Shown in pieces: positions 1-64,000 of a DNA stretch of 64,000 nt. The DNA comes from Aminobacter carboxidus. GTDB lineage: Bacteria > Pseudomonadota > Alphaproteobacteria > Rhizobiales > Rhizobiaceae. Within the stretch, counting starts at the first letter, position 1. The number at the start of each line of letters is the position of its first letter. Both the position numbers and the translations under genes were made by a program. The notes beneath the pieces were generated by a model that was given only the letters and a program-made list of their open reading frames with translations, was not told where the DNA came from and did not search any database. The stretch is from assembly GCF_014863355.1 (NCBI RefSeq), contig NZ_JACZEP010000003.1, forward strand, positions 62,001-126,000, given 5' to 3'.

Positions 1-14
1 GGACATCACGCCAT

Positions 15-1640
15 CTAAGCCAACCTGGCCAGCACCACGTCCCGGCCACGGTCGCTGTTGAACACAATTGCGTCGCTACCGATGCGGACAGTGTAGAGCC
101 ACGGCAGCACCCAAGGCGCGATACGCCATTGATCGTGGATATCGGCTTCGCTCGGGCGAGCGAGATACATATCCGCATCGCATGCATCGAGCGAAAGCAG
201 TGCTGCGCCAAAAGGCGAGGTCACGCGCATGATCCGGCGTCCATCGACATTGTCGATGCTTGCGGTCAAACCGCTTTCGGCGCTGCCATATGTTCCAAAC
301 AGGTCGTTCCCGATTTGCCCGGGCGCTTCCACCCGTCGATAGCGCCTTGAGCGGCCGAACGTCTCGGTGAGTATCGATCCGTCCGTGTTCAACGAGAATA
401 CAAATGGCGGTAGTGAGCCGCGCGCATGAAATTTGCCTGGCTCGGCTTCCTCGAGCGCCGAGACGCCCATGCTGCCAACGATCGCTGGCAGTCCGCTCGA
501 TTCCTCAAGAGCCAAGACGAAGCTGCCATCGTCGGATCGCCAGAAGCCGTAACGGGTCTTGAGGGCAGCAATGCCCTCCGGCGAAATCACGCCGCCTGGG
601 TCGCGGCCAAGCACAATGTCGAGCATGTCGCGCGCCAGCCCAAACGATGAAAAATCGTCGTGGTTGGACAAGACAATGATGGAAACATCATCCGCCGTGG
701 CACGGAAGGATTCCGAACGCGAGCCAGCGATCCAGCCGCCATGGCCGACGAGCGAGACACCTTTGTGGCGCGTATTGACGAGGCCCAGCCCATAGGGCGA
801 CGCAACATCGTTGATCGTCACATAGGGCCGCCCCATGCGCTCAATCATCTCTGCCGTGCCGACCTTTGGCTCCAGCAGATTTTGCTGCCAGATGATCATG
901 TCCGCCAGCGTCGAAACGAGGCCGCCCTCGCCGCCGATTGCAATGCCCCAGGCCGATTTGAGCCACTGTCCCTGCGGACCGCGCCGATGATGATCGGCCA
1001 GACGAGGATAGATTTCGTCGTCCCTCACCATCAGTTGGGTGTCAGTCATCCCAAGGGGGCCGGTGATGTAGTGCTCAAGCGCTTCGTTGAAGCTCTTGCC
1101 GGTGACCTTCTCAATCAGTTCGGACAGCAGAAGAAAATTTGAGTTGCTGTAGAGAACGTCGGTCATCGGCGCAAAATTCAGCGTCTTTTGCCGCGCAACG
1201 ATCGCCTTTGCGGCCGACCTGGAAGACGGCGCGGTAATTGGAATGCCGGCCATGATCATCGAATCCAGAATGTCGCGGATGCCACTGGAGTTCGACGCCA
1301 GATGACCAAGCGTAACCTGACTGCCCCAGTCGGGCAGCCAGGGAAAATGATCTCGTATGTCGTCCTCGAGCGAGAGCTTCCCCTCGGCTTCCAGCATCAG
1401 GATCATCATCACGGTGAACTGCTTGCTCTGGGAGGCAATTCGTACGACTGAGCGATCCGTCAACGGCAATTGATGTGCCAGACTGGCAAGCCCCCTCACC
1501 CGCTGGTAAATTAGGTTGCCTTTGTGCAGCACAGCCACGGCAACGCCGGGCGCGTCGGGCGGTGCCGCACCAAAGACAAGCGCATCAAGCCGTGCGGTCT
1601 CGGTTAATCCAAGCGATCCCGAAAACTGAGAAACAGACAT
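15..1640 (-). CDS. Serine hydrolase, beta-lactamase/D-aminopeptidase-like (peptidase family S12)
   Basis: A 541-aa penicillin-recognising serine hydrolase. The N-terminal ~350 residues carry the three S12/class C motifs: SxxK (SQSK, nucleophile Ser and general-base Lys), a YSN triad (VLYSNSNF) and HGG (GHGGW). The remaining ~190 residues are beta-rich, as in the three-domain D-aminopeptidase DAP of Ochrobactrum, which has a similar total length (about 520 aa). That family releases N-terminal D-amino acids or cleaves related peptides. No signal peptide is visible, so a cytoplasmic enzyme is likely. It lies 57 bp downstream of a family-5 peptide-binding protein, which suggests it processes an imported peptide. 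Start: ATG at 1640 (MSVSQFSG). An in-frame GTG at 1652 would add four residues and cannot be excluded. Exact substrate is unknown; an esterase or D-Ala-D-Ala hydrolase is possible. Confidence 0.82.
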   Translation of the reverse strand: MSVSQFSGSLGLTETARLDALVFGAAPPDAPGVAVAVLHKGNLIYQRVRGLASLAHQLPLTDRSVVRIASQSKQFTVMMILMLEAEGKLSLEDDIRDHFPWLPDWGSQVTLGHLASNSSGIRDILDSMIMAGIPITAPSSRSAAKAIVARQKTLNFAPMTDVLYSNSNFLLLSELIEKVTGKSFNEALEHYITGPLGMTDTQLMVRDDEIYPRLADHHRRGPQGQWLKSAWGIAIGGEGGLVSTLADMIIWQQNLLEPKVGTAEMIERMGRPYVTINDVASPYGLGLVNTRHKGVSLVGHGGWIAGSRSESFRATADDVSIIVLSNHDDFSSFGLARDMLDIVLGRDPGGVISPEGIAALKTRYGFWRSDDGSFVLALEESSGLPAIVGSMGVSALEEAEPGKFHARGSLPPFVFSLNTDGSILTETFGRSRRYRRVEAPGQIGNDLFGTYGSAESGLTASIDNVDGRRIMRVTSPFGAALLSLDACDADMYLARPSEADIHDQWRIAPWVLPWLYTVRIGSDAIVFNSDRGRDVVLARLA

Positions 1641-1697
1641 TCGATATTCCACAGCAAGCCGTCCGCCCCCGGGAGAAGCGGGGACGGACTGGTCCTC

Positions 1698-3227
1698 TTA
1701 TTTTTCCAGCGACACGTTCCAGAATGAGGCCCAAGGGGACGGCCAGAAGCCGGTCAATCCGGGCGCCTTGGCCGATAGTGCGCTAAAGTTGCCGACTTTG
1801 ATCATCGGTGCCTGCTCCATGATCAGCGACTGCACAGTGCCAAAAGCAGCAATGCGCTTCGCCGGGTCGGCCGTGCCTGTCAGCGTTGTCATCGCATCCG
1901 CGATCTCTGGCGTACTCCACCAGCCTACTGTCGTCGGAGACAGGATGTTGATCAGTGCCGGCTCTGCCAAAAATGGGCTGTGCGTGATGAAGATGTCCCA
2001 CAATTCAGGCTTTTGAATGCGCTGCGTCAGCGTCGCCCAATCGACGACTTCCATTTTCACGTCGAAACCGGCGAGCTTTAAGTATTCAGCGGCAACCAGC
2101 GCCATCTTGTAGTGGAACTCGTACTGGCGACTGGTCAGGATGCGCAGCGGCGTCGGCGTCGTCAGCCCGGCCTCGGTGAGCAGCTTCTTTGCAGCATCCG
2201 CATCGCCGACGTCATAGTTGCCCTCAACGCCGACGTCGCTATGCCATTGATATCCCTCCGGATACATTGGGCCCTCGACCGCAAAGAACTTCGAGTCGCC
2301 AAAGGCGGCAGCGAGCATGTCGCTTTCGCTGAGCGCCGCCTGCACGGCCTTTCTCACCTTCATATCGGCGAGAACGCCTTGCTTGGCGTTCATGCGCATC
2401 ATCAGCCAGCCGGAATTCTGCAGCAACACCGCCTCGGACTTGCTGCCGGTGAGCCGGTCCATCTGTTCGACGGGGAGCGAGTCCGTATAAGCGAATTGTC
2501 CCGCGACCGCGCCTTCGAGACGGGTGGATGCATCTGGGGCCGGAACGAAACGAATCTCGTCGAGATAGGCAATCCTTGCCCCAGCATAGCCGGAGCCTTC
2601 CTCGGTACGCGGCTTGTATTTATCAAAGCGCGTCAACTGGATGTATTGATCCGGCTTGCGCTCCTTGAGCTGGTACGGGCCGGTGCCGATGACCTCGACC
2701 ATCGGGTCCGCTTGCTTTTCGCTTGGCAGCATGATCGCAGCCGAGTTGTTGAATGCCAGAAGTGCCGGCAGCGCGGCATAGGGCCTGGTCAGTGTGACGC
2801 GAATTGTCGACGGATCGATGGCCTCGATCTGCTTGACGGTCGGGGCGATCTGCTTGCCTCGGCCTGCGAGCTTCATCCAGCGGTCCAGGGAGGCGACGAC
2901 GTCTGTGGCGTCGAACTGAGTGTTGTCGTGGAAGACGACGCCCTGGCGCAGCTTGATCGTGTAAACTGTCCCGTCGTCGCTCACCTCGGGTAAGCTCTCC
3001 GCCAGTAGCGGCGCGACGTTCCAGTTCTTGTCGAAGGTGAAGAGCGTTTCAAAAATATGCTGGCTGATCATGCCGACGAGATCTGTTGACGTGACCATTG
3101 CGTCGAGCGTTGGTGGCTCTCCAACCGTCGCAACATCGATAACGCCGCCTTTGGTTGGCTCTGCATGGGCCGCAGGTGCAGTGGCAAGCGCAGCCAGCGC
3201 AGAAACAAAAGCCAGTCTCATCTTCAT
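1698..3227 (-). CDS. ABC transporter substrate-binding protein, family 5 (peptide/nickel type)
   Basis: A 509-aa periplasmic solute-binding protein of the DppA/OppA class. It starts with a Sec signal peptide (MKMRLAFVSALAALATAP, cleavage near AHA-EP) and then a typical opening (GGVIDVATVGEPPTLDAM). The length is usual for family 5. Start: ATG 3227, with a GGGAGG Shine-Dalgarno about 9 nt upstream; upstream in-frame codons would bury the signal peptide. It is the first gene of a minus-strand operon with the S12 hydrolase. Permease and ATPase genes are not in the window and would be expected beyond position 1. An AraC-family gene diverges upstream. Likely cargo is a peptide or D-amino-acid-containing compound, judged only from the hydrolase neighbour. 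Confidence 0.88.
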   Translation of the reverse strand: MKMRLAFVSALAALATAPAAHAEPTKGGVIDVATVGEPPTLDAMVTSTDLVGMISQHIFETLFTFDKNWNVAPLLAESLPEVSDDGTVYTIKLRQGVVFHDNTQFDATDVVASLDRWMKLAGRGKQIAPTVKQIEAIDPSTIRVTLTRPYAALPALLAFNNSAAIMLPSEKQADPMVEVIGTGPYQLKERKPDQYIQLTRFDKYKPRTEEGSGYAGARIAYLDEIRFVPAPDASTRLEGAVAGQFAYTDSLPVEQMDRLTGSKSEAVLLQNSGWLMMRMNAKQGVLADMKVRKAVQAALSESDMLAAAFGDSKFFAVEGPMYPEGYQWHSDVGVEGNYDVGDADAAKKLLTEAGLTTPTPLRILTSRQYEFHYKMALVAAEYLKLAGFDVKMEVVDWATLTQRIQKPELWDIFITHSPFLAEPALINILSPTTVGWWSTPEIADAMTTLTGTADPAKRIAAFGTVQSLIMEQAPMIKVGNFSALSAKAPGLTGFWPSPWASFWNVSLEK

Positions 3228-3594
3228 AATGTTGGTCCTCCCAGACTTCCAGTAATATGGAATAGCTTCCATATTAGAAAGGCTAGGCATTTATCAATGG
3301 TTGTCAAACCATTTCTGCAGATGTGCGTGCATCGTCCGCCACCATATTCGCCGCCACCGTTTCTGCCGCCCACTGCGCGACATCTGCAGTCCGGCGCTCC
3401 GCTATAGACGCATCGGCGACATGCGAAGCCTTCGGCGTGTCGCTTGAGCGAAGGCGGTGGTGTATATATTATAAACATATATTTAAATTACTAGGTATTA
3501 CAAAAGTAACTTCATGATTAGAAGATTATTTGATAGCTATTTCCTCCATAGGTCGCATGGGGTATGTGTGGTCGTGTCAAGTATCTTTACCGAT

Positions 3595-4659
3595 ATGCAA
3601 CAGACCGGCGCGAATGGCTCAAAAATACAAACTCTCAATTATTCGGCTTCAGGTGCGACGGACTCAGACCGCTTTACATATTGGCAAGAACTTCTTGCCT
3701 CGCTGTTCAGGGTGACAAGGCCGTTCCATCGGCGAAAACACAGTTTTTTCGCGTCATTGACCGTCTATCACCTCGGCCTGGCGCTGGTTTTGCACGGAAA
3801 GAGCGATGCCGTTCGCTACTCGCGATCCGATGCCAGGACCGTGCGCGATGACCTGGATCACCTTTTCATCCATGTCTGCAGCGAAGGTGGCGGACATTTG
3901 CGACGGTCCGGCGAAAACCGGCGGCTGAACCACCTCGATGTCGGGATCATCGACCTTGCGAGCCCGCTCGATTTCGTCGCCTATGCCAGTGAAAGCGTAA
4001 GTCTCGTATTGCCGCGATCGCTCCTGTCGCCTTCGACGGGCGAGTTGGACAGGCAGCATGGCCGGATTCTGTTACGGGACACGCCGGTCGGTGGTCTGCT
4101 GGGTCAGCACATCATGACCTTGTGCCAGACGGCGCCGCGGCTTTGGCTCCATGAGGCTGTAGCGCTTGCGCGGGTTACGGCAAACCTGGCCGACACATGC
4201 CTGGCGATTGGCGCCGTCTCGCAACCGATGCCCGCAATGGCATCGCACCGCAGCCTTGTCCGCTCCATTCGCGGCTATGTCGAGGAAAGGCTGCATCAGC
4301 CGGAGTTGACGCCTGACGAGCTGGCTGCGGCGTTCCGTATTTCACGGAGCCAGCTCTACAGGCTGTTCGAGGCATCTGGCGGTGTCAGGCACTACATCAG
4401 CCGCCGTCGTCTTCGCCGCGCCCTGCTCGACATTTGCAGCCCTGCCTTGCGCCATCGGCGCATCGGCGACATCGCCTACGACCTCGGCTTCAGGAACGAG
4501 GCGCATTTCAGCCGGATCTTCCACGAGGCCTTCGGCAAGTCGCCCCGTGCCGCGCGCGCTGCCGGCCGTCACGGCGACGCTGAATGGCACACCATCGCCT
4601 CCCCTGCGCCTGGCAGCAATCAACTGGAGCATTGGCTCAAGGAGCTGATGGTTGGGTGA
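3595..4659 (+). CDS. AraC-family transcriptional regulator
   Basis: The C-terminal ~100 residues form the double helix-turn-helix of AraC/XylS regulators. Helix 1 is around ELAAAFRISRSQLYRLFEA and the signature is around IGDIAYDLGFRNEAHFSRIF followed by FGKSPRAARA. The N-terminal ~230 residues resemble the AraC-binding-like effector domain (opening SDRFTYWQELLASLF). It is divergent from the peptide-binding protein/hydrolase operon, so it is the natural candidate regulator of it. The start is uncertain. ATG 3595 (354 aa) begins close to the domain. An in-frame ATG at 3514 would give 381 aa. Neither has a clear Shine-Dalgarno. The region just upstream (about 3461-3500) is strikingly AT-rich and probably holds the promoter. 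Confidence 0.85.
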   Translation: MQQTGANGSKIQTLNYSASGATDSDRFTYWQELLASLFRVTRPFHRRKHSFFASLTVYHLGLALVLHGKSDAVRYSRSDARTVRDDLDHLFIHVCSEGGGHLRRSGENRRLNHLDVGIIDLASPLDFVAYASESVSLVLPRSLLSPSTGELDRQHGRILLRDTPVGGLLGQHIMTLCQTAPRLWLHEAVALARVTANLADTCLAIGAVSQPMPAMASHRSLVRSIRGYVEERLHQPELTPDELAAAFRISRSQLYRLFEASGGVRHYISRRRLRRALLDICSPALRHRRIGDIAYDLGFRNEAHFSRIFHEAFGKSPRAARAAGRHGDAEWHTIASPAPGSNQLEHWLKELMVG

Positions 4660-4925
4660 GCGGGCCGCTATCGTCTGCCGATGGGACGCGTGCGTGCGGC
4701 TTGGGACGAACGGACATCTTTTTTGGACGCCAGCCGTGGGACGAAATACAGCAAGAGGCGCAGATTAGATTCTGCGGCGTGGCGAATTAATACTTAAAAT
4801 ACTACGCAATCATCCGGAGAATGCGTTTCTCATTGAGGATTGTTGCACGTTTCCTAAAAAAACCATGCGGCGACTTGCTCGACTTGCATCTGAATTGTTG
4901 TCAACCAGAGTTCCAGGAGGCCAAG

Positions 4926-5831
4926 ATGGCGAAGCTACACATCTACAAGAAGGTCGGGAATACATGGACGAAGATCGCCAACGGTGACGGTACCGTCAGC
5001 ACCGACGAGTCGTTCACGGTTACCATTTCATCCGGTTCCGTCACCAGCGGAAACACCTACGACATCAGGCAAGGCCAGTCGGTGACGGGCGATCTGTGCA
5101 ATTGCACTGCAGTAAACGGGAAGAACGCGACCTTCAGCGCGGCGGCTGACGAGGCGGATACCTATGAGCGCGACGCGGCGAGACAGAACCTGGCGAACTT
5201 CTACTCGGCTCTTGATGCCGTCTCCAAGGCAGTGACCATTCTTGTCGATCTCGACGACCTGGCCACGCTCAAGACCAACAACTACGCCATGTGCTTTGCC
5301 AAGAAGGTTGCCTCTGGCGGCGACAGCGGCAGCTACAACGTGGTGTGGCAGTCGCTGACCAAATATGTCTACAGCACCGCATTCTCGTGGACGCCGCAGT
5401 TTTCGCTGTTCGGAACCAACGTCTTCGCCGACACGGTGACGGTAACGGCCACGACCAACGCGCGGGCGCTCGGGCTTGGCCAGCAGTGCCTGCTCGACAA
5501 GAACGGCATCCTGCAGCCGCCAGCGACCGGCGGTCCTGTCACTGGCGTTTCCATGCTGAACCAGTTCAGCCTGATCCATCCGGCACTCAGCCAGATCTCC
5601 ACACTCAACGGCGTCCAGCAGACGACGCCGCTCTATGTCGCGCCCCAAGGCATGGTCCAGGGTTCGGTCACGCTGACCCCCATCGACACCGTGATGGTGT
5701 GGTTCCAGCAGGACATCGCCACTTCGACGATGTTCAGCTCGGCCCGCTCCAATTATACCGAGATCGACCTCACGATGACCAACACCGCCACGCGCCTGTA
5801 CAAGGGCGGCCAGTGGTCGACTCCGTCCTGA
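4926..5831 (+). CDS. Hypothetical beta-rich protein, unrecognised family
   Basis: A 301-aa protein I do not recognise. The start at ATG 4926 is fixed by a strong CCAGGAGG Shine-Dalgarno 5 nt upstream. It has no signal peptide or membrane segment. The first ~70 residues are Ser/Thr/Gly-rich with short alternating strands (KLHIYKKVGNTWTKIANG). A helical stretch follows (about 80-120: YERDAARQNLANFYSALDAV). The remainder alternates in a beta-rich pattern (WQSLTKYVYSTAFSW, FADTVTVTATTNARALG, VMVWFQQDIATSTMF). Cysteines occur at the CNC motif near residue 59. The gene stands alone between the AraC gene and a Pho-regulated gene, with a terminator hairpin downstream. It could be a secreted or pore-forming-like effector exported without a signal, but nothing in the sequence proves this. 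Confidence 0.7.
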   Translation: MAKLHIYKKVGNTWTKIANGDGTVSTDESFTVTISSGSVTSGNTYDIRQGQSVTGDLCNCTAVNGKNATFSAAADEADTYERDAARQNLANFYSALDAVSKAVTILVDLDDLATLKTNNYAMCFAKKVASGGDSGSYNVVWQSLTKYVYSTAFSWTPQFSLFGTNVFADTVTVTATTNARALGLGQQCLLDKNGILQPPATGGPVTGVSMLNQFSLIHPALSQISTLNGVQQTTPLYVAPQGMVQGSVTLTPIDTVMVWFQQDIATSTMFSSARSNYTEIDLTMTNTATRLYKGGQWSTPS

Positions 5832-5892
5832 CGGCTACGCAATCGGCTCCCCGGGCGGCAACCGTCGCGCGGGGAGTTTGCTGCCAGGCAGC

Positions 5893-5924
5893 ATGACCCG
5901 CATCGTTGATGCGATGCGGGTCAT
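5893..5924 (+). terminator. Strong hairpin, likely terminator
   Basis: A perfect 13-bp inverted repeat (arms ATGACCCGCATCG and CGATGCGGGTCAT, 6-nt loop) lies 62 bp after the unknown 301-aa gene and just before the Pho box of the next gene. The T-tract after it is weak, so termination efficiency is inferred. Confidence 0.6.
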
Positions 5925-5929
5925 CGCTT

Positions 5930-5969
5930 CTGTCATCAAACCATCATCCTGTTGTCATCGCGCTGAAAT
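5930..5969 (+). promoter_or_regulatory. Pho box (PhoB operator), three to four heptamers
   Basis: Heptamers recur with exact 11-bp spacing: CTGTCAT (5930), CCATCAT (5941), TTGTCAT (5952) and CTGAAAT (5963), each separated by 4 bp. This is the geometry and sequence of PhoB-binding Pho boxes (CTGTCAT direct repeats at 11-bp pitch). It ends 51 bp before the start of the phytase-like esterase gene, as expected for a PhoB-activated promoter. Confidence 0.8.
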
Positions 5970-6020
5970 CTCATTGCCCCAAACGAAGACCGCAATTCCG
6001 TTCAGGCAAAGAGGTTTCTC

Positions 6021-8216
6021 ATGTCACGCAAGCTCCTGCTTTTGACGTCCGCACTGGCGGCGTCCGCAGCCTTCCCGGCCTATGCCGACCAGGCGTTCAA
6101 CCGCATCGCCACCTTCCCGGTCGCTGCCAATCTGCCGGCTGGCGTCGATGCCGCGACCCTGACGTCGTCGGAAATCATCGCCGCGACCGAAGACGGCATG
6201 ACGCTGGTCTATTCCGATAGTCCGCTTGGTGCCGTCGGCTTCATCGACATCACCGACGCCAAGGCGCCGAAGGCCGCCGGCATCGTCAAGATCGAGGGTG
6301 AGCCGACTTCTGTCACCGTGCTGGGCGGCAAGGTCTTCGCTGGCGTCAACACCTCGAAGAACAAGCAGGAGCCTTCGGGCAACCTGACCGTCATCGACCT
6401 CGCCTCCAAGGCGATCGAAGCCACCTGCGATCTCGATGGTCAGCCTGACTCCGTGACGCTGAGCAAGGACGGCAAGTTTCTGGCCGTCGCCATCGAAAAC
6501 GAGCGCGACGAGGAGCTGAACGAAGGCGCGCTGCCACAGCTGCCGGCCGGCAATCTCAAGATTTTGTCGTTGAAGGATGGCGCCCCGGACTGCGCTTCGA
6601 TCAGGACTGTCGACCTGACCGGCATTGCCGCCGTCGCCCCGGAAGATCCGGAGCCGGAATTCGTCGCCTTCAACGAAGCCGGCGAGATTGCCGTCACGCT
6701 GCAGGAAAACAATCACATCGCCATCGTCAACGCCGAAAGCGGCAAGATCGTCTCGCATTTTTCGGCTGGTGAAGTGACGCTCGAAAATGTCGATACCAAG
6801 AAGGACGGCGCGCTCAGCTTCTCCGGCAAGGTCGAGAATGCGCCGCGCGAACCCGATGCCGTCAAGTGGCTCGACAATGATCGCCTCGTCGTTGCCAATG
6901 AAGGCGACTACAAGGGTGGCGCCCGCGGCTTCACCATCTTTTCCAAGACAGGCGAAGTGCTCCACGAGTCGGGCCCATCCTTCGAATACCGGGCGGCGGC
7001 CGCTGGTCACTATCCCGAGGCCCGCAACAAGAAGGGCATCGAGCCGGAAGGGCTGGAGTTCGCATCCTTCGGCGATCAAAAGTATATTTTCGTTGCCGCC
7101 GAGCGGGCTTCGCTGATCGGTGTCTACAAGGATACCGGCAAGGCGCCGGAATTCGTCCAGGTTCTGCCCTCGGGTGTCGGTCCGGAAGGCCTCGTTGCCA
7201 TCCCGCGGCGCAACCTGCTGGTCACCGCCAACGAGACCGACCTTGTCAAGGACGGCCTCGCCCGTTCGCATGTCATGGTCTATGAACTCGGCGAAGGTAC
7301 CGCCGCCTATCCGCAGATCACAGCCGCTCCCAATGAAGACGGCACGCCGCTCGGCTGGGGCGCGCTGTCGGGCCTCGCCGCCGATCCCAAGGAAGCCGGC
7401 AAGCTCTATGCGGTGTCGGATTCTGTCTACCGCTCGGCGCCGGCGATCTTCACCATCGACACCACCAAGACCCCTGCCCTGATCACCGAAAAGACCGTCG
7501 TCACCCGCGACGGCAAGCCGGCCCAGAAGCTCGACCTCGAAGGTCTGGCACCCGACGGCAAGGGCGGGTTCTGGCTTGCTTCCGAAGGCCGCAGCGACAA
7601 GCTGACCCCGCACGCCATCGTCAACGTCAACGCCAAGGGCGAGATCAAGGACGAGATCGCGTTCCCGGCCGAGTTGCTGGCGCACGAGACCCGCTTCGGC
7701 CTCGAAGGCATCACCACGCTTGGCGAAGGCGACGACCTCACTCTGGTAATGGCGATCCAGCGCGAATGGGCCGACGACCCGAAGGGGCAGGTCAAGCTTT
7801 TGGCCTACAAGCCCAAGGACAAGGAATGGTCGGCGGTGCGCTATTCGCTCGATTCGACCGAAAAGGGCTGGGTCGGTCTGTCGGAGATCACCGCCCATGA
7901 CGGCAAGCTGTTTGTCGTCGAGCGTGACAATCTGATCGGCGAGGAAGCGAAGAACAAGCGCGTCTATGCGGTGGCGCTCGATGCCTTCAAGCCGGCAAAG
8001 CTCGGTGGCGAATTGCCGGTGGTGGCCAAGACCTTGGTGCGGGACCTCGTGCCAGATCTCGAGGCAACGACCAACGGCTACGTGGTCGACAAGGTCGAGG
8101 GTTTTGCCATCGATGCGTCAGGCGAAGCCTTTGTCGTCACCGACAATGATGGCGTCGACGATTCTTCGGGCGAAACGCTGTTCATCCGCCTGGGCAACAT
8201 CGCAGCCATCAACTGA
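6021..8216 (+). CDS. Esterase-like activity of phytase family protein (periplasmic, phosphate-starvation gene)
   Basis: A 731-aa exported protein. Residues 1-22 are a Sec signal peptide (MSRKLLLLTSALAASAAF, cleavage at YADQ). Residues ~25-420 form a YncE/choice-of-anchor-like beta-propeller (repeated VTVLGGKVFAG, DSVTLSKDGKFLAVAIEN, EPEGLEFASFGDQKYIFVAAE). Residues ~430-725 match the phytase-like esterase domain (GWGALSGLAADPKEAGKLYAV, LEGLAPDGKGGFWLASEG, VEGFAIDASGEAFVVTDN). Family knowledge suggests release of phosphate from organic phosphoesters in the periplasm. The Pho box upstream supports induction by phosphate limitation. The start ATG 6021 has AGAGG 7 nt upstream. The gene is monocistronic, closed by a clear intrinsic terminator. 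Enzymatic specificity is not determined. Confidence 0.87.
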   Translation: MSRKLLLLTSALAASAAFPAYADQAFNRIATFPVAANLPAGVDAATLTSSEIIAATEDGMTLVYSDSPLGAVGFIDITDAKAPKAAGIVKIEGEPTSVTVLGGKVFAGVNTSKNKQEPSGNLTVIDLASKAIEATCDLDGQPDSVTLSKDGKFLAVAIENERDEELNEGALPQLPAGNLKILSLKDGAPDCASIRTVDLTGIAAVAPEDPEPEFVAFNEAGEIAVTLQENNHIAIVNAESGKIVSHFSAGEVTLENVDTKKDGALSFSGKVENAPREPDAVKWLDNDRLVVANEGDYKGGARGFTIFSKTGEVLHESGPSFEYRAAAAGHYPEARNKKGIEPEGLEFASFGDQKYIFVAAERASLIGVYKDTGKAPEFVQVLPSGVGPEGLVAIPRRNLLVTANETDLVKDGLARSHVMVYELGEGTAAYPQITAAPNEDGTPLGWGALSGLAADPKEAGKLYAVSDSVYRSAPAIFTIDTTKTPALITEKTVVTRDGKPAQKLDLEGLAPDGKGGFWLASEGRSDKLTPHAIVNVNAKGEIKDEIAFPAELLAHETRFGLEGITTLGEGDDLTLVMAIQREWADDPKGQVKLLAYKPKDKEWSAVRYSLDSTEKGWVGLSEITAHDGKLFVVERDNLIGEEAKNKRVYAVALDAFKPAKLGGELPVVAKTLVRDLVPDLEATTNGYVVDKVEGFAIDASGEAFVVTDNDGVDDSSGETLFIRLGNIAAIN

Positions 8217-8240
8217 CCAGATGGCGTCAGCCAAAACGAC

Positions 8241-8272
8241 AAAGCCGCGGCATCGAAGCCGCGGCTTTTTTT
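8241..8272 (+). terminator. Rho-independent terminator
   Basis: A stem of ten base pairs (AAAGCCGCGG / CCGCGGCTTT) with an 8-nt loop is followed by a run of T. It lies 24 bp after the phytase-like gene and faces the convergent STAS-like gene. Confidence 0.9.
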
Positions 8273-8298
8273 GTTGTCCGGCGTTGCGGAACTTCGAC

Positions 8299-8637
8299 TC
8301 AGTCGATCTGCAGGACCAGCGCCGGATGCAGCTTCTTCAGGTTCGGCAGCGACTTGGATTGCCAGGGAATCTCTGAGCTGCCGCGCACGATCAGTTGCAC
8401 GTCGGGATGCTTGCGCACCTCGATGGTGAACTTTGCCAAAAGGTTGATGCCCGACGAGTTGAGAAACTCGAGGTCGGTCAGGTTGAGTGTCATGGTTTCA
8501 GGTTTTTCGGCCAGAATGGCAGTCATCACCGCCAGTACGGGCGCGTAGGCTTCCGACCCGGAAAGCCGCATGGAGCCATCGAAATAGACATCGCTGTTTT
8601 CCGTCCAGACGCGATAGTCGTCGGTTCTTACTTCCAT
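8299..8637 (-). CDS. STAS-like partner-switching regulator (slr1659-type)
   Basis: A 112-aa single-domain protein resembling anti-anti-sigma/STAS proteins of the slr1659 type. The core shows a central strand [16 protein letters not shown]; Ser61-Ser62 sit where SpoIIAA-type proteins are phosphorylated (DSSG-like), followed by helix [15 protein letters not shown]. It is the last gene of a minus-strand cluster, 19 bp after the HATPase-type gene. The arrangement suggests that the HATPase phosphorylates it and the SpoIIE-type phosphatase dephosphorylates it. Start: ATG 8637, with GAAGG 5 nt upstream; ATG 8649 is an alternative. The downstream partner it would bind is not evident here. Confidence 0.8.
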
Positions 8638-8656
8638 GGGCGCCTTCATTCTTTCG

Positions 8657-9214
8657 TTAGTGAGCCTGCGAGATCGGGATCGTGGCGTATGTCTCGACAT
8701 GAACCCGGTTGCTGGATTCTACCGGGCTGAAGATCCATGCCAATCGAGCGCCATAGTCGCTCATCAGCGTCAGCAATCCAAGCCCCGAGCCGGTAGCATC
8801 GGGATCGGCGGCATTTGCCTCGATCTGCTGGATCAGCAGGTCGCCCGGATCACCTATGGTAATCTGGGAGAGAAGCTTCTGAAACGTCACCGCGGTCTTG
8901 TCGGCGACGACGTTGGAAACCTTCACCTTGAAGTTGTCGGAATCCATCGATGCTTCGACGATAATCTCGCCCGGTTCGCGAAACTTCACGGCATTCTCGA
9001 TCAGCTCGTTGACCAAGTATCCGATGCTGTGGCGGACTTCCTTGTAGTCGTTGCGCGACGCGTGAAAAGGCAGCGCGAAAAGATCGGCGATGAAGTCCGA
9101 AGTCGTCGCGCAGTGGTGCCATTTCAGGTCCAGCGGCCCGTCAAACAACCTGACGCGGCTGATGTTGTCGCGCATGCCCATCGCAATGTCGGCCGGTCCA
9201 TACATAGTTGTCAT
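8657..9214 (-). CDS. HATPase (GHKL) anti-sigma-kinase-like protein (slr1658-type)
   Basis: A 185-aa cytoplasmic protein with a GHKL ATPase fold. The N box is [11 protein letters not shown] (residues 68-78) and the G2-type box is [10 protein letters not shown] (141-150). It has no dimerisation or sensor domain, as in anti-sigma-factor kinases (SpoIIAB/RsbW, BtrW) and the slr1658 group. It probably uses ATP to phosphorylate the STAS-like protein encoded just downstream, and possibly the STAS-like domain of the methyltransferase fusion. It starts 4 bp after the SpoIIE-type phosphatase gene, so the two are co-expressed. The G1 box (DxGxG) is not obvious; residues VSNVVADKT occupy that place, so activity should be treated as likely rather than certain. 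Confidence 0.82.
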
Positions 9215-9218
9215 GTGC

Positions 9219-11591
9219 TCACCTGTGCCTCATGACGACGAGTGTAATATCGTCATGTATCTTCCGTGTGCCGATGTATGCCATCAGGTCGTCGACAATG
9301 CCTGTCTTGATCTCTTCAGCACTGCTGCCATAGCGCGACCGTGCGCTTTCGCTGAGCCGGTCGAGGCCGAACAGCTTGCCGCCCGACCCTTCGGCCTCGG
9401 TCACGCCGTCAGTATGGAGCACGATGACGTCGCCGCTGCTGAAGGGGATGTTGCGGGTTGCCACGAAAGGCGAAATGTCGCGTTCGAGGCCGACCGGAAG
9501 GCCGAGGTCGAGCGTGTCGATCCGCTCGACCTTGCCTCCGGCGCGGACAACCAGAACCTCTTCATGCTGGCCCGACAGGACCAGGCGCTCGTCTTCATAG
9601 TCGAGGAAGGCCAGCGACAGGTGCTTGTCGGAGTTGGTGCGCTCCAGGTTCTTGAAGATTGCGCGGTTCAGCCGATCGAGGAACTGCCGTGGATTGTCTT
9701 CGCCGGTCTCCTGCAGCGCGCGCGCGACCGACTGCACCATCAACATCAGCACACCGCTCTCGAGACCATGTCCGGTGACATCGCCAATGCCTATCTTCAG
9801 GCGATGTCCGTCCTGCAGCACATCGTAGTAGTCACCGCCGACCTCGTCGGCCGGCCGCATGTAGGCTGCGATCTCGATGCCAGGGATCAGTGCGAGTTCG
9901 CGCGGCTTGGGCAGCACCATCATCTGTATCTGGCGCGCAACGTCGAGTTCGGCGCCAAGGCGCACGTTTTCGCTGCGCAGCTTTTCGTTGAGCGAAGAGA
10001 TTTCGACGTTGGCGTCTTCGAGATCCCTGGTGCGTTCATCGACCAGTTGTTCAAGGTTCTCGGTATGGAAGCTGATTTGCTCGGCCATGCGGTTGAAGGC
10101 CACGCCGACCTCGCCGACCTCGTCCTTGGACGGGATGTTGACGCGGACGGAATAGTCTTTCGCTTGCAGCCGCCGTGCAGCAGCAGCCAGGGCGCTGAGG
10201 CCTGCGGTGATACGCTTGGACAGGCCAAACACCGCGGCAAACACGATCATCAGCGAAACGATAATCGCCAGGAGCTGATAGAGCAGGATGCGGTTCGTCG
10301 CCTTCGAAATGCTGTCCTGTGCCGCAAACAGCGCGGCGTAGATCTCGCGCTCGGGCACAACGATGCCAACCGACATCGCCTGCTTTTCAATAGGCCCGGC
10401 ACTCCAGAGGTTCGTCGGCTTGAGCCCTTTCAGGACGACGATGTAAGGGACGTTTTCGCCCTTTTCTTGCAGCATGACATGCTGGATCACACCATCGTTG
10501 CTGCTGTTGAGGTCGAGGGTTGCGATGGCAGGCTGAGTGCTGGCGCGCAGTGACCGCTCCACGCCGGTGACCCCGTCGGCGGCCCCCTTGTCGCTCGAAG
10601 ACACCAGCCCGATCGTCGCTTCGCTCTTGGGGTTGATGGCCACCACGTTGCCGTTCGGCATCGTCAGGAAGCCGAAGCCGGTCTCGGCGATCTTGACGTT
10701 CTCGACGATCTCGGCGAGCTGGTCGAGCGTAATGTCGGCCCCAGCGGCACCCGCAACGCCTGCACGGTCGCGCGTCCACAGCGGATGGAAAAAGCTGACG
10801 ATCAGCTTGCCGGTGATTGCGTCCGTATAAGGCGCGGTCTGGGTGATGTCGTTGTCGGGGATGAAGCGCGACGCCGGATCGAGCGCCCATTTCTGCCACG
10901 ATCCATAGATGCCGGGGAAAAAGAACTCCCAGAACTCCGAGTTGTTATGGCCGGGATAGAGGCGATCGAAAGTCTGGGCCTGGTCGGTGTAAGGTGCGGT
11001 CCTGAAGATCGGCCGTTCCTTCGGGCCGATGTAATACATTTGCAGCTTTGACGAACCGCTGGTGAGCAGGCTTGGCGCGACGAGGTCGAGCACAGCACTG
11101 TTTTCGATCTCTTCCTGGACCGCCGGTAGCGGTTTGTGGTCGGGGCCAAGCAGATAACCCCAGACGCTGACCACGGACGGTGCGCCGGGCAGGTTCTGGG
11201 CCCACTGCCCTTTGGTGTCGTAGACGACCTGCACGGAAGCCGCGGACTGGTTCGCCAGCGTGGCGCCGACTCGTTTTTGCCGGTCGGGGTCGTCGATCTG
11301 TCCCTGAATGACGCCTGCCAGAGTCTTGACGTCTGCATGGACTCGGTCGAGCAGGAGGTCGACGCGCGCCGCGGTGGAGTCGGCATAAGACCGGATGTAC
11401 TCCTGGTTTGCCGTGGTCAAGCCGGCGCCGACCTCCGAGGTCGCGTCCTGCGACAGCCGCTGGACGTTCCACAGCGCCAGGCCGCCGCTCATCAGCAGGT
11501 CGAACAGCACTGCGCCGCCCACCACGAGCACGAACTTCGCCCGGAAGGAATGCAGGTCGAAACGAGGCGTATCCCGCGTGTCGGTACTCAT
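9219..11591 (-). CDS. Membrane SpoIIE-family (PP2C) protein phosphatase with dCache sensor and HAMP
   Basis: A 790-aa inner-membrane receptor phosphatase. Order of domains: TM1 (about residues 19-40, KFVLVVGGAVLFDLLMSGG); a large periplasmic sensor of ~370 residues with Cache-like features; TM2 (about 430-455, LAIIVSLMIVFAAVFGL); HAMP (about 455-508); a coiled coil (about 510-560); and a PP2C_SIG/SpoIIE domain to the end. Metal-binding phosphatase motifs are present: DEVGGDYYDV (~582), GDVTGHG, HTDGVTEA (~725) and HDDITLVV at the C-terminus. The layout matches SiaA/RsbU-like phosphatases that dephosphorylate STAS partners in response to an extracellular cue. It overlaps the methyltransferase gene by 4 bp (ATGA), which indicates coupled translation. 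The ligand is unknown. Confidence 0.9.
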   Translation of the reverse strand: MSTDTRDTPRFDLHSFRAKFVLVVGGAVLFDLLMSGGLALWNVQRLSQDATSEVGAGLTTANQEYIRSYADSTAARVDLLLDRVHADVKTLAGVIQGQIDDPDRQKRVGATLANQSAASVQVVYDTKGQWAQNLPGAPSVVSVWGYLLGPDHKPLPAVQEEIENSAVLDLVAPSLLTSGSSKLQMYYIGPKERPIFRTAPYTDQAQTFDRLYPGHNNSEFWEFFFPGIYGSWQKWALDPASRFIPDNDITQTAPYTDAITGKLIVSFFHPLWTRDRAGVAGAAGADITLDQLAEIVENVKIAETGFGFLTMPNGNVVAINPKSEATIGLVSSSDKGAADGVTGVERSLRASTQPAIATLDLNSSNDGVIQHVMLQEKGENVPYIVVLKGLKPTNLWSAGPIEKQAMSVGIVVPEREIYAALFAAQDSISKATNRILLYQLLAIIVSLMIVFAAVFGLSKRITAGLSALAAAARRLQAKDYSVRVNIPSKDEVGEVGVAFNRMAEQISFHTENLEQLVDERTRDLEDANVEISSLNEKLRSENVRLGAELDVARQIQMMVLPKPRELALIPGIEIAAYMRPADEVGGDYYDVLQDGHRLKIGIGDVTGHGLESGVLMLMVQSVARALQETGEDNPRQFLDRLNRAIFKNLERTNSDKHLSLAFLDYEDERLVLSGQHEEVLVVRAGGKVERIDTLDLGLPVGLERDISPFVATRNIPFSSGDVIVLHTDGVTEAEGSGGKLFGLDRLSESARSRYGSSAEEIKTGIVDDLMAYIGTRKIHDDITLVVMRHR

Positions 11592-12778
11592 AGCGGCTTC
11601 TGCCCCGATGCGGCCCAGATCGGCCAGCCGGCATACCCTTTCGGGTGGAGGGCTGCTGAGATGTGGTCCTTGAAACCTTGCCTGAACTGCTTGATGAACT
11701 CCCCGGAATCACCACGCTTTGCCGCCATGTCGCCGGCATAGACCTCTTCCCATGCCGCGATCATGTCGGCGAAGTCCTTCGGGTCGCCGTCCAGATTGGT
11801 CACCATGAACGACTCGACGCGTATGTCGTCGAAGCCGGCATCGGCCAGATAGCGCCGGCTCTTGGGCCCGAGCTCGACATCCATGTCGAAGTGTTCGAAC
11901 AGTTTCGCGACCTCGTTGTAGGTCCAGCGAATGCTTTCGGCGCGTGGTTCGCCCAGGCAGTGCGAGTTCTTCTCGTTGGTGATGTAGACCCGGCCCCCCG
12001 GCTTGCAGATCCGGAACAGCTCCTTGAGGATTTGCGCCGGGCGATTGAAGATCTGCAGCGAGTGCCGGCACGTCACGAGATCGAACTGGTCGTCATCGAG
12101 CAGCATCTCCGAGGCATCACCATAGGTGTATTCGATACCGGTGATGTCGAACTCGCTGGCGACCTTTCTGGCATAGGCCAGGCTCGACTTGGAGTGATCG
12201 AGGGCTACGATCCGCGATGGCTCGAATTCCTTTTGCGCCAGCACCGCGAAATCGCCGATGCCGCAGCAGATGTCGGCCATGACGATGCCCGGCCGCATGC
12301 CGTGGCGGGGCAGGATCGAGCGTTCGTGCCGCCAGGTCATCTTGGTCTGGGTGCGCAGGATGGGAATGAACCCGCCCTCTTCGAGGAAGCTTTGCCCGGG
12401 ATAGAACTCGCTGTCGTATTCCTCGACGGTGATGCCAGGCTCGATCTTGCTGAGACGGCCGAACTTGCGCGTCGTCCAGCCGACGACGCTGGAAGTGACG
12501 ACCACGAATCTCAGGTCCGGCCTGACCCGGCATGCGTCGATGATGACGCGCGCAAAGGCATGAAACGCAGTGTTGTTCATCTGCGCCAGCCGCCTGACGT
12601 TGACGTAAAGCACGCCGCGGACGCTCTCGATGGATTCCTTCAACAGCGCCAGGCTGGGCGCGAGCTCGTCGATCGTTTGCGGGCGAACCGAACCGGCAAT
12701 CGAAAATTCCTGGTTGTTCAGGTCAAAATGCGCCTTGAAGCGCCCAGCGATGCCGGAGGGGGAAAGATGTGCAGTCAA
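11588..12778 (-). CDS. STAS-like (slr1659-type) domain fused to a class I SAM methyltransferase
   Basis: A 396-aa two-domain protein. Residues ~20-135 align by eye with the small STAS-like protein at 8299-8637: VLYVNVRRLAQMNNTAF against [17 protein letters not shown], then a helix and RPDLRFVVVTSSVVGW against [16 protein letters not shown]. Asn69-Thr70 occupy the place of the usual Ser-Ser phosphosite. Residues ~160-370 are a Rossmann methyltransferase: motif I ADICCGIGDFAVLA (168-181), acidic loop EIVALDHS-like (RIVALDHSKSS), YGDASEM, and motif IV DLVTCRHSLQIF. A UbiE-type small-molecule or protein methyltransferase is suggested, but the substrate is unknown. It sits between and overlaps (4 bp each side) the ATPase-fold gene and the phosphatase gene, so it is an integral part of the switch. 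Confidence 0.82.
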   Translation of the reverse strand: MTAHLSPSGIAGRFKAHFDLNNQEFSIAGSVRPQTIDELAPSLALLKESIESVRGVLYVNVRRLAQMNNTAFHAFARVIIDACRVRPDLRFVVVTSSVVGWTTRKFGRLSKIEPGITVEEYDSEFYPGQSFLEEGGFIPILRTQTKMTWRHERSILPRHGMRPGIVMADICCGIGDFAVLAQKEFEPSRIVALDHSKSSLAYARKVASEFDITGIEYTYGDASEMLLDDDQFDLVTCRHSLQIFNRPAQILKELFRICKPGGRVYITNEKNSHCLGEPRAESIRWTYNEVAKLFEHFDMDVELGPKSRRYLADAGFDDIRVESFMVTNLDGDPKDFADMIAAWEEVYAGDMAAKRGDSGEFIKQFRQGFKDHISAALHPKGYAGWPIWAASGQKPL

Positions 12779-13290
12779 TTTGCCAAGCCCCCGAGCGGAA
12801 GGTCGACGACGATCTTGACCATGTCGTCATCGACCTCTTCAAGTCGAAGCGTGGCGTTGTAGTTAACGGTCAGTTCCAGAAGCATCATGTCGCGGCTGGG
12901 GGCAACATCGCCCGACAACGAGCTCAGATAGCGCGCCTGCCGGTCGGCACCCTGGACCCTCGCAACGGCAGCCTCAAGGAAGGTGTGCTCTTCCCGGCTG
13001 CAGGCAAACGTCAACTCGATCCGGTCGGTCTCGCCAAGGCGAGACAGCCTGCATTCAAGTGCGCCCCCAGAGTGACGTGTCCTGAAGGTAACCTCCAGCA
13101 ATTCATTGAGTGCAGATGAAAAGAGATTCGAAAAAAGGACTGAGTCCGGCCGGTTATGACTGATCGTACGCGCCAGATAACTCGAAATGTAGTCGCAATG
13201 CGCCCAATTCGAAAGGAAAGATGCGATCTCCATGTCGACCTGGATCATTGTGCGAAAACTTGGTTCCGCATTCGCATCTTTCGTAGGCAT
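12775..13290 (-). CDS. Degenerate GHKL-ATPase-fold-like protein of the partner-switching cluster
   Basis: A 171-aa soluble protein. Its centre (SSALNELLEVTFRTRH) resembles the N box of GHKL ATPases. The helical N-terminus followed by a C-terminal sheet (LLELTVNYNATLRLEEV, MVKIVVDLPL) fits that fold. No G1/G2 glycine boxes are visible, so it may be inactive in ATP hydrolysis, comparable to SiaB-like or other non-canonical members. Start: ATG 13290 with AAGAGGG 5 nt upstream. It overlaps the STAS-methyltransferase gene by 4 bp and is the first gene of the tightly linked five-gene set. A role as a dedicated partner of the STAS-methyltransferase is inferred from position only. Confidence 0.6.
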   Translation of the reverse strand: MPTKDANAEPSFRTMIQVDMEIASFLSNWAHCDYISSYLARTISHNRPDSVLFSNLFSSALNELLEVTFRTRHSGGALECRLSRLGETDRIELTFACSREEHTFLEAAVARVQGADRQARYLSSLSGDVAPSRDMMLLELTVNYNATLRLEEVDDDMVKIVVDLPLGGLAN

Positions 13291-13310
13291 GTCACCCTCT
13301 TGCCGTTCTG

Positions 13311-13334
13311 GCCGAGCAATTAGCATCGCTCGGC
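13311..13334. promoter_or_regulatory. Inverted repeat in the leader of the partner-switching operon
   Basis: The arms GCCGAGC and GCTCGGC are separated by 10 bp, about 20 bp upstream of the first gene (start 13290). Extending the arms to GCCGAGCAAT / ATCGCTCGGC leaves one mismatch. It could be an operator or a 5'-UTR hairpin; which one is not decided by the sequence. Confidence 0.45.
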
Positions 13335-13438
13335 AAATTTGCGGTGTCCGGTCCGAAGTCGGTCTGCCGTGACACTATCTGTATGTATCGTCTGCGTCGC
13401 CTGCCCCGTCGAGGCAAGCTAGCGGGTGTTGCCTGTCT

Positions 13439-15202
13439 TCATGTTCGGTCTTGTTCTTGCGGCGCTTTCAGCTCTGCGGGTGACCGGTCCGCAAACTCGC
13501 CCGTCGCGTCCGCTCCCATCGGCCGCCCAAGGAAGTTGCCCTGCAAGCAATCACAGCCTTCGTCGATCAGCCAACGTGCCTGGCCGGCCGTTTCTACCCC
13601 CTCTGCGGTGACGCTGATACCCAGTCCGTGTGCCAGGCTCATGACCGACCGGACAATGGCCTGGCTCTTGCGGTCGGCAACCAGGTCCTTGATGAAGTAC
13701 TGGTCGATCTTCAGCGTGTCGAACGGAAAATTCTTGAGATAGCTCAGCGACGAATAGTGGGTGCCGAAGTCATCAAGCGAGATCCGGATTCCCAGGACAT
13801 TCAGCGTGTTGAGCGTATCCAGATTGTCGACGGTCTGCTCCAGCAGAACGGTTTCGGTGATCTCGAGTTCAACGCGGTCGGCGCGGATACCGACCTTGTC
13901 GATGATCTGCGCCACGGTATCGGTGAGCGAGCCGCTCAGGAACTGCGCCGGCGACAGGTTCACCGCAACGTTGAGCGAGGGTGGCCAGGTCATCGCCTGG
14001 CGGCAGGCTTCCTCAAGCACCCAGCGGCCGATGTCGTCCATCAGACCATCGGCCTCGGCGATCGGAATGAACACGTTTGGCGGAATGAGGCCAACCTCTG
14101 GATGGTGCCACCTCAGCAGCGCCTCAAAGCCGATGACCGTCGATGGTGGGCGAATGAGCGGCTGATACTCGAGATAGAGCTCCTGCCGCTCCAGCGCCAT
14201 GCGCAGGCTTCGCCTCAGGTTCTCCCGCTGCTCCAGCAGCAGCATCATCGAGCGGTTGAAGGTGCGGGCGCAGCCACGGCCATCGCGTTTGGCCGCGTAA
14301 AGGGCGATGTCGGCCGCCTTCATCAGCTCTTCACTCTCGACCCCATGCTGAGGGCCGAATGCGATGCCGACGCTGGCGCCGACAAAAAGCGGGATGTCGT
14401 TGATGACGAAGGGCGCCTTGAAGGCATCGACAATCGCCTGCGCCAGCCGTTCGGCAGCCATAGGCTGTTGTTTGCCGGCCTGGATAACCGCAAATTCGTC
14501 GCCGGCGTATCGATAGGCGGCATCACCGTCCTGCAGCGCGCCGCGGATCCTGTTTGCCGCAAGCTGCAGCAAGGTGTCGCCGGTTCCATGGCCGAGCGTG
14601 TCGTTGACCGATTTGAAATCGTCGAGGTCGATCTGCAGCAAGGCCGACCTGTCACGGGAATCGCCGCTTTCCGCCAGGATTTCGTCCAGGCGCTCGCTGA
14701 AGCGGCGGCGATTCTGCAAACCGGTCAGCGCGTCATATGTCGCCTGATGCTGCAGCAGCTTCACGCGGTCTGCTTCTTCGGAGGCGGCACGACCGTCTAG
14801 CCCTGTTTCCGCCGACTCGATGATGCCGACGCCATCAGCCATTCCGAAGCACAAGATCGTTCCCGCCGGCTGCCCAGACAAAGCCTTGAGCTTGATTCTC
14901 GTCGACGAACCATCGCGCGCGGCAAGCTGCATCGCGGCGCGAAGCTCGTTTTCGCCAAAATTCGGATAAATCTCCCAAGCCAACGCGCCTGTGGTCATGG
15001 CGTTGCCGCGAATGCTTTTCAGCGTGGCCGAGCAGTCGGTCAGCCGGAAGTCGTGGTCATAAAACGAAAAAAGATCGGTGGTGTTTGCCAGGAAGCTCGC
15101 AAGACGTGCATCGCGAATCACGGAGAGGTTCGAGGGCCCGAGCCCAACGCCTCTTTTGCCCTCAGCCTTCGGATACGCAAACCAATTCCAAAAGCGGTAC
15201 AA
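13439..15202 (-). CDS. Cyclic-di-GMP protein with GGDEF and EAL domains
   Basis: A 587-aa cytoplasmic protein. The N-terminal ~150 residues are a PAS-like/unknown sensor. The GGDEF domain follows (DALTGLQNRRRF, then YRYAGDEFAVI, so the signature is AGDEF, with the first Gly replaced). Residues ~330-570 are an EAL domain with FEALLRWHHP, VNLSPAQF, ITETVLLE, DDFGT, LKIDQYF and AEGVET, that is, all the usual metal- and substrate-binding residues. The loop after DDFGT reads HYSSLSYL where Gly is more common. It could make, degrade or only sense c-di-GMP. The start is a TTG at 15202, supported by TAGGGAG 8 nt upstream; an in-frame stop excludes longer forms. It lies 148 bp upstream of the partner-switching operon in the same direction and may belong to it. 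Confidence 0.9.
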   Translation of the reverse strand: MYRFWNWFAYPKAEGKRGVGLGPSNLSVIRDARLASFLANTTDLFSFYDHDFRLTDCSATLKSIRGNAMTTGALAWEIYPNFGENELRAAMQLAARDGSSTRIKLKALSGQPAGTILCFGMADGVGIIESAETGLDGRAASEEADRVKLLQHQATYDALTGLQNRRRFSERLDEILAESGDSRDRSALLQIDLDDFKSVNDTLGHGTGDTLLQLAANRIRGALQDGDAAYRYAGDEFAVIQAGKQQPMAAERLAQAIVDAFKAPFVINDIPLFVGASVGIAFGPQHGVESEELMKAADIALYAAKRDGRGCARTFNRSMMLLLEQRENLRRSLRMALERQELYLEYQPLIRPPSTVIGFEALLRWHHPEVGLIPPNVFIPIAEADGLMDDIGRWVLEEACRQAMTWPPSLNVAVNLSPAQFLSGSLTDTVAQIIDKVGIRADRVELEITETVLLEQTVDNLDTLNTLNVLGIRISLDDFGTHYSSLSYLKNFPFDTLKIDQYFIKDLVADRKSQAIVRSVMSLAHGLGISVTAEGVETAGQARWLIDEGCDCLQGNFLGRPMGADATGEFADRSPAELKAPQEQDRT

Positions 15203-15450
15203 GTCCGCATCTCCCTACCGCATGACGTAAAGTTAGCACAGCAGAACAAGGGCTTGCAAACACCCGGCGCGCGCACTCCACAACCATCCATTGACGTCAG
15301 GAATTGCCCTGCACTCGTCTAACAAGCGCAGAACGGCGTGGTGCCGTGGTGGCGGTTGCCACTTCCAGATCACAAAGCTGGATGCTGGAAGGAACTGTTA
15401 ACCACTCGCTTCCTATTGCTCGGGGGACGTTTCATCAGCGAGTCTTGAGT

Positions 15451-17922
15451 ATGGGAAGCACGCGTTTGCCTCGAGTGAATTTTTCGAACCAAGCCTCGCA
15501 CGATGACGGTCCAGATCGCCCCGAAAGCAAGGGCGACCGGCCGCATGTGGCTTCGCCGGCCGATGGCCCCGGCTGGCAGGACTATTTCTATCTTGCGCCC
15601 AATGTTCGCTTCACCCGCACGCCCAACTACGACGCCGCCAAGCGCCACGCATCGACATCCGAAGAGGCGGAGGCTGTCCACGATGAACCTCAGCCAAACG
15701 CTGTCGTCGTTCAGCCACAGACGGCCGAGCGCGTGGCATCTGTCGCAGCCCCTGCTCCAGCTAGGCCGGCAACCGTGACGACAGGGGCCCAGGTCGTAGA
15801 AGCCTTGCAGGCACAAATCGCCCGCAGGATCGCTACGCCTGCGATGCAGGCGCCCTCGCCCGCGCGCCAGACCGCAGCGGCCGTGCAGCAAGCCACGCCA
15901 GCGACACAGGCTGCGGCCAGGCCAGCAGGCGCCAGTGAAAGCCCGACGGCGCAGCCGAAGAAGGCGCGGTGGTCCTATCTTTCCGATCATGCATTTTTCG
16001 AGCTGATGGCGCCGAACACGTCGGACGGTCCCTCATCGGCAGTCCCGGTTGTCGCCGCCCGCCCCGCGCCCGTGCCGGCCCGGGTTGCGCCGGCGCCCGT
16101 CGTCGTCCGACAGCCAGAGGTTCCTGCCGCGGAGATCACTGCGCTGTTTCGGGTCATCGAGTGCATTCCGCCGCAGCAGGCCAATGTGGCGCCTGCAGCG
16201 CCAGCCAACTCCAATGAGGTGAAGCTCGAAGCTCCGGCGATTGCCGAGCGCGATCGGCCAGCCCACCTCGCCGATCCTGCACCAGAGCCAGCCACCATCG
16301 CCGAGCCGGTTGCCCCGGTGCGGGCCGTGTCGCCTTTGCCCTTGATGGGCAGGATCGTACCAGCGACCACTGGTGATGCCTATGAGCTGCCTTCCGAGGA
16401 GCTGTTGCAGCTGCCGCCGGAAGGCCAGGGCTTCTACATGTCGCAGGAGCGGCTGGAGCAGAACGCCGACTTGCTGGAAAGCGTGCTCGAGGATTTCGGC
16501 GTGCGCGGCGAGATCATCCATGTTCGCCCCGGTCCGGTGGTGACGCTCTACGAATTCGAGCCCGCACCTGGTGTCAAATCCTCGCGCGTCATCGGCCTTG
16601 CCGACGATATCGCCCGCTCGATGTCGGCGATATCAGCGCGTGTCGCCGTCATTCCCGGTCGCAACGTGATCGGCATCGAGCTGCCCAATGAAACACGCGA
16701 AACGGTCTACTTCCGCGAGCTGATCGAGTCGGACGGCTTCCGCAACACCGCCTGCAAGCTGGCGCTGTGCCTGGGCAAGACCATCGGCGGCGAGCCGGTC
16801 ATCGCCGAACTCGCCAAGATGCCTCATTTGCTCGTTGCCGGCACCACCGGTTCGGGCAAGTCGGTCGCCATCAACACCATGATCCTGTCGCTGCTCTACC
16901 GGCTGAAGCCGGAAGAGTGCCGCCTGATCATGGTCGATCCCAAGATGCTCGAGCTCTCGATCTATGACGGCATCCCACACCTTCTGACGCCCGTCGTCAC
17001 CGACCCGAAGAAGGCGGTCACCGCGCTCAAGTGGGCGGTGCGCGAGATGGAAGACCGCTACCGCAAGATGGCGCGGCTCGGCGTGCGCAACATCGACGGC
17101 TACAACGAGCGCGCCGCGATAGCCCGCGACAAGGGCGAGACCGTGGTGATGCAGGTCCAGACCGGCTTCGAGAAGGGCACCGGCGTGCCGCTGTTTGAAG
17201 AGCAGGAGATCGACCTCGCGCCGATGCCCTACATCGTCGTCATCGTCGACGAGATGGCCGACCTGATGATGGTTGCGGGCAAGGAGATCGAGGGCGCCAT
17301 CCAGCGCCTGGCCCAGATGGCGCGTGCTGCCGGCATCCACCTGATCATGGCGACGCAGCGCCCGTCTGTCGATGTCATCACCGGCACGATCAAAGCCAAC
17401 TTCCCAACCCGTATCTCATTCCAGGTGACGTCGAAGATCGACAGCCGCACCATCCTTGGCGAACAGGGCGCCGAACAACTGCTCGGCCAGGGCGACATGC
17501 TGCACATGGCCGGTGGCGGCCGCATTTCGCGCGTCCATGGCCCCTTCGTCTCGGACGCCGAGGTGGAGCACGTCGTCACCCATCTCAAGGCACAGGGGCG
17601 TCCCGAATATCTCGAGACCGTCACCGCCGACGAAGACGATGAGACACCGGAAGCCGACGACAGCCCCGTCTTCGACAAGGGCGCCGTCGCGGCCGAGGAT
17701 GGCGACTCGATCTATGACGAGGCGGTGAAGGTGGTTCAGCGCGACAAGAAGTGCTCGACCTCCTACATCCAGCGCCGTCTCGGCATCGGCTACAACCGTG
17801 CCGCTTCTCTGGTCGAGCGCATGGAAAAGGAAGGCCTCGTCGGCGCGCCCAACCATGTCGGCAAGCGCGAGATCATGGCCGGTCGCCGCGACAACGCGCT
17901 GATGAACGACGACCAGGACTGA
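15451..17922 (+). CDS. ftsK: DNA translocase FtsK/SpoIIIE family, without membrane domain
   Basis: An 823-aa double-stranded-DNA motor. The C-terminal half holds the alpha domain ([20 protein letters not shown]), the RecA-like motor with Walker A ([12 protein letters not shown]) and Walker B ([14 protein letters not shown]), and a C-terminal gamma winged helix ([19 protein letters not shown]) of the type that reads KOPS and activates XerCD. The N-terminal ~370 residues are Pro/Ala-rich, low complexity and contain no transmembrane helices, unlike typical FtsK with four. It may be a second, soluble FtsK working on chromosome or plasmid dimer resolution. Start: ATG 15451 is chosen for its plausible context; in-frame starts at 15304 and 15382 exist and would not add membrane helices either. 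Confidence 0.88.
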
Positions 17923-17944
17923 TCGGAACACCTATCTGACAAAG

Positions 17945-17964
17945 GGGCGGGCTGGTGCCCGCCC
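17945..17964. terminator. Hairpin between convergent genes
   Basis: The arms GGGCGGGC and GCCCGCCC with a 4-nt loop lie between the convergent ftsK and IalB-like genes. There is no T-tract, so it may act as a bidirectional pause or an mRNA-end stabiliser. Confidence 0.5.
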
Positions 17965-17980
17965 AGCCCCTCGTCGTCGC

Positions 17981-18529
17981 CTATTGGATGGCTTGCAGCT
18001 TGTCGATCGCGGCGGTGAAGCCTGCCAGCGACACCGGAATGGCAACCGGCTTGCGCGTCACCGATTCCATGCCGACATTCAGATTGGTGCCGGCTTTCAT
18101 CGCCGTGATCAGTTCCGGCGTCAGTGGTGCTGCCGCATAAGCACCGTTCTGGTCGCTCGTCTGAATGGCGACGACTACCTTCTCGCCCTGGTCGATCTGG
18201 TACGAGGCGCCTGACGGCAGGAACAGGCCGTGTGGCAGAGCAAGCAACATGGCAAGACCGCCCTTGTCGTTTTCCTTGCGAATAGTGACCGTCAACACGC
18301 GCTGGCCAGTCTTCGACTCGGTGAGATTTTGCGACACCTGGCATTGTAGTTCGTTGATCGTCGCACCGCTGGCGCAGTTGACTGCCCAAGGGTTTGCCTC
18401 GGTCGGCTTGGCCTCGGCGGGCTTAGCTTCCTGGGCAAATGCGCCGCCGGCAAACAACAAGGCGAGCGCAGCAGCGCTGATGTTGATAACTCGAGCGGAC
18501 GTTGTTGTTCGCACTGGGATGGGGCGCAT
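17981..18529 (-). CDS. Invasion-associated locus B (IalB) family protein
   Basis: A 182-aa exported protein with a signal peptide (hydrophobic INISAAALALLFAGGAFA, cleavage before QEAKP) and a short Lys/Ala/Glu/Pro-rich linker. The IalB domain includes the paired cysteines of the family (WAVNCASG and LQCQVSQN) and the conserved stretch LALPHGLFLPSGASYQID. IalB proteins are periplasmic or envelope-associated; in Bartonella the locus was linked to erythrocyte invasion, while in free-living rhizobia the role is unclear. Start: ATG 18529. It is convergent with ftsK and divergent from the giant adhesin-like gene, about 200 bp away. Confidence 0.88.
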   Translation of the reverse strand: MRPIPVRTTTSARVINISAAALALLFAGGAFAQEAKPAEAKPTEANPWAVNCASGATINELQCQVSQNLTESKTGQRVLTVTIRKENDKGGLAMLLALPHGLFLPSGASYQIDQGEKVVVAIQTSDQNGAYAAAPLTPELITAMKAGTNLNVGMESVTRKPVAIPVSLAGFTAAIDKLQAIQ

Positions 18530-18729
18530 TTTTCTTGCCTTCGCTGGGGATCGACTGGTTCGACTTGAGTCAACTTAGGCTGAAAGAAGCGCGGGTTCTG
18601 TTGCTCTACTGCAACATGACTTCTTTTTATGCCAATGCACGCATTGGTGGCAGAAAATCCTCTTGCAAGCCGCGCGCATTGGTAGACCTATCAGCAAAAC
18701 CAAGAACGCCCCCTTGGGATGGATCTTTG

Positions 18730-21700
18730 ATGCACTCGCGTTTACTGCCCAATAACGCAAGGCATACCGATGCGGCTACCGCTCTGGCGAGCGGACCGCA
18801 AGTTTCGGCCGAGTATAGACTGACGCGGCGCGCCAGAAGCCTTTTGCGGACATCGGCCCTGTCAACAATCGCCTTTGCCTTGTCTGGCATGGCAGCTTAT
18901 GGCGGGCAGGACGGGCTGTGGCAGCCGCAGGTCCGCGCCATCGTCGGCGCCAACAACGACGGCGCCACCGCCGCGCTTGAGGGTTTTGTTCCGCTCAAGC
19001 AGACGGCGGAATCAGTCCTGTTCCTCGATGTCAGGGCCAAACACGATTTCGAAGACGGCTTTGGCCAGGATTTTGGCCTCGGCATACGCCGGATCGTCAA
19101 CCTTGACGTGATGCTTGGCGGCTACGCATATATCAATACCCAGAGACAAGACGGACACCAGTTCACCGGGGCGACGCTGGGCGTCGAGGCGATCACGGCG
19201 AATTTCGACGCGCATGTGAACGTCTATCTGCCAATCAGCGGAGACCGGGCCGAACAATCGGTGAATTCGAGCCTGTCGATGGTCGGCAACCAGTTGCTCG
19301 AGCAGATAGCGGTCATCGACCGGCGCAACTATGCCGCCTGGGGCATCGAGGGCGAGATCGGCGCACAGGTGCCGGTTGAGCTGCCCGAGGACCATTCGCT
19401 GCGGCTCTCCATCGGCGCTTATCATTTCGGGGATCCCGACGGCGACGACGACAACATCACCGGCGGCAAGGCCGGCTTCGAATATGCTATCGGCGATGTC
19501 TTCGGCAGCGGGGCGTCCGTCGCCTTCACCGGCGAGGTACGCAACGACAACCGCGATGACACCCAGTTCGCCGGCAGCGTCCGGCTGACGATACCGTTCA
19601 ATGCCGATGCAGGCGGCGTTGAGGAGCAAGGCGACAGCGGCGAGCCGGTCTATGCCGTCAGCGACGCGTTGCGTAAACGCGTTAACGAGCGGGTGCGCGG
19701 CGACATCGGCGTTCGCATCGAGGGCGACGAGAAACTCGCCAGCTCGACGACACGCGTGGCGATCAATGCCGCCACGGGCACGGCGTTTGGCAAGTTCTTC
19801 TTTGCAGATGGTGCCAACACGCTAGGCCTCGGCACATTCGGTGATCCGACCACGCTGGACGACGCGGTCAGCGATGCCGGCGTCAACGGATTTGTCGTGG
19901 CGCTTGGCGGCAGCGGCAACCTTTTGACGGCAGGCGTGACGCTGGCCAACGGCCAGACGGTCATCGGCGGTGGCGAAAGCGTTACCGCCCAGCTCTTCGG
20001 CGGCGGCACCGGCAACTACAATCTCGGCGGCAGCAACGGCACCATCGCCGGCACCAACCCGGGCAACAATGTCATTACGCTCGGCAACGGCAATACGCTC
20101 AGGGGCATCACCGTCACCGGCGGCGCCGACGGTATCTTTGGCAACAACATCAACGGCGCGACGCTGACCAATGTGACCGTCAGCGGCACGGGCGGCCACG
20201 GCGCCAACTTCACCGGCAGCTCGACCGGCATCAGAGGTTCCAATTTCACCTCGACCGGCAACGGCCTCGACGGTCTGCACATCGCAGGCAACGGCACCTA
20301 CAATTTCACTGGCACCACGCTGCTGCAGGACAATGGCGACGATGGCCTGGATATCGCCGGCCAGGGCACCTACACCTTCGCCATTCTGAACGCGCAGGAC
20401 AATGCGGACGCCGGCATCTATGTCGCCGGCACCTCTGTTTCGGGCAGCTTCACCACGTCAGGCGGCACGGTGTCGGGCAATGGCGGCATCGCCGTCTTCA
20501 TCGACCCCATCACCGCTCACGTAACCCTGACCTCGATTACCCACAATGGCGGGACCTCGGGCGTCGTGCTCGATAACGTTGCCGGCAGCTTCACCGTCAC
20601 CGGCCAGACCACGATCTCAAACACGTCGGGCCCGGCGATCGACATCGTCAATTCGCCGGCGTCGATCCGCTTCGGCGACGTCAACATCACCAACCCAGGC
20701 GGCGACGGCATCGCGTTTGCCGGCGTCAATGCCGCCATTGTCGCCGGCAACATCGTCATTTCTGGATTGGGCGTCGGCACCGGCCTCGATTTCTCCGGCA
20801 GCAGGACGAATTTCACAGCCCAGTCGTTCAACATCACAGGCACCGGCGCCGGCTCGATCGGCATCGATCTTGCCCAGACCATTGGCGGCTCGTCGATCGT
20901 CATCACCAATGGCGGGGTCATCGCCAATGTCGGCACCGGCGTTCGCCTCGGCATTTCCGGTTCGCTGGTCAATTCGGCCAACGCACAATTCAGCTTTGGC
21001 GGTGGCTCGATTTCAGGCGTCACCGCGTCGCTCGACGCACGCGGCCTGAACCAGACGCTTGGAACCTACGCCTTCGGAACGACAACCTTCGGCGGGCCCC
21101 AGCTCTTCGACGCCCAGAACCTGATCTTCGTCGGCGCTTCGGCCACCGGATCGGGCACTGGCTCGTCGTTGCTGGACCTGGCTTCGATCGCCACCGCCGA
21201 CGCCAACACTGACGGCACTGCAATCTTCGTGCTGGTCAACCGCGGAACCGATATCGACGACACTGACGGCTTCTCGCTCAGTGCCGGCCAGACCCTCGCG
21301 TCGTTCGGCAACGGCCGACAGTTCTCGCTCGGCGGCGTGCCGATCAATGTGACCGGCACGAATGTCCAGCACAGCACCACCATCTCGGACGCAGGTGGTG
21401 CCGCCACGCTCACCAACACCGGCAGCGGCGACACCGTCACCCTGGCCAACAACACCTCGCTGCTCGACGTCGACCTGTCCAATGCAGGTGGCGGCAACGG
21501 CGTTTTCGGCAACAACGTAACCAACGTCACGCTTACGGGTCTCACGGTCTCCGGTGCTGACCTCAACGGCCTGGTGTTTGCCGGAACCAGCACCGTTTCC
21601 GGCAGCAACCTGACGTCGTCAAACAATGGCTCCACAGGCCTTTCGATCCAGGGCGGCGGCACCTACGTTTTCACTGGTACCACCACGCTTGCGGACAACG

Positions 21701-24700
21701 GTGGCAGCGGCCTGGCGATCAGCGGCGGCACAGGTGCCTACAGTTTCGACACGCTCAACGCCACCGGCAACGGCGGTAATGGAGTTGGTGCTTCGGGAAC
21801 ATCGGCCGGCGAACTGTCGATTGGCAACGGAACGATTTCCGGCAATGGCTTGACGGGCTTCCTGGCAAGCGGCATCGGGCTTGACGTAACTTTGGCCAGC
21901 TTGAGCCAGACCAACGGCTCGACTGGGATAAGCCTCGCCGGCGTTTCCGGCGACTTTGCCGTGTCCGGCACCACGACGATCTCTGGCACAGCCTTCAACG
22001 GCATCGTGATCAGCGGCAGCTCGGCAACGGTCAGCTTTGCTGGCGCAACCACCATCACCAACGCCGGCAACGGCGTTTCGCTTGGTGGCAACTCGGGTGC
22101 GATCAGCTTCGCCGACGTGACAATCAGCCAACCTGGCCAGAATGCCATTGACGTCCAGGGCACCAATGGCACGATAAGTTTCCAGAACATCGACATCACC
22201 AACCTGTCGGCCACCAGCACCGGGCTCGACCTGTCGGGCAGCAGCTCGACCTTCACCGTCGCAACGCTCGACATCTCCGGCCTTGGCGGCACTTCAACCG
22301 GTATCGACCTCTCCGGCACGACGGGCGGCATGGTGTCGATCGGCAGCGGCGTCATTTCGGGCGTCGGCACCGGCGTCCAGATGGGCGATCACGGCGCGGT
22401 TGCGGCGAGCGCGAACACCACCTTCTCGTTTGGCGGTGGCTCGATCACCGGCACCGTCGCCTCGCTCGATATGCGTGGGCTTCTGGTCGGCAATGGCACA
22501 TATGCCTATAACACCACGGCACTGGTCGGGCCGCAGCTGTTCGACACAGCCAACGTCATCTTCGTCGGATCCGGCAACACCGGCTCCGGTGACGGCTCCA
22601 GCATCGGCAACCTGATCAATGCTGCTGCGGCCGACGACCTGACTGTCGACGCCAACACGATCTTCGTCCTCGTCAAGTCGTCGGCTCTCGACGTCATCAA
22701 TACAGACGGTGATGGTTTCACCTTGGCCAACGGCCAGTCGGTCGTGTCTTTTGCCAACGGCGCGACTGTCGATCTGGGCGCACCACCGGCCAATGTCACC
22801 GGCGCCAATGTCGCTACCGGCGCAACCCAGGGGGATCCTTTCAGCCACGGCGGAGCGACGCTCAACAATGCCGCCGGCAGCGCCATCAACCTTGCCAATG
22901 GCAACCTCATCCAGAACCTGACCGTCAGCAATGGCGGCTCGGGCGCGGCCATCGACGGGACAAGCATCTCAGGCCTGAACGTCGCCGGCGTAACGATTGC
23001 CAGCGCTGTCACGGGCATCGACCTGAGCAGCGCGACTGGCACGATCAGCATTGCCAATCTCAGCATCCAGTCGGCGCAAACCGGCATCTTGCTGGCGAAC
23101 TCGGCCGCAACGGTCAACTTCACTGGCACCAGCACTGTCGGTGGCGTCACGGGCACGGCTCTGTCGTTCAACAACTACAGTGGCACGGCGACATTCGCCG
23201 ATTTCAACATCACCGGCGCGGCTACGGGCATCAACATCGCCGGCGGCTCCACCGGCACGTTGAACTTCGATGCGGCGAGCTCGATCGCCAACACGTCGGG
23301 TGTGGCGTTCAACATCGACACCGCTACGCCCAACCTGATCTACAACGGCACCATCAACCAGACCAGCGGCGCAAGTGCTGTCCGCGTCAATGCGATGACC
23401 GGCGGCAGCGCCACCTTCGGCGGTCTTATCACCGCCAGCACTGGCGGCGCCAACGCCATCAACCTGACCAGCAACACAGGCGGTACGATCAGCTTCAACA
23501 ACGGGCTGGCGATCACCACGACCACGGGTATCGGCTTCAACGCGACCGGCGGCGGCACCATCAACGTCGCGGCAACGGCAGGCACCGAGACGATCAGTAC
23601 TGATACTGGCCAGGCCATAAACCTCGATGGCGTCACGATTGGCACGGGTGACGTGTCGTTCGACAGCATTACGACAGGTATCACAGCCTGGACGGCGCTC
23701 AATTTCAACGCTGTCGGAGGTGGTACGTTCTCTGGTGGCACCGTCACGATTGCCGGTACCACCGGTGTCGGCGACGGCATCCAGATCGTGGCATCCTCGG
23801 CGACATTCAATTTCGCTTCGGCAAAGATCGACAACACTGCTGGCCGCGGTATCGCCCTCACTGGCGCCAACGGCAACGTGACCTTCACGACGGTCGACAT
23901 CGATGGCACGGCTGGGCGTGGCATCGACGTCAGCGGCGCCATCAACCTCGTCAGCGTTGGTGGCGGCACGATCGGTGCGAGCTTGGCTACCGGTGGCCGC
24001 AGCATCAACATTGATGGCCAGGCAGCCACGAGCACGATCTCGCTGACCAATCTGGCGGTCACCAGCGTGGCCGACGCCTTGCTCATCCGCAATTCGGCCG
24101 GCACCATCACGATGACCGGCGGTTCGCTCACTCAGAGCGGCCTGGGCAACGCGCTCGATATCGAAGACAGCTCGGCCGCAATCTCGGTCGGCGCCACGAT
24201 CTCGCACGCTGGCTCCGGCCATGCGGTCGAGATCGATGGCACGTCGGGCAACACCACCATCTCGGGCAATGTCACGGCGACCGGCGGCGCGCAGCTGTTC
24301 AGCATCGGCACGACAACCGCACCGACCGGCGGCACGATCAGCTTCACCGGTTCGTCGCTGACCGCGACGGGCGGTGGCGGTGCTTTGATCGCTGGCCTTG
24401 GCGCGGGGGCGAGCTTCAATGCTGCAGCGGCGATTTCGATCACCAGCCCGCTCGCAGCCGGCCTGTCGGTCGTCAACGCCGCCGGCAGCGCCACATTCGG
24501 CTCCGTCACCGTCAGTGGTGCGGCGACCGGCATCGGCCTGTCCGGCAACACCGGGACGATTGCCTTCGGCGCCACCAGCGTGACCAATGTCGGTTTGAAC
24601 CAGACTGGCGTCGCCATTTCCGGCACCAATGCCGGAACTCTGTCCTTCGCCAGCCTCGGCATCGCCATGACCGGCAACGACGCGACCGGCATCAGCTTCG

Positions 24701-27700
24701 CCAATGCGGTGATCAACGGCACCATCACCGCGACCGACTTCGATCTCACCAGCGTAAGTTCCACCGGCACGACGGCGGTCAACCTTTCCAGCACCACCGG
24801 TACCGGCACGATCCAGCTCGGCGACGCGGGCGCGCCCGGCAACACCACGGCTGCCACCATCGGCGGCAGCGGCGCTGGGCCGGCGGTCGGCTTCCAGTTC
24901 ACCAGCACGACGGCCGTCAATTTCATCTATGGCGATGGTGAGGGAAGTGTCGACAAGCTGTCCACGGTCAAGGCCGTCGACATCATGGCTTCGCCAGGGG
25001 GTGTCTTCCCTGCTGCCGGAACCTACAACTTCAAGGACGTCGACGGCGCCAATGGCGGCTTTGTCGGCGACCTTTCCGAGGCGCAGGGGCCGACAGTCTA
25101 TTACGTCGACAGCCAGGGCGACGGCAATGGAACCGCGGCGAACCCCGGATCGATCGCCGGCGCCGAAGCCTCGGGCGCCGACGTCATCGTATTCATCGAC
25201 ACCACGGTGAACGGCACAAGCGACTTCATCGACATGATGCAGGCGCAGCACAATGACGGTGCGAACAACACCTTCAACCTCGCCGATGGCCAGGTGCTCA
25301 TCGGGCTCAAGGCCGGAGAATCCATCGACACGGCGCCACTGGGCGCTGTCGGCGGCGGTTTGGGCAATGCGTTCCAGTTCAGCGGCATCAGTTCGTCGAC
25401 GATCATCGATGCGCCTGCTGGCATCGACACCGTGCTGCCGACCCTGACCACCGCCATTGGCAATACGATCAGCCTCGGTGCCAACGCCAGTATCGTCAAC
25501 GTCATCGTTGCCAATACCGGTGCGACCGGGATTGGTATTTACGGATTCGACATCGCCAAGCTCATCCTGAGCCGCGCCACGATCTCCGGTGGCGGAGGAG
25601 GCGCGCTATCGCTCGACGACGGCGGTGCCGACAGCGAGGTTGCGCTGTCCAATCTGATCCTGTCGGCAACAGGCGGCAACATCGCCTCGATCGACGGAAC
25701 AGGTGTGGGTACCGGTGTGATGAAGGTCAGCGCCTTGTCCGATATCACACTGCTCGGCAACAATGGCGAGATCGGTGGTTTTGCCTTGAGTGGCGTCGTC
25801 TTCGATGCCAACGCGGCGACAGCTGGGATGGATCAGGTCGACGGCGGCGCGTTTGTCGCTGGCACCACGACCAATCGTGTCGGCGGCTACGGCCTCATCC
25901 TGGACGATACGAGTTCGGGCAATCTGAAGTTCGACACCACCAGCATCGCCGTCCAGCAGGCATCGAACCCGATCTTTGGCGGCGATGTCGCGCTCGGCAT
26001 CTACGCCAACCCCCTCGATGGCTCCAGCAGCACTCTGGACTTCGGCGCCGCGACGATCGACGTCGCCGGCGGGGGATCCGCCGGCGGCTTCTTCAATGGC
26101 GCGCATCTGCTGGTCAACAGCACCAACAGGATCGGTTTTTCGGGCGCCACCAGCTTCACCGGCACGAACGGTGCTGGCGGCATCTACGCCAACAGGGCGG
26201 CAGCCGTTGGCGGCGAACTGTTCTTTGCCAGCGCCAGCAACACGTTCAATGTCGACGAAGCCGCGCTGGGCATCTCCAACGTCGCAGTCACCAATGGTGC
26301 CGGCGGCTCGGCGCAGTTTGGTGCTGTCACTGTCACCGGCGGCCAGAACGGCATCAAGCTGCTCAACGTGATCGCTTCGCCGACGATACAGTTCAACGGC
26401 CCGGTGACGATCAGCGATACCACTCTCAACGCCATCGATCTCACCAGCGGCCTCGTCAATGGAACATCGGTGACATTTGCCGGCGCGGTTTCGATCACCA
26501 ATGCCAATGGCGGCGGTGTCAAATGGCAGCCAGCGGTCGGCAGCACCAATACGCTGACATTCGCTGGCGCGCTCGACATCCAGAACAATGGCGGCATCGG
26601 TTTCTATGCCAGGAGCGGCAATGTCGTGCTCTCCGGTGTCGGTGCGAAGAACGTGACCACGACCAATGGACGCGCGCTGGTGGTCGATGGCGCGAATGTC
26701 AGCGACGGTGCCGCGGGCGCCGGTGTCTTCAACAACATCAGCGCGAGCGGCTATCTGAATGGCGGCGGCATCGACATCAATGCCGGATCGGGTGCGATGC
26801 GGTTTGCCGGAACCGTCAATCTGACACCTCTGGCAAGTCAGGTCGGTACAGCCTTCGGCATCAACATCGGCGGCGGCACCACCGGCACCTACACCTTCGC
26901 CGGCACCACTACCATCAATGGCGGCAGCGACGACAACGGCGTCTATGTCAGGAACACAGGCGCAGGCCTGACCATCGACTTCACCGGCCCGCTCGACGTC
27001 ACCACGGGCCTCAATGCGATCGACCTCAACGACACGACCGGCAACCTCGCCTTCTCGATCCAGCATGCGGCGAGCAGCCTGACCACCACCACCTCGACCG
27101 GGACCGCGTTTCTGGCTGTCGGCGGCAGTGGCGCGATCAGCAGCACTGCTTCCATCTTCAGCGACGGTCTCGGTGCGTCGATCAGCGGCCGCACGGGCGG
27201 AACCATCACTCTGTCGGGCAACATCACCCAGGCGCTCCGTGGCGTCGAGGTCAATGGCGGCAGCGGCGGCAGCGTCGTCTTCTCCGGCACGCAGAAGATA
27301 CTCAACACCGGCACCACCAACGCGGTGCGTGTGTTCTCGCCGACTGCGGTCAGCTTCATCAATGGCGGCCTCGTTATCAACACGACGACGGGCGCCGGCA
27401 TCAGCGTCAACGGTACCGGTGGCACAGCGAACGTCACCGTTTCGGGCGTCGGCAACACGGTCAGCACCGGATCCGGAACGGGTGTCGATATTGTTGGCGG
27501 CGTCGGCGCTACGAATGTCGCCATAAATGCCGCGGTCACTTCGACGACCGGCCTCGCCGCCAATGTCCAGGGCGTCACCTCGGGCACTGTCACGCTGTCG
27601 GGCAACCTGATCGCGGCCGGCATCGTGGTGAACTCAAGCACCGGCGGCACCATCGACTTCTCAGGCGCGACGAAGAGCCTGACCTCTGGACTCGCGAATG

Positions 27701-30700
27701 CCGTCAACCTGACCAACAACGCCGGCGCGACCATCAACTTCAGCAATGGCGGTCTGGCGATCAATTCCACCAGCGGTACCGGCTTCAATGCCAGCGGTGG
27801 TGGCACTGTCACTGTCGGCACAGGCAGCAACGCCAACACGATTGCCACGACGACCGGGACGGCTTTGAGCCTCAATGGCGCCACCGTGGGCGCCGCTGGC
27901 CTGAACTTCGCGACTGTTTCGGCAAGTGGCGCAGCAACCGGCATTGTGCTGACCAATGTCGCGTCGAGCGGTGGCGGCGCCGTTGCGCTCGGCACCGTCA
28001 ACCTGCAAGGCATCACGGTGCGCGGCGTCGACATCTCCGGCACGCTTGGCGCAGCGATCTCCTTCAACGACCTCGATATTGGCCTGAACGGTTCGGCCAT
28101 TGCCTTTGACCTCAATGGCGCGACTATCAATGCCGCTGTCACGGCCAACGATTTCGACGTCACCAATTCGGCGGCAGCCGGCACATCGATCGGCGTCGAT
28201 CTTCGTGGTGCCACCGGTGGTCAGACCGTGCGCCTGGGCGACGCGGTTGCGGGCGGCACCAGCTCGAGCATCGCCGGCGTCAACACCGGCATCTTCCTCA
28301 ACAGCGCGACGAACCTTGGCTTCACCTATGGCGATGGCGAGTCGGCGACCGACCAGCTTTCGACGATCGGTGCCAATGTCGCCATCGATGCCAGCAGCGC
28401 GCCTGCGGCCGGCAGCTACAATTTCCAGGACGTCAACTTCCAGGCGAGCCCGGGCCTCGGCTTCGGCATCGGCAAGGTCTACTTCGTCGACAGCGACGGC
28501 GCCACCGGCGGTGGCAACGGCTCGGGCACCGACGGCAACAATCCAATGACGCTGGCAGCGGCTGAGGCGGTCGCTGGTGTCAACGACATCATTGTGCTGA
28601 TCAACAACGGCAGTATCATCACCGCGGCCGGCACCAACGCTGACAACACGCTCAATCTCGCAGCCGGCGCGCAGGTGCGCGGCTTCGGCAATGGCGCGAT
28701 CAACCTGGCCCTGACCGTGCCGAGCGCGATCCAACTGGCCAGCAATTCGATCTCCATCGCAGCGGTCGGCACCGGCGCTGCGACACTGACCAGCAGCGCC
28801 GGCAGCAATATCATCACGCTCGGCGCCAGCGGCAACGTCATCGACGGCTTCATCCTCGACGGCAGCCCGGCGAACGTGGCGCGCGGCATCAAGGACAACG
28901 GTACCGACGGCGCCTCCGGCACGTCTGTCACCAACATGACGATCAGGAATTTCCTGACCGCCGGCATCGAGATCACGCCGTCCACCAATACGACGATCAG
29001 CAACGTCGTGTTCTCGGGCAATGGCTCGGAGGCGATCCTCAACGCCTCCAATACCACGATCACCAACGTGACGAGCACCGGGGCGACGGGCATCGCCTTC
29101 GATATCCGCGATGCCACCGGCACGACGACGCTGAGCAACATCTCGATCTCAGGCGCCGGAGCTGGCGGCATTTCCTTCGGCGGCGTGTCCGGCCCTGCCG
29201 GCACGATCACCGGTACGAATGTCGATATCGGCGGGGCAAACGCCCTTGCCGTCACCGGCGGCAACGCCACGATCAGCTTCGATGCCGCAAGCTCAATTGC
29301 CAATATGTCGGGTACGGCGGTTGCCATCACCAACCGCACCGGCGGCAGCTTCACATTTGCTGGCTCGGTTGTCGCCAATGGTGCCGCCAGCGGCATCAGC
29401 GTCTCGGGCGCGACGGCCGCAAGCGCGGTCAGCTTCACCGGCGCCGTCGATCTCGGCACGACGACTGCCATGACCGGCACTGCCGTTTCGGTCAACAACA
29501 ACGCCCAGGCCTCAACGGTCAGCTTCGCCAATCTGGATATAGTCACCAGCACCACCACTGGTTTCTCGGTGAGCAACGGCGGCACGGTCAACGTCACCAC
29601 CGGCACGATCAATGCCACGTCAGCGCAGGCCATCATGCTCAACGGCGTAGCCGCCAACACCACCTTCATCTCGGTCAATTCGATCGGCGGAACTAACAAT
29701 GTCGGCCTGACCAACGTTGCCGGCACCGTCAATCTGGGTTCGGGCGCGCTTTCGGGCGCCTCGGGCGCGGCGTTCCTGGTCAGCGGCGGTTCGGCGAATG
29801 TCGACTATTCCGGCACCATCACCAAGACGACAGCCGGCAATGTCGTCAACATCGCCAGCCGCACCGGCGGAACGTTGGCGCTTTCGGGCAACATCAGCGC
29901 GACGGGCGCAGTTGCGAACGGCATTTCGGTGGCCGGCAACAGCGGTGGCGCGATCACCTTCTCGGGTTCGACAAAGACCCTGACGACGGGTGCGAATGCG
30001 GCAGTCAGTCTGGCGGGCAACGCCGGCGCGACGATCAACTTCAACAATGGCGGGCTTGCCATCTCGACGACCTCAGGCGCGGGCTTCAGCGCCACGGGCG
30101 GCGGCACGATCAACGTGCTGGGCTCGAACAACACGATCTCGTCCGCGACCGGTACGGCGCTCAACGTCGCCAACACAACGATTGGTGCGAGCGACCTGAC
30201 CTTCCGCAGTATCTCGTCCAACGGCGCAGTCAACGGCATCGTGCTCAACGCCACCGGCGTTCTGGGCGGCCTGACGGTGACCGGCGACGCTGGTGGCAGC
30301 AACAATGGCTCGGGCGGCACCATCCAGAACTCGACGGGCACTGGCGTCCTCCTGACCAGCACCCAGTCGGTCAACCTCGGCTACATGAATATTCTCAATA
30401 GCGCCGATGACGGCATCGGCGGAACATCGGTGACCGATTTCGCACTCAACCGTTCGACGCTGACCAACAATGGCAATGCGATCGGCGATGCGGGTATCGA
30501 CTTCGGTGGAGTGGGCACCGTCTCACCCAACGGGTTGTTCGGCACGGCAAGCATCACCAATTCGACGATCACCACGTCCTACGAAAAGAACGTCTCCATC
30601 CGCAATTCGAACGGGACACTGGCGCTGACGGTCAGCAACAGCACCTTCAGCAACACCTCGGCCAAGGTCGACAGCGACGACGGACTGTTCCTGGAAGCCG

Positions 30701-31569
30701 GCGGAACGGCGACGATTACGGCGAACGTCACCAACAATACCTTTACCGCAAACCGGGGCGACCACTTCCAGGCAGCGGCACTGAACTCCGGCAACCTGAA
30801 CATCAAGTTCACGGGCAACACGTTGAATGGTGGTCACGCAACAGCGCTTGGCCAGGGCATCACCATCAATGCCGCCACTGGCGTCCCCGGCTATGCCGGA
30901 ACGGTCAACTACGACATCGACAACAACTCCATCAACGGCGCGATCGGCAGCGCGATCACCGTCAATCTGGGCACCTCGAGCGCAGCGGCGCTCTTCAACG
31001 GCTTCATCCGGAACAACGATATAGGCACCGTCGGCGTCACCAACTCCGGTTCGACGCAGGCTTTCGGCATCGCGGTCGAGGCTCACGGCAACGGAACTCA
31101 CACGGTCGCAGTCACCAATAACCTGGTGGTCGAGGCATTCGACAGGGCGATGAACGTAGTGGCCAACGATGGCAACGGTGTGCTCAACCTGACCGTCCAG
31201 TCCAACCAGCTTTCGTCGAACGCGGCCGGACGCGAGGCCTTCAACCTCGTGGCAGGCGGGGCGGACCCCAACATCTTCGGGCTCAGGGACAGCCATACGG
31301 TGCGCCTCAACCTGGGTGGTGCCGGCGCCCTCGAAAACACGTTTGTCCATGGCTCCGGCGTGACGAGGGACTTCCTCATCCGCCAGCGCTTCGACTCGCG
31401 CCTTGAGATTGTCGGTTATGCCGGGTCGCAATTCGATACCGCTGCGGCACTTGCTTACGTCCAGGGGCGCAACAATGGCAGCGCAGGCGAACCGGGACTG
31501 GTGACGACCGAAGGCGTGGGGCCAGGAGGGTTCTTCAACGGATCGGTGCCGCTTCCAAATCCGTTCTAG
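18730..31569 (+). CDS. Giant surface protein: inverse-autotransporter-like N-terminal barrel plus beta-helix passenger
   Basis: A 4279-aa exported protein. It begins with an extended signal peptide: ~35 polar residues, then RRARSLL and a hydrophobic core (TIAFALSGMAAYG). Residues ~58-290 alternate as amphipathic strands ending in VRLTIPFN and resemble the beta-barrel of inverse autotransporters (intimin/invasin, type Ve). The remaining ~3900 residues are a Gly/Thr/Ser/Asn-rich right-handed beta-helix with parallel-helix coils (TISGTAFNGIVISGS, ISNTSGPAI). The passenger shows recurring caps (FFFADGANTLG, LFDAQNLIFVGAS, LFDTANVIFVGS, VYYVDSQGDGNG, VYFVDSDG) that divide it into about five macro-modules. 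No C-terminal barrel is visible; it ends PLPNPF. Start: ATG 18730, because upstream codons overlap the IalB gene. A role in adhesion or biofilm is inferred from architecture. Confidence 0.85.
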   Translation: MHSRLLPNNARHTDAATALASGPQVSAEYRLTRRARSLLRTSALSTIAFALSGMAAYGGQDGLWQPQVRAIVGANNDGATAALEGFVPLKQTAESVLFLDVRAKHDFEDGFGQDFGLGIRRIVNLDVMLGGYAYINTQRQDGHQFTGATLGVEAITANFDAHVNVYLPISGDRAEQSVNSSLSMVGNQLLEQIAVIDRRNYAAWGIEGEIGAQVPVELPEDHSLRLSIGAYHFGDPDGDDDNITGGKAGFEYAIGDVFGSGASVAFTGEVRNDNRDDTQFAGSVRLTIPFNADAGGVEEQGDSGEPVYAVSDALRKRVNERVRGDIGVRIEGDEKLASSTTRVAINAATGTAFGKFFFADGANTLGLGTFGDPTTLDDAVSDAGVNGFVVALGGSGNLLTAGVTLANGQTVIGGGESVTAQLFGGGTGNYNLGGSNGTIAGTNPGNNVITLGNGNTLRGITVTGGADGIFGNNINGATLTNVTVSGTGGHGANFTGSSTGIRGSNFTSTGNGLDGLHIAGNGTYNFTGTTLLQDNGDDGLDIAGQGTYTFAILNAQDNADAGIYVAGTSVSGSFTTSGGTVSGNGGIAVFIDPITAHVTLTSITHNGGTSGVVLDNVAGSFTVTGQTTISNTSGPAIDIVNSPASIRFGDVNITNPGGDGIAFAGVNAAIVAGNIVISGLGVGTGLDFSGSRTNFTAQSFNITGTGAGSIGIDLAQTIGGSSIVITNGGVIANVGTGVRLGISGSLVNSANAQFSFGGGSISGVTASLDARGLNQTLGTYAFGTTTFGGPQLFDAQNLIFVGASATGSGTGSSLLDLASIATADANTDGTAIFVLVNRGTDIDDTDGFSLSAGQTLASFGNGRQFSLGGVPINVTGTNVQHSTTISDAGGAATLTNTGSGDTVTLANNTSLLDVDLSNAGGGNGVFGNNVTNVTLTGLTVSGADLNGLVFAGTSTVSGSNLTSSNNGSTGLSIQGGGTYVFTGTTTLADNGGSGLAISGGTGAYSFDTLNATGNGGNGVGASGTSAGELSIGNGTISGNGLTGFLASGIGLDVTLASLSQTNGSTGISLAGVSGDFAVSGTTTISGTAFNGIVISGSSATVSFAGATTITNAGNGVSLGGNSGAISFADVTISQPGQNAIDVQGTNGTISFQNIDITNLSATSTGLDLSGSSSTFTVATLDISGLGGTSTGIDLSGTTGGMVSIGSGVISGVGTGVQMGDHGAVAASANTTFSFGGGSITGTVASLDMRGLLVGNGTYAYNTTALVGPQLFDTANVIFVGSGNTGSGDGSSIGNLINAAAADDLTVDANTIFVLVKSSALDVINTDGDGFTLANGQSVVSFANGATVDLGAPPANVTGANVATGATQGDPFSHGGATLNNAAGSAINLANGNLIQNLTVSNGGSGAAIDGTSISGLNVAGVTIASAVTGIDLSSATGTISIANLSIQSAQTGILLANSAATVNFTGTSTVGGVTGTALSFNNYSGTATFADFNITGAATGINIAGGSTGTLNFDAASSIANTSGVAFNIDTATPNLIYNGTINQTSGASAVRVNAMTGGSATFGGLITASTGGANAINLTSNTGGTISFNNGLAITTTTGIGFNATGGGTINVAATAGTETISTDTGQAINLDGVTIGTGDVSFDSITTGITAWTALNFNAVGGGTFSGGTVTIAGTTGVGDGIQIVASSATFNFASAKIDNTAGRGIALTGANGNVTFTTVDIDGTAGRGIDVSGAINLVSVGGGTIGASLATGGRSINIDGQAATSTISLTNLAVTSVADALLIRNSAGTITMTGGSLTQSGLGNALDIEDSSAAISVGATISHAGSGHAVEIDGTSGNTTISGNVTATGGAQLFSIGTTTAPTGGTISFTGSSLTATGGGGALIAGLGAGASFNAAAAISITSPLAAGLSVVNAAGSATFGSVTVSGAATGIGLSGNTGTIAFGATSVTNVGLNQTGVAISGTNAGTLSFASLGIAMTGNDATGISFANAVINGTITATDFDLTSVSSTGTTAVNLSSTTGTGTIQLGDAGAPGNTTAATIGGSGAGPAVGFQFTSTTAVNFIYGDGEGSVDKLSTVKAVDIMASPGGVFPAAGTYNFKDVDGANGGFVGDLSEAQGPTVYYVDSQGDGNGTAANPGSIAGAEASGADVIVFIDTTVNGTSDFIDMMQAQHNDGANNTFNLADGQVLIGLKAGESIDTAPLGAVGGGLGNAFQFSGISSSTIIDAPAGIDTVLPTLTTAIGNTISLGANASIVNVIVANTGATGIGIYGFDIAKLILSRATISGGGGGALSLDDGGADSEVALSNLILSATGGNIASIDGTGVGTGVMKVSALSDITLLGNNGEIGGFALSGVVFDANAATAGMDQVDGGAFVAGTTTNRVGGYGLILDDTSSGNLKFDTTSIAVQQASNPIFGGDVALGIYANPLDGSSSTLDFGAATIDVAGGGSAGGFFNGAHLLVNSTNRIGFSGATSFTGTNGAGGIYANRAAAVGGELFFASASNTFNVDEAALGISNVAVTNGAGGSAQFGAVTVTGGQNGIKLLNVIASPTIQFNGPVTISDTTLNAIDLTSGLVNGTSVTFAGAVSITNANGGGVKWQPAVGSTNTLTFAGALDIQNNGGIGFYARSGNVVLSGVGAKNVTTTNGRALVVDGANVSDGAAGAGVFNNISASGYLNGGGIDINAGSGAMRFAGTVNLTPLASQVGTAFGINIGGGTTGTYTFAGTTTINGGSDDNGVYVRNTGAGLTIDFTGPLDVTTGLNAIDLNDTTGNLAFSIQHAASSLTTTTSTGTAFLAVGGSGAISSTASIFSDGLGASISGRTGGTITLSGNITQALRGVEVNGGSGGSVVFSGTQKILNTGTTNAVRVFSPTAVSFINGGLVINTTTGAGISVNGTGGTANVTVSGVGNTVSTGSGTGVDIVGGVGATNVAINAAVTSTTGLAANVQGVTSGTVTLSGNLIAAGIVVNSSTGGTIDFSGATKSLTSGLANAVNLTNNAGATINFSNGGLAINSTSGTGFNASGGGTVTVGTGSNANTIATTTGTALSLNGATVGAAGLNFATVSASGAATGIVLTNVASSGGGAVALGTVNLQGITVRGVDISGTLGAAISFNDLDIGLNGSAIAFDLNGATINAAVTANDFDVTNSAAAGTSIGVDLRGATGGQTVRLGDAVAGGTSSSIAGVNTGIFLNSATNLGFTYGDGESATDQLSTIGANVAIDASSAPAAGSYNFQDVNFQASPGLGFGIGKVYFVDSDGATGGGNGSGTDGNNPMTLAAAEAVAGVNDIIVLINNGSIITAAGTNADNTLNLAAGAQVRGFGNGAINLALTVPSAIQLASNSISIAAVGTGAATLTSSAGSNIITLGASGNVIDGFILDGSPANVARGIKDNGTDGASGTSVTNMTIRNFLTAGIEITPSTNTTISNVVFSGNGSEAILNASNTTITNVTSTGATGIAFDIRDATGTTTLSNISISGAGAGGISFGGVSGPAGTITGTNVDIGGANALAVTGGNATISFDAASSIANMSGTAVAITNRTGGSFTFAGSVVANGAASGISVSGATAASAVSFTGAVDLGTTTAMTGTAVSVNNNAQASTVSFANLDIVTSTTTGFSVSNGGTVNVTTGTINATSAQAIMLNGVAANTTFISVNSIGGTNNVGLTNVAGTVNLGSGALSGASGAAFLVSGGSANVDYSGTITKTTAGNVVNIASRTGGTLALSGNISATGAVANGISVAGNSGGAITFSGSTKTLTTGANAAVSLAGNAGATINFNNGGLAISTTSGAGFSATGGGTINVLGSNNTISSATGTALNVANTTIGASDLTFRSISSNGAVNGIVLNATGVLGGLTVTGDAGGSNNGSGGTIQNSTGTGVLLTSTQSVNLGYMNILNSADDGIGGTSVTDFALNRSTLTNNGNAIGDAGIDFGGVGTVSPNGLFGTASITNSTITTSYEKNVSIRNSNGTLALTVSNSTFSNTSAKVDSDDGLFLEAGGTATITANVTNNTFTANRGDHFQAAALNSGNLNIKFTGNTLNGGHATALGQGITINAATGVPGYAGTVNYDIDNNSINGAIGSAITVNLGTSSAAALFNGFIRNNDIGTVGVTNSGSTQAFGIAVEAHGNGTHTVAVTNNLVVEAFDRAMNVVANDGNGVLNLTVQSNQLSSNAAGREAFNLVAGGADPNIFGLRDSHTVRLNLGGAGALENTFVHGSGVTRDFLIRQRFDSRLEIVGYAGSQFDTAAALAYVQGRNNGSAGEPGLVTTEGVGPGGFFNGSVPLPNPF

Positions 31570-31666
31570 TTTGTTGGAGTGATATCTTTGGGGTCTCCGA
31601 GTTCAAAGTCCAACTATAGACTTGATGCTTCGCGCCATAAGGAACGGTTCTTGTGCAACGTTTCCT

Positions 31667-31695
31667 GGCGGCAGGAATATTGCCGCCGCTTTTTG
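31667..31695 (+). terminator. Terminator after the giant surface-protein gene
   Basis: The arms GGCGGCA and TGCCGCC with a 7-nt loop are followed by GCTTTTT. It lies ~100 bp after the giant gene and ~20 bp before the ribosome-binding site of the first tail-collar gene. It could instead act as an attenuator for that operon. Confidence 0.6.
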
Positions 31696-31717
31696 CAACA
31701 CATTTGAGGGATGACAT

Positions 31718-32215
31718 ATGGCTGAGCCATTCTTGTCGGAAATCAGACTTATGTCCTTCGGGTTCGCGCCAAAAGGCTGGGCGCTCTGTAATGGACAGTT
31801 GCTTCCGATCAATCAGAACCAGGCGCTTTTCTCGCTGCTCGGAACCACGTTCGGCGGCGATGGAAGGGTCAACTTTGCGCTCCCTGACTATCGCGGCCGC
31901 ACGCCTATTCATGTCGGCTCCAGTCACACACTCGGTGAGCGCGGTGGAGAAGCAAGCCACACGCTGTCGATATCCGAAATACCCACCCACACGCACGTCT
32001 ATAAAGCGGCGTCGGGAAACGCGACCGTCTCCGCCCCGATCGGCAATTCGCTTGCGGCAGCAAACAACCTTTACGCTGCGCCGAGCAATTTGGTGGCGCT
32101 GAGGTCGACGACCGTCGGCAACATCGGCGGCAGCCAAGCGCATCTCAACATGCAGCCGTTCCTGACCTTGTCCTTCTGTATCGCCCTTCAGGGCATCTTC
32201 CCTTCGCCGACTTGA
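31718..32215 (+). CDS. Phage tail collar domain protein (Mdp/microcystin-dependent type), copy 1
   Basis: A 165-aa protein of the tail-fibre collar family. The N-terminal collar domain has the signature FAPKGWALCNGQLLPI, then LFSLLGTTFGGDGRVNFALPD and RGRTPIHVG. The C-terminal half is a variable tip ending in the conserved NMQPFLTLSFCIALQGIF. In phages this fold caps fibres. In bacteria, short stand-alone versions such as MdpA/B are common outside prophages and of unclear function. It has a GAGGGATG Shine-Dalgarno. It is the first of three tandem paralogues in an apparent operon; no other phage structural genes are nearby, so a prophage origin is not supported. Confidence 0.9.
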   Translation: MAEPFLSEIRLMSFGFAPKGWALCNGQLLPINQNQALFSLLGTTFGGDGRVNFALPDYRGRTPIHVGSSHTLGERGGEASHTLSISEIPTHTHVYKAASGNATVSAPIGNSLAAANNLYAAPSNLVALRSTTVGNIGGSQAHLNMQPFLTLSFCIALQGIFPSPT

Positions 32216-32227
32216 GGAGGCACGACC

Positions 32228-32731
32228 ATGGCACAGCCTTATGTTGGCGAAGTACGCATGTTTGCCGGCAATTTTGCCCCCGCCGGTTGGATGTTCTGCG
32301 AGGGCCAGTTGCTGCCGATCTCAGAAAACGAGACGCTTTTCCAGTTGATCGGCACGACCTATGGCGGTGACGGCGAGAGTACTTTTGCCCTGCCCGATCT
32401 GCGCGGCCGCATCCCGATACATCAGGGCAACGGGTTCATCCTGGCTGAAACCGGCGGTGCCGAGGAGATCACGCTGACGACGTCGCAGATCCCTCAGCAC
32501 AGCCATCCGTTCCTGGCCACAAGCGGCCCCGGGGGATCCTCGAGCCCGCAGGGCAACGCGATCGCCGAGCCCCCGAGCATCTCCATCTACCTTCAGGATT
32601 CCACGACGGGAAACCTCAACAGCGCAGTCATTTCGTCGGAAGGCGGCAGCCAGCCGCACAGCAACTTCCAGCCCTATCTCTGCGTCAGCTTCATCATCTC
32701 GCTATTCGGCATCTTCCCGTCACCGACATAA
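32228..32731 (+). CDS. Phage tail collar domain protein, copy 2
   Basis: A 167-aa paralogue of the preceding gene, 12 bp downstream, with a GAGGAGG Shine-Dalgarno. It shares the motif order: FAPAGWMFCEGQLLPI, LFQLIGTTYGGDGESTFALPD, RGRIPIHQG, a divergent tip (residues ~80-140, Gly/Ser-rich GPGGSSSPQG) and the C-terminal FQPYLCVSFIISLFGIF. The tip region is the part that varies between the three copies, which fits different binding partners. Its localisation is unknown; no signal peptide is present in any copy. Confidence 0.9.
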   Translation: MAQPYVGEVRMFAGNFAPAGWMFCEGQLLPISENETLFQLIGTTYGGDGESTFALPDLRGRIPIHQGNGFILAETGGAEEITLTTSQIPQHSHPFLATSGPGGSSSPQGNAIAEPPSISIYLQDSTTGNLNSAVISSEGGSQPHSNFQPYLCVSFIISLFGIFPSPT

Positions 32732-32740
32732 GAGGACCTC

Positions 32741-33262
32741 ATGGCCGATCCCTTCGTCGCCGAGATCAGAATCTTTCCCTTCAATTTTGCGCCCAGGGGC
32801 TGGGCCTGGTGCGACGGGCAGCTTTTGCCTTTGTCGCAGAATACTGCCTTGTTTTCGCTGCTTGGTACGACCTATGGCGGCAACGGCAAATCCAACTTCG
32901 CCTTGCCCGACCTGCAAGGCCGTGCGCCGATGCAACCGGGACAGGGACCGGGCCTGTCGCTGCATGACCTCGGTGAAACTGGCGGATCGGATACGGTGAC
33001 GCTCCTCCAGTCCGAGATGCCCGCCCACTCGCATTTTTCCGCGGCGTCGGAGTTCGACGCGGATCTGAAGGCGCCGACCTCGACGCGCGTGCTGGCGCAC
33101 TCGCAGGGTGGCTTTGCCTACGGAACAGCCGCGCCCAGCATTTCGATGGCCGACCAGGTGCTGGCGCCTGCCGGAGGCGATGCGGCGCATAACAATCTGC
33201 AGCCCTATCTCACCTGCTATTTCTGCATCGCGCTGCAGGGCGTCTTCCCGCCCAGAGGCTAA
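32741..33262 (+). CDS. Phage tail collar domain protein, copy 3
   Basis: A 173-aa third paralogue, 9 bp after copy 2, with an AGAGGA Shine-Dalgarno. Motifs: FAPRGWAWCDGQLLPL, LFSLLGTTYGGNGKSNFALPD, QGRAPMQPGQGPGLS (insertion relative to the other copies), and the C-terminal LQPYLTCYFCIALQGVF. Its stop codon overlaps a possible ATG of the next gene (33262). The three copies probably arose by tandem duplication and then diverged at the tips. Confidence 0.9.
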   Translation: MADPFVAEIRIFPFNFAPRGWAWCDGQLLPLSQNTALFSLLGTTYGGNGKSNFALPDLQGRAPMQPGQGPGLSLHDLGETGGSDTVTLLQSEMPAHSHFSAASEFDADLKAPTSTRVLAHSQGGFAYGTAAPSISMADQVLAPAGGDAAHNNLQPYLTCYFCIALQGVFPPRG

Positions 33263-33291
33263 TGAATTCCGAGCCACGCAGGACCAACATC

Positions 33292-34809
33292 ATGGCCAAG
33301 AAAGCAGCTCCAAAGTCGAACTCGAAGACGCCAGCCGGCACCGCCAAGAAGGCGGCGCCGGCTTTGGCCGCCGCTGCGAAGAAGCCAGTTGCGACCAAGG
33401 CAACCGCCGTAAAGGCGAAAACGGTATCAGCGCCAGTTGCCAAGAAAACCGCGGCCAAGGCGTCCTCCACGAAGGCGAAAATTGTCACAGCACCTGCTGC
33501 CAGGAAACCGGCCGCAGCCAAGGCAAGCGCACCGAATACGAAAACCGCGGCATCCAAGCCCCTGAAAGCTCCGGCTGCGCGCGCAAAAAGGTTGAGCGCT
33601 CCGGCGCTGCGGCACTTGCCGCCGGGAACGAAGTTCTTTGAGCTGTCGCGACTGATGGTCGTTGCCATAGACGGCGGCAACAAGCTGGTGCAGAAGGCGC
33701 AAAGCGGGCCCAATGGCCCCTGGGCCAAGGCATGGGCACCGATCGCTGCGGGTACCTATGCGCTGATGGCAACGGGCCTGACCCGAGATGGCCGCGTTGC
33801 CGTTGTGGCGCAGCCGTCGGCCGGTCCGCAACTGGTCTTCATCACCGAAGACGCCAACCAGGTCGGCCCTGTCGAGAAATGGAATGCGCCGGTCAACATC
33901 GGCGCTGTGCCGGGTGCCACGGGCTACCAGAGCATGTCGATGGCGCGGGATACCGACGGCCTGATCGAAATCTTTGTCGTCACCAGCGTCGGGCAGATCT
34001 GGTGGATACGCCAGAACCCGCCCAAACTTGTCGACAAACGGGTCACCATAACGCCGCCCGGCACCGACAAGCCGATCACTGTGACAGTTCAGGAGCAGGC
34101 GCCGCCCGACAAGCCCTGGAGCGACTGGCAGCAGATTCCTGGTGGCCTTGTCGCCATTTCCGCCCGGCGCCAGGGCGACGGCCGCATTGTCCTGTTCGGC
34201 ATCAACTCGACGCTCAATCTCTATCGCTGCCAGCAATCGGTCGCGCGCACGACCAATGCCGGCGAATGGACGCCGTGGGTGATGATGAACACGCCTACGA
34301 CCGGCACCTTCATCGGCATGGCGCCGGTGCTTGGACCGAGCGGGGGACTCAATTTCTTCGGCCTGACCAGCAACGGCCAGGTGGTGCACACAAGGCAGCA
34401 GCCGGCGGGCTCGGAGTCCTGGACGCCATGGGCGACGCCGGGTTTCTCGCGCACCGGCATCAACACGCTTGCCAGCGGCATCCAGGGCGACAACGATATC
34501 GTGCTTGTCGCCAGCGACCACAGCCTCATCCATCAGTTCAACGCGCAAAACAGCGCGCGTACCCAGAACTGGACCGGCTGGCGCGATTTCTCCCAATCGG
34601 ACGCCCGTGTCGAGTTCAAGCTCGACTACAATGCCGACGGGCGGCTGATGCTGTTCAGCCACGCGGCAGCGGTGCCGGCCGGGGGCGGATTGTGGGCCAA
34701 ACGCCAGACCGCGCTGGACAGCACGGAATGGGACATCGATTGGGAGCAACTGGCTGATGGCGGAATCCGGCGCTTCTCGGTCGTGCGTGACCTGACGCCA
34801 CCGAGCTGA
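33292..34809 (+). CDS. Histone-H1-like Lys/Ala tail fused to a beta-propeller (lectin-like) domain
   Basis: A 505-aa protein with two very different parts. Residues 1-~105 are almost entirely Lys, Ala, Thr, Pro and Ser (KKAAPKSN, TAKKAAPAL, KKTAAKASSTKAK), like the C-terminal tail of histone H1 or AlgP/HctB-type proteins. Residues ~115-505 form a predicted beta-propeller with recurring blades around W-x(n)-G and DGR motifs (GPNGPWAKAWAPIAAG, PPDKPWSDWQQIPGG, NAGEWTPWVMMNT, GSESWTPWATPGF, RTQNWTGWRDF), similar to tectonin/PLL-like lectins. The tail could bind nucleic acid or polyanionic polymer and the propeller could bind sugar; both are inferred. Start ATG 33292 (AGGA 9 nt upstream) is preferred; ATG 33262 overlaps the previous stop and is an alternative. 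Confidence 0.72.
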   Translation: MAKKAAPKSNSKTPAGTAKKAAPALAAAAKKPVATKATAVKAKTVSAPVAKKTAAKASSTKAKIVTAPAARKPAAAKASAPNTKTAASKPLKAPAARAKRLSAPALRHLPPGTKFFELSRLMVVAIDGGNKLVQKAQSGPNGPWAKAWAPIAAGTYALMATGLTRDGRVAVVAQPSAGPQLVFITEDANQVGPVEKWNAPVNIGAVPGATGYQSMSMARDTDGLIEIFVVTSVGQIWWIRQNPPKLVDKRVTITPPGTDKPITVTVQEQAPPDKPWSDWQQIPGGLVAISARRQGDGRIVLFGINSTLNLYRCQQSVARTTNAGEWTPWVMMNTPTTGTFIGMAPVLGPSGGLNFFGLTSNGQVVHTRQQPAGSESWTPWATPGFSRTGINTLASGIQGDNDIVLVASDHSLIHQFNAQNSARTQNWTGWRDFSQSDARVEFKLDYNADGRLMLFSHAAAVPAGGGLWAKRQTALDSTEWDIDWEQLADGGIRRFSVVRDLTPPS

Positions 34810-35366
34810 TGACGGCGAGCTTGATGCATGGAGCCGAGGCGGATTCGGCACACGGTCTTTTGTCCTGGCGTCGGTCGCGTGAAGCCGGGCTGAGCTTTCG
34901 GCCGGCCGGTGAGCGCGACCTGCCATTCCTGTCGGCGCTCTATGCCTCGACGCGATGGGACGAGCTTGAGCCGACTGGATGGTCGGAGGAACAGAAACGT
35001 TCCTTCCTGTCGCAGCAGTTTGCCGCCCAGCACCACCACTACATCACGCATTATGCGGGAATCGAGCGGCTCGTCATCCATCGCGCGGGCCAACCCGTCG
35101 GCCGGTTCTATGTCGCGCGCTGGCAGGGCGAACACCGCATCGTCGACATTGCGTTCATGCCCGAGGCCTGCAGCCGCGGCTATGGCACCGCAGTCATCGG
35201 CGATGCGCTCGACGAGGCTTTCGCCGCAGACAGTCGTGCCTCGATCCATGTCGAAAAGAACAATCCGGCGAAGCGGCTCTACCAGCGGCTTGGGTTCGAG
35301 GTCGTCGAAGACAAGGGCGTCTACGACCTCATGGCCTGCTGTCCGCCCGGCTGGCAGCCGGCATGA
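34809..35366 (+). CDS. GNAT-family N-acetyltransferase
   Basis: A 185-aa acetyltransferase. The acetyl-CoA-binding motif A is visible as DIAFMPEACSRGYGTAVIG (R-G-Y-G-T in the Q/RxxGxG/A position). Motif B follows (HVEKNNPAKRLYQRLGFEVV), which is typical of RimI/RimJ-like GNAT enzymes. The gene starts within the stop codon of the propeller gene (TGATG-type overlap), so it is translationally coupled to it. It might acetylate Lys residues of the neighbouring Lys-rich tail; this is suggested only by position. Confidence 0.88.
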   Translation: MTASLMHGAEADSAHGLLSWRRSREAGLSFRPAGERDLPFLSALYASTRWDELEPTGWSEEQKRSFLSQQFAAQHHHYITHYAGIERLVIHRAGQPVGRFYVARWQGEHRIVDIAFMPEACSRGYGTAVIGDALDEAFAADSRASIHVEKNNPAKRLYQRLGFEVVEDKGVYDLMACCPPGWQPA

Positions 35367-35371
35367 CGAGG

Positions 35372-35647
35372 TCAGTTGAATACGGCCTCGTAGAACATGG
35401 CGGTCGCGTCGGCCGAAACGGGCACGATGAAAATGTCTTCGGCGATTGTGTTTCCGACAAAGCGGTAGGTCGCTTGCTGCAAGGAAACATCGCGCGGCCC
35501 CGTGAACAACAGCGAAAAACCGCCGCCTGGGCGGGAGCTCGAAGACAGCGAACGGACTGCGTTCAATTCGAGCACCAGCTGCCGGCCGCCGACGTTGACG
35601 GTGAATGCCTGCCCGACAGAGCTTTCAAAATCCGAAGCCGAGATCAT
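35372..35647 (-). CDS. DUF6916-like small protein
   Basis: A 91-aa protein resembling the DUF6916 group often found next to tail-collar genes. It opens SASDFESSVGQAFTVNVGG, then LELNAVRSLSSSS, GGFSLLFTGPRDVSLQQATY, and ends IFIVPVSADATAMFYEAVFN. The pattern FSLLFxGP...LxQxxYxxxH/V...IFIVP is the recognisable part. It is convergent with the GNAT gene (5-bp gap). Start: ATG 35647 (GGCGGA upstream) is chosen; in-frame ATGs at 35671 and 35686 would lengthen it. Function is unknown. Confidence 0.65.
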   Translation of the reverse strand: MISASDFESSVGQAFTVNVGGRQLVLELNAVRSLSSSSRPGGGFSLLFTGPRDVSLQQATYRFVGNTIAEDIFIVPVSADATAMFYEAVFN

Positions 35648-35806
35648 CTGGTCCGCCCTGTAGTGTATCATTCGCGAAGCACCCAATTTTGCTGCTTGCT
35701 AGTGTCCTGTCTATAGCCGCAGTACAGTTTCGCGCCGTTGCTCATGAAGAACATATCAAGACGATCGCACTGTTGCCATGCGATGCGAGCCGCCAGAAGG
35801 ACTTGA

Positions 35807-36601
35807 ATGATGACTGAATCGACGATCGAAACGAAAGCCGTGGAAGGCGCCGCGGCCGGCGGCCTGCCGCTGTTTTATTCCAGGCCCGAGGCGCTCAATC
35901 CGGTACGCCACGGTTCGCTTGGCCTGGCGGCACGCAGCGATTTTTCCTTCGCCCGCCAGGCTCATGCGATCCCTGTCGTGGCGTCCGAAATGCCGGCGGC
36001 GATGCGCTCCTATCCGATCGTCTTCATCGGACCGGCCAAAGCGCCTGTCATCATCACCGGATTGCGCCAGAACGAAAACCTCTTCGTCGAGGCAAGCGGC
36101 AAGTGGCTCGAGCCGCATTACATCCCGGCCTATGTCCGCCGTTATCCCTTCATTCTCGCCGACGATGCCGGGTCGGGCCGGCTGACCTTGTGCGTCGACC
36201 GCGCCAGCGAGCGCATTGCCGAGGTTTCGTCCGGCGCGGGCAAGGTCGCGCCGTTCTTCAACGCTTCGGAAGCCAGCGAAGCGAGCAGGCAGGCCCTCGC
36301 CTTCTGCAACCAGTTCCAGATCGATTTCAATACCACCCGTGCGATGGTGGAAAAGATCGACGCCCATGGCCTGTTTGCGCCGCGCCAGAGCACGGTCACG
36401 CTGGAAGGCGGCGAAGTGCTCAACGTCAGCGACTTCCAGGTCATCGACGAGCCGGCCTTTAACAAGCTCTCCGACGAAGCCTTCCTCGACCTGCGCAAGT
36501 CGGGTGCGCTCGGGCTGGTCTATTGCCACCTCGCGTCGAGCAACAGCTGGACCTCGCTCGTCTACCAGGCCTCGCTGCGGCGGCTGGTCACGGCTGCCTG
36601 A
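35807..36601 (+). CDS. SapC family protein
   Basis: A 264-aa protein of the SapC family, named for a Campylobacter S-layer secretion locus. Characteristic stretches: AHAIPVVASEMPAAMRSYPIVF, YIPAYVRRYPFIL, LCVDRASERI and LNVSDFQVIDEPAFNKLSDE. No signal peptide or membrane helix is visible. Start: ATG 35807 with AAGGA 5 nt upstream; the adjacent ATG 35810 is equally possible. It lies beside a large repetitive surface protein and collar proteins, which fits a cell-surface role, but the biochemical activity of SapC-family proteins is not established. Confidence 0.85.
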   Translation: MMTESTIETKAVEGAAAGGLPLFYSRPEALNPVRHGSLGLAARSDFSFARQAHAIPVVASEMPAAMRSYPIVFIGPAKAPVIITGLRQNENLFVEASGKWLEPHYIPAYVRRYPFILADDAGSGRLTLCVDRASERIAEVSSGAGKVAPFFNASEASEASRQALAFCNQFQIDFNTTRAMVEKIDAHGLFAPRQSTVTLEGGEVLNVSDFQVIDEPAFNKLSDEAFLDLRKSGALGLVYCHLASSNSWTSLVYQASLRRLVTAA

Positions 36602-36810
36602 TCTTCGATCCCGATACAAGCAGGAAGGACTGCTCCCTTAGCGGCCTTGGATGTCAGAAGCCTGTCGGTAACAGCACGCAGGTTCCGCGCTGTCGGTCTC
36701 TGGCGGAATGACATCTGCTCCGATCCGCCCGATCGGAGCGGCCAGACGGGCCATTGAACGGAACGAATTGCCGTCTGCACCGTTCCCATGTGGTTGCAGA
36801 AGGAAAAATC

Positions 36811-37167
36811 ATGGCTGACACACCCAAGACTGAAGTTCCGAGCGTCGAAAGCGTTCAAAAGTCAGTCGAAAAGCAAATCTCCGAGCTGCGCAAAGAGATT
36901 GCCAAAATTAACAAATCCCTTGCCGAACGGAGCGCAGAGCTTGTCTCCGAAGCGCGCGACACGGCAAGTGGCGCAATTGAAGAGGCGTCGACGCGGGCGT
37001 CGCGAGCTGCTCAGCAGCTTCGTACGCAGGCTCAAACGGTCTCCGAGGCCGCCCGCGAGAACCCGGCGACTACGGGTGTCGTGGTTGGCTTGGCGGGTTT
37101 GGTCGGTGTCATGATTGGCCTTGCCATTGCAAAAGGCTCAAGCGATCGGCGTGGCGGCTGGTATTGA
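36811..37167 (+). CDS. DUF883/ElaB-YqjD-like membrane-anchored protein
   Basis: A 118-aa protein with a long amphipathic, coiled-coil-prone region (residues ~10-85: VQKSVEKQISELRKEIAKI, then ARDTASGAIEEASTRAS). A single C-terminal transmembrane segment rich in Gly follows (TGVVVGLAGLVGVMIGLAIA), then a short basic tail GSSDRRGGWY. This is the layout of ElaB/YqjD/YgaM proteins, inner-membrane tail-anchored proteins linked to ribosome binding and stationary phase or stress in enterobacteria. Start: ATG 36811 with AAGGA 7 nt upstream. A small membrane-protein gene follows 53 bp later. Confidence 0.82.
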   Translation: MADTPKTEVPSVESVQKSVEKQISELRKEIAKINKSLAERSAELVSEARDTASGAIEEASTRASRAAQQLRTQAQTVSEAARENPATTGVVVGLAGLVGVMIGLAIAKGSSDRRGGWY

Positions 37168-37220
37168 TCGGCACTGAGCGTCCAGACCGGGCGCCCATTC
37201 AACGTTCCTAGGAGAACCAC

Positions 37221-37388
37221 ATGGCCTCATCTGTGCTCATCAGTATCCTGATCACATTTCTGGTGATTGTACTTGTGCTTTATCTGGTTCAACGCCTGCC
37301 AATCGACGCCAAGATGCGGCAGATTGCGCAGATAATCGTGATCATTATCGGCATTGTTTCGCTGCTCAAGTACCTGGCAGTTTTTTAG
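37221..37388 (+). CDS. Small membrane protein, Thivi_2564-like (55 aa)
   Basis: A 55-codon gene beginning ATGGCCTCATCTGTGCTC after a very strong TAGGAGA Shine-Dalgarno and ending TTTTAG. The product has two hydrophobic helices (SVLISILITFLVIVLVLYLV and IAQIIVIIIGIVSLLKYLAV) joined by QRLPIDAKMRQ. This matches the pattern of the small Thivi_2564 membrane family (helix, R-x-P-[IM]-D-x-K, helix ending LLK). It is followed closely by an intrinsic terminator, so it is probably co-transcribed with the DUF883-like gene. Its function is unknown. Confidence 0.75.
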   Translation: MASSVLISILITFLVIVLVLYLVQRLPIDAKMRQIAQIIVIIIGIVSLLKYLAVF

Positions 37389-37407
37389 CCGGCTGTGCAC
37401 GGCAACA

Positions 37408-37438
37408 AAAAAAGCGGCTTTCGAGCCGCTTTTTTTTA
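37408..37438. terminator. Bidirectional rho-independent terminator
   Basis: A-tract, stem AGCGGCT / AGCCGCT, UUCG-type tetraloop and an eight-T run. It serves the small membrane-protein gene on the plus strand and, through its A-tract, the convergent amino-acid ABC operon. Confidence 0.92.
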
Positions 37439-37491
37439 TCAACCTTATGCGCCGTTGGCCAGGCATGAGCATTGCCGAGCCTGTTCGCTCG

Positions 37492-38295
37492 TCACAGCAC
37501 GTGGGACAGAAACTCCCGGGTGCGTGGCGACTGCGGATTTGCGATCATCTCCCGCGGCTCGCCGCGCTCTTCGACGACACCGCCATCCATGAAGATCAGC
37601 TGATCGCCGACTTCGCGGGCAAAGCCGATCTCATGGGTAACAACGACCATCGTCATGCCGCTTTCGGCCAGGTCGCGCATGACCACCAGTACTTCGCCGA
37701 CAAGTTCCGGATCGAGTGCCGAGGTCGGCTCATCAAACAGCAGCACCTTCGGGTTCATCGCCAGCGCACGGGCGATCGCCACGCGCTGCTGCTGGCCGCC
37801 GGAAAGCTGGCGTGGATAGGCGTCTGCCTTGGCCGAAAGTCCGACACGTTCAAGCAAGGTATAAGCCTTATCCTTGGCTTCGGCTTTGGACATGCCTTTC
37901 ACCATCATCGGGGCCTCGATGAGGTTTTCCAGCGCGGTCATGTGCGAGAACAGGTTGAATGACTGGAATACCATGCCGATGTCGGCGCGGCGCTGGCACA
38001 GTAGCTTGTTGTTGACCTCGTAGAGCTTGCCGTGGCGCAGGTCGTAGCCGACGAACTCACCGTCGACCAAAAGCACGCCGCCGCTGACTTCCTCCAGATG
38101 GTTGATACAGCGCAGGAAGGTGCTCTTGCCCGACCCCGACGGGCCGATGACGCAGGCGACCGACCCGGTCGGCACATTGAGGTCGATGCCTTTCAGCACT
38201 TCGATTGCGCCGAAGGATTTGCGCACGCCGCGCGCGAACACCATCGAGTTGTCGGGAACGCCGAAACGGGCCTGGTTTTGTGCTTTCGATGTCAT
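37492..38295 (-). CDS. Polar amino-acid ABC transporter, ATP-binding protein
   Basis: A 267-aa GlnQ/HisP-type ATPase. Walker A is GPSGSGKST, the Q-loop region is [17 protein letters not shown], the signature is [15 protein letters not shown], Walker B is [14 protein letters not shown], and the switch His is in [10 protein letters not shown] short insertion, [15 protein letters not shown], typical of some rhizobial members, sits before the Q-loop. It overlaps the permease gene by 4 bp (ATGA). It is the last gene of the operon binding protein - permease - ATPase and is followed by a strong terminator. Confidence 0.94.
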
Positions 38296-39215
38296 GCCGG
38301 CTGTGCCACCCGTCCGAACCTGAAGGCGCGTTTCAGTGTCTCGCGCAACGACACGCCCTGCTGCTGGTCGCTCCTGCCGTAATACTGCTCGATATAGTGC
38401 TGGCCGATCGACAGGATGGTGACGACGAACAGGTACCAGAAGGCAACCACGATCAGCAGCGGGATCGTCTCGAAGGTGCGCGCATAGATGCTCTGCGCGG
38501 CATAAAGCAGGTCGTTGACTGCGATGATGGTGACCAGCGACGTGGTCTTGAGCAGATTGATCGTCTCGTTGCCGGTCGGCGGCACGATGAAGCGCATCGC
38601 CTGGGGCAGCGTGATGCGGCGCAGGATCAGCCGGTGGTTCATGCCGAGGCTGCCGGCGGCTTCGGTCTGGCCCGATGCCACCGAGTTGATGCCGGCGCGC
38701 ACGATCTCGGCCATGTAGCCGGCTTCATGAAGCGACAAGGCGACAACGGCCGCGACGAAGGGCGTCATGAAGTCGTTGGTCTTGACGGTGAAAACAGTGC
38801 CGATGAAGGGCAGCGTCAATGAGAATTCGCGCACGATCAGCGCTAGGTTGAACCAGAAGATCAGCTGGATCAGCGCCGGCGCGCCGCGGAAGAACCAGAT
38901 ATAGGCGCTGGCGAAAGCGTTGAGGATGCGGCTTGGCGACAATCGCATGATCGCAACGATGGTGCCGATGATGATGGCCAGCACCATGATGGTGACTGTC
39001 AGCACCAGCGTCTGGCCGAGACCGCGGATGATCGACGGATGAAACAGGTATTTGCCGACGGTCGGCCAGTCGAAGGCCGGGTTGGTGGCGAGCGCCTTGA
39101 AGATCAGCCCGAGAATGGCCAGCGTGATCGCCGTTCCGACCCACAGGCCGTAATGGCGTAGCGGAACGACAGTCAGCGCTTCCGGCGGCGGAGTATGCGT
39201 ATCGGCCCGGTCCAT
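38292..39215 (-). CDS. Polar amino-acid ABC transporter, permease
   Basis: A 307-aa inner-membrane permease of the HisMQ/GlnP family with several hydrophobic helices ([41 protein letters not shown]). The EAA-type loop is [24 protein letters not shown], which docks to the ATPase. Only one permease gene is present, so the channel is probably a homodimer. The gene follows the binding-protein gene after a 62-bp gap holding a hairpin, and overlaps the ATPase gene. Confidence 0.93.
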
Positions 39216-39240
39216 TCAGCCGCCTCCCAACGGTGCTGAA

Positions 39241-39270
39241 GGCCGGCGAGCGCTCATGCCCTCGCCGGCC
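39241..39270 (-). promoter_or_regulatory. Intercistronic hairpin after the binding-protein gene
   Basis: Perfect 10-bp arms GGCCGGCGAG / CTCGCCGGCC with a 10-nt loop lie between the stop codon of the binding protein (39278) and the permease start (39215). GC-rich hairpins here typically protect the upstream message and let the binding protein be made in excess over membrane parts. Confidence 0.7.
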
Positions 39271-39277
39271 TTGTCGA

Positions 39278-40159
39278 TTATTTGCGGATCTTGTCGGCGC
39301 TGTCGACAACATAGGCTTCGTCGATCATGGCGCTGGTCATGCCGTACTTGGCCATGATCGTCTTGTAGGTGCCATTCTTGATCAGCTCGTTGACGCCGGC
39401 GGCCAGCATATCGGCCGTTTCCTTGTCGCCCTTGGGGATGGCGATGCCGAGCGGTGCGACGTCGTAGAGGCCAGGCACGACCACCATCTGGCCCTTGCTG
39501 GTAACCTCGAAATAGCCCGAGGCGGTGGCGTCGTCGAGACGGGCGTCGATCCGGTCGGAAAGTGCTGCCTGGATGATGTCCTTGCCTTCGGGGAAGATGC
39601 TCTTGGCGATCTCCGGCAGGCCCTTTTCCTTGCACTCGCCGCTCAGCCGGTCGGCGATGAAGTCCGACACCGCGCCGCCAATGACCCCGACACGCTTGCC
39701 GCAGAGATTGTTCTCGCCCTGGAACTGCGAGGCCTTGTCGGCGGTGGTCGAAGCGACGATGCCCGACTTGATGAACATCACGAAGTCGACCTGCTTCAAC
39801 CGGTCATCGGTGGCGGCAAAGGTTTCCCACGCCACCTTGAACCGACCGGCGGCGAGGCCGGGCACCATCGAGGGAAAGGGAATGCGGGTTACCTCGAGCT
39901 CGGCGCCGAGCAGCTTGGCTGTTTCCTGGGCCAGCTCGATGTTGATGCCGACCTGCTTGCCGTTTTCGTCGATGAATTCGAACGGCGCGTATTCAAGCGT
40001 GTTGGCGATGATCAGCTTGCCGGTGTCCTTGACCTCGGCCGACTTCGGCAGCTCGGCGGCGGCCAGTGTGCCGGCAATGGCAACCAGGGCCGTGGCAGCC
40101 GTGGCGGCAAATGTTGCGCCGCGCAGAAGCGAAAGATGATGCACTTTGATCCTCCTCAT
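39278..40159 (-). CDS. Polar amino-acid ABC transporter, substrate-binding protein (family 3)
   Basis: A 293-aa periplasmic binding protein. The signal peptide includes GATFAATAATALVAIAGTLA with cleavage near AAA-EL. The mature part has the family-3 opening KLIIANTLEYAPFEFIDENG, followed by VGINIELAQETAKLLGAELE and FDVAW-like FKVAWETFAATDDRLKQVDF. Start: ATG 40159 with GAGGA upstream; the gene is the first of its operon. Upstream lies a sigma70-like promoter overlapped by a half-site of the GntR-type palindrome found at 44402, so co-regulation with the neighbouring CoA-ligase locus is plausible. The ligand is unknown. Confidence 0.92.
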   Translation of the reverse strand: MRRIKVHHLSLLRGATFAATAATALVAIAGTLAAAELPKSAEVKDTGKLIIANTLEYAPFEFIDENGKQVGINIELAQETAKLLGAELEVTRIPFPSMVPGLAAGRFKVAWETFAATDDRLKQVDFVMFIKSGIVASTTADKASQFQGENNLCGKRVGVIGGAVSDFIADRLSGECKEKGLPEIAKSIFPEGKDIIQAALSDRIDARLDDATASGYFEVTSKGQMVVVPGLYDVAPLGIAIPKGDKETADMLAAGVNELIKNGTYKTIMAKYGMTSAMIDEAYVVDSADKIRK

Positions 40160-40268
40160 GATGCTGAGATGGCCGGCGGCTGCTGCCCCTGGCTTCGTCC
40201 CCGTGACCGCCCTCCCCTCGATGGAGCGCGCTTCTTGTCGGCGGCCGTCACGTCAGAACCAAATTCTG

Positions 40269-40305
40269 ATATTGAAATGTATTTTTGCGGCTGCTGAATT
40301 GTCAA
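40269..40305 (-). promoter_or_regulatory. Promoter with overlapping GntR-type half-site for the amino-acid ABC operon
   Basis: On the minus strand TTGACA (40305-40300), 17 bp, then ATACAT (40282-40277) form a good sigma70-type promoter. Overlapping and following the -10 is ATTTCAATAT (40278-40269), identical to one arm of the palindrome at 44402-44425 in front of a FadR-type gene. Repressor control is inferred from this shared 10-mer. Confidence 0.55.
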
Positions 40306-40378
40306 GCGAGCAACCCCTGCCCGCCACATAAATCGCGTCCGCACCTTGGCAGTCGTTTCGTGCTTCACCTTGTCATGG

Positions 40379-41194
40379 TCAGAACCTGAGCGACCTCAGC
40401 CCGACGGTCCGGTCGATGATGAGGATCGCGGCAAAGGTCATGAAGATGCTGAGCGAGGCGATGGCGGCTGCCGTCGGATCGAAATTGAAGCGCAGATAGT
40501 CGAACAGCTCCAGCGGTAGCGTGTTCTTGCCGATCGATTTCAGCAGCAGCGAGATGTTGAAGATGTCGAAGGAGATGACGAAGGCAAACAGGCAACCGGT
40601 GATGATGCCGGGCTTGATCGCCGGCAGCGTCACACGCCGGAAGGTCATCCAGCCGCCGGCGCCCAGGCTGCGCGCCGCCTCTTCCTGCGAGCGGTCGAAG
40701 TTGAACAGCGCCGATGACACGTTGAGGAAGACATAGGGAAAGGTGACGACGATGTGGCCGATCTGGATGCCGATCGAATAGTCGGTGCCGATCCTGATCT
40801 CGTAGAAATAAAACAGCAAGGCGATCGCCGTCAGGATTTCCGGCACCAGCAGTGGTGCGGTCATGACCAGGCGGATGTAGTCGCGGAAGACCGTGGCATG
40901 GCGCGCGACGTAGATCGCCGCCAGCGTGCCGATGACGCCGTTGACGATCGTCGACGTCGCGGCGATCTGGATCGAATAGAGGGTGGCGTCGAGGAAGCGC
41001 TTGTTGGAGAACAGCGCCTCGAACCAGCGCAGCGAAAAGCCCTCGAGCGGAAACGCCAGGAACTCGCCCGAGTTGAACGACAACAGCACCACCAGCACGA
41101 TCGGGAACATCAGGAAGATGTAGATCGCCGCGACCAGCGCCGTGAACAGGTGGTCCCAGATGGTCTTTTCGACGCCGCTCGACGAACCTGTCAT
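40379..41194 (-). CDS. Polyamine/opine-type ABC transporter, permease 2 (PotC-like)
   Basis: A 271-aa permease with six predicted helices (IFLMFPIVLVVLLSFNSGEF, LVMTAPLLVPEILTAIALLF). The ATPase-coupling loop is EEAARSLGAGGWMTFRRVTLP (AxSLGA form). Start: ATG 41194, overlapping the stop of the PotB-like gene as ATGA. A longer in-frame reading to 42019 merely runs antiparallel to nothing new and through the PotB-like gene in another frame, so it is not the gene. It is the last gene of the four-gene operon. Confidence 0.92.
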   Translation of the reverse strand: MTGSSSGVEKTIWDHLFTALVAAIYIFLMFPIVLVVLLSFNSGEFLAFPLEGFSLRWFEALFSNKRFLDATLYSIQIAATSTIVNGVIGTLAAIYVARHATVFRDYIRLVMTAPLLVPEILTAIALLFYFYEIRIGTDYSIGIQIGHIVVTFPYVFLNVSSALFNFDRSQEEAARSLGAGGWMTFRRVTLPAIKPGIITGCLFAFVISFDIFNISLLLKSIGKNTLPLELFDYLRFNFDPTAAAIASLSIFMTFAAILIIDRTVGLRSLRF

Positions 41195-42078
41195 GGCAGC
41201 CTCCGCATCGCGCGCGCCGTGAGCCTGAGATAGAGCCCGACGAAGATGACCGCCACAGCCGCCATGATGATGGCGAGTGCTGCCCCTGCCGGCCAGCGGA
41301 AGTTGTCGACCAGATATTGCACCACCAGCACCGACATGGTGCGTCCGCCAGTTCCGCCGAGCATGGCGGGTGTGACATAGGCGCTGATCGACAGCACGAA
41401 CACCAGGATCGTGCCTGCCTGGATGCCCGGCATGCTGAGCGGCAGCGTCACCTTCCAGAACGTCCGCATACGCGACGCGCCGAGCGAACGCGACGCCATG
41501 GCAAGATCGGGACTGATCGCCTGCAAATTGCCGAGCAGCGGCAGGATGATGAAGGGCAGGAACACATGCGTCAGCGCGATGGTGACGCCAAGCGAGTTGT
41601 TCATCAGTTGGAGCGGAAAGTCGATGAGGCCGGTTGCCTTGAGCGCCTGATTGGCGACGCCGTTGTTGGACAGGATGATCATCCAGGCAAAGGTCCTGAC
41701 GACAAGGCCGACGAGCAGTGGGGACAGCACGAAGATGTAGAGCAGGCTGGTCCATCGCGAGCGCGATTTGGCAAGGTGATAGGCGACGGGATAGCCGAGC
41801 AGCAGTGAAATGACGGTCACGGTGGCGCCGATCAGCAAGGTGCGTCCGAGGATGCCCCAGATGTAGAAATCGCCGAGTGCTGTCGTGTAATGCGCCAGCG
41901 TGAAACCCTCGCCATAGACAGCGCGGGTCGATGCCTCGCGCAGGCTCATGGTGATGATCGTCAGATATGGCAGCGCGAAGAAGCCGATCAGCAGCACCAG
42001 TGCCGGCACCACCATCCATGTGGCGGTGCCGCGATTGCTCCGGCCTTCGACGCGTGGAGCTGCTTCGACTGCGCTCAT
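41191..42078 (-). CDS. Polyamine/opine-type ABC transporter, permease 1 (PotB-like)
   Basis: A 295-aa permease with six helices (ATWMVVPALVLLIGFFALPYL, VTVISLLLGYPVAYHLA). The coupling loop is MASRSLGASRMRTFWKVTLPL. Gene overlaps of 4 bp on both sides (with the ATPase and PotC-like genes) show a tightly coupled operon. Its partner in the membrane is the PotC-like permease. Substrate class (polyamine, opine or another small cation or carboxylate) is inferred from family only. Confidence 0.92.
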   Translation of the reverse strand: MSAVEAAPRVEGRSNRGTATWMVVPALVLLIGFFALPYLTIITMSLREASTRAVYGEGFTLAHYTTALGDFYIWGILGRTLLIGATVTVISLLLGYPVAYHLAKSRSRWTSLLYIFVLSPLLVGLVVRTFAWMIILSNNGVANQALKATGLIDFPLQLMNNSLGVTIALTHVFLPFIILPLLGNLQAISPDLAMASRSLGASRMRTFWKVTLPLSMPGIQAGTILVFVLSISAYVTPAMLGGTGGRTMSVLVVQYLVDNFRWPAGAALAIIMAAVAVIFVGLYLRLTARAMRRLP

Positions 42079-43175
42079 GATGCCAGCAACCAGGTATCGC
42101 GGGCGGCGAAGCGCAGCGTCACCTGTTCGCCGACGTCGAGCGGGTTGCGGCCACCGACATCGACGACGATGCGGTCACCGCTGCCGAGCTTGACGGCAAG
42201 CTGGTTGGCGCTGCCCTGGTAGATCGAGTTGACGACGGCGCCGGTGAGCGCGTTGTCGCCGTGGCCGGCCTCCCCTGCCCTTTGCTGGCGGCTAATGCCG
42301 GCATCGTGCCTGAGCGTGCGGATGTTCTCTGGGCGGATCATGATCTTGACCTCGGCACCCTTGGCCAGCCCGGCTGGGCCCGTCGTGCCGATGCTGCCGC
42401 AAGGTGTTTCGACTTTGTAGCTGTCCTGTCCAAGGGCTTCGGCGATCTTGCCTGATATGGTGTTGGAGCGGCCGATGAAGCCGGCAACCGATTGCGAGAC
42501 CGGCCGTTCATAGATCTCGCGCGGCGAGCCGAACTGCGAAATCGTGCCGGCACTCATCACCACGATCTTGTCCGACATGACCATCGCTTCGGCCTGGTCG
42601 TGGGTGACGTAGATGCTGGTGATGCCGACACGCTGCTGCAGGTCGCGGATGAAGAAGCGCATCTCGTCGCGCAAGGTGGCGTCGAGATTGGCGAGCGGTT
42701 CGTCGAGCAGCAGCACAGAGGGTTCGATGACCAGCGCGCGGGCCAGGGCCACGCGCTGCTGCTGACCACCGGAGAGCTCGCGCGGATAGCGTTTGTCGTA
42801 GCCTTCGAGGCGCACCATGGCGAGAACCTCGGCGATCCGCCGCTGGCGGTCGGCGACTGAGACCTTGCGGACCTCGAGGCCAAAGCTGAGGTTTTCGGCC
42901 ACCGTCATGTGTGGAAAAAGCGCATAGGACTGGAACACCATGCCGATGTCGCGTTGCTCCGGCAAAGCGTGTGTCACGTCGCGCACGCCAAACAGGATGC
43001 GGCCGCTGTCGGGCCGTTCGAAGCCGGCGATGCAGCGCAGGGTCGTGGTCTTGCCGCAGCCGCTAGGGCCGAGCAGCGAGACGAACTCGCCTTGCGCAAT
43101 CGGGATCGAAATGTCCTTCAGGATGTGCAGATTGCCATACCGCTTGTTGATACGGTCGATGGTCAGTGCGGTCAT
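42075..43175 (-). CDS. Polyamine/opine-type ABC transporter, ATP-binding protein (PotA-like)
   Basis: A 366-aa ATPase. Walker A is GPSGCGKTT, the Q-loop is VFQSYALFPHMTVAENL, the signature is [15 protein letters not shown], Walker B is VLLLDEPLANLDA, and the switch is VTHDQAEAM. The last ~130 residues form a TOBE-type regulatory domain (ISQFGSPREIYERP, then AEVKIMIRPENIR). Start: ATG 43175 with GAGGA 6 nt upstream, giving the normal MTALTIDRINKRYG opening; a longer in-frame start at 43286 is rejected. A hairpin separates it from the binding-protein gene. Confidence 0.94.
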   Translation of the reverse strand: MTALTIDRINKRYGNLHILKDISIPIAQGEFVSLLGPSGCGKTTTLRCIAGFERPDSGRILFGVRDVTHALPEQRDIGMVFQSYALFPHMTVAENLSFGLEVRKVSVADRQRRIAEVLAMVRLEGYDKRYPRELSGGQQQRVALARALVIEPSVLLLDEPLANLDATLRDEMRFFIRDLQQRVGITSIYVTHDQAEAMVMSDKIVVMSAGTISQFGSPREIYERPVSQSVAGFIGRSNTISGKIAEALGQDSYKVETPCGSIGTTGPAGLAKGAEVKIMIRPENIRTLRHDAGISRQQRAGEAGHGDNALTGAVVNSIYQGSANQLAVKLGSGDRIVVDVGGRNPLDVGEQVTLRFAARDTWLLAS

Positions 43176-43198
43176 CCGGTGTCCTCGCGCGGTTGTTA

Positions 43199-43226
43199 GG
43201 CCGGGAGGTGGGGGCCCCTCCCGGCC
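43199..43226 (-). promoter_or_regulatory. Intercistronic hairpin after the binding-protein gene (second ABC operon)
   Basis: The arms GGCCGGGAGG and CCTCCCGGCC (10 bp, 8-nt loop) lie in the 79-bp gap between the binding-protein stop (43255) and the ATPase start (43175). Position and composition parallel the hairpin at 39241-39270. Confidence 0.7.
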
Positions 43227-43254
43227 ATGACGTCGATGCGATCGCGGGGTGGCG

Positions 43255-44289
43255 TTACGCCATCTCCCGGTTCCAGCGGTCGGCAATATCTGCCGCCTTG
43301 TCGACGTAGCTGTCCCAGTCGTAGCTCTTGATCTCGGCCATGCGCGGGCCGACGATCGGGGTACGTGCCTTCATCGCGTCGTCGACTGGAGACTCGCTGT
43401 TGCTCGGCGAAGTGTAGAAAGCCTTGGCCATGTCCTGCTGGACCTTGGCGTCGAGGATGTAGTTCAGATAGGCGTGCGCGGCGTCCTTTTCGGCGCCGGT
43501 GCCGACCAGGTTGAACGACTGCTCGAAGGCCAAAACGCCTTCCTTGGGCGCGATGATCGCCACTGGTGCACCCTTGTCCTGCAGCGTCATGATCTCGGTC
43601 CAGTCGACAGGCGCGATGATGGCGTCGCCGCGGATCAGGGCGGTCGCCACCTCGCCGCTCCAAGAGGCTTGGGTGAACGGCAGCAGTTCCTTGATCTTAG
43701 CGAATGCGGTGTCGAAATCGTCGGGGCCGCTTCCGAACAGCTCGGCGACCAGACGCAGGAACAGCACCGCGCCGGTATTGCCGATCTGGTAGAGGCCGGT
43801 CTTGCCCTTGAACTCGGGGTTCTCCCAGAGGTCATGCCAGGACGTTGGAGCGGTCTTCACCAGATCGGTGCGGTAGGCCAGTCCGATCGGCGAAACGATG
43901 GCGCGGATGCCATTGGCATCCTTGTTGACGAACTGCGGGAAGGTCTTCGCCGCATTAGGCACCTTGGCGAGATCGAAAGGCTCGAAGAAGCCCTCGGCGC
44001 GCAGTACGGCGGCGATGTTTTCGTTGCCCATGAAGATGCTGTAGGGCGAGCGGCCGCCGCCGGCGCGGATCTTGGCGACGAAATCCTTGCCGAGCCCGAC
44101 GTCGAGCTGTGGCTGGATGCCAGTGGCGGTCGTAAGGCCGGGCAAGAGCTTCTCTTCCCAGAACTTGGCCCATAGACCGCCATAGGTTGGAACGACCAGT
44201 GGCGACTGCGCCAGGGCAAGCCGCGGCAGGGTCATCGAGGCAATAGCCGTCGTCATACCGACGGCGAATTCACGCCTTGTCAGCTTCAT
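43255..44289 (-). CDS. Polyamine/opine-type ABC transporter, substrate-binding protein
   Basis: A 344-aa periplasmic binding protein of the PotD/AfuA-like group. The N-terminus MKLTRREFAVGMTTAIASM carries a twin-arginine-type motif (TRREF) before the hydrophobic core, with cleavage near ALA-QS. The mature body includes VPTYGGLWAKFWEEKLLPGL, FGGKD-like GLGKDFVAKIRAGG, and APVDWTEIMTLQDKGAPV. It is the first gene of the operon. It is divergent from a FadR-type regulator across a 171-bp region with a palindromic operator candidate, which suggests that regulator controls its expression. Confidence 0.9.
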   Translation of the reverse strand: MKLTRREFAVGMTTAIASMTLPRLALAQSPLVVPTYGGLWAKFWEEKLLPGLTTATGIQPQLDVGLGKDFVAKIRAGGGRSPYSIFMGNENIAAVLRAEGFFEPFDLAKVPNAAKTFPQFVNKDANGIRAIVSPIGLAYRTDLVKTAPTSWHDLWENPEFKGKTGLYQIGNTGAVLFLRLVAELFGSGPDDFDTAFAKIKELLPFTQASWSGEVATALIRGDAIIAPVDWTEIMTLQDKGAPVAIIAPKEGVLAFEQSFNLVGTGAEKDAAHAYLNYILDAKVQQDMAKAFYTSPSNSESPVDDAMKARTPIVGPRMAEIKSYDWDSYVDKAADIADRWNREMA

Positions 44290-44401
44290 CGGAAATTATC
44301 TCCCATGTTCCCACTGAAGTTCTTATTGTGGCTTGCGTCGCGGGTCGAAAACGCAGCCCTGTTAGATCGAAGGCTTGCATTTTTGGATCAGGCGGTCAAC
44401 A

Positions 44402-44425
44402 ATTTAGATATTGTAATATTGAAAT
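44402..44425. promoter_or_regulatory. Palindromic operator candidate for a FadR-type regulator
   Basis: The half-sites ATTTAGATATT (44402-44412) and AATATTGAAAT (44415-44425) form an imperfect palindrome matching at 9 of 11 positions with a 2-bp centre. It lies between the divergent binding-protein gene and the GntR gene (36 bp before its start). The right half recurs almost exactly at 40269. Confidence 0.6.
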
Positions 44426-44460
44426 AATAAGAAGCGGCCAACGAGGGAGAGCATAAGGGC

Positions 44461-45219
44461 ATGGAGGACGCCAAGCAGGCAGTCCAGGCGACCAAGAGCC
44501 TGGCACATCAGATCGCGACTTCACTGCAGCAGGAGATCGTGCAGGGCACGCTCAGCGTCGAGGCGCGGCTGCCATCGGAAGCCGAGATCGCGCAGCGCTT
44601 CGGTGTCTCACAGCCGACGGTGCGAGAGGCGCTCAAGATTCTCGCGGCAAAGAAGCTGGTGCGTTCGAAGCGCGGCCCCAATGGCGGCGTCTTCGTCAAT
44701 GCGCCATCGCTTACCGCAGCCAGCCAGATGCTGCAGGAAATGACGACATGGTTCGTCGGCCTCGGCGTCTTCGGGCTCAGCGAGATCGTGGAGGCGCGCC
44801 TGTTGCTCGGGCGCACCTGTGTCCAACTCGCCGCCGAGCGCGCGACCGCCGAAGATCTTGAAACGATCGAGGCGACGCTCGAGGCGTTCGAGCGCGACGA
44901 CATCACCGACGAGGAGTTTTGCCGGCTCGACGTCGCCTTCCACCACGCCATCGCCCAGGCGACTGGCAACAACGAGTTGCGCTTCATCATGCTTGTCGTC
45001 AACGACTCGCTGATCCCGGCAACCAACATGATTTCCTTCCGCTTCCGCGAACGTGGCCGTGTCGTTTCGCTGCACGCCGACATCCTGGAAGCGTTGCGTG
45101 TCCGCGACGCCGCAGCAGCGACCGCTGCCTTCGAGGAACTCATCGCCTATCAGTCCAGCGTCTACGAAAAGGCCCTGTCGGCGCGCCAGGATGCCGCCGC
45201 CCAGCGGCAGGAAGCCTGA
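44461..45219 (+). CDS. FadR-subfamily GntR transcriptional regulator 1
   Basis: A 252-aa regulator. The winged HTH is at residues ~12-80 (ARLPSEAEIAQRFGVSQ, TVREALKILAAKKLVRSKRG, GGVFV). The FCD all-helical ligand domain is at ~95-235, with the metal/ligand pattern around EARLLLGRTCVQLAAERA, CRLDVAFHHAIAQATGN and HADILEALRVRD. FCD regulators usually sense small carboxylates or CoA-pathway intermediates. Its stop overlaps the start of the CoA ligase gene, so it probably controls that gene along with the divergent transporter. It is paralogous to the regulator at 48781-49530 (shared RLPxExxxAxxFGxSxPTVR). Confidence 0.93.
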   Translation: MEDAKQAVQATKSLAHQIATSLQQEIVQGTLSVEARLPSEAEIAQRFGVSQPTVREALKILAAKKLVRSKRGPNGGVFVNAPSLTAASQMLQEMTTWFVGLGVFGLSEIVEARLLLGRTCVQLAAERATAEDLETIEATLEAFERDDITDEEFCRLDVAFHHAIAQATGNNELRFIMLVVNDSLIPATNMISFRFRERGRVVSLHADILEALRVRDAAAATAAFEELIAYQSSVYEKALSARQDAAAQRQEA

Positions 45220-46916
45220 TGAGCCAACTCGTGGCGCCCGGGCAGAAGCTGATCGAAGAGCAGCTGCCGGATGGACGCCGCGTCTATCGCAGCGCAATCC
45301 CCCTGCTTGGCGATCTGCCCGACATCTTTGCACGGCTCGTCACATGGGCGGCCGAGCAACCGGACAAGGTGCTGCTGTCCGAGCCCGGCGAAGGCGCCAG
45401 GCGCTCGATCAGCTACAGTGAAGCACTTTGCCGTTCCCGCACTATGCGACAGCGTCTGGCGGGGCTCTGCGGCCTGCGCAAGGGCGATTGCGTGGCGACT
45501 TTGGCTCCTGCGGGCATCGATGCGCTGGTGCTCAAGCTCGCTTGCCTTTCCGGGGGTTTCGTCCATGCCGCTCTTCCACCATTTCCGTTCCGCGACGGCG
45601 TCGAGAGCGAAACCACGAAGCCATTTGTCGAAAACGCCAAGCCCCGACTGATCGTGGCACCGCCCGGCCACCCGGCCATCGAAGGCATGGATGCCGTATC
45701 GCTCGATGAACTCGCACGCGACGGCACCGACGGAACGGCGCCCGAGGCGGACGAGCAGGCTTCGCCCGACGACTGGGCGGCGATTTTCTTCACCTCCGGA
45801 AGCACTGGGGCACCGAAGGGCGTTCCGATCACACGCGGCATGATCTCGTCCAATCAGGGCGCCATCGCCGCGATGTGGCCGTTCGTTGCTGAAACCCCGC
45901 CCGTGCTCGTCGACTGGTTGCCCTGGCATCACGTTTTCGGCGGGCTCGACAACATCTTCAAGGTGATCTGGAACGGTGGCGCGATGCATGTCGACGCGGC
46001 ACCCGGATCCGCGACGATAGAGGCAACGGCGAAGCTGATGGCCGAGGTTGCCCCCACCATGCACATCGCCGTGCCGCTCGGGCTCAAGCTCCTGCTCGAT
46101 CGGCTGGAAATGGATGAAGACGGCGCCCGTGCGCTGACGCGAAAGCTGCGCGCCATCTTCTTTGCCGGCGCCGGCATCGACGCCGAACTGTGGCGCCGCC
46201 TCGCTGCATTCCGCGACAGCCATGGCGATTTCCAGATCCTGTCGGGTTACGGCGCAACGGAAGCTGCCTCGACGATCACGCTGTCGCCCGCGCCGCTGGA
46301 ACGTCCGGGCGAGCTCGGCCATCCCCTGCCCGGTCATAGCGTGGCGCTGGCCGATGTCGATGGTCGCAGCGAGCTGCGTGTTTCGGGACCCAACATCGCG
46401 CCCTGTTACCTCATCGGGGGTCGTAGGGTCGAACTGCCGATGGACGAGCACGGCTTCTACCGCACCGGTGACGCGGCCGTGCTGCGCCAGCGGTTGGATG
46501 GTGTTGCCGTGTTCGGCTTTGATGGCCGTCTTGCCGAGGACTTCAAATTGTCGAGCGGGGTCAAGGTGCGCACCGGGCCGCTGCGCGCAGGCCTTTTGGC
46601 GCAATGCGCGCCGCTCGCCGACGACATCGTCATTTCAGGCGAGAACTGCGATCGGTTGGTGGCCCTGGTCTTTCCCTCGGCGGTAGGCAAAGCTCGTCTC
46701 GAAGAGATCGGCGCGCGCATCGCCGGTTGGAATGCCGCCAATCCCTCTGGTTCGACGGTGATTGCCCGGTTCGATTTCGCGGCTGCTCCCGCGGACCGCG
46801 CCAAAGGCGAGTTGTCGGACAAGGGGCAGATCGTGCAGTCGCGTTACTTGCGCAACCATGCCAATCTGTTCGAGGCATTGCAGGTGGGCGGCGGTCAGGC
46901 ACCCAAGGGTGCCTGA
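45219..46916 (+). CDS. AMP-forming acyl/aryl-CoA synthetase, feruloyl-CoA-synthetase-like
   Basis: A 565-aa adenylate-forming enzyme that activates a carboxylic acid with ATP and CoA. The P-loop-like motif is AIFFTSGSTGAPKGVPIT, followed by LVDWLPWHHVFGGLDN, which is the DWLPWxHxFGG pattern of feruloyl-CoA synthetases. The A5/A7 motifs are LSGYGATEAASTI and FYRTGDAAVL. The C-terminus KGELSDKGQIVQSRYL also resembles that group more than fatty-acid ligases. Start: ATG 45219, overlapping the stop of the GntR gene (TGATG). Longer readings would run through the GntR gene. A phenylpropanoid or related aromatic acid is the likely substrate, inferred from family. Confidence 0.87.
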   Translation: MSQLVAPGQKLIEEQLPDGRRVYRSAIPLLGDLPDIFARLVTWAAEQPDKVLLSEPGEGARRSISYSEALCRSRTMRQRLAGLCGLRKGDCVATLAPAGIDALVLKLACLSGGFVHAALPPFPFRDGVESETTKPFVENAKPRLIVAPPGHPAIEGMDAVSLDELARDGTDGTAPEADEQASPDDWAAIFFTSGSTGAPKGVPITRGMISSNQGAIAAMWPFVAETPPVLVDWLPWHHVFGGLDNIFKVIWNGGAMHVDAAPGSATIEATAKLMAEVAPTMHIAVPLGLKLLLDRLEMDEDGARALTRKLRAIFFAGAGIDAELWRRLAAFRDSHGDFQILSGYGATEAASTITLSPAPLERPGELGHPLPGHSVALADVDGRSELRVSGPNIAPCYLIGGRRVELPMDEHGFYRTGDAAVLRQRLDGVAVFGFDGRLAEDFKLSSGVKVRTGPLRAGLLAQCAPLADDIVISGENCDRLVALVFPSAVGKARLEEIGARIAGWNAANPSGSTVIARFDFAAAPADRAKGELSDKGQIVQSRYLRNHANLFEALQVGGGQAPKGA

Positions 46917-46917
46917 C
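46894..46917. terminator. Hairpin overlapping the end of the CoA-ligase gene
   Basis: The arms GTCAGGCACC and GGTGCCTGAC with a 4-nt loop contain the stop codon of the ligase gene and precede the convergent enoyl-CoA hydratase stop (46929). It probably ends or stabilises both messages; there is no T-tract. Confidence 0.55.
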
Positions 46918-46928
46918 GCATTTCGAAT

Positions 46929-47738
46929 TCAGTCGAGGTCGCGGAACGGCTTCTCGCGGATGTCGAGGAATTCCTTCAGCGAGTGGTCCTTGAGCAGCCG
47001 CATCCAGTGGCGTCCCTCTTCCGAGGCATGCAGGATCGCAGTGGTTTCGCGATTGTAAGTCCAGGAGCTCTCGAGACCGGCGGTCTGCTGCTGGTGGTTG
47101 AGTGCTGCCTTGGCGAACTTGATCGCCGCACCCGGCATGCGGGCGCATTTGCGTGCCAGCTTCTCAGCTTCCGCCTTCAGCTGGGCGCGTGGGACCGCCT
47201 TGTTGACGAGATGGATGCGTGCTGCCTCACGGCCGTCGATCAGATCGCCGGTATACATCAGGTGACGGGCATGGATCATCGGCACTGTCCACGGCAGCAT
47301 CAGCGTCGGCGGCGCCGAGACGTGGCGCACTTCCGGCTCGCCCAGCATCGCGTCCTCGGCGGCGATCGTCATGTCGCAGCACATCATCAGCTCCAGCCCG
47401 CCGGCGAGCGCATAACCGTTGACGGCGGCGATGATCGGGATCGGGGCTTCGCGAATGAGCTTCATGCGGCGCATGTTGGCGCCGATGTCCTCGCGCCAGG
47501 CTTCCGCATCCATCTCGAAGTCCTCGCCGCCGAGATCGAAGCCGGCGGTGAATGCGCGCCCGGCACCGGTGATGATGATCGCGCGGATCTCGGGATCCTT
47601 GACCGCCCGCACAATCGCCGCCTCGAGCGCATCGCCGAGCTCCTGGTTCATGGCGTTCATCTTGTCGGGGCGGTTGAGCGTCAGGGTGACGAACGCGTCT
47701 TCGGCGTCCTTCTCCCACAATACGACTTCGCTGCTCAT
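46929..47738 (-). CDS. Enoyl-CoA hydratase/isomerase family protein
   Basis: A 269-aa crotonase-fold enzyme. The oxyanion-hole segment is GAGRAFTAGFDL, the CoA and catalytic segment is NGYALAGGLELMMCCDMTIA, and the second acidic residue is in DAMLGEPEVRH. The usual product is a 3-hydroxyacyl-CoA; feruloyl-CoA hydratase-lyases share this fold. It is the third gene of a minus-strand set, regulator - oxidoreductase - hydratase, 14 bp after the oxidoreductase. Start: ATG 47738 with GGAGGGAAGACC directly upstream. Specificity is not readable from the sequence. Confidence 0.9.
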   Translation of the reverse strand: MSSEVVLWEKDAEDAFVTLTLNRPDKMNAMNQELGDALEAAIVRAVKDPEIRAIIITGAGRAFTAGFDLGGEDFEMDAEAWREDIGANMRRMKLIREAPIPIIAAVNGYALAGGLELMMCCDMTIAAEDAMLGEPEVRHVSAPPTLMLPWTVPMIHARHLMYTGDLIDGREAARIHLVNKAVPRAQLKAEAEKLARKCARMPGAAIKFAKAALNHQQQTAGLESSWTYNRETTAILHASEEGRHWMRLLKDHSLKEFLDIREKPFRDLD

Positions 47739-47752
47739 GGTCTTCCCTCCCC

Positions 47753-48745
47753 TCAGGCGATTTCGATGACGACGCGGCCGCGGATCTGGCCGGCGACGAT
47801 GCGCTTGGCGAGGTCAGGCAGCTCGCTCATTTTGTGGGTCTCGGTCATGGCCACAAGCTTGGCGCGGTCGAGATGCTCGGCGAGCGTGCGCCAGGCCCGT
47901 TCCCGCTTTGCCTGCGGCGCGAAAACGGAATCGACACCGATCAGGGTCACGCTGCGCAGGATATGCGGCATTACGGTGCCTGGCAGGTCGTGGCCTCCGG
48001 CCAGCCCACAGGCGGCGACCGCGCCGCCATAGACGGTCTGCGCCAGCGCATTGGCAAGGGTCGTCGAGCCGACGCTATCGACGGCACCGCTCCAGCGCTC
48101 CTTCTGCAGCGGCCTGACCTCGGCGGCGAGTTCGGCGCGGTCGAGGAAGGAGGTCGCGCCCAGCGAGCGGAGATAGTCGTGCGTCTCGGCGCGGCCAGTC
48201 GAAGCGACGACGGCATAACCCTTGGAAGACAGCAGGCTGACGGCGGTGGAGCCGACGCCGCCGGCAGCACCCGTCACCAGCACTTCGCCCTTGCCGGGCT
48301 GAATCTTGCCCCAGTCTTCGAGCGCGTCGACGCAAAGGGCGGCGGTGTAGCCCGCCGTGCCGATCGCCATCGCCTGTTCCATGGAAAACGCATCCGGCAG
48401 GCGGATCAGCCATTCCGGCTTCAGCCGTTGGAAACGGGTGTAGGCGCCCCACTCCGTCTCGGACATGCCCCAGCCATTGGCTACGACCTTGTCGCCCGCT
48501 TTCCATGCCGGCGAACGCGACTCAACGACTGTGCCTGCGATGTCGATGCCGGCGACCATCGGCAGGCGGCGCGCGATGCGGCCCTTGCCCGAGATGGCGA
48601 GGCCGTCCTTGTAATTGAGGCTCGAATAGGCGACCTCGACCAGCACGTCGTTGTCTGGCAGGTCGGCCCTGGTGATCTCGCGGAAGCCGGCGCGCGGCTT
48701 GCCGTCGACATCTTCCAGCATCAACGCCGTAAAAGTCTCGCTCAT
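47753..48745 (-). CDS. acuI: YhdH/AcuI-type NADPH-dependent acrylyl-CoA reductase-like oxidoreductase
   Basis: A 330-aa zinc-independent medium-chain dehydrogenase. It has the family opening FTALMLEDVDGKP, the conserved SSLNYKDGLAISGKG, the Rossmann motif VTGAAGGVGSTAVSLL, and GLAGGHDLPGTVMPHILRSV near the C-terminus, all diagnostic of YhdH/AcuI. The characterised reaction is NADPH-linked reduction of acrylyl-CoA to propionyl-CoA. Here it may reduce another 2-enoyl-CoA or protect against reactive acryloyl species. It lies 35 bp after the FadR-type gene and 14 bp before the hydratase gene. Confidence 0.88.
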   Translation of the reverse strand: MSETFTALMLEDVDGKPRAGFREITRADLPDNDVLVEVAYSSLNYKDGLAISGKGRIARRLPMVAGIDIAGTVVESRSPAWKAGDKVVANGWGMSETEWGAYTRFQRLKPEWLIRLPDAFSMEQAMAIGTAGYTAALCVDALEDWGKIQPGKGEVLVTGAAGGVGSTAVSLLSSKGYAVVASTGRAETHDYLRSLGATSFLDRAELAAEVRPLQKERWSGAVDSVGSTTLANALAQTVYGGAVAACGLAGGHDLPGTVMPHILRSVTLIGVDSVFAPQAKRERAWRTLAEHLDRAKLVAMTETHKMSELPDLAKRIVAGQIRGRVVIEIA

Positions 48746-48780
48746 GAAAATCTCCAGGAAGTCATGGGGTAATCTCCGGC

Positions 48781-49530
48781 CTAGCCGCGCTTGGCCTCGC
48801 GTTCGGCGCGCCGCGCAAGGCTGAGCGCATAACTGTCGCGAACATAGGCCAACAGCTCCGACAGCACAGTTGTGGCATCACTTGCGCTGCGCGCCTCGAT
48901 AGCGGCCGCCAGCCTGTCGTGGAAATCGGCGACGGTGCTGCGCTCGCGTACATGCGAAACGATCATGTTGGTGATCGGCATGAACGCCTCGACCACCGTG
49001 TACATCATCAGGCTGAGCGGGCCATTGCCTGCCGCCTGCACCACAGCGCGATGGAAGCGCACGTCGGAGGCGCAAAAATCCTCGTCGCTGAGCAGATTGG
49101 AACGCTGCAGCGCGATCTCGGCGCGCATTGCGGCAAGGTCCTTGTCGCTGCGGCGTTCGCAGGCGAGCCGGCAGCAGATGGCTTCGGTCTCCAGCCGCGC
49201 GCCGATGATCTCGTCGATGTCGAAGGCGCCAACGCCGACCAGCAATGTTGCCGCCCCCGTGATCGCCGACGACAGGCCTTCGGGGTCAGGGCGGCTGACG
49301 AAGGTGCCGCCGGTCGGGCCGCGCTGCGAGCGGATCAGGTTCTGTGCCGCCAGTCGCTTCAGCGCCTCACGCACGGTCGGCCGCGAGATGCCGAAACTCT
49401 TGGCAAGGTCTTCTTCGGTCGGCAGGCGTTCGTCGATCTGCAGGCGGCCGTCAAGGATGGCGGCGCGGATCTTGTCGGCGACCTGCCGGGCAACGCCGGT
49501 GCGCACCACATCCTGATATTCGATCGGCAT
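48781..49530 (-). CDS. FadR-subfamily GntR transcriptional regulator 2
   Basis: A 249-aa regulator with a winged HTH (RLPTEEDLAKSFGISR, TVREALKRLAAQNLIRSQRG, GGTFV) and an FCD domain (EIIGARLETEAICCRLACERR, CASDVRFHRAVVQAAGN). Start: ATG 49530 with CGGAGGG 4 nt upstream; a longer in-frame reading to 49704 crosses the likely promoter region. It is first in the minus-strand operon with the AcuI-like and hydratase genes and divergent from the FAD dehydrogenase-IOR operon, so it probably controls both. It is a paralogue of the regulator at 44461. Confidence 0.92.
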   Translation of the reverse strand: MPIEYQDVVRTGVARQVADKIRAAILDGRLQIDERLPTEEDLAKSFGISRPTVREALKRLAAQNLIRSQRGPTGGTFVSRPDPEGLSSAITGAATLLVGVGAFDIDEIIGARLETEAICCRLACERRSDKDLAAMRAEIALQRSNLLSDEDFCASDVRFHRAVVQAAGNGPLSLMMYTVVEAFMPITNMIVSHVRERSTVADFHDRLAAAIEARSASDATTVLSELLAYVRDSYALSLARRAEREAKRG

Positions 49531-49585
49531 TCGCCCTCCGTCGGTGCGGCCGCATCGGCCTGCATCCGTTTCAATAAGGGATAAA

Positions 49586-49608
49586 CAATATAGGTTTGAC
49601 AAATATTG
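49586..49608. promoter_or_regulatory. Inverted repeat, operator candidate for regulator 2
   Basis: The arms CAATAT (49586-49591) and ATATTG (49603-49608) are separated by 11 bp in the divergent region between regulator 2 and the FAD dehydrogenase gene. The AATATTG element also occurs in the operator candidate at 44402-44425, fitting paralogous regulators. Confidence 0.45.
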
Positions 49609-49672
49609 CAAGCGAAATAAGCTTGGCCGAGACAGCGCCCGGAAAAGGCTTCCTCCGGGCCATCCAGGCATC

Positions 49673-51076
49673 ATGGCGCGACCGATCGACCAGGTTCTTT
49701 CCACGCTTCAGACACGGCTCGACAAGGCCGCGGTCCTGACAGGCGATGCCATCGATCCACGCTACAGCGACGACCTTTCGGGCGAGCCGGGTGCCCGGCC
49801 GGAACTCGTGCTGCGTCCACGCAGCACGGACGAGGTGGCCGAGATACTGAAGGCCTGCCACGCGGCCCGCTTGCCGCTGGTCGTCCAGGGCGGCCGCACC
49901 GGGCTTTCAGGCGGGGCGAGGGTGCTTGCGGATGAGGCTGTGCTTTCACTCGAGCGCATGGCAGTCGCGCAAGAGGTCGAGCCGACCGCCGGCACAATCA
50001 TCGCCGAGGCCGGCGTTCCCTTGCAAGTTGTTCAGGAAAAGGCCGATGCGGCTGGGCTGGTCTTCGGCGTCGACATCGGTGCGCGCGGCACCGCTACCAT
50101 CGGCGGCAACATCGCCACCAACGCTGGTGGCATCCGCGTTTTGCGCTACGGCAATTTTCGCGCCCAGGTGCTGGGGCTGGAAGCGGTACTTGCCGACGGC
50201 AGCGTGCTGTCTTCGCTCAAGGGCCTCGCCAAGGACAATTCCGGCTACGACCTCAGCCAGCTTTTCATCGGCAGCGAAGGCACGCTCGGCGTCGTCACCC
50301 GAGCCTGCTTGAAGCTTCATCCCAGGCCGATAACCCAGTCCGCCGCCTTCTGCTCGCTGCCCTCGCTTGAAGCCGCCTTTGGCCTGCTCAAATTCCTGCG
50401 CGGCCGCCTCGGCAACCTGCTCTCCGGCTTCGAGGTCATCCTCGCGCCACTGATCGGCGACATGGTCGCGGTGCTCGGCCTGACTGCGCCTGTGGCGCTT
50501 TCGTCGCCTGTCTACGTGCTGACCGACATTCAGGGCATGATGCCTGGTGCCGATGAGGAAGCGTTCACTGAAGCATTGGCGCAGGCGATCGAGGACGGGC
50601 TGGTCGAGGACGTCGTGGTTTCGCAGTCGGAACGCGAGTTCCAGGCGCTGTGGACGTTGCGCGATGACTGCAACCGTTTTCTGTTCGCCGAGGGTGCGAT
50701 GCTCAGCCTCGATGTCAGTCTGCCGCTGCCGCGCATGGGCGAATTCCTCGACATGGCGAGAGCAGCCCAAAGTCGAGCCGACCCGGCAGCGCAGGACTAC
50801 GTCTTTGGCCACCTCGGCGACGGCAACCTGCATTATGTCGTGCGCACCGACAGGCCGCACGAAGTCGCCAAGGCGGTGTTTGACTGTGTCGCCATATCAG
50901 GTGGCTCGATCTCGGCGGAACACGGCATCGGCCTCGACAAGAAGGCCTATCTGCACCTGACGCGGGATGCGGCCGAGCTGGCTGCGATGCGGCGGCTCAA
51001 GGCCGCGCTCGACCCCGGCAACATCCTCAATCCCGGCCGCATCTTTGACATGCCGCCTGCCCCGCTCAACGTTTGA
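49673..51076 (+). CDS. FAD-binding oxidoreductase, GlcD/D-2-hydroxyacid dehydrogenase type
   Basis: A 467-aa flavoprotein. The N-terminal PCMH FAD-binding domain is marked by ELVLRPRSTDEVAEIL, VVQGGRTGLSGGA and TIGGNIATNAGGIRVLRYG. The C-terminal FAD-oxidase domain has FGHLGDGNLHY (~378-388) and SAEHGIGLDKK (~414-424), the latter typical of D-lactate, D-2-hydroxyglutarate and glycolate dehydrogenases. It oxidises a D-2-hydroxy acid to a 2-keto acid, passing electrons to a flavoprotein or quinone. Start: ATG 49673, since the upstream in-frame extension covers the promoter region. It lies 9 bp before the IOR-like gene, so its keto-acid product may feed that enzyme. Confidence 0.9.
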   Translation: MARPIDQVLSTLQTRLDKAAVLTGDAIDPRYSDDLSGEPGARPELVLRPRSTDEVAEILKACHAARLPLVVQGGRTGLSGGARVLADEAVLSLERMAVAQEVEPTAGTIIAEAGVPLQVVQEKADAAGLVFGVDIGARGTATIGGNIATNAGGIRVLRYGNFRAQVLGLEAVLADGSVLSSLKGLAKDNSGYDLSQLFIGSEGTLGVVTRACLKLHPRPITQSAAFCSLPSLEAAFGLLKFLRGRLGNLLSGFEVILAPLIGDMVAVLGLTAPVALSSPVYVLTDIQGMMPGADEEAFTEALAQAIEDGLVEDVVVSQSEREFQALWTLRDDCNRFLFAEGAMLSLDVSLPLPRMGEFLDMARAAQSRADPAAQDYVFGHLGDGNLHYVVRTDRPHEVAKAVFDCVAISGGSISAEHGIGLDKKAYLHLTRDAAELAAMRRLKAALDPGNILNPGRIFDMPPAPLNV

Positions 51077-51085
51077 GATTTCGTC

Positions 51086-54000
51086 ATGACCGCAGTCCAG
51101 TCTTCCGAAAATGGTGCCCAGAAGGTCGACATGCCCTCAGCTCTCGACGAGCGCTACACGCTTGAACGCGGTCGCATCCTTGTGTCGGGCACGCAGGCGC
51201 TGGTGCGCCTGCCGATGGTCCAGCGCCAGCGCGACCTGGCTGCAGGGCTCAATACGGCGGGCTACGTTTCCGGCTATCGGGGATCTCCCTTAGCCGGCTT
51301 CGATCGCGAAATGGCCAGCGCCAAGAAATATCTCAAGGCGAGCCATATCGTCTTCCAGCCCGGTCTCAACGAGGACATGGCGGCGACCGCCGTGTGGGGC
51401 ACGCAGCAGACCGGCATGTTCCCCGGCGCGCGTTATGATGGCGTGTTTTCGATGTGGTACGGCAAGGGCCCGGGCGTCGACCGCACCATGGATGTCATCC
51501 GCCATGCCAATGCCGTAGGCACCAGCGAGCATGGTGGCGTGCTGCTGCTCGTCGGCGACGACCATGGCGCTGTGTCCTCCACCTTGCCCCATCAGAGCGA
51601 GCACAATCTAATTTCGGCCATGGTGCCGCTGCTGTCGCCGGCGGGTGTCGGCGAGTATATCGACTACGGACTGCTCGGCTGGGCGATGAGCCGCTATTCA
51701 GGCGCCTGGGTCGGCTTCAAGTGCCAGACCGAAATCGTCGAATGCTCGGCGACCGTCGATCTCGATCCAGGCCGACTGGAGATCGTCACCCCTGCCCTGC
51801 CGCTTCCGGCGGATGGCCTGTCGATGCGCTGGCCCGACGGGCAGCAGGCGATGGAGCGTCGGCTCGAAACCAAGCTCGCCGCTGTGCTGGCCTTCGCCCG
51901 CGCCAATCGCCTCGACCGCCAGGTCTGGCCCTCCCCTACAGCCCGGCTCGGCATTGTCTCGACCGGCAAGTCCTGGCTCGACCTCAAGGGCGCGTTATCG
52001 CTGCTCGGTGTCGACGAGGGACGCGCGGCCGAGCTCGGCATCCGCCTCTACAAAGTCGGAATGGTCTGGCCGCTGGAGCCGGAGGGTCTGCGTGAGTTCG
52101 CCGACGGGCTGGAGCAGGTCCTCGTCGTCGAGGAGAAGCGTCCCGTCATCGAAGAGCAGATCAAGTCGCTTCTGTTCAACCTGCCGGGCGATCGCCGCCC
52201 GCAGGTGTTCGGCAAGGTCGGCCCGGATGGGGCCCCTCTCCTGCCCTCGATCGGCGAGATTGGCGCGCTTTCGGTGGCCCACGCCATCTTGCAATGGCTA
52301 GGTACCAACGATCCGGATCTCGCCGCCCGCGCTGTACAGCTGTCAACTGTCGGGGCCCCCTCCGCTGCCGTGCCGGGCCTGCTCAACCGCGAGCCCTATT
52401 TCTGCTCGGGTTGTCCGCACTCGACATCGACTGTCGTGCCCAAGGGCAGCCGCGCCTCGACCGGCATCGGTTGCCACATGATGGTGATCGGCATGGAGCG
52501 CGACACCTCGACCTTCACCCAGATGGGCGGCGAAGGCGGCTCGTGGATCGGCCTGTCGCCCTTCACCGACGAGAAGCACATCTTCGTCAACATGGGCGAC
52601 GGCACCTATTTCCATTCCGGGCTGCTGGCCATCCGCGCCGGCATCGCTGCGAAGGTCAACGCCACTTACAAGATCCTCTACAACGACGCGGTCGCCATGA
52701 CCGGCGGTCAGCGCCATGATGGCGAGCTGTCGGTGCCGTCGATCGTCGGCCAGATGCTGGCCGAGGGCGCCAAGCGGGTTGTCGTCGTCTCCGAACGTCC
52801 TCACCTGCTGGCCGGCCAGCTTCCGCGTTCAGTTGTTGTGCGCCACCGCGACGAACTCGATCAGGTGCAACGCGAGCTGCGCGAGGTCGAGGGTGTTACG
52901 GTGCTGGTCTACGATCAGGTCTGCGCCGCCGAGAAACGCCGTCGCCGCAAGCGCGGCACCTACCCTGTCTCGCCCAAGCGCGCCTTCATCAACGAACTGG
53001 TCTGCGAAGGTTGCGGTGATTGCTCGGCTGTCTCGAATTGCATCTCCATCGAACCGCGCGAGACCGAGTTTGGCCGCAAGCGCACCATCAACCAGTCGAG
53101 CTGCAACACCGATCTTTCCTGCATCAAGGGCTTTTGCCCGAGCTTCGTCACTGTCGAAGGCGGGCAACTGCGCAAGCCACAGGCCAAGGCTGCCGCCGGC
53201 GTCGATGCCGGCCTTGCCGAACCCAGCCGCCCCATTCTGGGCAATGGGCCCTACAGCGTGCTCCTAACCGGCATCGGGGGAACCGGCGTCATCACCGTCA
53301 GCGCCATCCTTTCGCAAGCGGCCCATCTCGACGGCCTGTCGCTGCTAACACTCGACCAAACCGGCCTCGCGCAGAAGAACGGGGCGGTGGTTTCGCATAT
53401 CCGCCTGGCGCGTCAGCCCGAGTTGCTCAATGCCGCCCGCATTGGGCCGGGCGAGGCCGACCTGGTACTCGGCTTCGATCTCGTTGTCGCCGCCTCGCAG
53501 AACGCCATCGCCACCTTCGGCAAGGGGCGCACCAAGGCCGTGGTCGACGACCACTTCGCCCCGACCGCCTCCTTCGTCAAGGATACGACGATGGATTTCC
53601 GCGAAGGTGCCACGCTGCAGCGGTTGCGCAATGCCGGTGGCGAGGGCGCGCTCACGACCCTTCCGGCCATGAAGCTCGCAACGGCGCTGTTCGGCGACGC
53701 GATTGCCGCCAACATGTTCCTGCTCGGCCACGCCTGGCAAAAGGGCATGGTGCCGCTCAGTCGCGCTTCGATCGAAAAGGCCATCGACCTCAACGGCGCC
53801 GGCGTCGCCATGAACCGCGCTGCCTTTGCCTGGGGCCGGCGCTCGGCCGAAGACATGAATTTTGTCAGCCGGCAGGCTGGCACGTTGCCGGCTGCGCCAG
53901 AATTCATGTCGCTCGACGAGATTGTCGCGCACCGGGTGGCATTCCTTACGAGCTACCAGAACGCCGGATATGCTGAGCGATATCGTGCGTTGGTCGACAA

Positions 54001-54568
54001 GGCCCGGCAGGCCGAGGCGAGGGTGGCTTCGGGACAGGAAGTTTTCGCTGCCGCCGTCGCCAGGACTGCATTCAAGCTCATGGCGTACAAGGACGAGTAC
54101 GAGGTGGCGCGGCTGCATCGCGATCCGGTCTTTCGGCAGAAGCTCGCCGCGCAGTTCGAAGGCGATTTCAAGCTGCAGTACAATCTGGCGCCGCCGATGC
54201 TGACGCGCACCGATGCGCGCACAGGCCATCCTGCCAAGATCGCCATCGGCAGCCGCTGGATCGAACCTGCCTTCGCGGTGCTTGCACGCCTCAGAGGCCT
54301 GCGCGGCACGCGTTTCGATCCGTTCGGCCGCACTGCTGAACGCAAGATGGAGCGGAGGCTGGTGGCGGAATACTTCACGCTGGTCGAAGAGCTTGTCGTT
54401 CGCCTATCGGTATCGAACCTGGCGACGGCCACAGAACTTGCCGGATTGGCCGAGACCGTCCGCGGCTATGGCCATGTGAAACTCGCGGCTGTGGGGCGGT
54501 ACGAGCAGCGCAAGTCCGAACTGCTCGCGGCCTTTGGCCATGCAGCATCTGTGGGGCAGGCGGCCTGA
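51086..54568 (+). CDS. Indolepyruvate:ferredoxin oxidoreductase family protein, alpha-gamma fusion
   Basis: A 1160-aa fused 2-keto-acid:ferredoxin oxidoreductase of the long, IorAB-like type found in many proteobacteria. The N-terminal half is thiamine-diphosphate-dependent: YRGSPLAGFD, then FCSGCPHSTST (~441) and the TPP-binding MGDGTYFHSGLLA. An iron-sulfur segment follows at ~640-690 (CEGCGDCSAVSNC, then SCNTDLSCIKGFCPS). The gamma-type domain starts at ~715 (VLLTGIGGTGVITVSAIL). The C-terminal ~200 residues are family-specific. The reaction is oxidative decarboxylation of an aryl-pyruvate or branched keto acid to its acyl-CoA, with reduction of ferredoxin. No ferredoxin gene is adjacent. 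Confidence 0.92.
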   Translation: MTAVQSSENGAQKVDMPSALDERYTLERGRILVSGTQALVRLPMVQRQRDLAAGLNTAGYVSGYRGSPLAGFDREMASAKKYLKASHIVFQPGLNEDMAATAVWGTQQTGMFPGARYDGVFSMWYGKGPGVDRTMDVIRHANAVGTSEHGGVLLLVGDDHGAVSSTLPHQSEHNLISAMVPLLSPAGVGEYIDYGLLGWAMSRYSGAWVGFKCQTEIVECSATVDLDPGRLEIVTPALPLPADGLSMRWPDGQQAMERRLETKLAAVLAFARANRLDRQVWPSPTARLGIVSTGKSWLDLKGALSLLGVDEGRAAELGIRLYKVGMVWPLEPEGLREFADGLEQVLVVEEKRPVIEEQIKSLLFNLPGDRRPQVFGKVGPDGAPLLPSIGEIGALSVAHAILQWLGTNDPDLAARAVQLSTVGAPSAAVPGLLNREPYFCSGCPHSTSTVVPKGSRASTGIGCHMMVIGMERDTSTFTQMGGEGGSWIGLSPFTDEKHIFVNMGDGTYFHSGLLAIRAGIAAKVNATYKILYNDAVAMTGGQRHDGELSVPSIVGQMLAEGAKRVVVVSERPHLLAGQLPRSVVVRHRDELDQVQRELREVEGVTVLVYDQVCAAEKRRRRKRGTYPVSPKRAFINELVCEGCGDCSAVSNCISIEPRETEFGRKRTINQSSCNTDLSCIKGFCPSFVTVEGGQLRKPQAKAAAGVDAGLAEPSRPILGNGPYSVLLTGIGGTGVITVSAILSQAAHLDGLSLLTLDQTGLAQKNGAVVSHIRLARQPELLNAARIGPGEADLVLGFDLVVAASQNAIATFGKGRTKAVVDDHFAPTASFVKDTTMDFREGATLQRLRNAGGEGALTTLPAMKLATALFGDAIAANMFLLGHAWQKGMVPLSRASIEKAIDLNGAGVAMNRAAFAWGRRSAEDMNFVSRQAGTLPAAPEFMSLDEIVAHRVAFLTSYQNAGYAERYRALVDKARQAEARVASGQEVFAAAVARTAFKLMAYKDEYEVARLHRDPVFRQKLAAQFEGDFKLQYNLAPPMLTRTDARTGHPAKIAIGSRWIEPAFAVLARLRGLRGTRFDPFGRTAERKMERRLVAEYFTLVEELVVRLSVSNLATATELAGLAETVRGYGHVKLAAVGRYEQRKSELLAAFGHAASVGQAA

Positions 54569-54663
54569 AGGTCGTAGTCCCATCAATGCGCTGAATCGGA
54601 GACGGCTGATCGATTCAGGAGTTTCATTGGACGGTGGAATCGCTGCACGCGATTCTGCCGGCC

Positions 54664-54909
54664 ATGCAAAAGCCGAGCCCCATCCTGCACCTCCAGCGTC
54701 GTGATCCGAGCCGAAATATGGCCCGGTTCTACTGCCTATCACTGGAAAGCTCGCTGTTCGGTGACGCGGTGCTGGTGCGGGAGTGGGGGCGTATTGGCAC
54801 GTTGGGCAGGAGGCGGCTCGACCTGTACGCTACTGCCGCCCAGGCGCAGGATGCTCTGCGCCGTCTGGCGGCTTCCAAGGTCCGCCGCGGCTACAGTTCT
54901 GTCGGTTGA
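54664..54909 (+). CDS. WGR domain protein
   Basis: An 81-aa single-domain protein. The WGR core is visible: ARFYCLSLESSLFGDAVLV, then REWGRIGTLGRRRLD and AQAQDALRRLAASKVRRGY. WGR domains in PARP and MolR-like proteins contact DNA; short stand-alone forms are common near rhizobial plasmid replication genes and have no assigned function. Start: ATG 54664, in frame with a GTG at 54634 that would add ten residues. Its stop codon lies inside the parS palindrome at 54905-54920, so gene and site are physically fused. Confidence 0.85.
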   Translation: MQKPSPILHLQRRDPSRNMARFYCLSLESSLFGDAVLVREWGRIGTLGRRRLDLYATAAQAQDALRRLAASKVRRGYSSVG

Positions 54910-54920
54910 CAGCTGTCAAC
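54905..54920. promoter_or_regulatory. parS centromere-like site 1
   Basis: GTTGACAGCTGTCAAC is a perfect 16-bp palindrome identical to the parS sequence class recognised by RepB proteins of repABC replicons. It lies ~365 bp upstream of repA and includes the stop codon of the WGR gene. Confidence 0.92.
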
Positions 54921-55284
54921 GAGCTGGTGACAGGTCCGAAACGACCGCTGTCGTGTGCCGTTTCGCTTCCGTCACAATGGTTAATTTCCGTTAACTATAA
55001 ACAAGTTGACTCGACTCGCCCTCTCCAGCACCCTTGTTACGGTAAATGGTCGTAATTCGATGCGTCCAGCGTAACCGCCTCAGCAATCCGTTATCCACGC
55101 TCCATCACGTTAAAATGTGTGAAGGCGTAACCCGGATTCGGATTCCGCAGCGAATCGGCGCATAAATCTTAACGAAGCCTGACGGTGCGTCGCTCATGCG
55201 GCTGCCGGACGGCGAGAGGGGACTAAAGACTTGGTTGGGGCAGTTCAAGCACGGGCGGAAAACGCGAGCGAAGAGGCCGAGGTC
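54921..55284. promoter_or_regulatory. repA upstream region with DnaA-box-like site
   Basis: A 364-bp non-coding region between parS site 1 and repA. It contains TTATCCACG at 55091-55099, one mismatch from the DnaA box TTATCCACA. It must also hold the repABC promoter, which is autoregulated by RepA/RepB in known systems. No clear single -35/-10 pair stands out. The direct repeat GGCGTAACC / GCGTAACCG is another visible element. An in-frame TTG at 55231 would extend repA by 18 codons. Confidence 0.5.
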
Positions 55285-56478
55285 ATGGCGACTGATCGTG
55301 CCATTGCGCGCGACGCCGAGATGTTGTCGGCGCAATTGCAGGCGATGCGCGACCGGCTGTTTTCGCCGACTTCGAAAAAGGCCTTGCGCAAGTTCTCAAG
55401 CGGTGAAGCGGCGCGTCTGATCGGCGTTACCGACGGCTATCTGCGCCAGCTCTCCATAGCAGGTGAGGGGCCGCAGCCGGAGACCGGGGCAGGGGGGCGC
55501 CGCTATTACGCGCTCGACGACATTAACGGGTTACGCCGGCATCTCGCCGAGCAGAACCCGACCAAGGCGCGTCACTATCTGCCGCGCCGCGATGCCGGGC
55601 GCGGTGAGCACTTGCAGGTCATTGCCGTCACCAACTTCAAGGGCGGTTCGGGCAAGACCACGACCAGCACCCATCTCGCCCAGCATCTGGCACTCGCCGG
55701 CTATCGCGTGCTCGCCATCGACCTCGATCCCCAGGCGTCGATGTCGGCGCTGTTTGGCTATCAGCCCGAACTCGACCTCAACGGCAACGACACGCTGTAC
55801 GGTGCGATCCGCTATGACGAGGAGCGCCGGCCGCTCTCTGAGATCATCCGCCGGACCTATTTCGACGGGCTTGACTTCGTGCCTGGCAATCTCGAACTGC
55901 AGGAGTTCGAGCACACCACGCCGCAGATGCTGGCGGCGCGCCAGGCTGGCGACAGCAAGGCGATGTTCTTTGCCCGCGTCCAGGCAGCGCTGCAGAGTGT
56001 TGCCGACGACTACGACGTCGTTGTCATGGACTGCCCGCCACAGCTCGGCTTCCTGACCCTGTCGGCGCTGTGTGCCGCGACCTCGGTGCTGGTGACCATT
56101 CACCCGCAGATGCTCGACGTCGCCTCGATGAGCCAGTTCCTGTTCATGACCGCCGATCTGCTGTCGGTGGTGCGCGAGGCGGGCGGCGAACTGAATTTCG
56201 ATTTCATGCGCTACCTGATCACCCGCTACGAGCCCAACGACGGACCGCAGACGCAGATCGTTGGTTTCTTGCGCTCGTTGTTTGGCGATCGCGTGCTGAC
56301 CGCGCCTCTGGTCAAGTCGACGGCGTTCTCCGATGCCGGCCTGACCAAGCAGACACTTTACGAAGTGTCGCGCGAGAGCTTCAGCCGCGCCACCTATGAC
56401 CGCGCGATGGAATCGTTGACAGCTGTCAACGGCGAGATCGAGGCCCTGATGCTCAAGGCCTGGAATCGGGCGGCGTGA
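55285..56478 (+). CDS. repA: Plasmid partitioning protein RepA (ParA ATPase)
   Basis: A 397-aa ParA-type partition ATPase of the repABC family. The N-terminal HTH is at SSGEAARLIGVTDGYLRQLS. The deviant Walker A is NFKGGSGKTTTSTHL (~116-130), Walker A' is IDLDPQASMSALFG, and Walker B is VVMDCPPQLGFL. It drives plasmid segregation with RepB bound at parS and represses the rep operon. Start: ATG 55285 with GAGG-type sequence just upstream, giving the usual ~400 residues. It ends 11 bp before repB. A second parS copy lies within its 3' coding part. Confidence 0.95.
   Translation: MATDRAIARDAEMLSAQLQAMRDRLFSPTSKKALRKFSSGEAARLIGVTDGYLRQLSIAGEGPQPETGAGGRRYYALDDINGLRRHLAEQNPTKARHYLPRRDAGRGEHLQVIAVTNFKGGSGKTTTSTHLAQHLALAGYRVLAIDLDPQASMSALFGYQPELDLNGNDTLYGAIRYDEERRPLSEIIRRTYFDGLDFVPGNLELQEFEHTTPQMLAARQAGDSKAMFFARVQAALQSVADDYDVVVMDCPPQLGFLTLSALCAATSVLVTIHPQMLDVASMSQFLFMTADLLSVVREAGGELNFDFMRYLITRYEPNDGPQTQIVGFLRSLFGDRVLTAPLVKSTAFSDAGLTKQTLYEVSRESFSRATYDRAMESLTAVNGEIEALMLKAWNRAA
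56415..56430. promoter_or_regulatory. parS centromere-like site 2, inside repA
   Basis: A second perfect copy of GTTGACAGCTGTCAAC, embedded in the coding sequence for L-T-A-V-N near the RepA C-terminus, ~60 bp before repB. Identity with site 1 over all 16 bases makes chance very unlikely. Confidence 0.9.
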
Positions 56479-56489
56479 GGGAGGCTGGC

Positions 56490-57545
56490 ATGGCATTGAA
56501 CCGCAAGGACCAGCTCAAGGCGTTGTTCGGCACTGTCGAGACCGCGCCGGTATCCGCAACCCCGACCGAGACTGCGCCGGAAACCAAGTCGGCCGAGCCG
56601 GAAGCGGCGCGTCCGCGCAGCGCCTCGGGCGCCGTCAAGGCGATGGGGCTGTCGCTAGGTGGGCTGTCCAAGGAGATTGAGGAAGCGCGCAGGCTGAAGG
56701 AGAGCCTGGACGCCGCCGAACGCGTGACCCAGGTGGACACGACGCTGGTCGAGGCGTCGTTCGTTGCCGACCGGCTCGACCATGGTGCCCAGGATCCGGA
56801 TTTCGAGGCGCTGGTCAGCAGCATTGAGACGTCGGGCCAGCAGGTTCCCGTGCTGCTCAGGCCGCATCCCGACAAGCCGGGGCGCTACCAGACGGCCTAT
56901 GGCCACCGCCGCGTGCGCGCAGCGGGTAAGCTTGGCGTTCCTGTCCTGGCTATCGTGCGGCCGTTGTCCGATGTCGAGCTGGTGCTTGCCCAAGGCAAGG
57001 AAAACAGCGAGCGGCGCGATCTCTCCTTCATCGAGCGTGCGTTGTTCGCGCATGAACTGATCGGACGCGGCTTCGAGCGCAGCATCGTCCAGGACGCGTT
57101 GTCGCTGCACAAGGCCGAGATGACGCGCTTTCTCCAGGTCGCCGACGCAGTGCCCGAGCAAATCGTGCGCGCCATCGGTGCCGCACCCAAGGTCGGTCGG
57201 CCGCGCTGGATGGCGCTTGCAGAGCTGCTGAAGAGTGAGGCGGCACGCGTCAAGGCGGACGACGAGATCACCAGCCAGCGTTTCCGCGCTGCTGCAAGCG
57301 ACGAACGCTTCAACCTGCTGTTCACGCGGCTGCAGCGCAGGGGCGAGCCTGTTGTTGGCGGCGCGCGCGAAATCCGTGACGGCAAGGGCAGGGCAGTGGC
57401 GCATTTGACTGTCGCCAAGGGCAAGGCCCGGGTCGATTTTGTCGAAAAAATTGCCGACGGCTTCGAGGATTTCCTCGGTGAGGAACTGCCCAGGCTGTTG
57501 GAGAGGTTCGAACAGGAGCGCGGCCAAGCGGCTGGGCAAGACTAG
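56490..57545 (+). CDS. repB: Plasmid partitioning protein RepB (ParB)
   Basis: A 351-aa ParB-family centromere-binding protein. After a variable N-terminus (NRKDQLKALFGTVET) come the ParB nuclease-like/CTPase region (QVPVLLRPHPDKPGR, AYGHRRVRAAGKLGVP, LAQGKENSERRDLSFIERA) and the HTH (QDALSLHKAEMTRFLQVADAVP). It should load at the two parS sites and stimulate RepA. Start: ATG 56490 with GGGAGG 6 nt upstream; an in-frame start at 56475 overlaps the repA stop. The incalpha-type antisense RNA is encoded just after it. Confidence 0.95.
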   Translation: MALNRKDQLKALFGTVETAPVSATPTETAPETKSAEPEAARPRSASGAVKAMGLSLGGLSKEIEEARRLKESLDAAERVTQVDTTLVEASFVADRLDHGAQDPDFEALVSSIETSGQQVPVLLRPHPDKPGRYQTAYGHRRVRAAGKLGVPVLAIVRPLSDVELVLAQGKENSERRDLSFIERALFAHELIGRGFERSIVQDALSLHKAEMTRFLQVADAVPEQIVRAIGAAPKVGRPRWMALAELLKSEAARVKADDEITSQRFRAAASDERFNLLFTRLQRRGEPVVGGAREIRDGKGRAVAHLTVAKGKARVDFVEKIADGFEDFLGEELPRLLERFEQERGQAAGQD

Positions 57546-57661
57546 ATTTGTCCACCGCCCGCGAGACCGGCGCATCCTTCATGGCAGCGCCGTCAGCGGA
57601 CGGGGAGCGTAAGGCGTCCGTGCCAATGTGTAGAGGACTGGAACTAGAAGGATAACCGGCA

Positions 57662-57713
57662 AGAAAAAGGCCCCCGAAACGTCGCCATTCCGGAAGCCCT
57701 CATCAATGTAGCA
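57662..57713 (-). ncRNA. repABC counter-transcribed RNA (incalpha ctRNA)
   Basis: On the minus strand TTGACA (57748-57743), 16-17 bp, then a TTCTCT/ATTCTC -10 candidate, then ~50 nt ending in a hairpin (GGCTTCCG paired with CGGGGGCC) and a run of T. Location between repB and repC, size and the terminator shape match the small antisense RNAs that limit repC expression and determine incompatibility in repABC plasmids. Exact ends are estimates. Confidence 0.82.
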
Positions 57714-57757
57714 ATTGTGAGAGAATCATTTCCGGGCCGACTTGTCAACCACTGGAC

Positions 57758-57771
57758 GCGTTCCGGAACGC
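57758..57771. promoter_or_regulatory. Palindrome in repC leader (S-element-like)
   Basis: GCGTTCCGGAACGC is a perfect 14-bp palindrome between the ctRNA promoter and repC. In repABC leaders such a hairpin acts with the antisense RNA to switch the repC message between terminated or blocked and open forms; that role is assumed by analogy. Confidence 0.6.
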
Positions 57772-57803
57772 CTTTGGCTTGCCTCCAAGTGAGGTGAACG
57801 AGG

Positions 57804-59015
57804 ATGATCGAGCATATTTCGACGACGCCCTTTGGGCGGCGATCGCTATCGCTTGCCATGGTGGCAGGTCAGATGGCGGCCGACAGCTGCGCGCCTGGCG
57901 CCAGTACCAATAAATGGCAGGTGTTTCGTGCCGTCTGCGAGGCCAAGGGATTGCTTGGCGCCAGCGATCGCGCGCTTGCCGTACTCAACGCTTTGCTGAG
58001 CTTTCATCCCGACACGGATCTCGTGGAAGGGGAGGGGCTTGTGGTGTTTCCTTCCAATACCCAGCTGGCGCTCAGGGCGCATGGCATGGCGCCGGCGACG
58101 CTCAGGCGGCATCTCGCTGTGCTTGTCGACTGTGGCCTGGTGGTGCGCCGCGACAGCCCCAATGGCAAGCGCTACGCCCGCAAAGGCTATGACGGGGCGA
58201 TCGAGCAGGCCTTTGGCTTCGATCTGACGCCGCTTCTGGCCCGGGCAAAAGAGTTTGAGCGGCTGGCAGAGGCAGTCAGGTCTGAACGGCGGGCACTGTT
58301 GCTGGTACGCGAGCGCATTACCATCCTGCGCCGTGACATTGCCAAGATGATCGCCTTCGGCCTTGAAGAGGGCATAGCAGCCGACTGGCAGCGCCTGCAT
58401 CTCGAATATCGCGAGATCACGGCCACGATTCCACGCACGGCGAGCCGCCTTGAGCTTGAGCCGATTGCCAAAGATCTCGCCCTGCTTGCCCAGGAGGTGC
58501 GCAAGACGCTGGAAAGTCACGTTAAAACTGAAGAAACAAGCGCCAATGAGTCTCATTTCGAGCGTCACATACAGAATTCAAATACACACCCTCATGAATT
58601 TGAACCCGGCCTCGAAAAAGGCCAAGGGACGGCCGCTGCGGTGAAACTGGAGGCGAAGAGCCAGCCACCAACGGGTTATCCGCTTGGCATGGTGCTGCGC
58701 GCTTGCCCTGACATTGCCGATTACGCACGAAACGGTATTTCGGGCTGGGCGGATCTGGTTGAAACGGCAAATCTGGTGCGCGGCGCGCTCGGCGTCAGTC
58801 CGGATGCCTGGAACCAGGCCTGTGAAGCGATGGGGGCGGTGGATGCCGCGATCATGGTGGCGGCGATGCTGCAGAAGGGCGAAGCGATTTCCAGCCCGGG
58901 TGGCTATCTGCGCAGCCTGACAGCCAAGGCCTGTGCCGGCGAATTCTCGATCGGTCCGGTGCTGATGGCGCTGCTGCGTGGTCGGGGAGGGGCTGCGCAG
59001 ACGAGGGCTGGGTGA
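57804..59015 (+). CDS. repC: Plasmid replication initiator RepC
   Basis: A 403-aa replication initiator specific to repABC replicons. The N-terminal DNA-binding half has the conserved NKWQVFRAVCEAKGLLGASDR-type opening, LNALLSFHPDTDL, VVFPSNTQLALRAHGMAP and LRRHLAVLVDCGLVVRRDSPNG. The C-terminal half contains the conserved YPLGMVLRACPDIADYA and GGYLRSLTAKA. Start: ATG 57804 after a GTGAGGTGAACGAGG leader. The origin of replication of repABC plasmids lies inside repC, and an AT-rich tract is present at 58521-58606. Expression should be limited by the ctRNA upstream. Confidence 0.95.
   Translation: MIEHISTTPFGRRSLSLAMVAGQMAADSCAPGASTNKWQVFRAVCEAKGLLGASDRALAVLNALLSFHPDTDLVEGEGLVVFPSNTQLALRAHGMAPATLRRHLAVLVDCGLVVRRDSPNGKRYARKGYDGAIEQAFGFDLTPLLARAKEFERLAEAVRSERRALLLVRERITILRRDIAKMIAFGLEEGIAADWQRLHLEYREITATIPRTASRLELEPIAKDLALLAQEVRKTLESHVKTEETSANESHFERHIQNSNTHPHEFEPGLEKGQGTAAAVKLEAKSQPPTGYPLGMVLRACPDIADYARNGISGWADLVETANLVRGALGVSPDAWNQACEAMGAVDAAIMVAAMLQKGEAISSPGGYLRSLTAKACAGEFSIGPVLMALLRGRGGAAQTRAG
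58521..58606. other. Probable oriV, AT-rich tract inside repC
   Basis: This ~86-bp stretch inside repC is much richer in A and T than its surroundings (contains GTTAAAACTGAAGAAACAAG and ATTCAAATACACACCCTCAT). It encodes a low-conservation linker (VKTEETSANES...NSNTHPHE). Known repABC origins map to this place. Function is assigned by position and composition only. Confidence 0.6.
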
Positions 59016-59036
59016 CATCCGGGCCGCTTTGCCGAG

Positions 59037-59072
59037 TTGATTGAACTTGAATTGAGCGCATAATGTGCACAT
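59037..59072 (+). promoter_or_regulatory. Promoter and operator of the Xre-RES toxin-antitoxin pair
   Basis: TTGATT (59037), 16 bp, then CATAAT (59059) form a sigma70-like promoter. The 10-bp palindrome ATGTGCACAT (59063-59072) covers the -10 edge and the expected start point, where an autorepressing antitoxin would bind. Confidence 0.6.
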
Positions 59073-59111
59073 ATTGAACGCATGGATATCAAAGTAAGTC
59101 CGGAGCGTGTC

Positions 59112-59483
59112 ATGGCAGCTCAAAGTCTGGGAACATCAGTGGCTCATTTTGGTGAGGCACGGTCGCAATTCCTGTCGGCACGCCGCGTGTCGGAGCTGCT
59201 GGGGGTGACCCAGGCAGACTTGGCCAGGCTGGTTGGCGTTGCCCGCAACACCCTGACCGCACGTTCTGGAGCGCGCAAGGTAGACCAGGCACTCAGCCCC
59301 GTCGTCCGCATCCTGGCGATGGCCGCTGAAATGGCCGGCGACGAAAGCCGCGCTGCGATCTGGTTCAAGCACCAGCCGATCCCCGGTTGGGCCGGCAAGA
59401 CGGCTTATGATCTGGTCGGCGAAGGCAAGGCCGACAAGGTTCTAGCCTATCTGGAGGCGGTGCGCTCGGGCGTTTATGCCTGA
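59112..59483 (+). CDS. Antitoxin, Xre/MbcA/ParS toxin-binding family (DUF2384)
   Basis: A 123-aa antitoxin. An Xre-like HTH lies at residues ~20-60 (ARRVSELLGVTQADLARLVGV, then NTLTARSGARKV). The C-terminal toxin-binding domain has the DUF2384 pattern (AAIWFKHQPIPGWAGKTAYDLVGEGKAD-type: W-x-x-P-I-x-G-x-x-G-K-T-P/A), ending LEAVRSGVYA. It neutralises the RES toxin and represses the operon. Start: ATG 59112 with CGGAG 7 nt upstream. An in-frame ATG at 59082 is only ~12 nt after the predicted transcription start, so less likely. It overlaps the toxin gene by 8 bp. Confidence 0.9.
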   Translation: MAAQSLGTSVAHFGEARSQFLSARRVSELLGVTQADLARLVGVARNTLTARSGARKVDQALSPVVRILAMAAEMAGDESRAAIWFKHQPIPGWAGKTAYDLVGEGKADKVLAYLEAVRSGVYA

Positions 59484-59988
59484 AGCCAGCTTGCAGCGAA
59501 CGCTGTGGCGGGCCTTCGTGCCGCGCTGGGCGCACATGCCGCTTTCGGGCGAGGGGGCCGCGCGTTTTGGCGGACGCTGGAATCCAGTCGGCTCGCCGAC
59601 GCTGTATGCAGCCTGCGAGCTGTCGACCGCCTGGGCCGAATACAATCAGGGTTTTGTCCAGCATCCGGCGCTGATCGCCCAGCTCGAGCTGTCGGAAGCG
59701 AGGCTTGTCGATCTGACAGATGCGACGGTTTTGCAGAAACTCGGCATCGATGCCAGCATTCACAATTGCGAGTGGCGCGCCGATCTTGACGAGGGTAGGA
59801 CACCTCAGACCCATCTGCTGCGGCAGCGTCTGCTGACAGAGGGGGTTGACGGCATCGTCTACCCCTCCTTCATGTCGCCTGGCGGCGGCTGCGTCGCCCT
59901 GTGGCACTGGAACGGTCCGGGCCAACCGTCGCTCAAGGTCATAGATCCCGATCAACGCCTGCCGAAGACACCTGCCTCCTGGCTTTAG
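59476..59988 (+). CDS. RES-domain toxin (NAD+-degrading family)
   Basis: A 170-aa toxin. The family's signature residues are visible: Arg in GGRWNPVGSPTLYAA, Glu in CELSTAWAEYNQG and Ser in GIVYPSFMSPGG. RES toxins paired with Xre antitoxins (ParT, MbcT) are ADP-ribosyltransferase-like; characterised members deplete NAD+ or modify proteins. Its start lies inside the antitoxin gene. The gene ends 8 bp from the convergent recombinase stop. Next to repABC, the pair probably stabilises the plasmid. Confidence 0.9.
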   Translation: MPEASLQRTLWRAFVPRWAHMPLSGEGAARFGGRWNPVGSPTLYAACELSTAWAEYNQGFVQHPALIAQLELSEARLVDLTDATVLQKLGIDASIHNCEWRADLDEGRTPQTHLLRQRLLTEGVDGIVYPSFMSPGGGCVALWHWNGPGQPSLKVIDPDQRLPKTPASWL

Positions 59989-59996
59989 GCCTTGGG

Positions 59997-61184
59997 TTAC
60001 ACAACCAATCGCGCCGCACGCCCGAGCTTGCGTTCGGCGTCGTTGTAGTAGTGCGAAGCCTGGCTGACGGAGCGGTGCTGCGATTGCTGCATGGCATCGA
60101 GCAGCGGGATGCCGCGGCGCGCCGCCTCGGTGAGGTAGCCCGAGCGCAGGCCGTGGGCGGAGAATTCGTGCGGATCGAGGCCTGCGGCGGCAATACGGCG
60201 CTTGAGGATGAGATTGACGGCCTGCGGGGTCAGCGCACGGCGCTGGACATGGCCCCACTGGTCAATGGCGCGGAACACCGCACCTTCGACGAGCTCGGCC
60301 CGGGCGATCCAGTCGTTGAGCGCCGTCACCGGCCGACCGATCAGGAATACCGCTGTTTCCGTATCGGTGTTGGTGGTCTTGGTGCGGCCGAGATGGATCT
60401 TCAGGCACGGCAATGTGCCGCCATCGACATTGAGCGGATCGACCGGCACCGGCGCTTCCTCCACAAGCTGTTCGAACCGAAGGCCTGCTGCCTCGCTGCG
60501 CCGGCGCCCGCCGGACGCAAAGGCGAAGAGCAGCAGGGCGCGATCGCGGCAATCAGCCAGACTGTCACCGGCGCAGGCTTGCAGCACCGCAGTCAGGATG
60601 TCAGCCGTGACCGCTTTTAGGCTCTTGCGGATACGCGGACGCCCGGCGGCGCGGACGGCAAGCTTGATCGCGCTAGTGACCCCGGGCGCGTTGAAATGAC
60701 CTGTCAGGCCGCGCCATCTGGTCAAGGTCGACCAGCTCGACAGCTTGCGCCGGACGGTGGCCGGTGCGTGCGGTCTTTGGGCCAGGCGCAGCAGGCCCTG
60801 GTCACGTAGCGATGCCGCCACAGCCTCGGGCATGCCATGGGCAAGATCGCTGTCGCGGCGGGACACATCCCACAGATGATGGGCGACAAATTTCAGCAGC
60901 AAGGCCTCAGGCGCCGGCCACGGCAGTGCCGCGCCGGTCGCAGCCAGGCACCAGGCCTCGAGGTAAAACAGATCGGAAGCGAGTGCCCGCAGGGAGTTTT
61001 CGCCAATCCCTTGGTTGGCGAGATGACGCAAGGTGGCGACGTCGTCGTCGCAAAGCACGTCCGCCAGCTGCTTGCGCCGGTCAAACGGCAGGATACCGTC
61101 AAGGGCGTCGAGCGCCTCGGCCCTGTCCGCGCGACCGTCACCAGCGTTGGGGGCAGGGCCTGACTTGGTCGGCGGTTTGGCCAT
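59997..61184 (-). CDS. Tyrosine recombinase/integrase
   Basis: A 395-aa site-specific recombinase. The C-terminal catalytic domain shows Arg I in FASGGRRRSEAAGLRF, the HxxR box in SAHGLRSGYLTEA, the third His in QSQHRSVSQAS and the nucleophile Tyr in SHYYNDAE. The N-terminal ~190 residues are a SAM-like core-binding domain. Start: ATG 61184 (MAKPPTKSG) with AAGAGA 5 nt upstream. On a plasmid such an enzyme may resolve multimers, or it may be left from integration. Direct repeats TATCGATAA lie just upstream in the divergent region and could be its site or an operator. Confidence 0.9.
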   Translation of the reverse strand: MAKPPTKSGPAPNAGDGRADRAEALDALDGILPFDRRKQLADVLCDDDVATLRHLANQGIGENSLRALASDLFYLEAWCLAATGAALPWPAPEALLLKFVAHHLWDVSRRDSDLAHGMPEAVAASLRDQGLLRLAQRPHAPATVRRKLSSWSTLTRWRGLTGHFNAPGVTSAIKLAVRAAGRPRIRKSLKAVTADILTAVLQACAGDSLADCRDRALLLFAFASGGRRRSEAAGLRFEQLVEEAPVPVDPLNVDGGTLPCLKIHLGRTKTTNTDTETAVFLIGRPVTALNDWIARAELVEGAVFRAIDQWGHVQRRALTPQAVNLILKRRIAAAGLDPHEFSAHGLRSGYLTEAARRGIPLLDAMQQSQHRSVSQASHYYNDAERKLGRAARLVV

Positions 61185-61268
61185 AGCATCTCTTTTCGAC
61201 AGGATTTTGTGCCGCAAACAGCCGGGTTCGAGCCGGATTCTAGCGCTTCCGTGGCTGATTTCAATCAC

Positions 61269-61294
61269 TATCGATAAGGGTTAGTTATCGATAA
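61269..61294. repeat. Paired TATCGATAA repeats between recombinase and RHE_PE00001 genes
   Basis: TATCGATAA occurs at 61269-61277 and again at 61286-61294, the second within the perfect palindrome TTATCGATAA. The 17-bp pitch places them on similar helix faces. They lie in the 195-bp divergent intergenic region. Confidence 0.5.
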
Positions 61295-61379
61295 TTAAAC
61301 GGGCCAGTTTTCAGGATCGCCATGACTAAAGGTAAGGATATGATAGCTTTATGAACGGGAAATGTGTTAAGGTTAATCA

Positions 61380-62540
61380 ATGCCTTACGTCTTGCCTGAT
61401 TTGTCCCTCGATCAACTCATCGGGCCCGCCATGCGGGCAACCGAGGTTCTGGTACGTCTCGACGAGCGTGTGGCCCGTTCGCCGGTTGGCGCGGGCTTTG
61501 TCGCGCGCAGTCATTTTGCCGACGCCGTCTCGGCACTATGGCTCGAGGGTGAGCTCGTGCATGTCGAGGACCTGGTGCTGCACGACGCGCATATGGATCA
61601 GCGGGCGCCGACGCACGAGTTGACCCGGGCCCATGAAATCTTGCGGCTCAGGCGCCAGGTGCTTGCCAACAAGCCGGATTGGGCGCTCGGCCGCGACGGC
61701 CTTGCCGCTTTATGCGGGCGGTTTGCGGCAGCGGGGCCGATGGGCTCGGAGACGCAGTTGCAGGTGCCGGGGAAGGGCAGTGCTGTAGGCGGTCAGGATG
61801 ACGAGCAGGAACCGGAGGACGACGGCCTCGGCTCAGGGAGCCTCAGTGCCGAATTGGCTGCGCTGGATGCAGCGCTTGGCCGCGCCAATGCAGTGCTTGA
61901 CGCAGCACGGGCGCCGGCCACGGCAGGGCGCGATACGACGTTAGGCGGCGAGGCGGCCGCCACCCGAAATCCCTTGCTTTATGACGGTGACTGGGACGAG
62001 CAGGAGCGGCTGGGCGAGTGGAAGACTGCGCTCGCCAAGCTCGACGGTTTGCCAGCTCTGCTGCGTGCCGCGGTCGCTTTCGACGCCTGGAACGCCATTG
62101 CGCCGCTGCAGCATGCACCGTGGCTCGGTCGTCTGCTCGTCGCAGCACTGTTGCGTCAGGCCGGCACGACGACCGCGCAGCTGGCCGCGCTCTATCTCGG
62201 GGCCCGGGCCATTGGACGCGAGCGCCGGCAATCGCGCGACCGCACGACAAGGCTGATCGCCTTTGTCGACAGCGTCCATGAAAGTGCTGTGGCTGGGATC
62301 AAGGAACACGACCGGCTGATGCTGGCCAGGATGCAGATGGAGCGCCGGCTCAAGGGTCGGCGCTCGACGTCAAAGCTGCCGCAGCTGATCGATCTTGTGT
62401 TGTCGCGGCCGCTGGTCAGCAGCGGCATGATCGAAAAGGAACTCGGCGTCACCACCGCCGGCGCGCTCAATCTCATAGGCGAGCTCGATCTGCGAGAGTT
62501 CACGGGCAGAGGCAGGTACCGGGCCTGGGGTGTGATGTAG
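61380..62540 (+). CDS. RHE_PE00001 family protein (DUF1612 plus HTH)
   Basis: A 386-aa protein of a family recurrent on rhizobial plasmids. The N-terminal part has PYVLPDLSLDQLIGPAMRATE, then SHFADAVSALWLEGELVHVED and THELTRAHEILRLRR. The middle is an acidic, low-complexity linker (QDDEQEPEDDGLGSGS). The C-terminal ~150 residues hold DUF1612 and a terminal winged-HTH-like segment (PQLIDLVLSRPLVSSGMIEK, VTTAGALNLIGELDLREFTG). The layout resembles Fic-associated HTH proteins but no Fic motif is seen. Start: ATG 61380. Function is unknown; DNA binding is inferred from the HTH. Confidence 0.82.
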   Translation: MPYVLPDLSLDQLIGPAMRATEVLVRLDERVARSPVGAGFVARSHFADAVSALWLEGELVHVEDLVLHDAHMDQRAPTHELTRAHEILRLRRQVLANKPDWALGRDGLAALCGRFAAAGPMGSETQLQVPGKGSAVGGQDDEQEPEDDGLGSGSLSAELAALDAALGRANAVLDAARAPATAGRDTTLGGEAAATRNPLLYDGDWDEQERLGEWKTALAKLDGLPALLRAAVAFDAWNAIAPLQHAPWLGRLLVAALLRQAGTTTAQLAALYLGARAIGRERRQSRDRTTRLIAFVDSVHESAVAGIKEHDRLMLARMQMERRLKGRRSTSKLPQLIDLVLSRPLVSSGMIEKELGVTTAGALNLIGELDLREFTGRGRYRAWGVM

Positions 62541-62917
62541 GGTCGGCCGGTGACGGAGGGCACCGTGCGTCACGGCTCGTAGCGGCCAGGCTCGAAACTG
62601 AAATCTTCAGCCGGGACGCCGTCGCCTCAGAGGCGTGATGTGAGGCAACGAAGCAAGCCGCGCTACTGGCTGCCGCGGCGCCACTTCAAGATGCTAGGGA
62701 CCTGGGTCCGTTCGTTGTCGTCACCGCGAAGCAGAGGCGACCGCGATCCGGGGGCCTACCGCCCATCGGGCACGGTCATTGGCAGCGCCGGCGGTGGCCC
62801 GACTTGCTGACATAGAGCTCCACCAGTTCCTTATGGGGTGACGCGCGTCGGGCATCATCCAGGCTGAGCGTGGGAACCTCTATGGCCCAGCCTAGTAGCA
62901 CTGCTAGGCATGCCTGC
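62541..62917. other. Intergenic stretch without a convincing gene
   Basis: About 380 bp between the RHE_PE00001 gene and a pseudogene fragment. The only sizeable reading frame (62776-62967, minus, 63 codons) lacks a recognisable domain and partly overlaps the pseudogene. No terminator with a T-tract was seen. Confidence 0.5.
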
Positions 62918-63094
62918 TCAAATTTGCCGACCAGACACGAGCGCGAGCAGGAAGTGGCCGGCGTCAAAAATGTGCGCCTCCATGCGCGGCAGGGCCTGCA
63001 TCCATGAGCTGCGGGACATCGTCTCCCAGATGATGGCGCAATTCGTAAGGCTTGAAGGTGCCTGCCGGGTCAGGAAGTCCTGTGCAGCGTCTTC
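62918..63094 (-). pseudogene. Remnant of an alpha/beta-hydrolase C-terminus
   Basis: The minus strand directly after the galactonate-dehydratase stop codon reads in frame EDAAQDFLTRQAP, TNCAIIWETMSRSSWMQALP, RMEAHIFDAGHFLLALVSGR and then stops. The stretch LPRMEAHIFDAGHFLL has the strand-His-Phe layout of the catalytic His region of haloalkane-dehalogenase/epoxide-hydrolase-like enzymes. CAIIWE resembles the IVWG strand before it, with the acid-containing loop apparently missing. There is no start codon or N-terminal domain here, so it is a decayed fragment, not a gene. Confidence 0.6.
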
Positions 63095-64000
63095 TCACCA
63101 TTCGGCGAATGAGCCATCCTTGTGGCGCCAGATGGGGTTGCGCCAGCGATGGCCTTCCTTGGCGCGTTCCTTGACGTAGTCCTCGTCGATCTCGACCCCG
63201 AGGCCGGGGCCATTCGGGATGGTGACGTAACCGTCTTCGTAATGGAACACGTCCTTGTTCTTGGCGTAGTCCATCAGGTCGTTGGACTTGTTGTAGTGGA
63301 TGCCCAGGCTCTGTTCCTGGATGAAGGCATTGTAGCTCACCGCGTCGAGCTGCAGGCAGGCGGCAAGCGCGATCGGACCGAGCGGGCAGTGGGGGGCCAC
63401 GGCGACGTCATAGGCTTCGGCCATGGCAGCGATCTTGCGACATTCGGTGATGCCGCCGGCATGTGACAGATCCGGCTGGATGATGTCGACGACGCCTTCC
63501 TGGAGCACGCTCTTGAAGTCCCAGCGGCTATAGAGGCGTTCGCCAAGCGCGATTGGCGCCGATGACAGGGCAGCGATCTCTTTCAATGCCTCGCGGTTTT
63601 CGCTGAGCACCGGTTCCTCGATGAACATCAGCCTGTAGGGCTCGAGCTCCTTGACCAGGACCCGGGCCATCGGCCGGTGGACGCGGCCATGGAAGTCGAC
63701 GGCGATGCCGACATGCGGGCCGACTGCCTCGCGCACCATGGCGACACGCTCGATCGCCGCATCGATCTTGTCGTGACTGTCGACGATCTGAAGCTCTTCG
63801 GTGCCGTTCATCTTGAGCGCGGTGAACCCGCGCGCAACGACGTCTTTGGCACCTGCTGCGACTTCCGACGGCCGGTCGCCACCGATCCAGGAATAGACCT
63901 TGATGCGGTCGCGGCAGCGCCCGCCAAGCAGTTCATGCACCGGCACGCCGAGTGCCCGGCCCTTGATATCCCACAGCGCCTGGTCGATGCCGGCAATCGC
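63095..64000 (-). CDS. dgoD: Galactonate dehydratase (enolase superfamily), partial: C-terminal 301 aa
   Basis: The gene runs off the window at its 5' end; the in-frame upstream part reads [18 protein letters not shown], the usual DgoD sequence. Metal ligands and acid/base residues of the mandelate-racemase subgroup are present: Asp and His in [10 protein letters not shown], Glu in FIEEPV, Glu in [10 protein letters not shown], and His in APHCPLGP. The C-terminal block [20 protein letters not shown] and [16 protein letters not shown] is typical of D-galactonate dehydratase. The reaction is dehydration of D-galactonate to 2-keto-3-deoxygalactonate in the De Ley-Doudoroff pathway. The rest of that pathway, if present, lies outside the window. 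Confidence 0.92.

What the first reader, a model, noticed from the sequence alone, without database searches (positions are those of the whole stretch)
8299..15202. Partner-switching cluster with a STAS-like domain fused to a methyltransferase
Five genes overlap or nearly touch: degenerate ATPase-fold protein, STAS-like/methyltransferase fusion, dCache-HAMP-SpoIIE phosphatase, HATPase, STAS-like protein. A GGDEF-EAL gene lies just upstream on the same strand. Sensor phosphatase plus HATPase plus STAS protein is the core of SiaABC and BtrUVW. Here there are two ATPase-fold proteins and two STAS-like domains, so the cluster may be a duplicated switch in which one arm controls methylation instead of a sigma factor or a cyclase. 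A phosphorylation-gated methyltransferase linked to c-di-GMP would be a new output type.
Basis: partly seen in the sequence, partly recalled or inferred. Interest (0 to 1): 0.88.

Follow-up and report, generated by a model that had tools for sequence, protein, structure and literature searches.

The report
Methyltransferase wired into a partner switch
Many soil and plant-associated alphaproteobacteria carry a conserved five-gene protein switch in which a working kinase-phosphatase pair sits beside a seemingly dead copy of itself fused to a methyltransferase, which suggests that this type of switch can control a chemical reaction rather than gene transcription.

Summary
On the minus strand lie GGDEF-EAL, a SiaB-fold protein (A1), a STAS-methyltransferase fusion, a dCache-HAMP-SpoIIE phosphatase, a HATPase (A2) and a STAS protein (S2). 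A1 and the fusion's N-terminus are diverged relatives of A2 (slr1658) and S2 (slr1659). The order A1/STAS-MT/PP2C/A2/S2 is intact in the 80 loci kept of 188 found and in 13 of 13 further loci. GGDEF-EAL is adjacent in 79 of 80 and 5 of 13: a lineage-dependent neighbour.

One arm looks live: A2 keeps the N-box Asn and S2 its Ser in 81 of 81. The other looks dead: A1 never has that Asn (0 of 78), and the fusion's phosphoacceptor position is Asn in 78 of 81. The methyltransferase is thus probably gated by protein exchange (S2 competing for A1), not by its own phosphorylation.

Unexpectedly, methyltransferase and sensor domains form a block exchanged several times between resident switches: both flanks reject the sensor-defined clade, the methyltransferase does not. 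Substrate and biochemistry are unknown. A new variant of SiaABC-like partner switching with an enzymatic output.

The parts
13439..15202 (-). GGDEF-EAL protein, 587 aa (TTG start); accessory neighbour
   Evidence: Pfam GGDEF and EAL; AGDEF, EAL and DDFG in 80/80, EGVE in 79/80 aligned rows; adjacent in 79/80 scanned relatives, 5/13 further loci
12775..13290 (-). A1: SiaB-fold ATPase relative without N-box Asn (likely pseudokinase)
   Evidence: NF047703 41 bits, below cut-off; hhalign to A2 E 5.8e-6; AF2 pLDDT 87, best PDB match SiaB 6kko; Asn position V69 I6 M2 L1, 3 gaps, of 81
11588..12778 (-). STAS-methyltransferase fusion, 396 aa (TTG start)
12416..12739 (-). STAS-like domain of the fusion (residues 14-121), Asn at the phosphoacceptor position (residue 69)
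   Evidence: NF047705 34 bits, below cut-off, hhalign to S2 prob 95, AF2, residue counts
11591..12334 (-). class I SAM-dependent methyltransferase domain (residues 149-396); D169, G173, G175, D194, D221 81/81
9219..11591 (-). dCache-like sensor, HAMP, SpoIIE/PP2C phosphatase, 790 aa
   Evidence: Pfam; SiaA-like by NF038263 over 434-788, E 3.1e-42, far below cut-off; D587, D604, D728, D780, D781 81/81
8657..9214 (-). A2: HATPase kinase, slr1658 superfamily, intact N-box
   Evidence: NF047703 184 bits over cut-off; E70 and N74 81/81, G144 81/81, G146 80/81
8299..8637 (-). S2: STAS protein, slr1659 superfamily, NSSG phosphoacceptor loop
   Evidence: NF047705 146 bits over cut-off; N62 S63 S64 G65 81/81 (numbering of that alignment, in which Met is residue 3)
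10065..12253 (-). region matching the exchange block seen in relatives: MT residue ~176 to PP2C residue ~509 (boundaries approximate)

Best explanation
This is a SiaABC-like partner switch whose output is a methyltransferase. Live arm (inferred from families): A2 phosphorylates S2 on the Ser after Asn in its NSSG loop (S63 in the numbering); when the dCache-like sensor is triggered, the PP2C domain removes the phosphate. Second arm (shown to be degenerate in sequence): A1 keeps the SiaB/SpoIIAB fold and well conserved first two helices but lost the N-box Asn, so it should bind STAS domains without phosphorylating them; the fusion's STAS domain lost the phosphoacceptor, so it should stay in a binding-competent, unphosphorylatable form. 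The likely logic is that A1 holds the methyltransferase through its STAS domain and dephosphorylated S2 competes for A1, releasing (or re-seating) the enzyme. Kinase activity and client holding, both done by one protein in RsbW or SpoIIAB, would thus be split between A2 and A1. Shown: anatomy, relatedness, conservation, residue loss, co-occurrence. Inferred: binding, competition, direction of the effect, enzyme activity.
For: Gene order intact in 80/80 kept relatives and 13/13 further loci. In a class sample of 385 genomes A1 and the STAS-MT N-terminus ring in the same 4 genomes, and S2-type STAS is over cut-off in the same 4. A1~A2 and STAS-MT~S2 by profile with crossed controls low. A1 best structural match is SiaB from the SiaB-SiaC complex. 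A2 N74 and S2 S63 81/81; A1 no Asn in 78/78 ungapped; fusion acceptor Asn 78/81; in 16 rows found without the scan's peptide patterns it is Asn 13, Met 2, Ser 1. A1 conservation is highest in its N-box helix. SiaC T68 phosphorylation by SiaB and removal by SiaA is published (PMC7647112, abstract and one section read).
Against: No binding or activity data. A1 keeps the catalytic-base Glu (E75, 78/78), so some activity is not excluded. Thr70 is present in 53/81 fusions, two Mesorhizobium fusions and one further locus have Ser69. The scan pattern QMNN[TM]AF favours Asn at 69. S2-to-STAS-MT identity is only 20-31% in direct tblastn hits. Which pairs bind cannot be told: partial correlation of distances A1-STAS is 0.15 in 77 loci and 0.41 in 22 thinned; in the 77, A1 and A2 correlate most with GGDEF-EAL (0.53, 0.49). 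Other parts of A1 are conserved too (last strand 0.79, helix 4 0.77). No complex was modelled.
Confidence: 0.45

Rival explanations
1. One reading: A2 (or A1) phosphorylates the fusion's STAS domain directly, and PP2C reverses it, so methylation is phosphorylation-gated.
For: Thr at position 70, next to the acceptor position, in 53 of 81 rows; SiaC is phosphorylated on a Thr; Ser69 in L060 and L062 and in L142.
Against: Aligned with SiaC N67-T68-S69 the acceptor position is Asn in 78/81; position 70 is Ala, Met or Leu in 28/81. In 16 rows found without the scan's patterns position 69 is Asn 13, Met 2, Ser 1 and position 70 is Val 8, Thr 6, Met 1, Leu 1.
Confidence: 0.12
2. A1 and STAS-MT form a constitutive complex and the methyltransferase is an unregulated partner enzyme of the operon; the STAS domain is only a dimerisation or localisation handle.
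For: Both switch residues are lost; the methyltransferase part is the most conserved part of the cluster (mean pairwise distance 0.17 against 0.23-0.49).
Against: In the 385-genome class sample A1 and STAS-MT occurred only where S2-type STAS was over cut-off, and the five-gene order is kept in 93 loci (at least one contig, L080/L145, counted twice).
Confidence: 0.22
3. The second arm sits on the input side: A1 acts like RsbT on the phosphatase, or the methyltransferase modifies the receptor or makes or removes its ligand, like an adaptation system.
For: The sensor and the methyltransferase domain are exchanged together against the rest of the switch; partial correlation of their distances 0.63-0.69.
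Against: The two segments are physically adjacent, so linkage in one recombination tract suffices; only 7 fixed methyltransferase differences separate the two classes in Mesorhizobium; a dCache domain is expected in the periplasm, out of reach of the enzyme (general knowledge, topology not tested here).
Confidence: 0.15

Closest known systems
SiaABCD of Pseudomonas aeruginosa
   Same: HAMP-PP2C phosphatase, HATPase-fold kinase and STAS-like phosphoprotein; A1 model matches SiaB best; SiaD is a diguanylate cyclase and here a GGDEF-EAL gene is often adjacent
   Different: Kinase and STAS protein belong to slr1658/slr1659 and are below the SiaB/SiaC cut-offs; extra pseudokinase and STAS-methyltransferase; GGDEF-EAL not universal
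slr1658/slr1659 superfamily regulators (NCBIfam NF047703, NF047705)
   Same: A2 and S2 are over the curated cut-offs
   Different: A1 and the fusion are diverged relatives below cut-off; the 4 papers that name slr1658 or slr1659 were seen as a listing only, so their content is not judged
RsbU-RsbV-RsbW and SpoIIE-SpoIIAA-SpoIIAB
   Different: No sigma factor among the six genes; the client is fused to a STAS domain; kinase and holder seem to be separate proteins
UbiE/MenG-like class I methyltransferases
   Same: Rossmann SAM-binding domain and motifs
   Different: Scores far below equivalog cut-offs (64 bits against 216); substrate not inferable

Membership tests
slr1658/slr1659 superfamilies (A2, S2) | score over the curated NCBIfam cut-off (100 bits) | tested here: met
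   184.3 and 146 bits; also 161-167 and 145-148 bits in two distant loci
slr1658/slr1659 superfamilies (A1, STAS of the fusion) | score over the curated NCBIfam cut-off (100 bits) | tested here: not met
   41.1 and 34 bits; so related to, not filed as members
SiaABC system | SiaA, SiaB and SiaC models over cut-off | tested here: not met
   NF038263 145 of 700 bits, NF038262 23.5 of 85, Pfam SiaC 13 of 24.5: works like, not a member
SiaABC system | kinase phosphorylates and PP2C dephosphorylates the STAS protein | not testable with these tools
   residues kept in A2, S2, PP2C; no assay possible
GHKL serine kinase (A1) | N-box Asn for Mg-ATP | tested here: not met
   0 of 78 ungapped rows have Asn at position 79
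GHKL serine kinase (A2) | N-box Asn and GxG box | tested here: met
   N74 81/81, G144 81/81, G146 80/81
Phosphorylatable STAS anti-sigma antagonist (fusion) | Ser/Thr at the SiaC T68 / SpoIIAA S58 position | tested here: not met
   Asn 78, Ser 2, Ala 1 of 81; the window has Asn
STAS fold (fusion residues 14-121) | structural match to a solved STAS domain | tested here: inconclusive
   element order and pLDDT fit and profile match to S2, but the methyltransferase filled the fold-search lists
Class I SAM methyltransferase | Pfam model over cut-off, SAM motifs conserved | tested here: met
   65.6 bits, cut-off 21.2; D169, G173, G175, D194, D221 81/81
c-di-GMP output system | cyclase/esterase gene always part of the module | tested here: not met
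   79/80 but 5/13

The most novel reading that the evidence does not exclude
A partner switch with split duties: a live kinase-STAS-phosphatase arm drives a dead copy of itself (pseudokinase plus non-phosphorylatable STAS domain) that carries a methyltransferase as output, and the sensor and the methyltransferase form a matched input-output cassette that is traded between bacteria while the switch stays, for instance because the enzyme makes, consumes or adapts to the molecule sensed.
Probability: 0.25. Interest if true: 0.87.

Novelty: new variant of a known kind. Interest (0 to 1): 0.7.

Why it matters
The partner switches I know of (recalled) end in sigma factors, a cyclase or unknown targets. 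A widely conserved switch that ends in a methyltransferase would add an enzymatic output, and the paired loss of catalytic residues in kinase and substrate is a natural test of whether dead copies act as competitors. The fusion gene lies on pSymB of the laboratory strain Sinorhizobium meliloti 1021, with A1, A2 and S2 relatives beside it (L150), so it can be tested genetically at once. The exchange block gives a lead to ligand and substrate.

Tried and rejected
Viral contigs: 7 pattern matches, none a relative. Solved-structure sequence search: A1 no match at E<=1, A2 nothing convincing, S2 weak RsfB and SpoIIAA-like matches, fusion only methyltransferases. Foldseek and VIA lists for the fusion were filled by methyltransferases, so the STAS part was not independently matched by structure. 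The methyltransferase C-terminus modelled poorly (segments 268-311, 314-333 and 371-396 under pLDDT 50), so no substrate pocket reading. Co-evolution of distances did not show who binds whom. Literature: four term combinations with STAS, anti-anti-sigma or partner switching and methyltransferase gave 0 papers; slr1658/slr1659 gave 4 papers, listing only; guessed S. meliloti locus tags gave none or 6 papers, not opened and not mapped to this locus; the pSymB record carries no gene table there. The held library misses most subscription journals, so absence there is weak. Considered and rejected: chance adjacency (order kept in 93 loci), fusion made by a frameshift (no early stop in the fusion in any of the 80 loci).

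Limits: one search kept the 80 best of 188, so 80/80 is for the closest relatives, and its two peptide patterns (QMNN[TM]AF, TQTKMTW) include the loop whose residues I count. Of 15 distinct non-own hits were fetched with flanks (G645 and G931 were not). Class B was defined from sensor identity after the sensor-methyltransferase correlation had been seen, so tree p-values are not fully pre-planned; the sensor and flank trees are quick trees, with long branches L072 and L114.

Full report
Anatomy. In transcription order: GGDEF-EAL (13439-15202), A1 (12775-13290), STAS-methyltransferase (11588-12778), dCache-HAMP-SpoIIE phosphatase (9219-11591), A2 (8657-9214), S2 (8299-8637). The window looks like Aminobacter: the closest named relatives, Aminobacter anthyllidis and A. 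ciceronei, match the fusion at 95-96%, six Aminobacter plasmid records hold it at 95-96%, and in A. aminovorans pAA01 the flanks (FtsK, phytase-like gene) are the same as here.

Conservation of the module. In the genus, 5 of 9 other genomes have the full fusion, one has a fragment at a contig end, 3 only weak methyltransferase matches; the six genes keep their order in the five, and in two of them the FtsK and phytase-like neighbours were not found in the 14 kb fetched. A scan of one genome for each of 84,980 species found 188 stretches that encode a relative; in all 80 that were kept the five genes A1, STAS-MT, PP2C, A2, S2 follow in order, and GGDEF-EAL precedes them on the same strand in 79. 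They include Mesorhizobium, Phyllobacterium, Ensifer/Sinorhizobium, Rhizobium, Neorhizobium and Labrys. Sampling wider with the fusion's STAS domain: 12 of 297 genomes of the order, 4 of 385 of the class, 6 of 398 of the phylum (own genome included in each; some genomes shared between samples). Of the 15 distinct non-own hits 13 were fetched with flanks; all 13 have the five-gene order; GGDEF-EAL was seen in 5 and not in 8. In the same 385 class genomes the A1 profile rings in exactly the 4 that have the fusion. The slr1659 model is over cut-off in the same 4, and rings below cut-off in 48 others. Three of the four are one distant genus, so this is two lineages, not four independent cases.

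A live and a dead arm. Over 81 aligned rows (window plus 80) A2 has the N-box Asn (N74) in 81 and S2 has N62-S63-S64-G65 in 81. PP2C Asp residues 587, 604, 728, 780 and 781 are invariant. In A1 the Glu of the N-box is kept (78 of 78 ungapped) but the Asn is Val 69, Ile 6, Met 2, Leu 1. In a second alignment that adds distant rows it is Val, Ile, Leu, Thr or Met in 24 of 24. SiaC is phosphorylated on T68 of its N67-T68-S69 loop by SiaB and dephosphorylated by SiaA (PMC7647112, abstract and one section read; PMC8457831, passages). By the motif, that loop corresponds to N62-S63-S64 of S2; S2 aligns with N68-N69-T70 of the fusion. Position 69 of the fusion is Asn 78, Ser 2, Ala 1; position 70 is Thr 53, Ala 26, Met 1, Leu 1. 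A caution: one of the two peptide patterns asks for Asn at 69 and Thr or Met at 70, so these counts lean that way. In the 16 rows that came from other searches, position 69 is Asn 13, Met 2, Ser 1 and position 70 is Val 8, Thr 6, Met 1, Leu 1. So the fusion is unlikely to be phosphorylated at the known site. The equation with SpoIIAA S58 rests on passages that name S58 as the site (PMC11418112, PMC8256260); its loop sequence is recalled.

Most likely mechanism. By analogy with RsbW/SpoIIAB, where one protein both phosphorylates the antagonist and holds the client, here A2 would do the first and A1 the second. The client is a methyltransferase carrying a permanently unphosphorylated STAS domain. 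Signal at the dCache-like sensor activates the phosphatase, S2 becomes dephosphorylated and competes for A1. A1 conservation is greatest in its N-box helix (majority fraction 0.87); helix 1 and the last strand follow at 0.79, helix 4 at 0.77, the former lid is at 0.66. This is as expected if a STAS-binding face is kept while nucleotide binding is lost, but it does not single that face out; that the first two helices form it is recalled from SpoIIAB structures. Binding, competition and sign are inference.

An exchange block. While testing co-variation I found that pairwise distances of the methyltransferase domain follow those of the phosphatase's sensor (partial r 0.63 in 77 loci, 0.69 in 22 thinned) more than those of any other part. 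In 12 of 80 loci the sensor is of a second class, 47-51% identical to the window over PP2C residues 20-200, while the PP2C domain, A2 and S2 stay alike. Between 21 class A and 9 class B Mesorhizobium loci the identity gap is 0.00-0.02 in A1 and the STAS domain, 0.01 at MT 136-175, 0.07-0.11 from MT 176 to its end, 0.12-0.43 through the sensor, 0.08 at PP2C 460-509 and 0.01-0.05 beyond, in A2 and in S2. On a 33-locus subset (21 of 69 class A rows, all 12 class B), the sensor tree needs one change of class (quick tree); the methyltransferase tree (176-396) needs two and does not reject a single class B clade (p-AU 0.53; 24% of bootstrap trees have it); the joined switch parts need five, at least four by starred branches, and reject it (log-likelihood 467 lower, p 0.0002); each flank alone rejects it too (146 and 308 lower, quick trees). 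The plain reading is repeated recombination of a contiguous block from inside the methyltransferase to the HAMP region. It may be mere linkage with a fast-evolving sensor: only 7 methyltransferase positions are fixed between the classes in Mesorhizobium. It could also mean that input and output must match.

Verdict. The duplicated-switch reading is supported, the phosphorylation-gated reading is not, and the c-di-GMP link is a lineage-dependent neighbour. No paper on a STAS-methyltransferase partner switch was found in the held library by four searches. It is a new variant of a known kind, with an enzymatic output for which I found no study.

Noticed in passing
window 10065-12253; L042-L116 (lists): Methyltransferase domain plus dCache-like sensor are co-exchanged as a block between otherwise resident switches (two classes, several changes).
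   Followed up: yes
L151 7489-8004 (A. aminovorans pAA01, AA2016_RS29735): The gene at the A1 position is named 'ubiquinone biosynthesis methyltransferase UbiE' in the plasmid record; the window's A1 has no methyltransferase hit in Pfam or NCBIfam, so the name was probably carried over from the neighbouring fusion.
   Followed up: partly
L184 7084-7434 (G000:C9): Orphan second slr1659-type STAS protein in the window's genome (105 bits) with Ser in an NSQG loop; the slr1658 model rings only at A1 and A2 in that genome.
   Followed up: partly
L121-L123, L136, L137, L139 upstream of the module: Six of the 8 further loci without GGDEF-EAL show another SpoIIE-type phosphatase gene on the opposite strand upstream; in the four scanned it is 295-332 aa (L121, L136, L137, L139), in L137 next to a STAS protein.
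   Followed up: partly
L139 8353-12339: In one locus the module neighbours type VI secretion genes (ImpA/VasJ-like, VipA, VipB).
   Followed up: no
L073 and L091 (Ensifer aridi LMR001); H23 and H40 (S. meliloti GR4): Some strains carry two copies of the fusion on different contigs or plasmids.
   Followed up: no
window 18502-31569 +: A 4355-aa ORF of repetitive, adhesin-like sequence (by eye).
   Followed up: no
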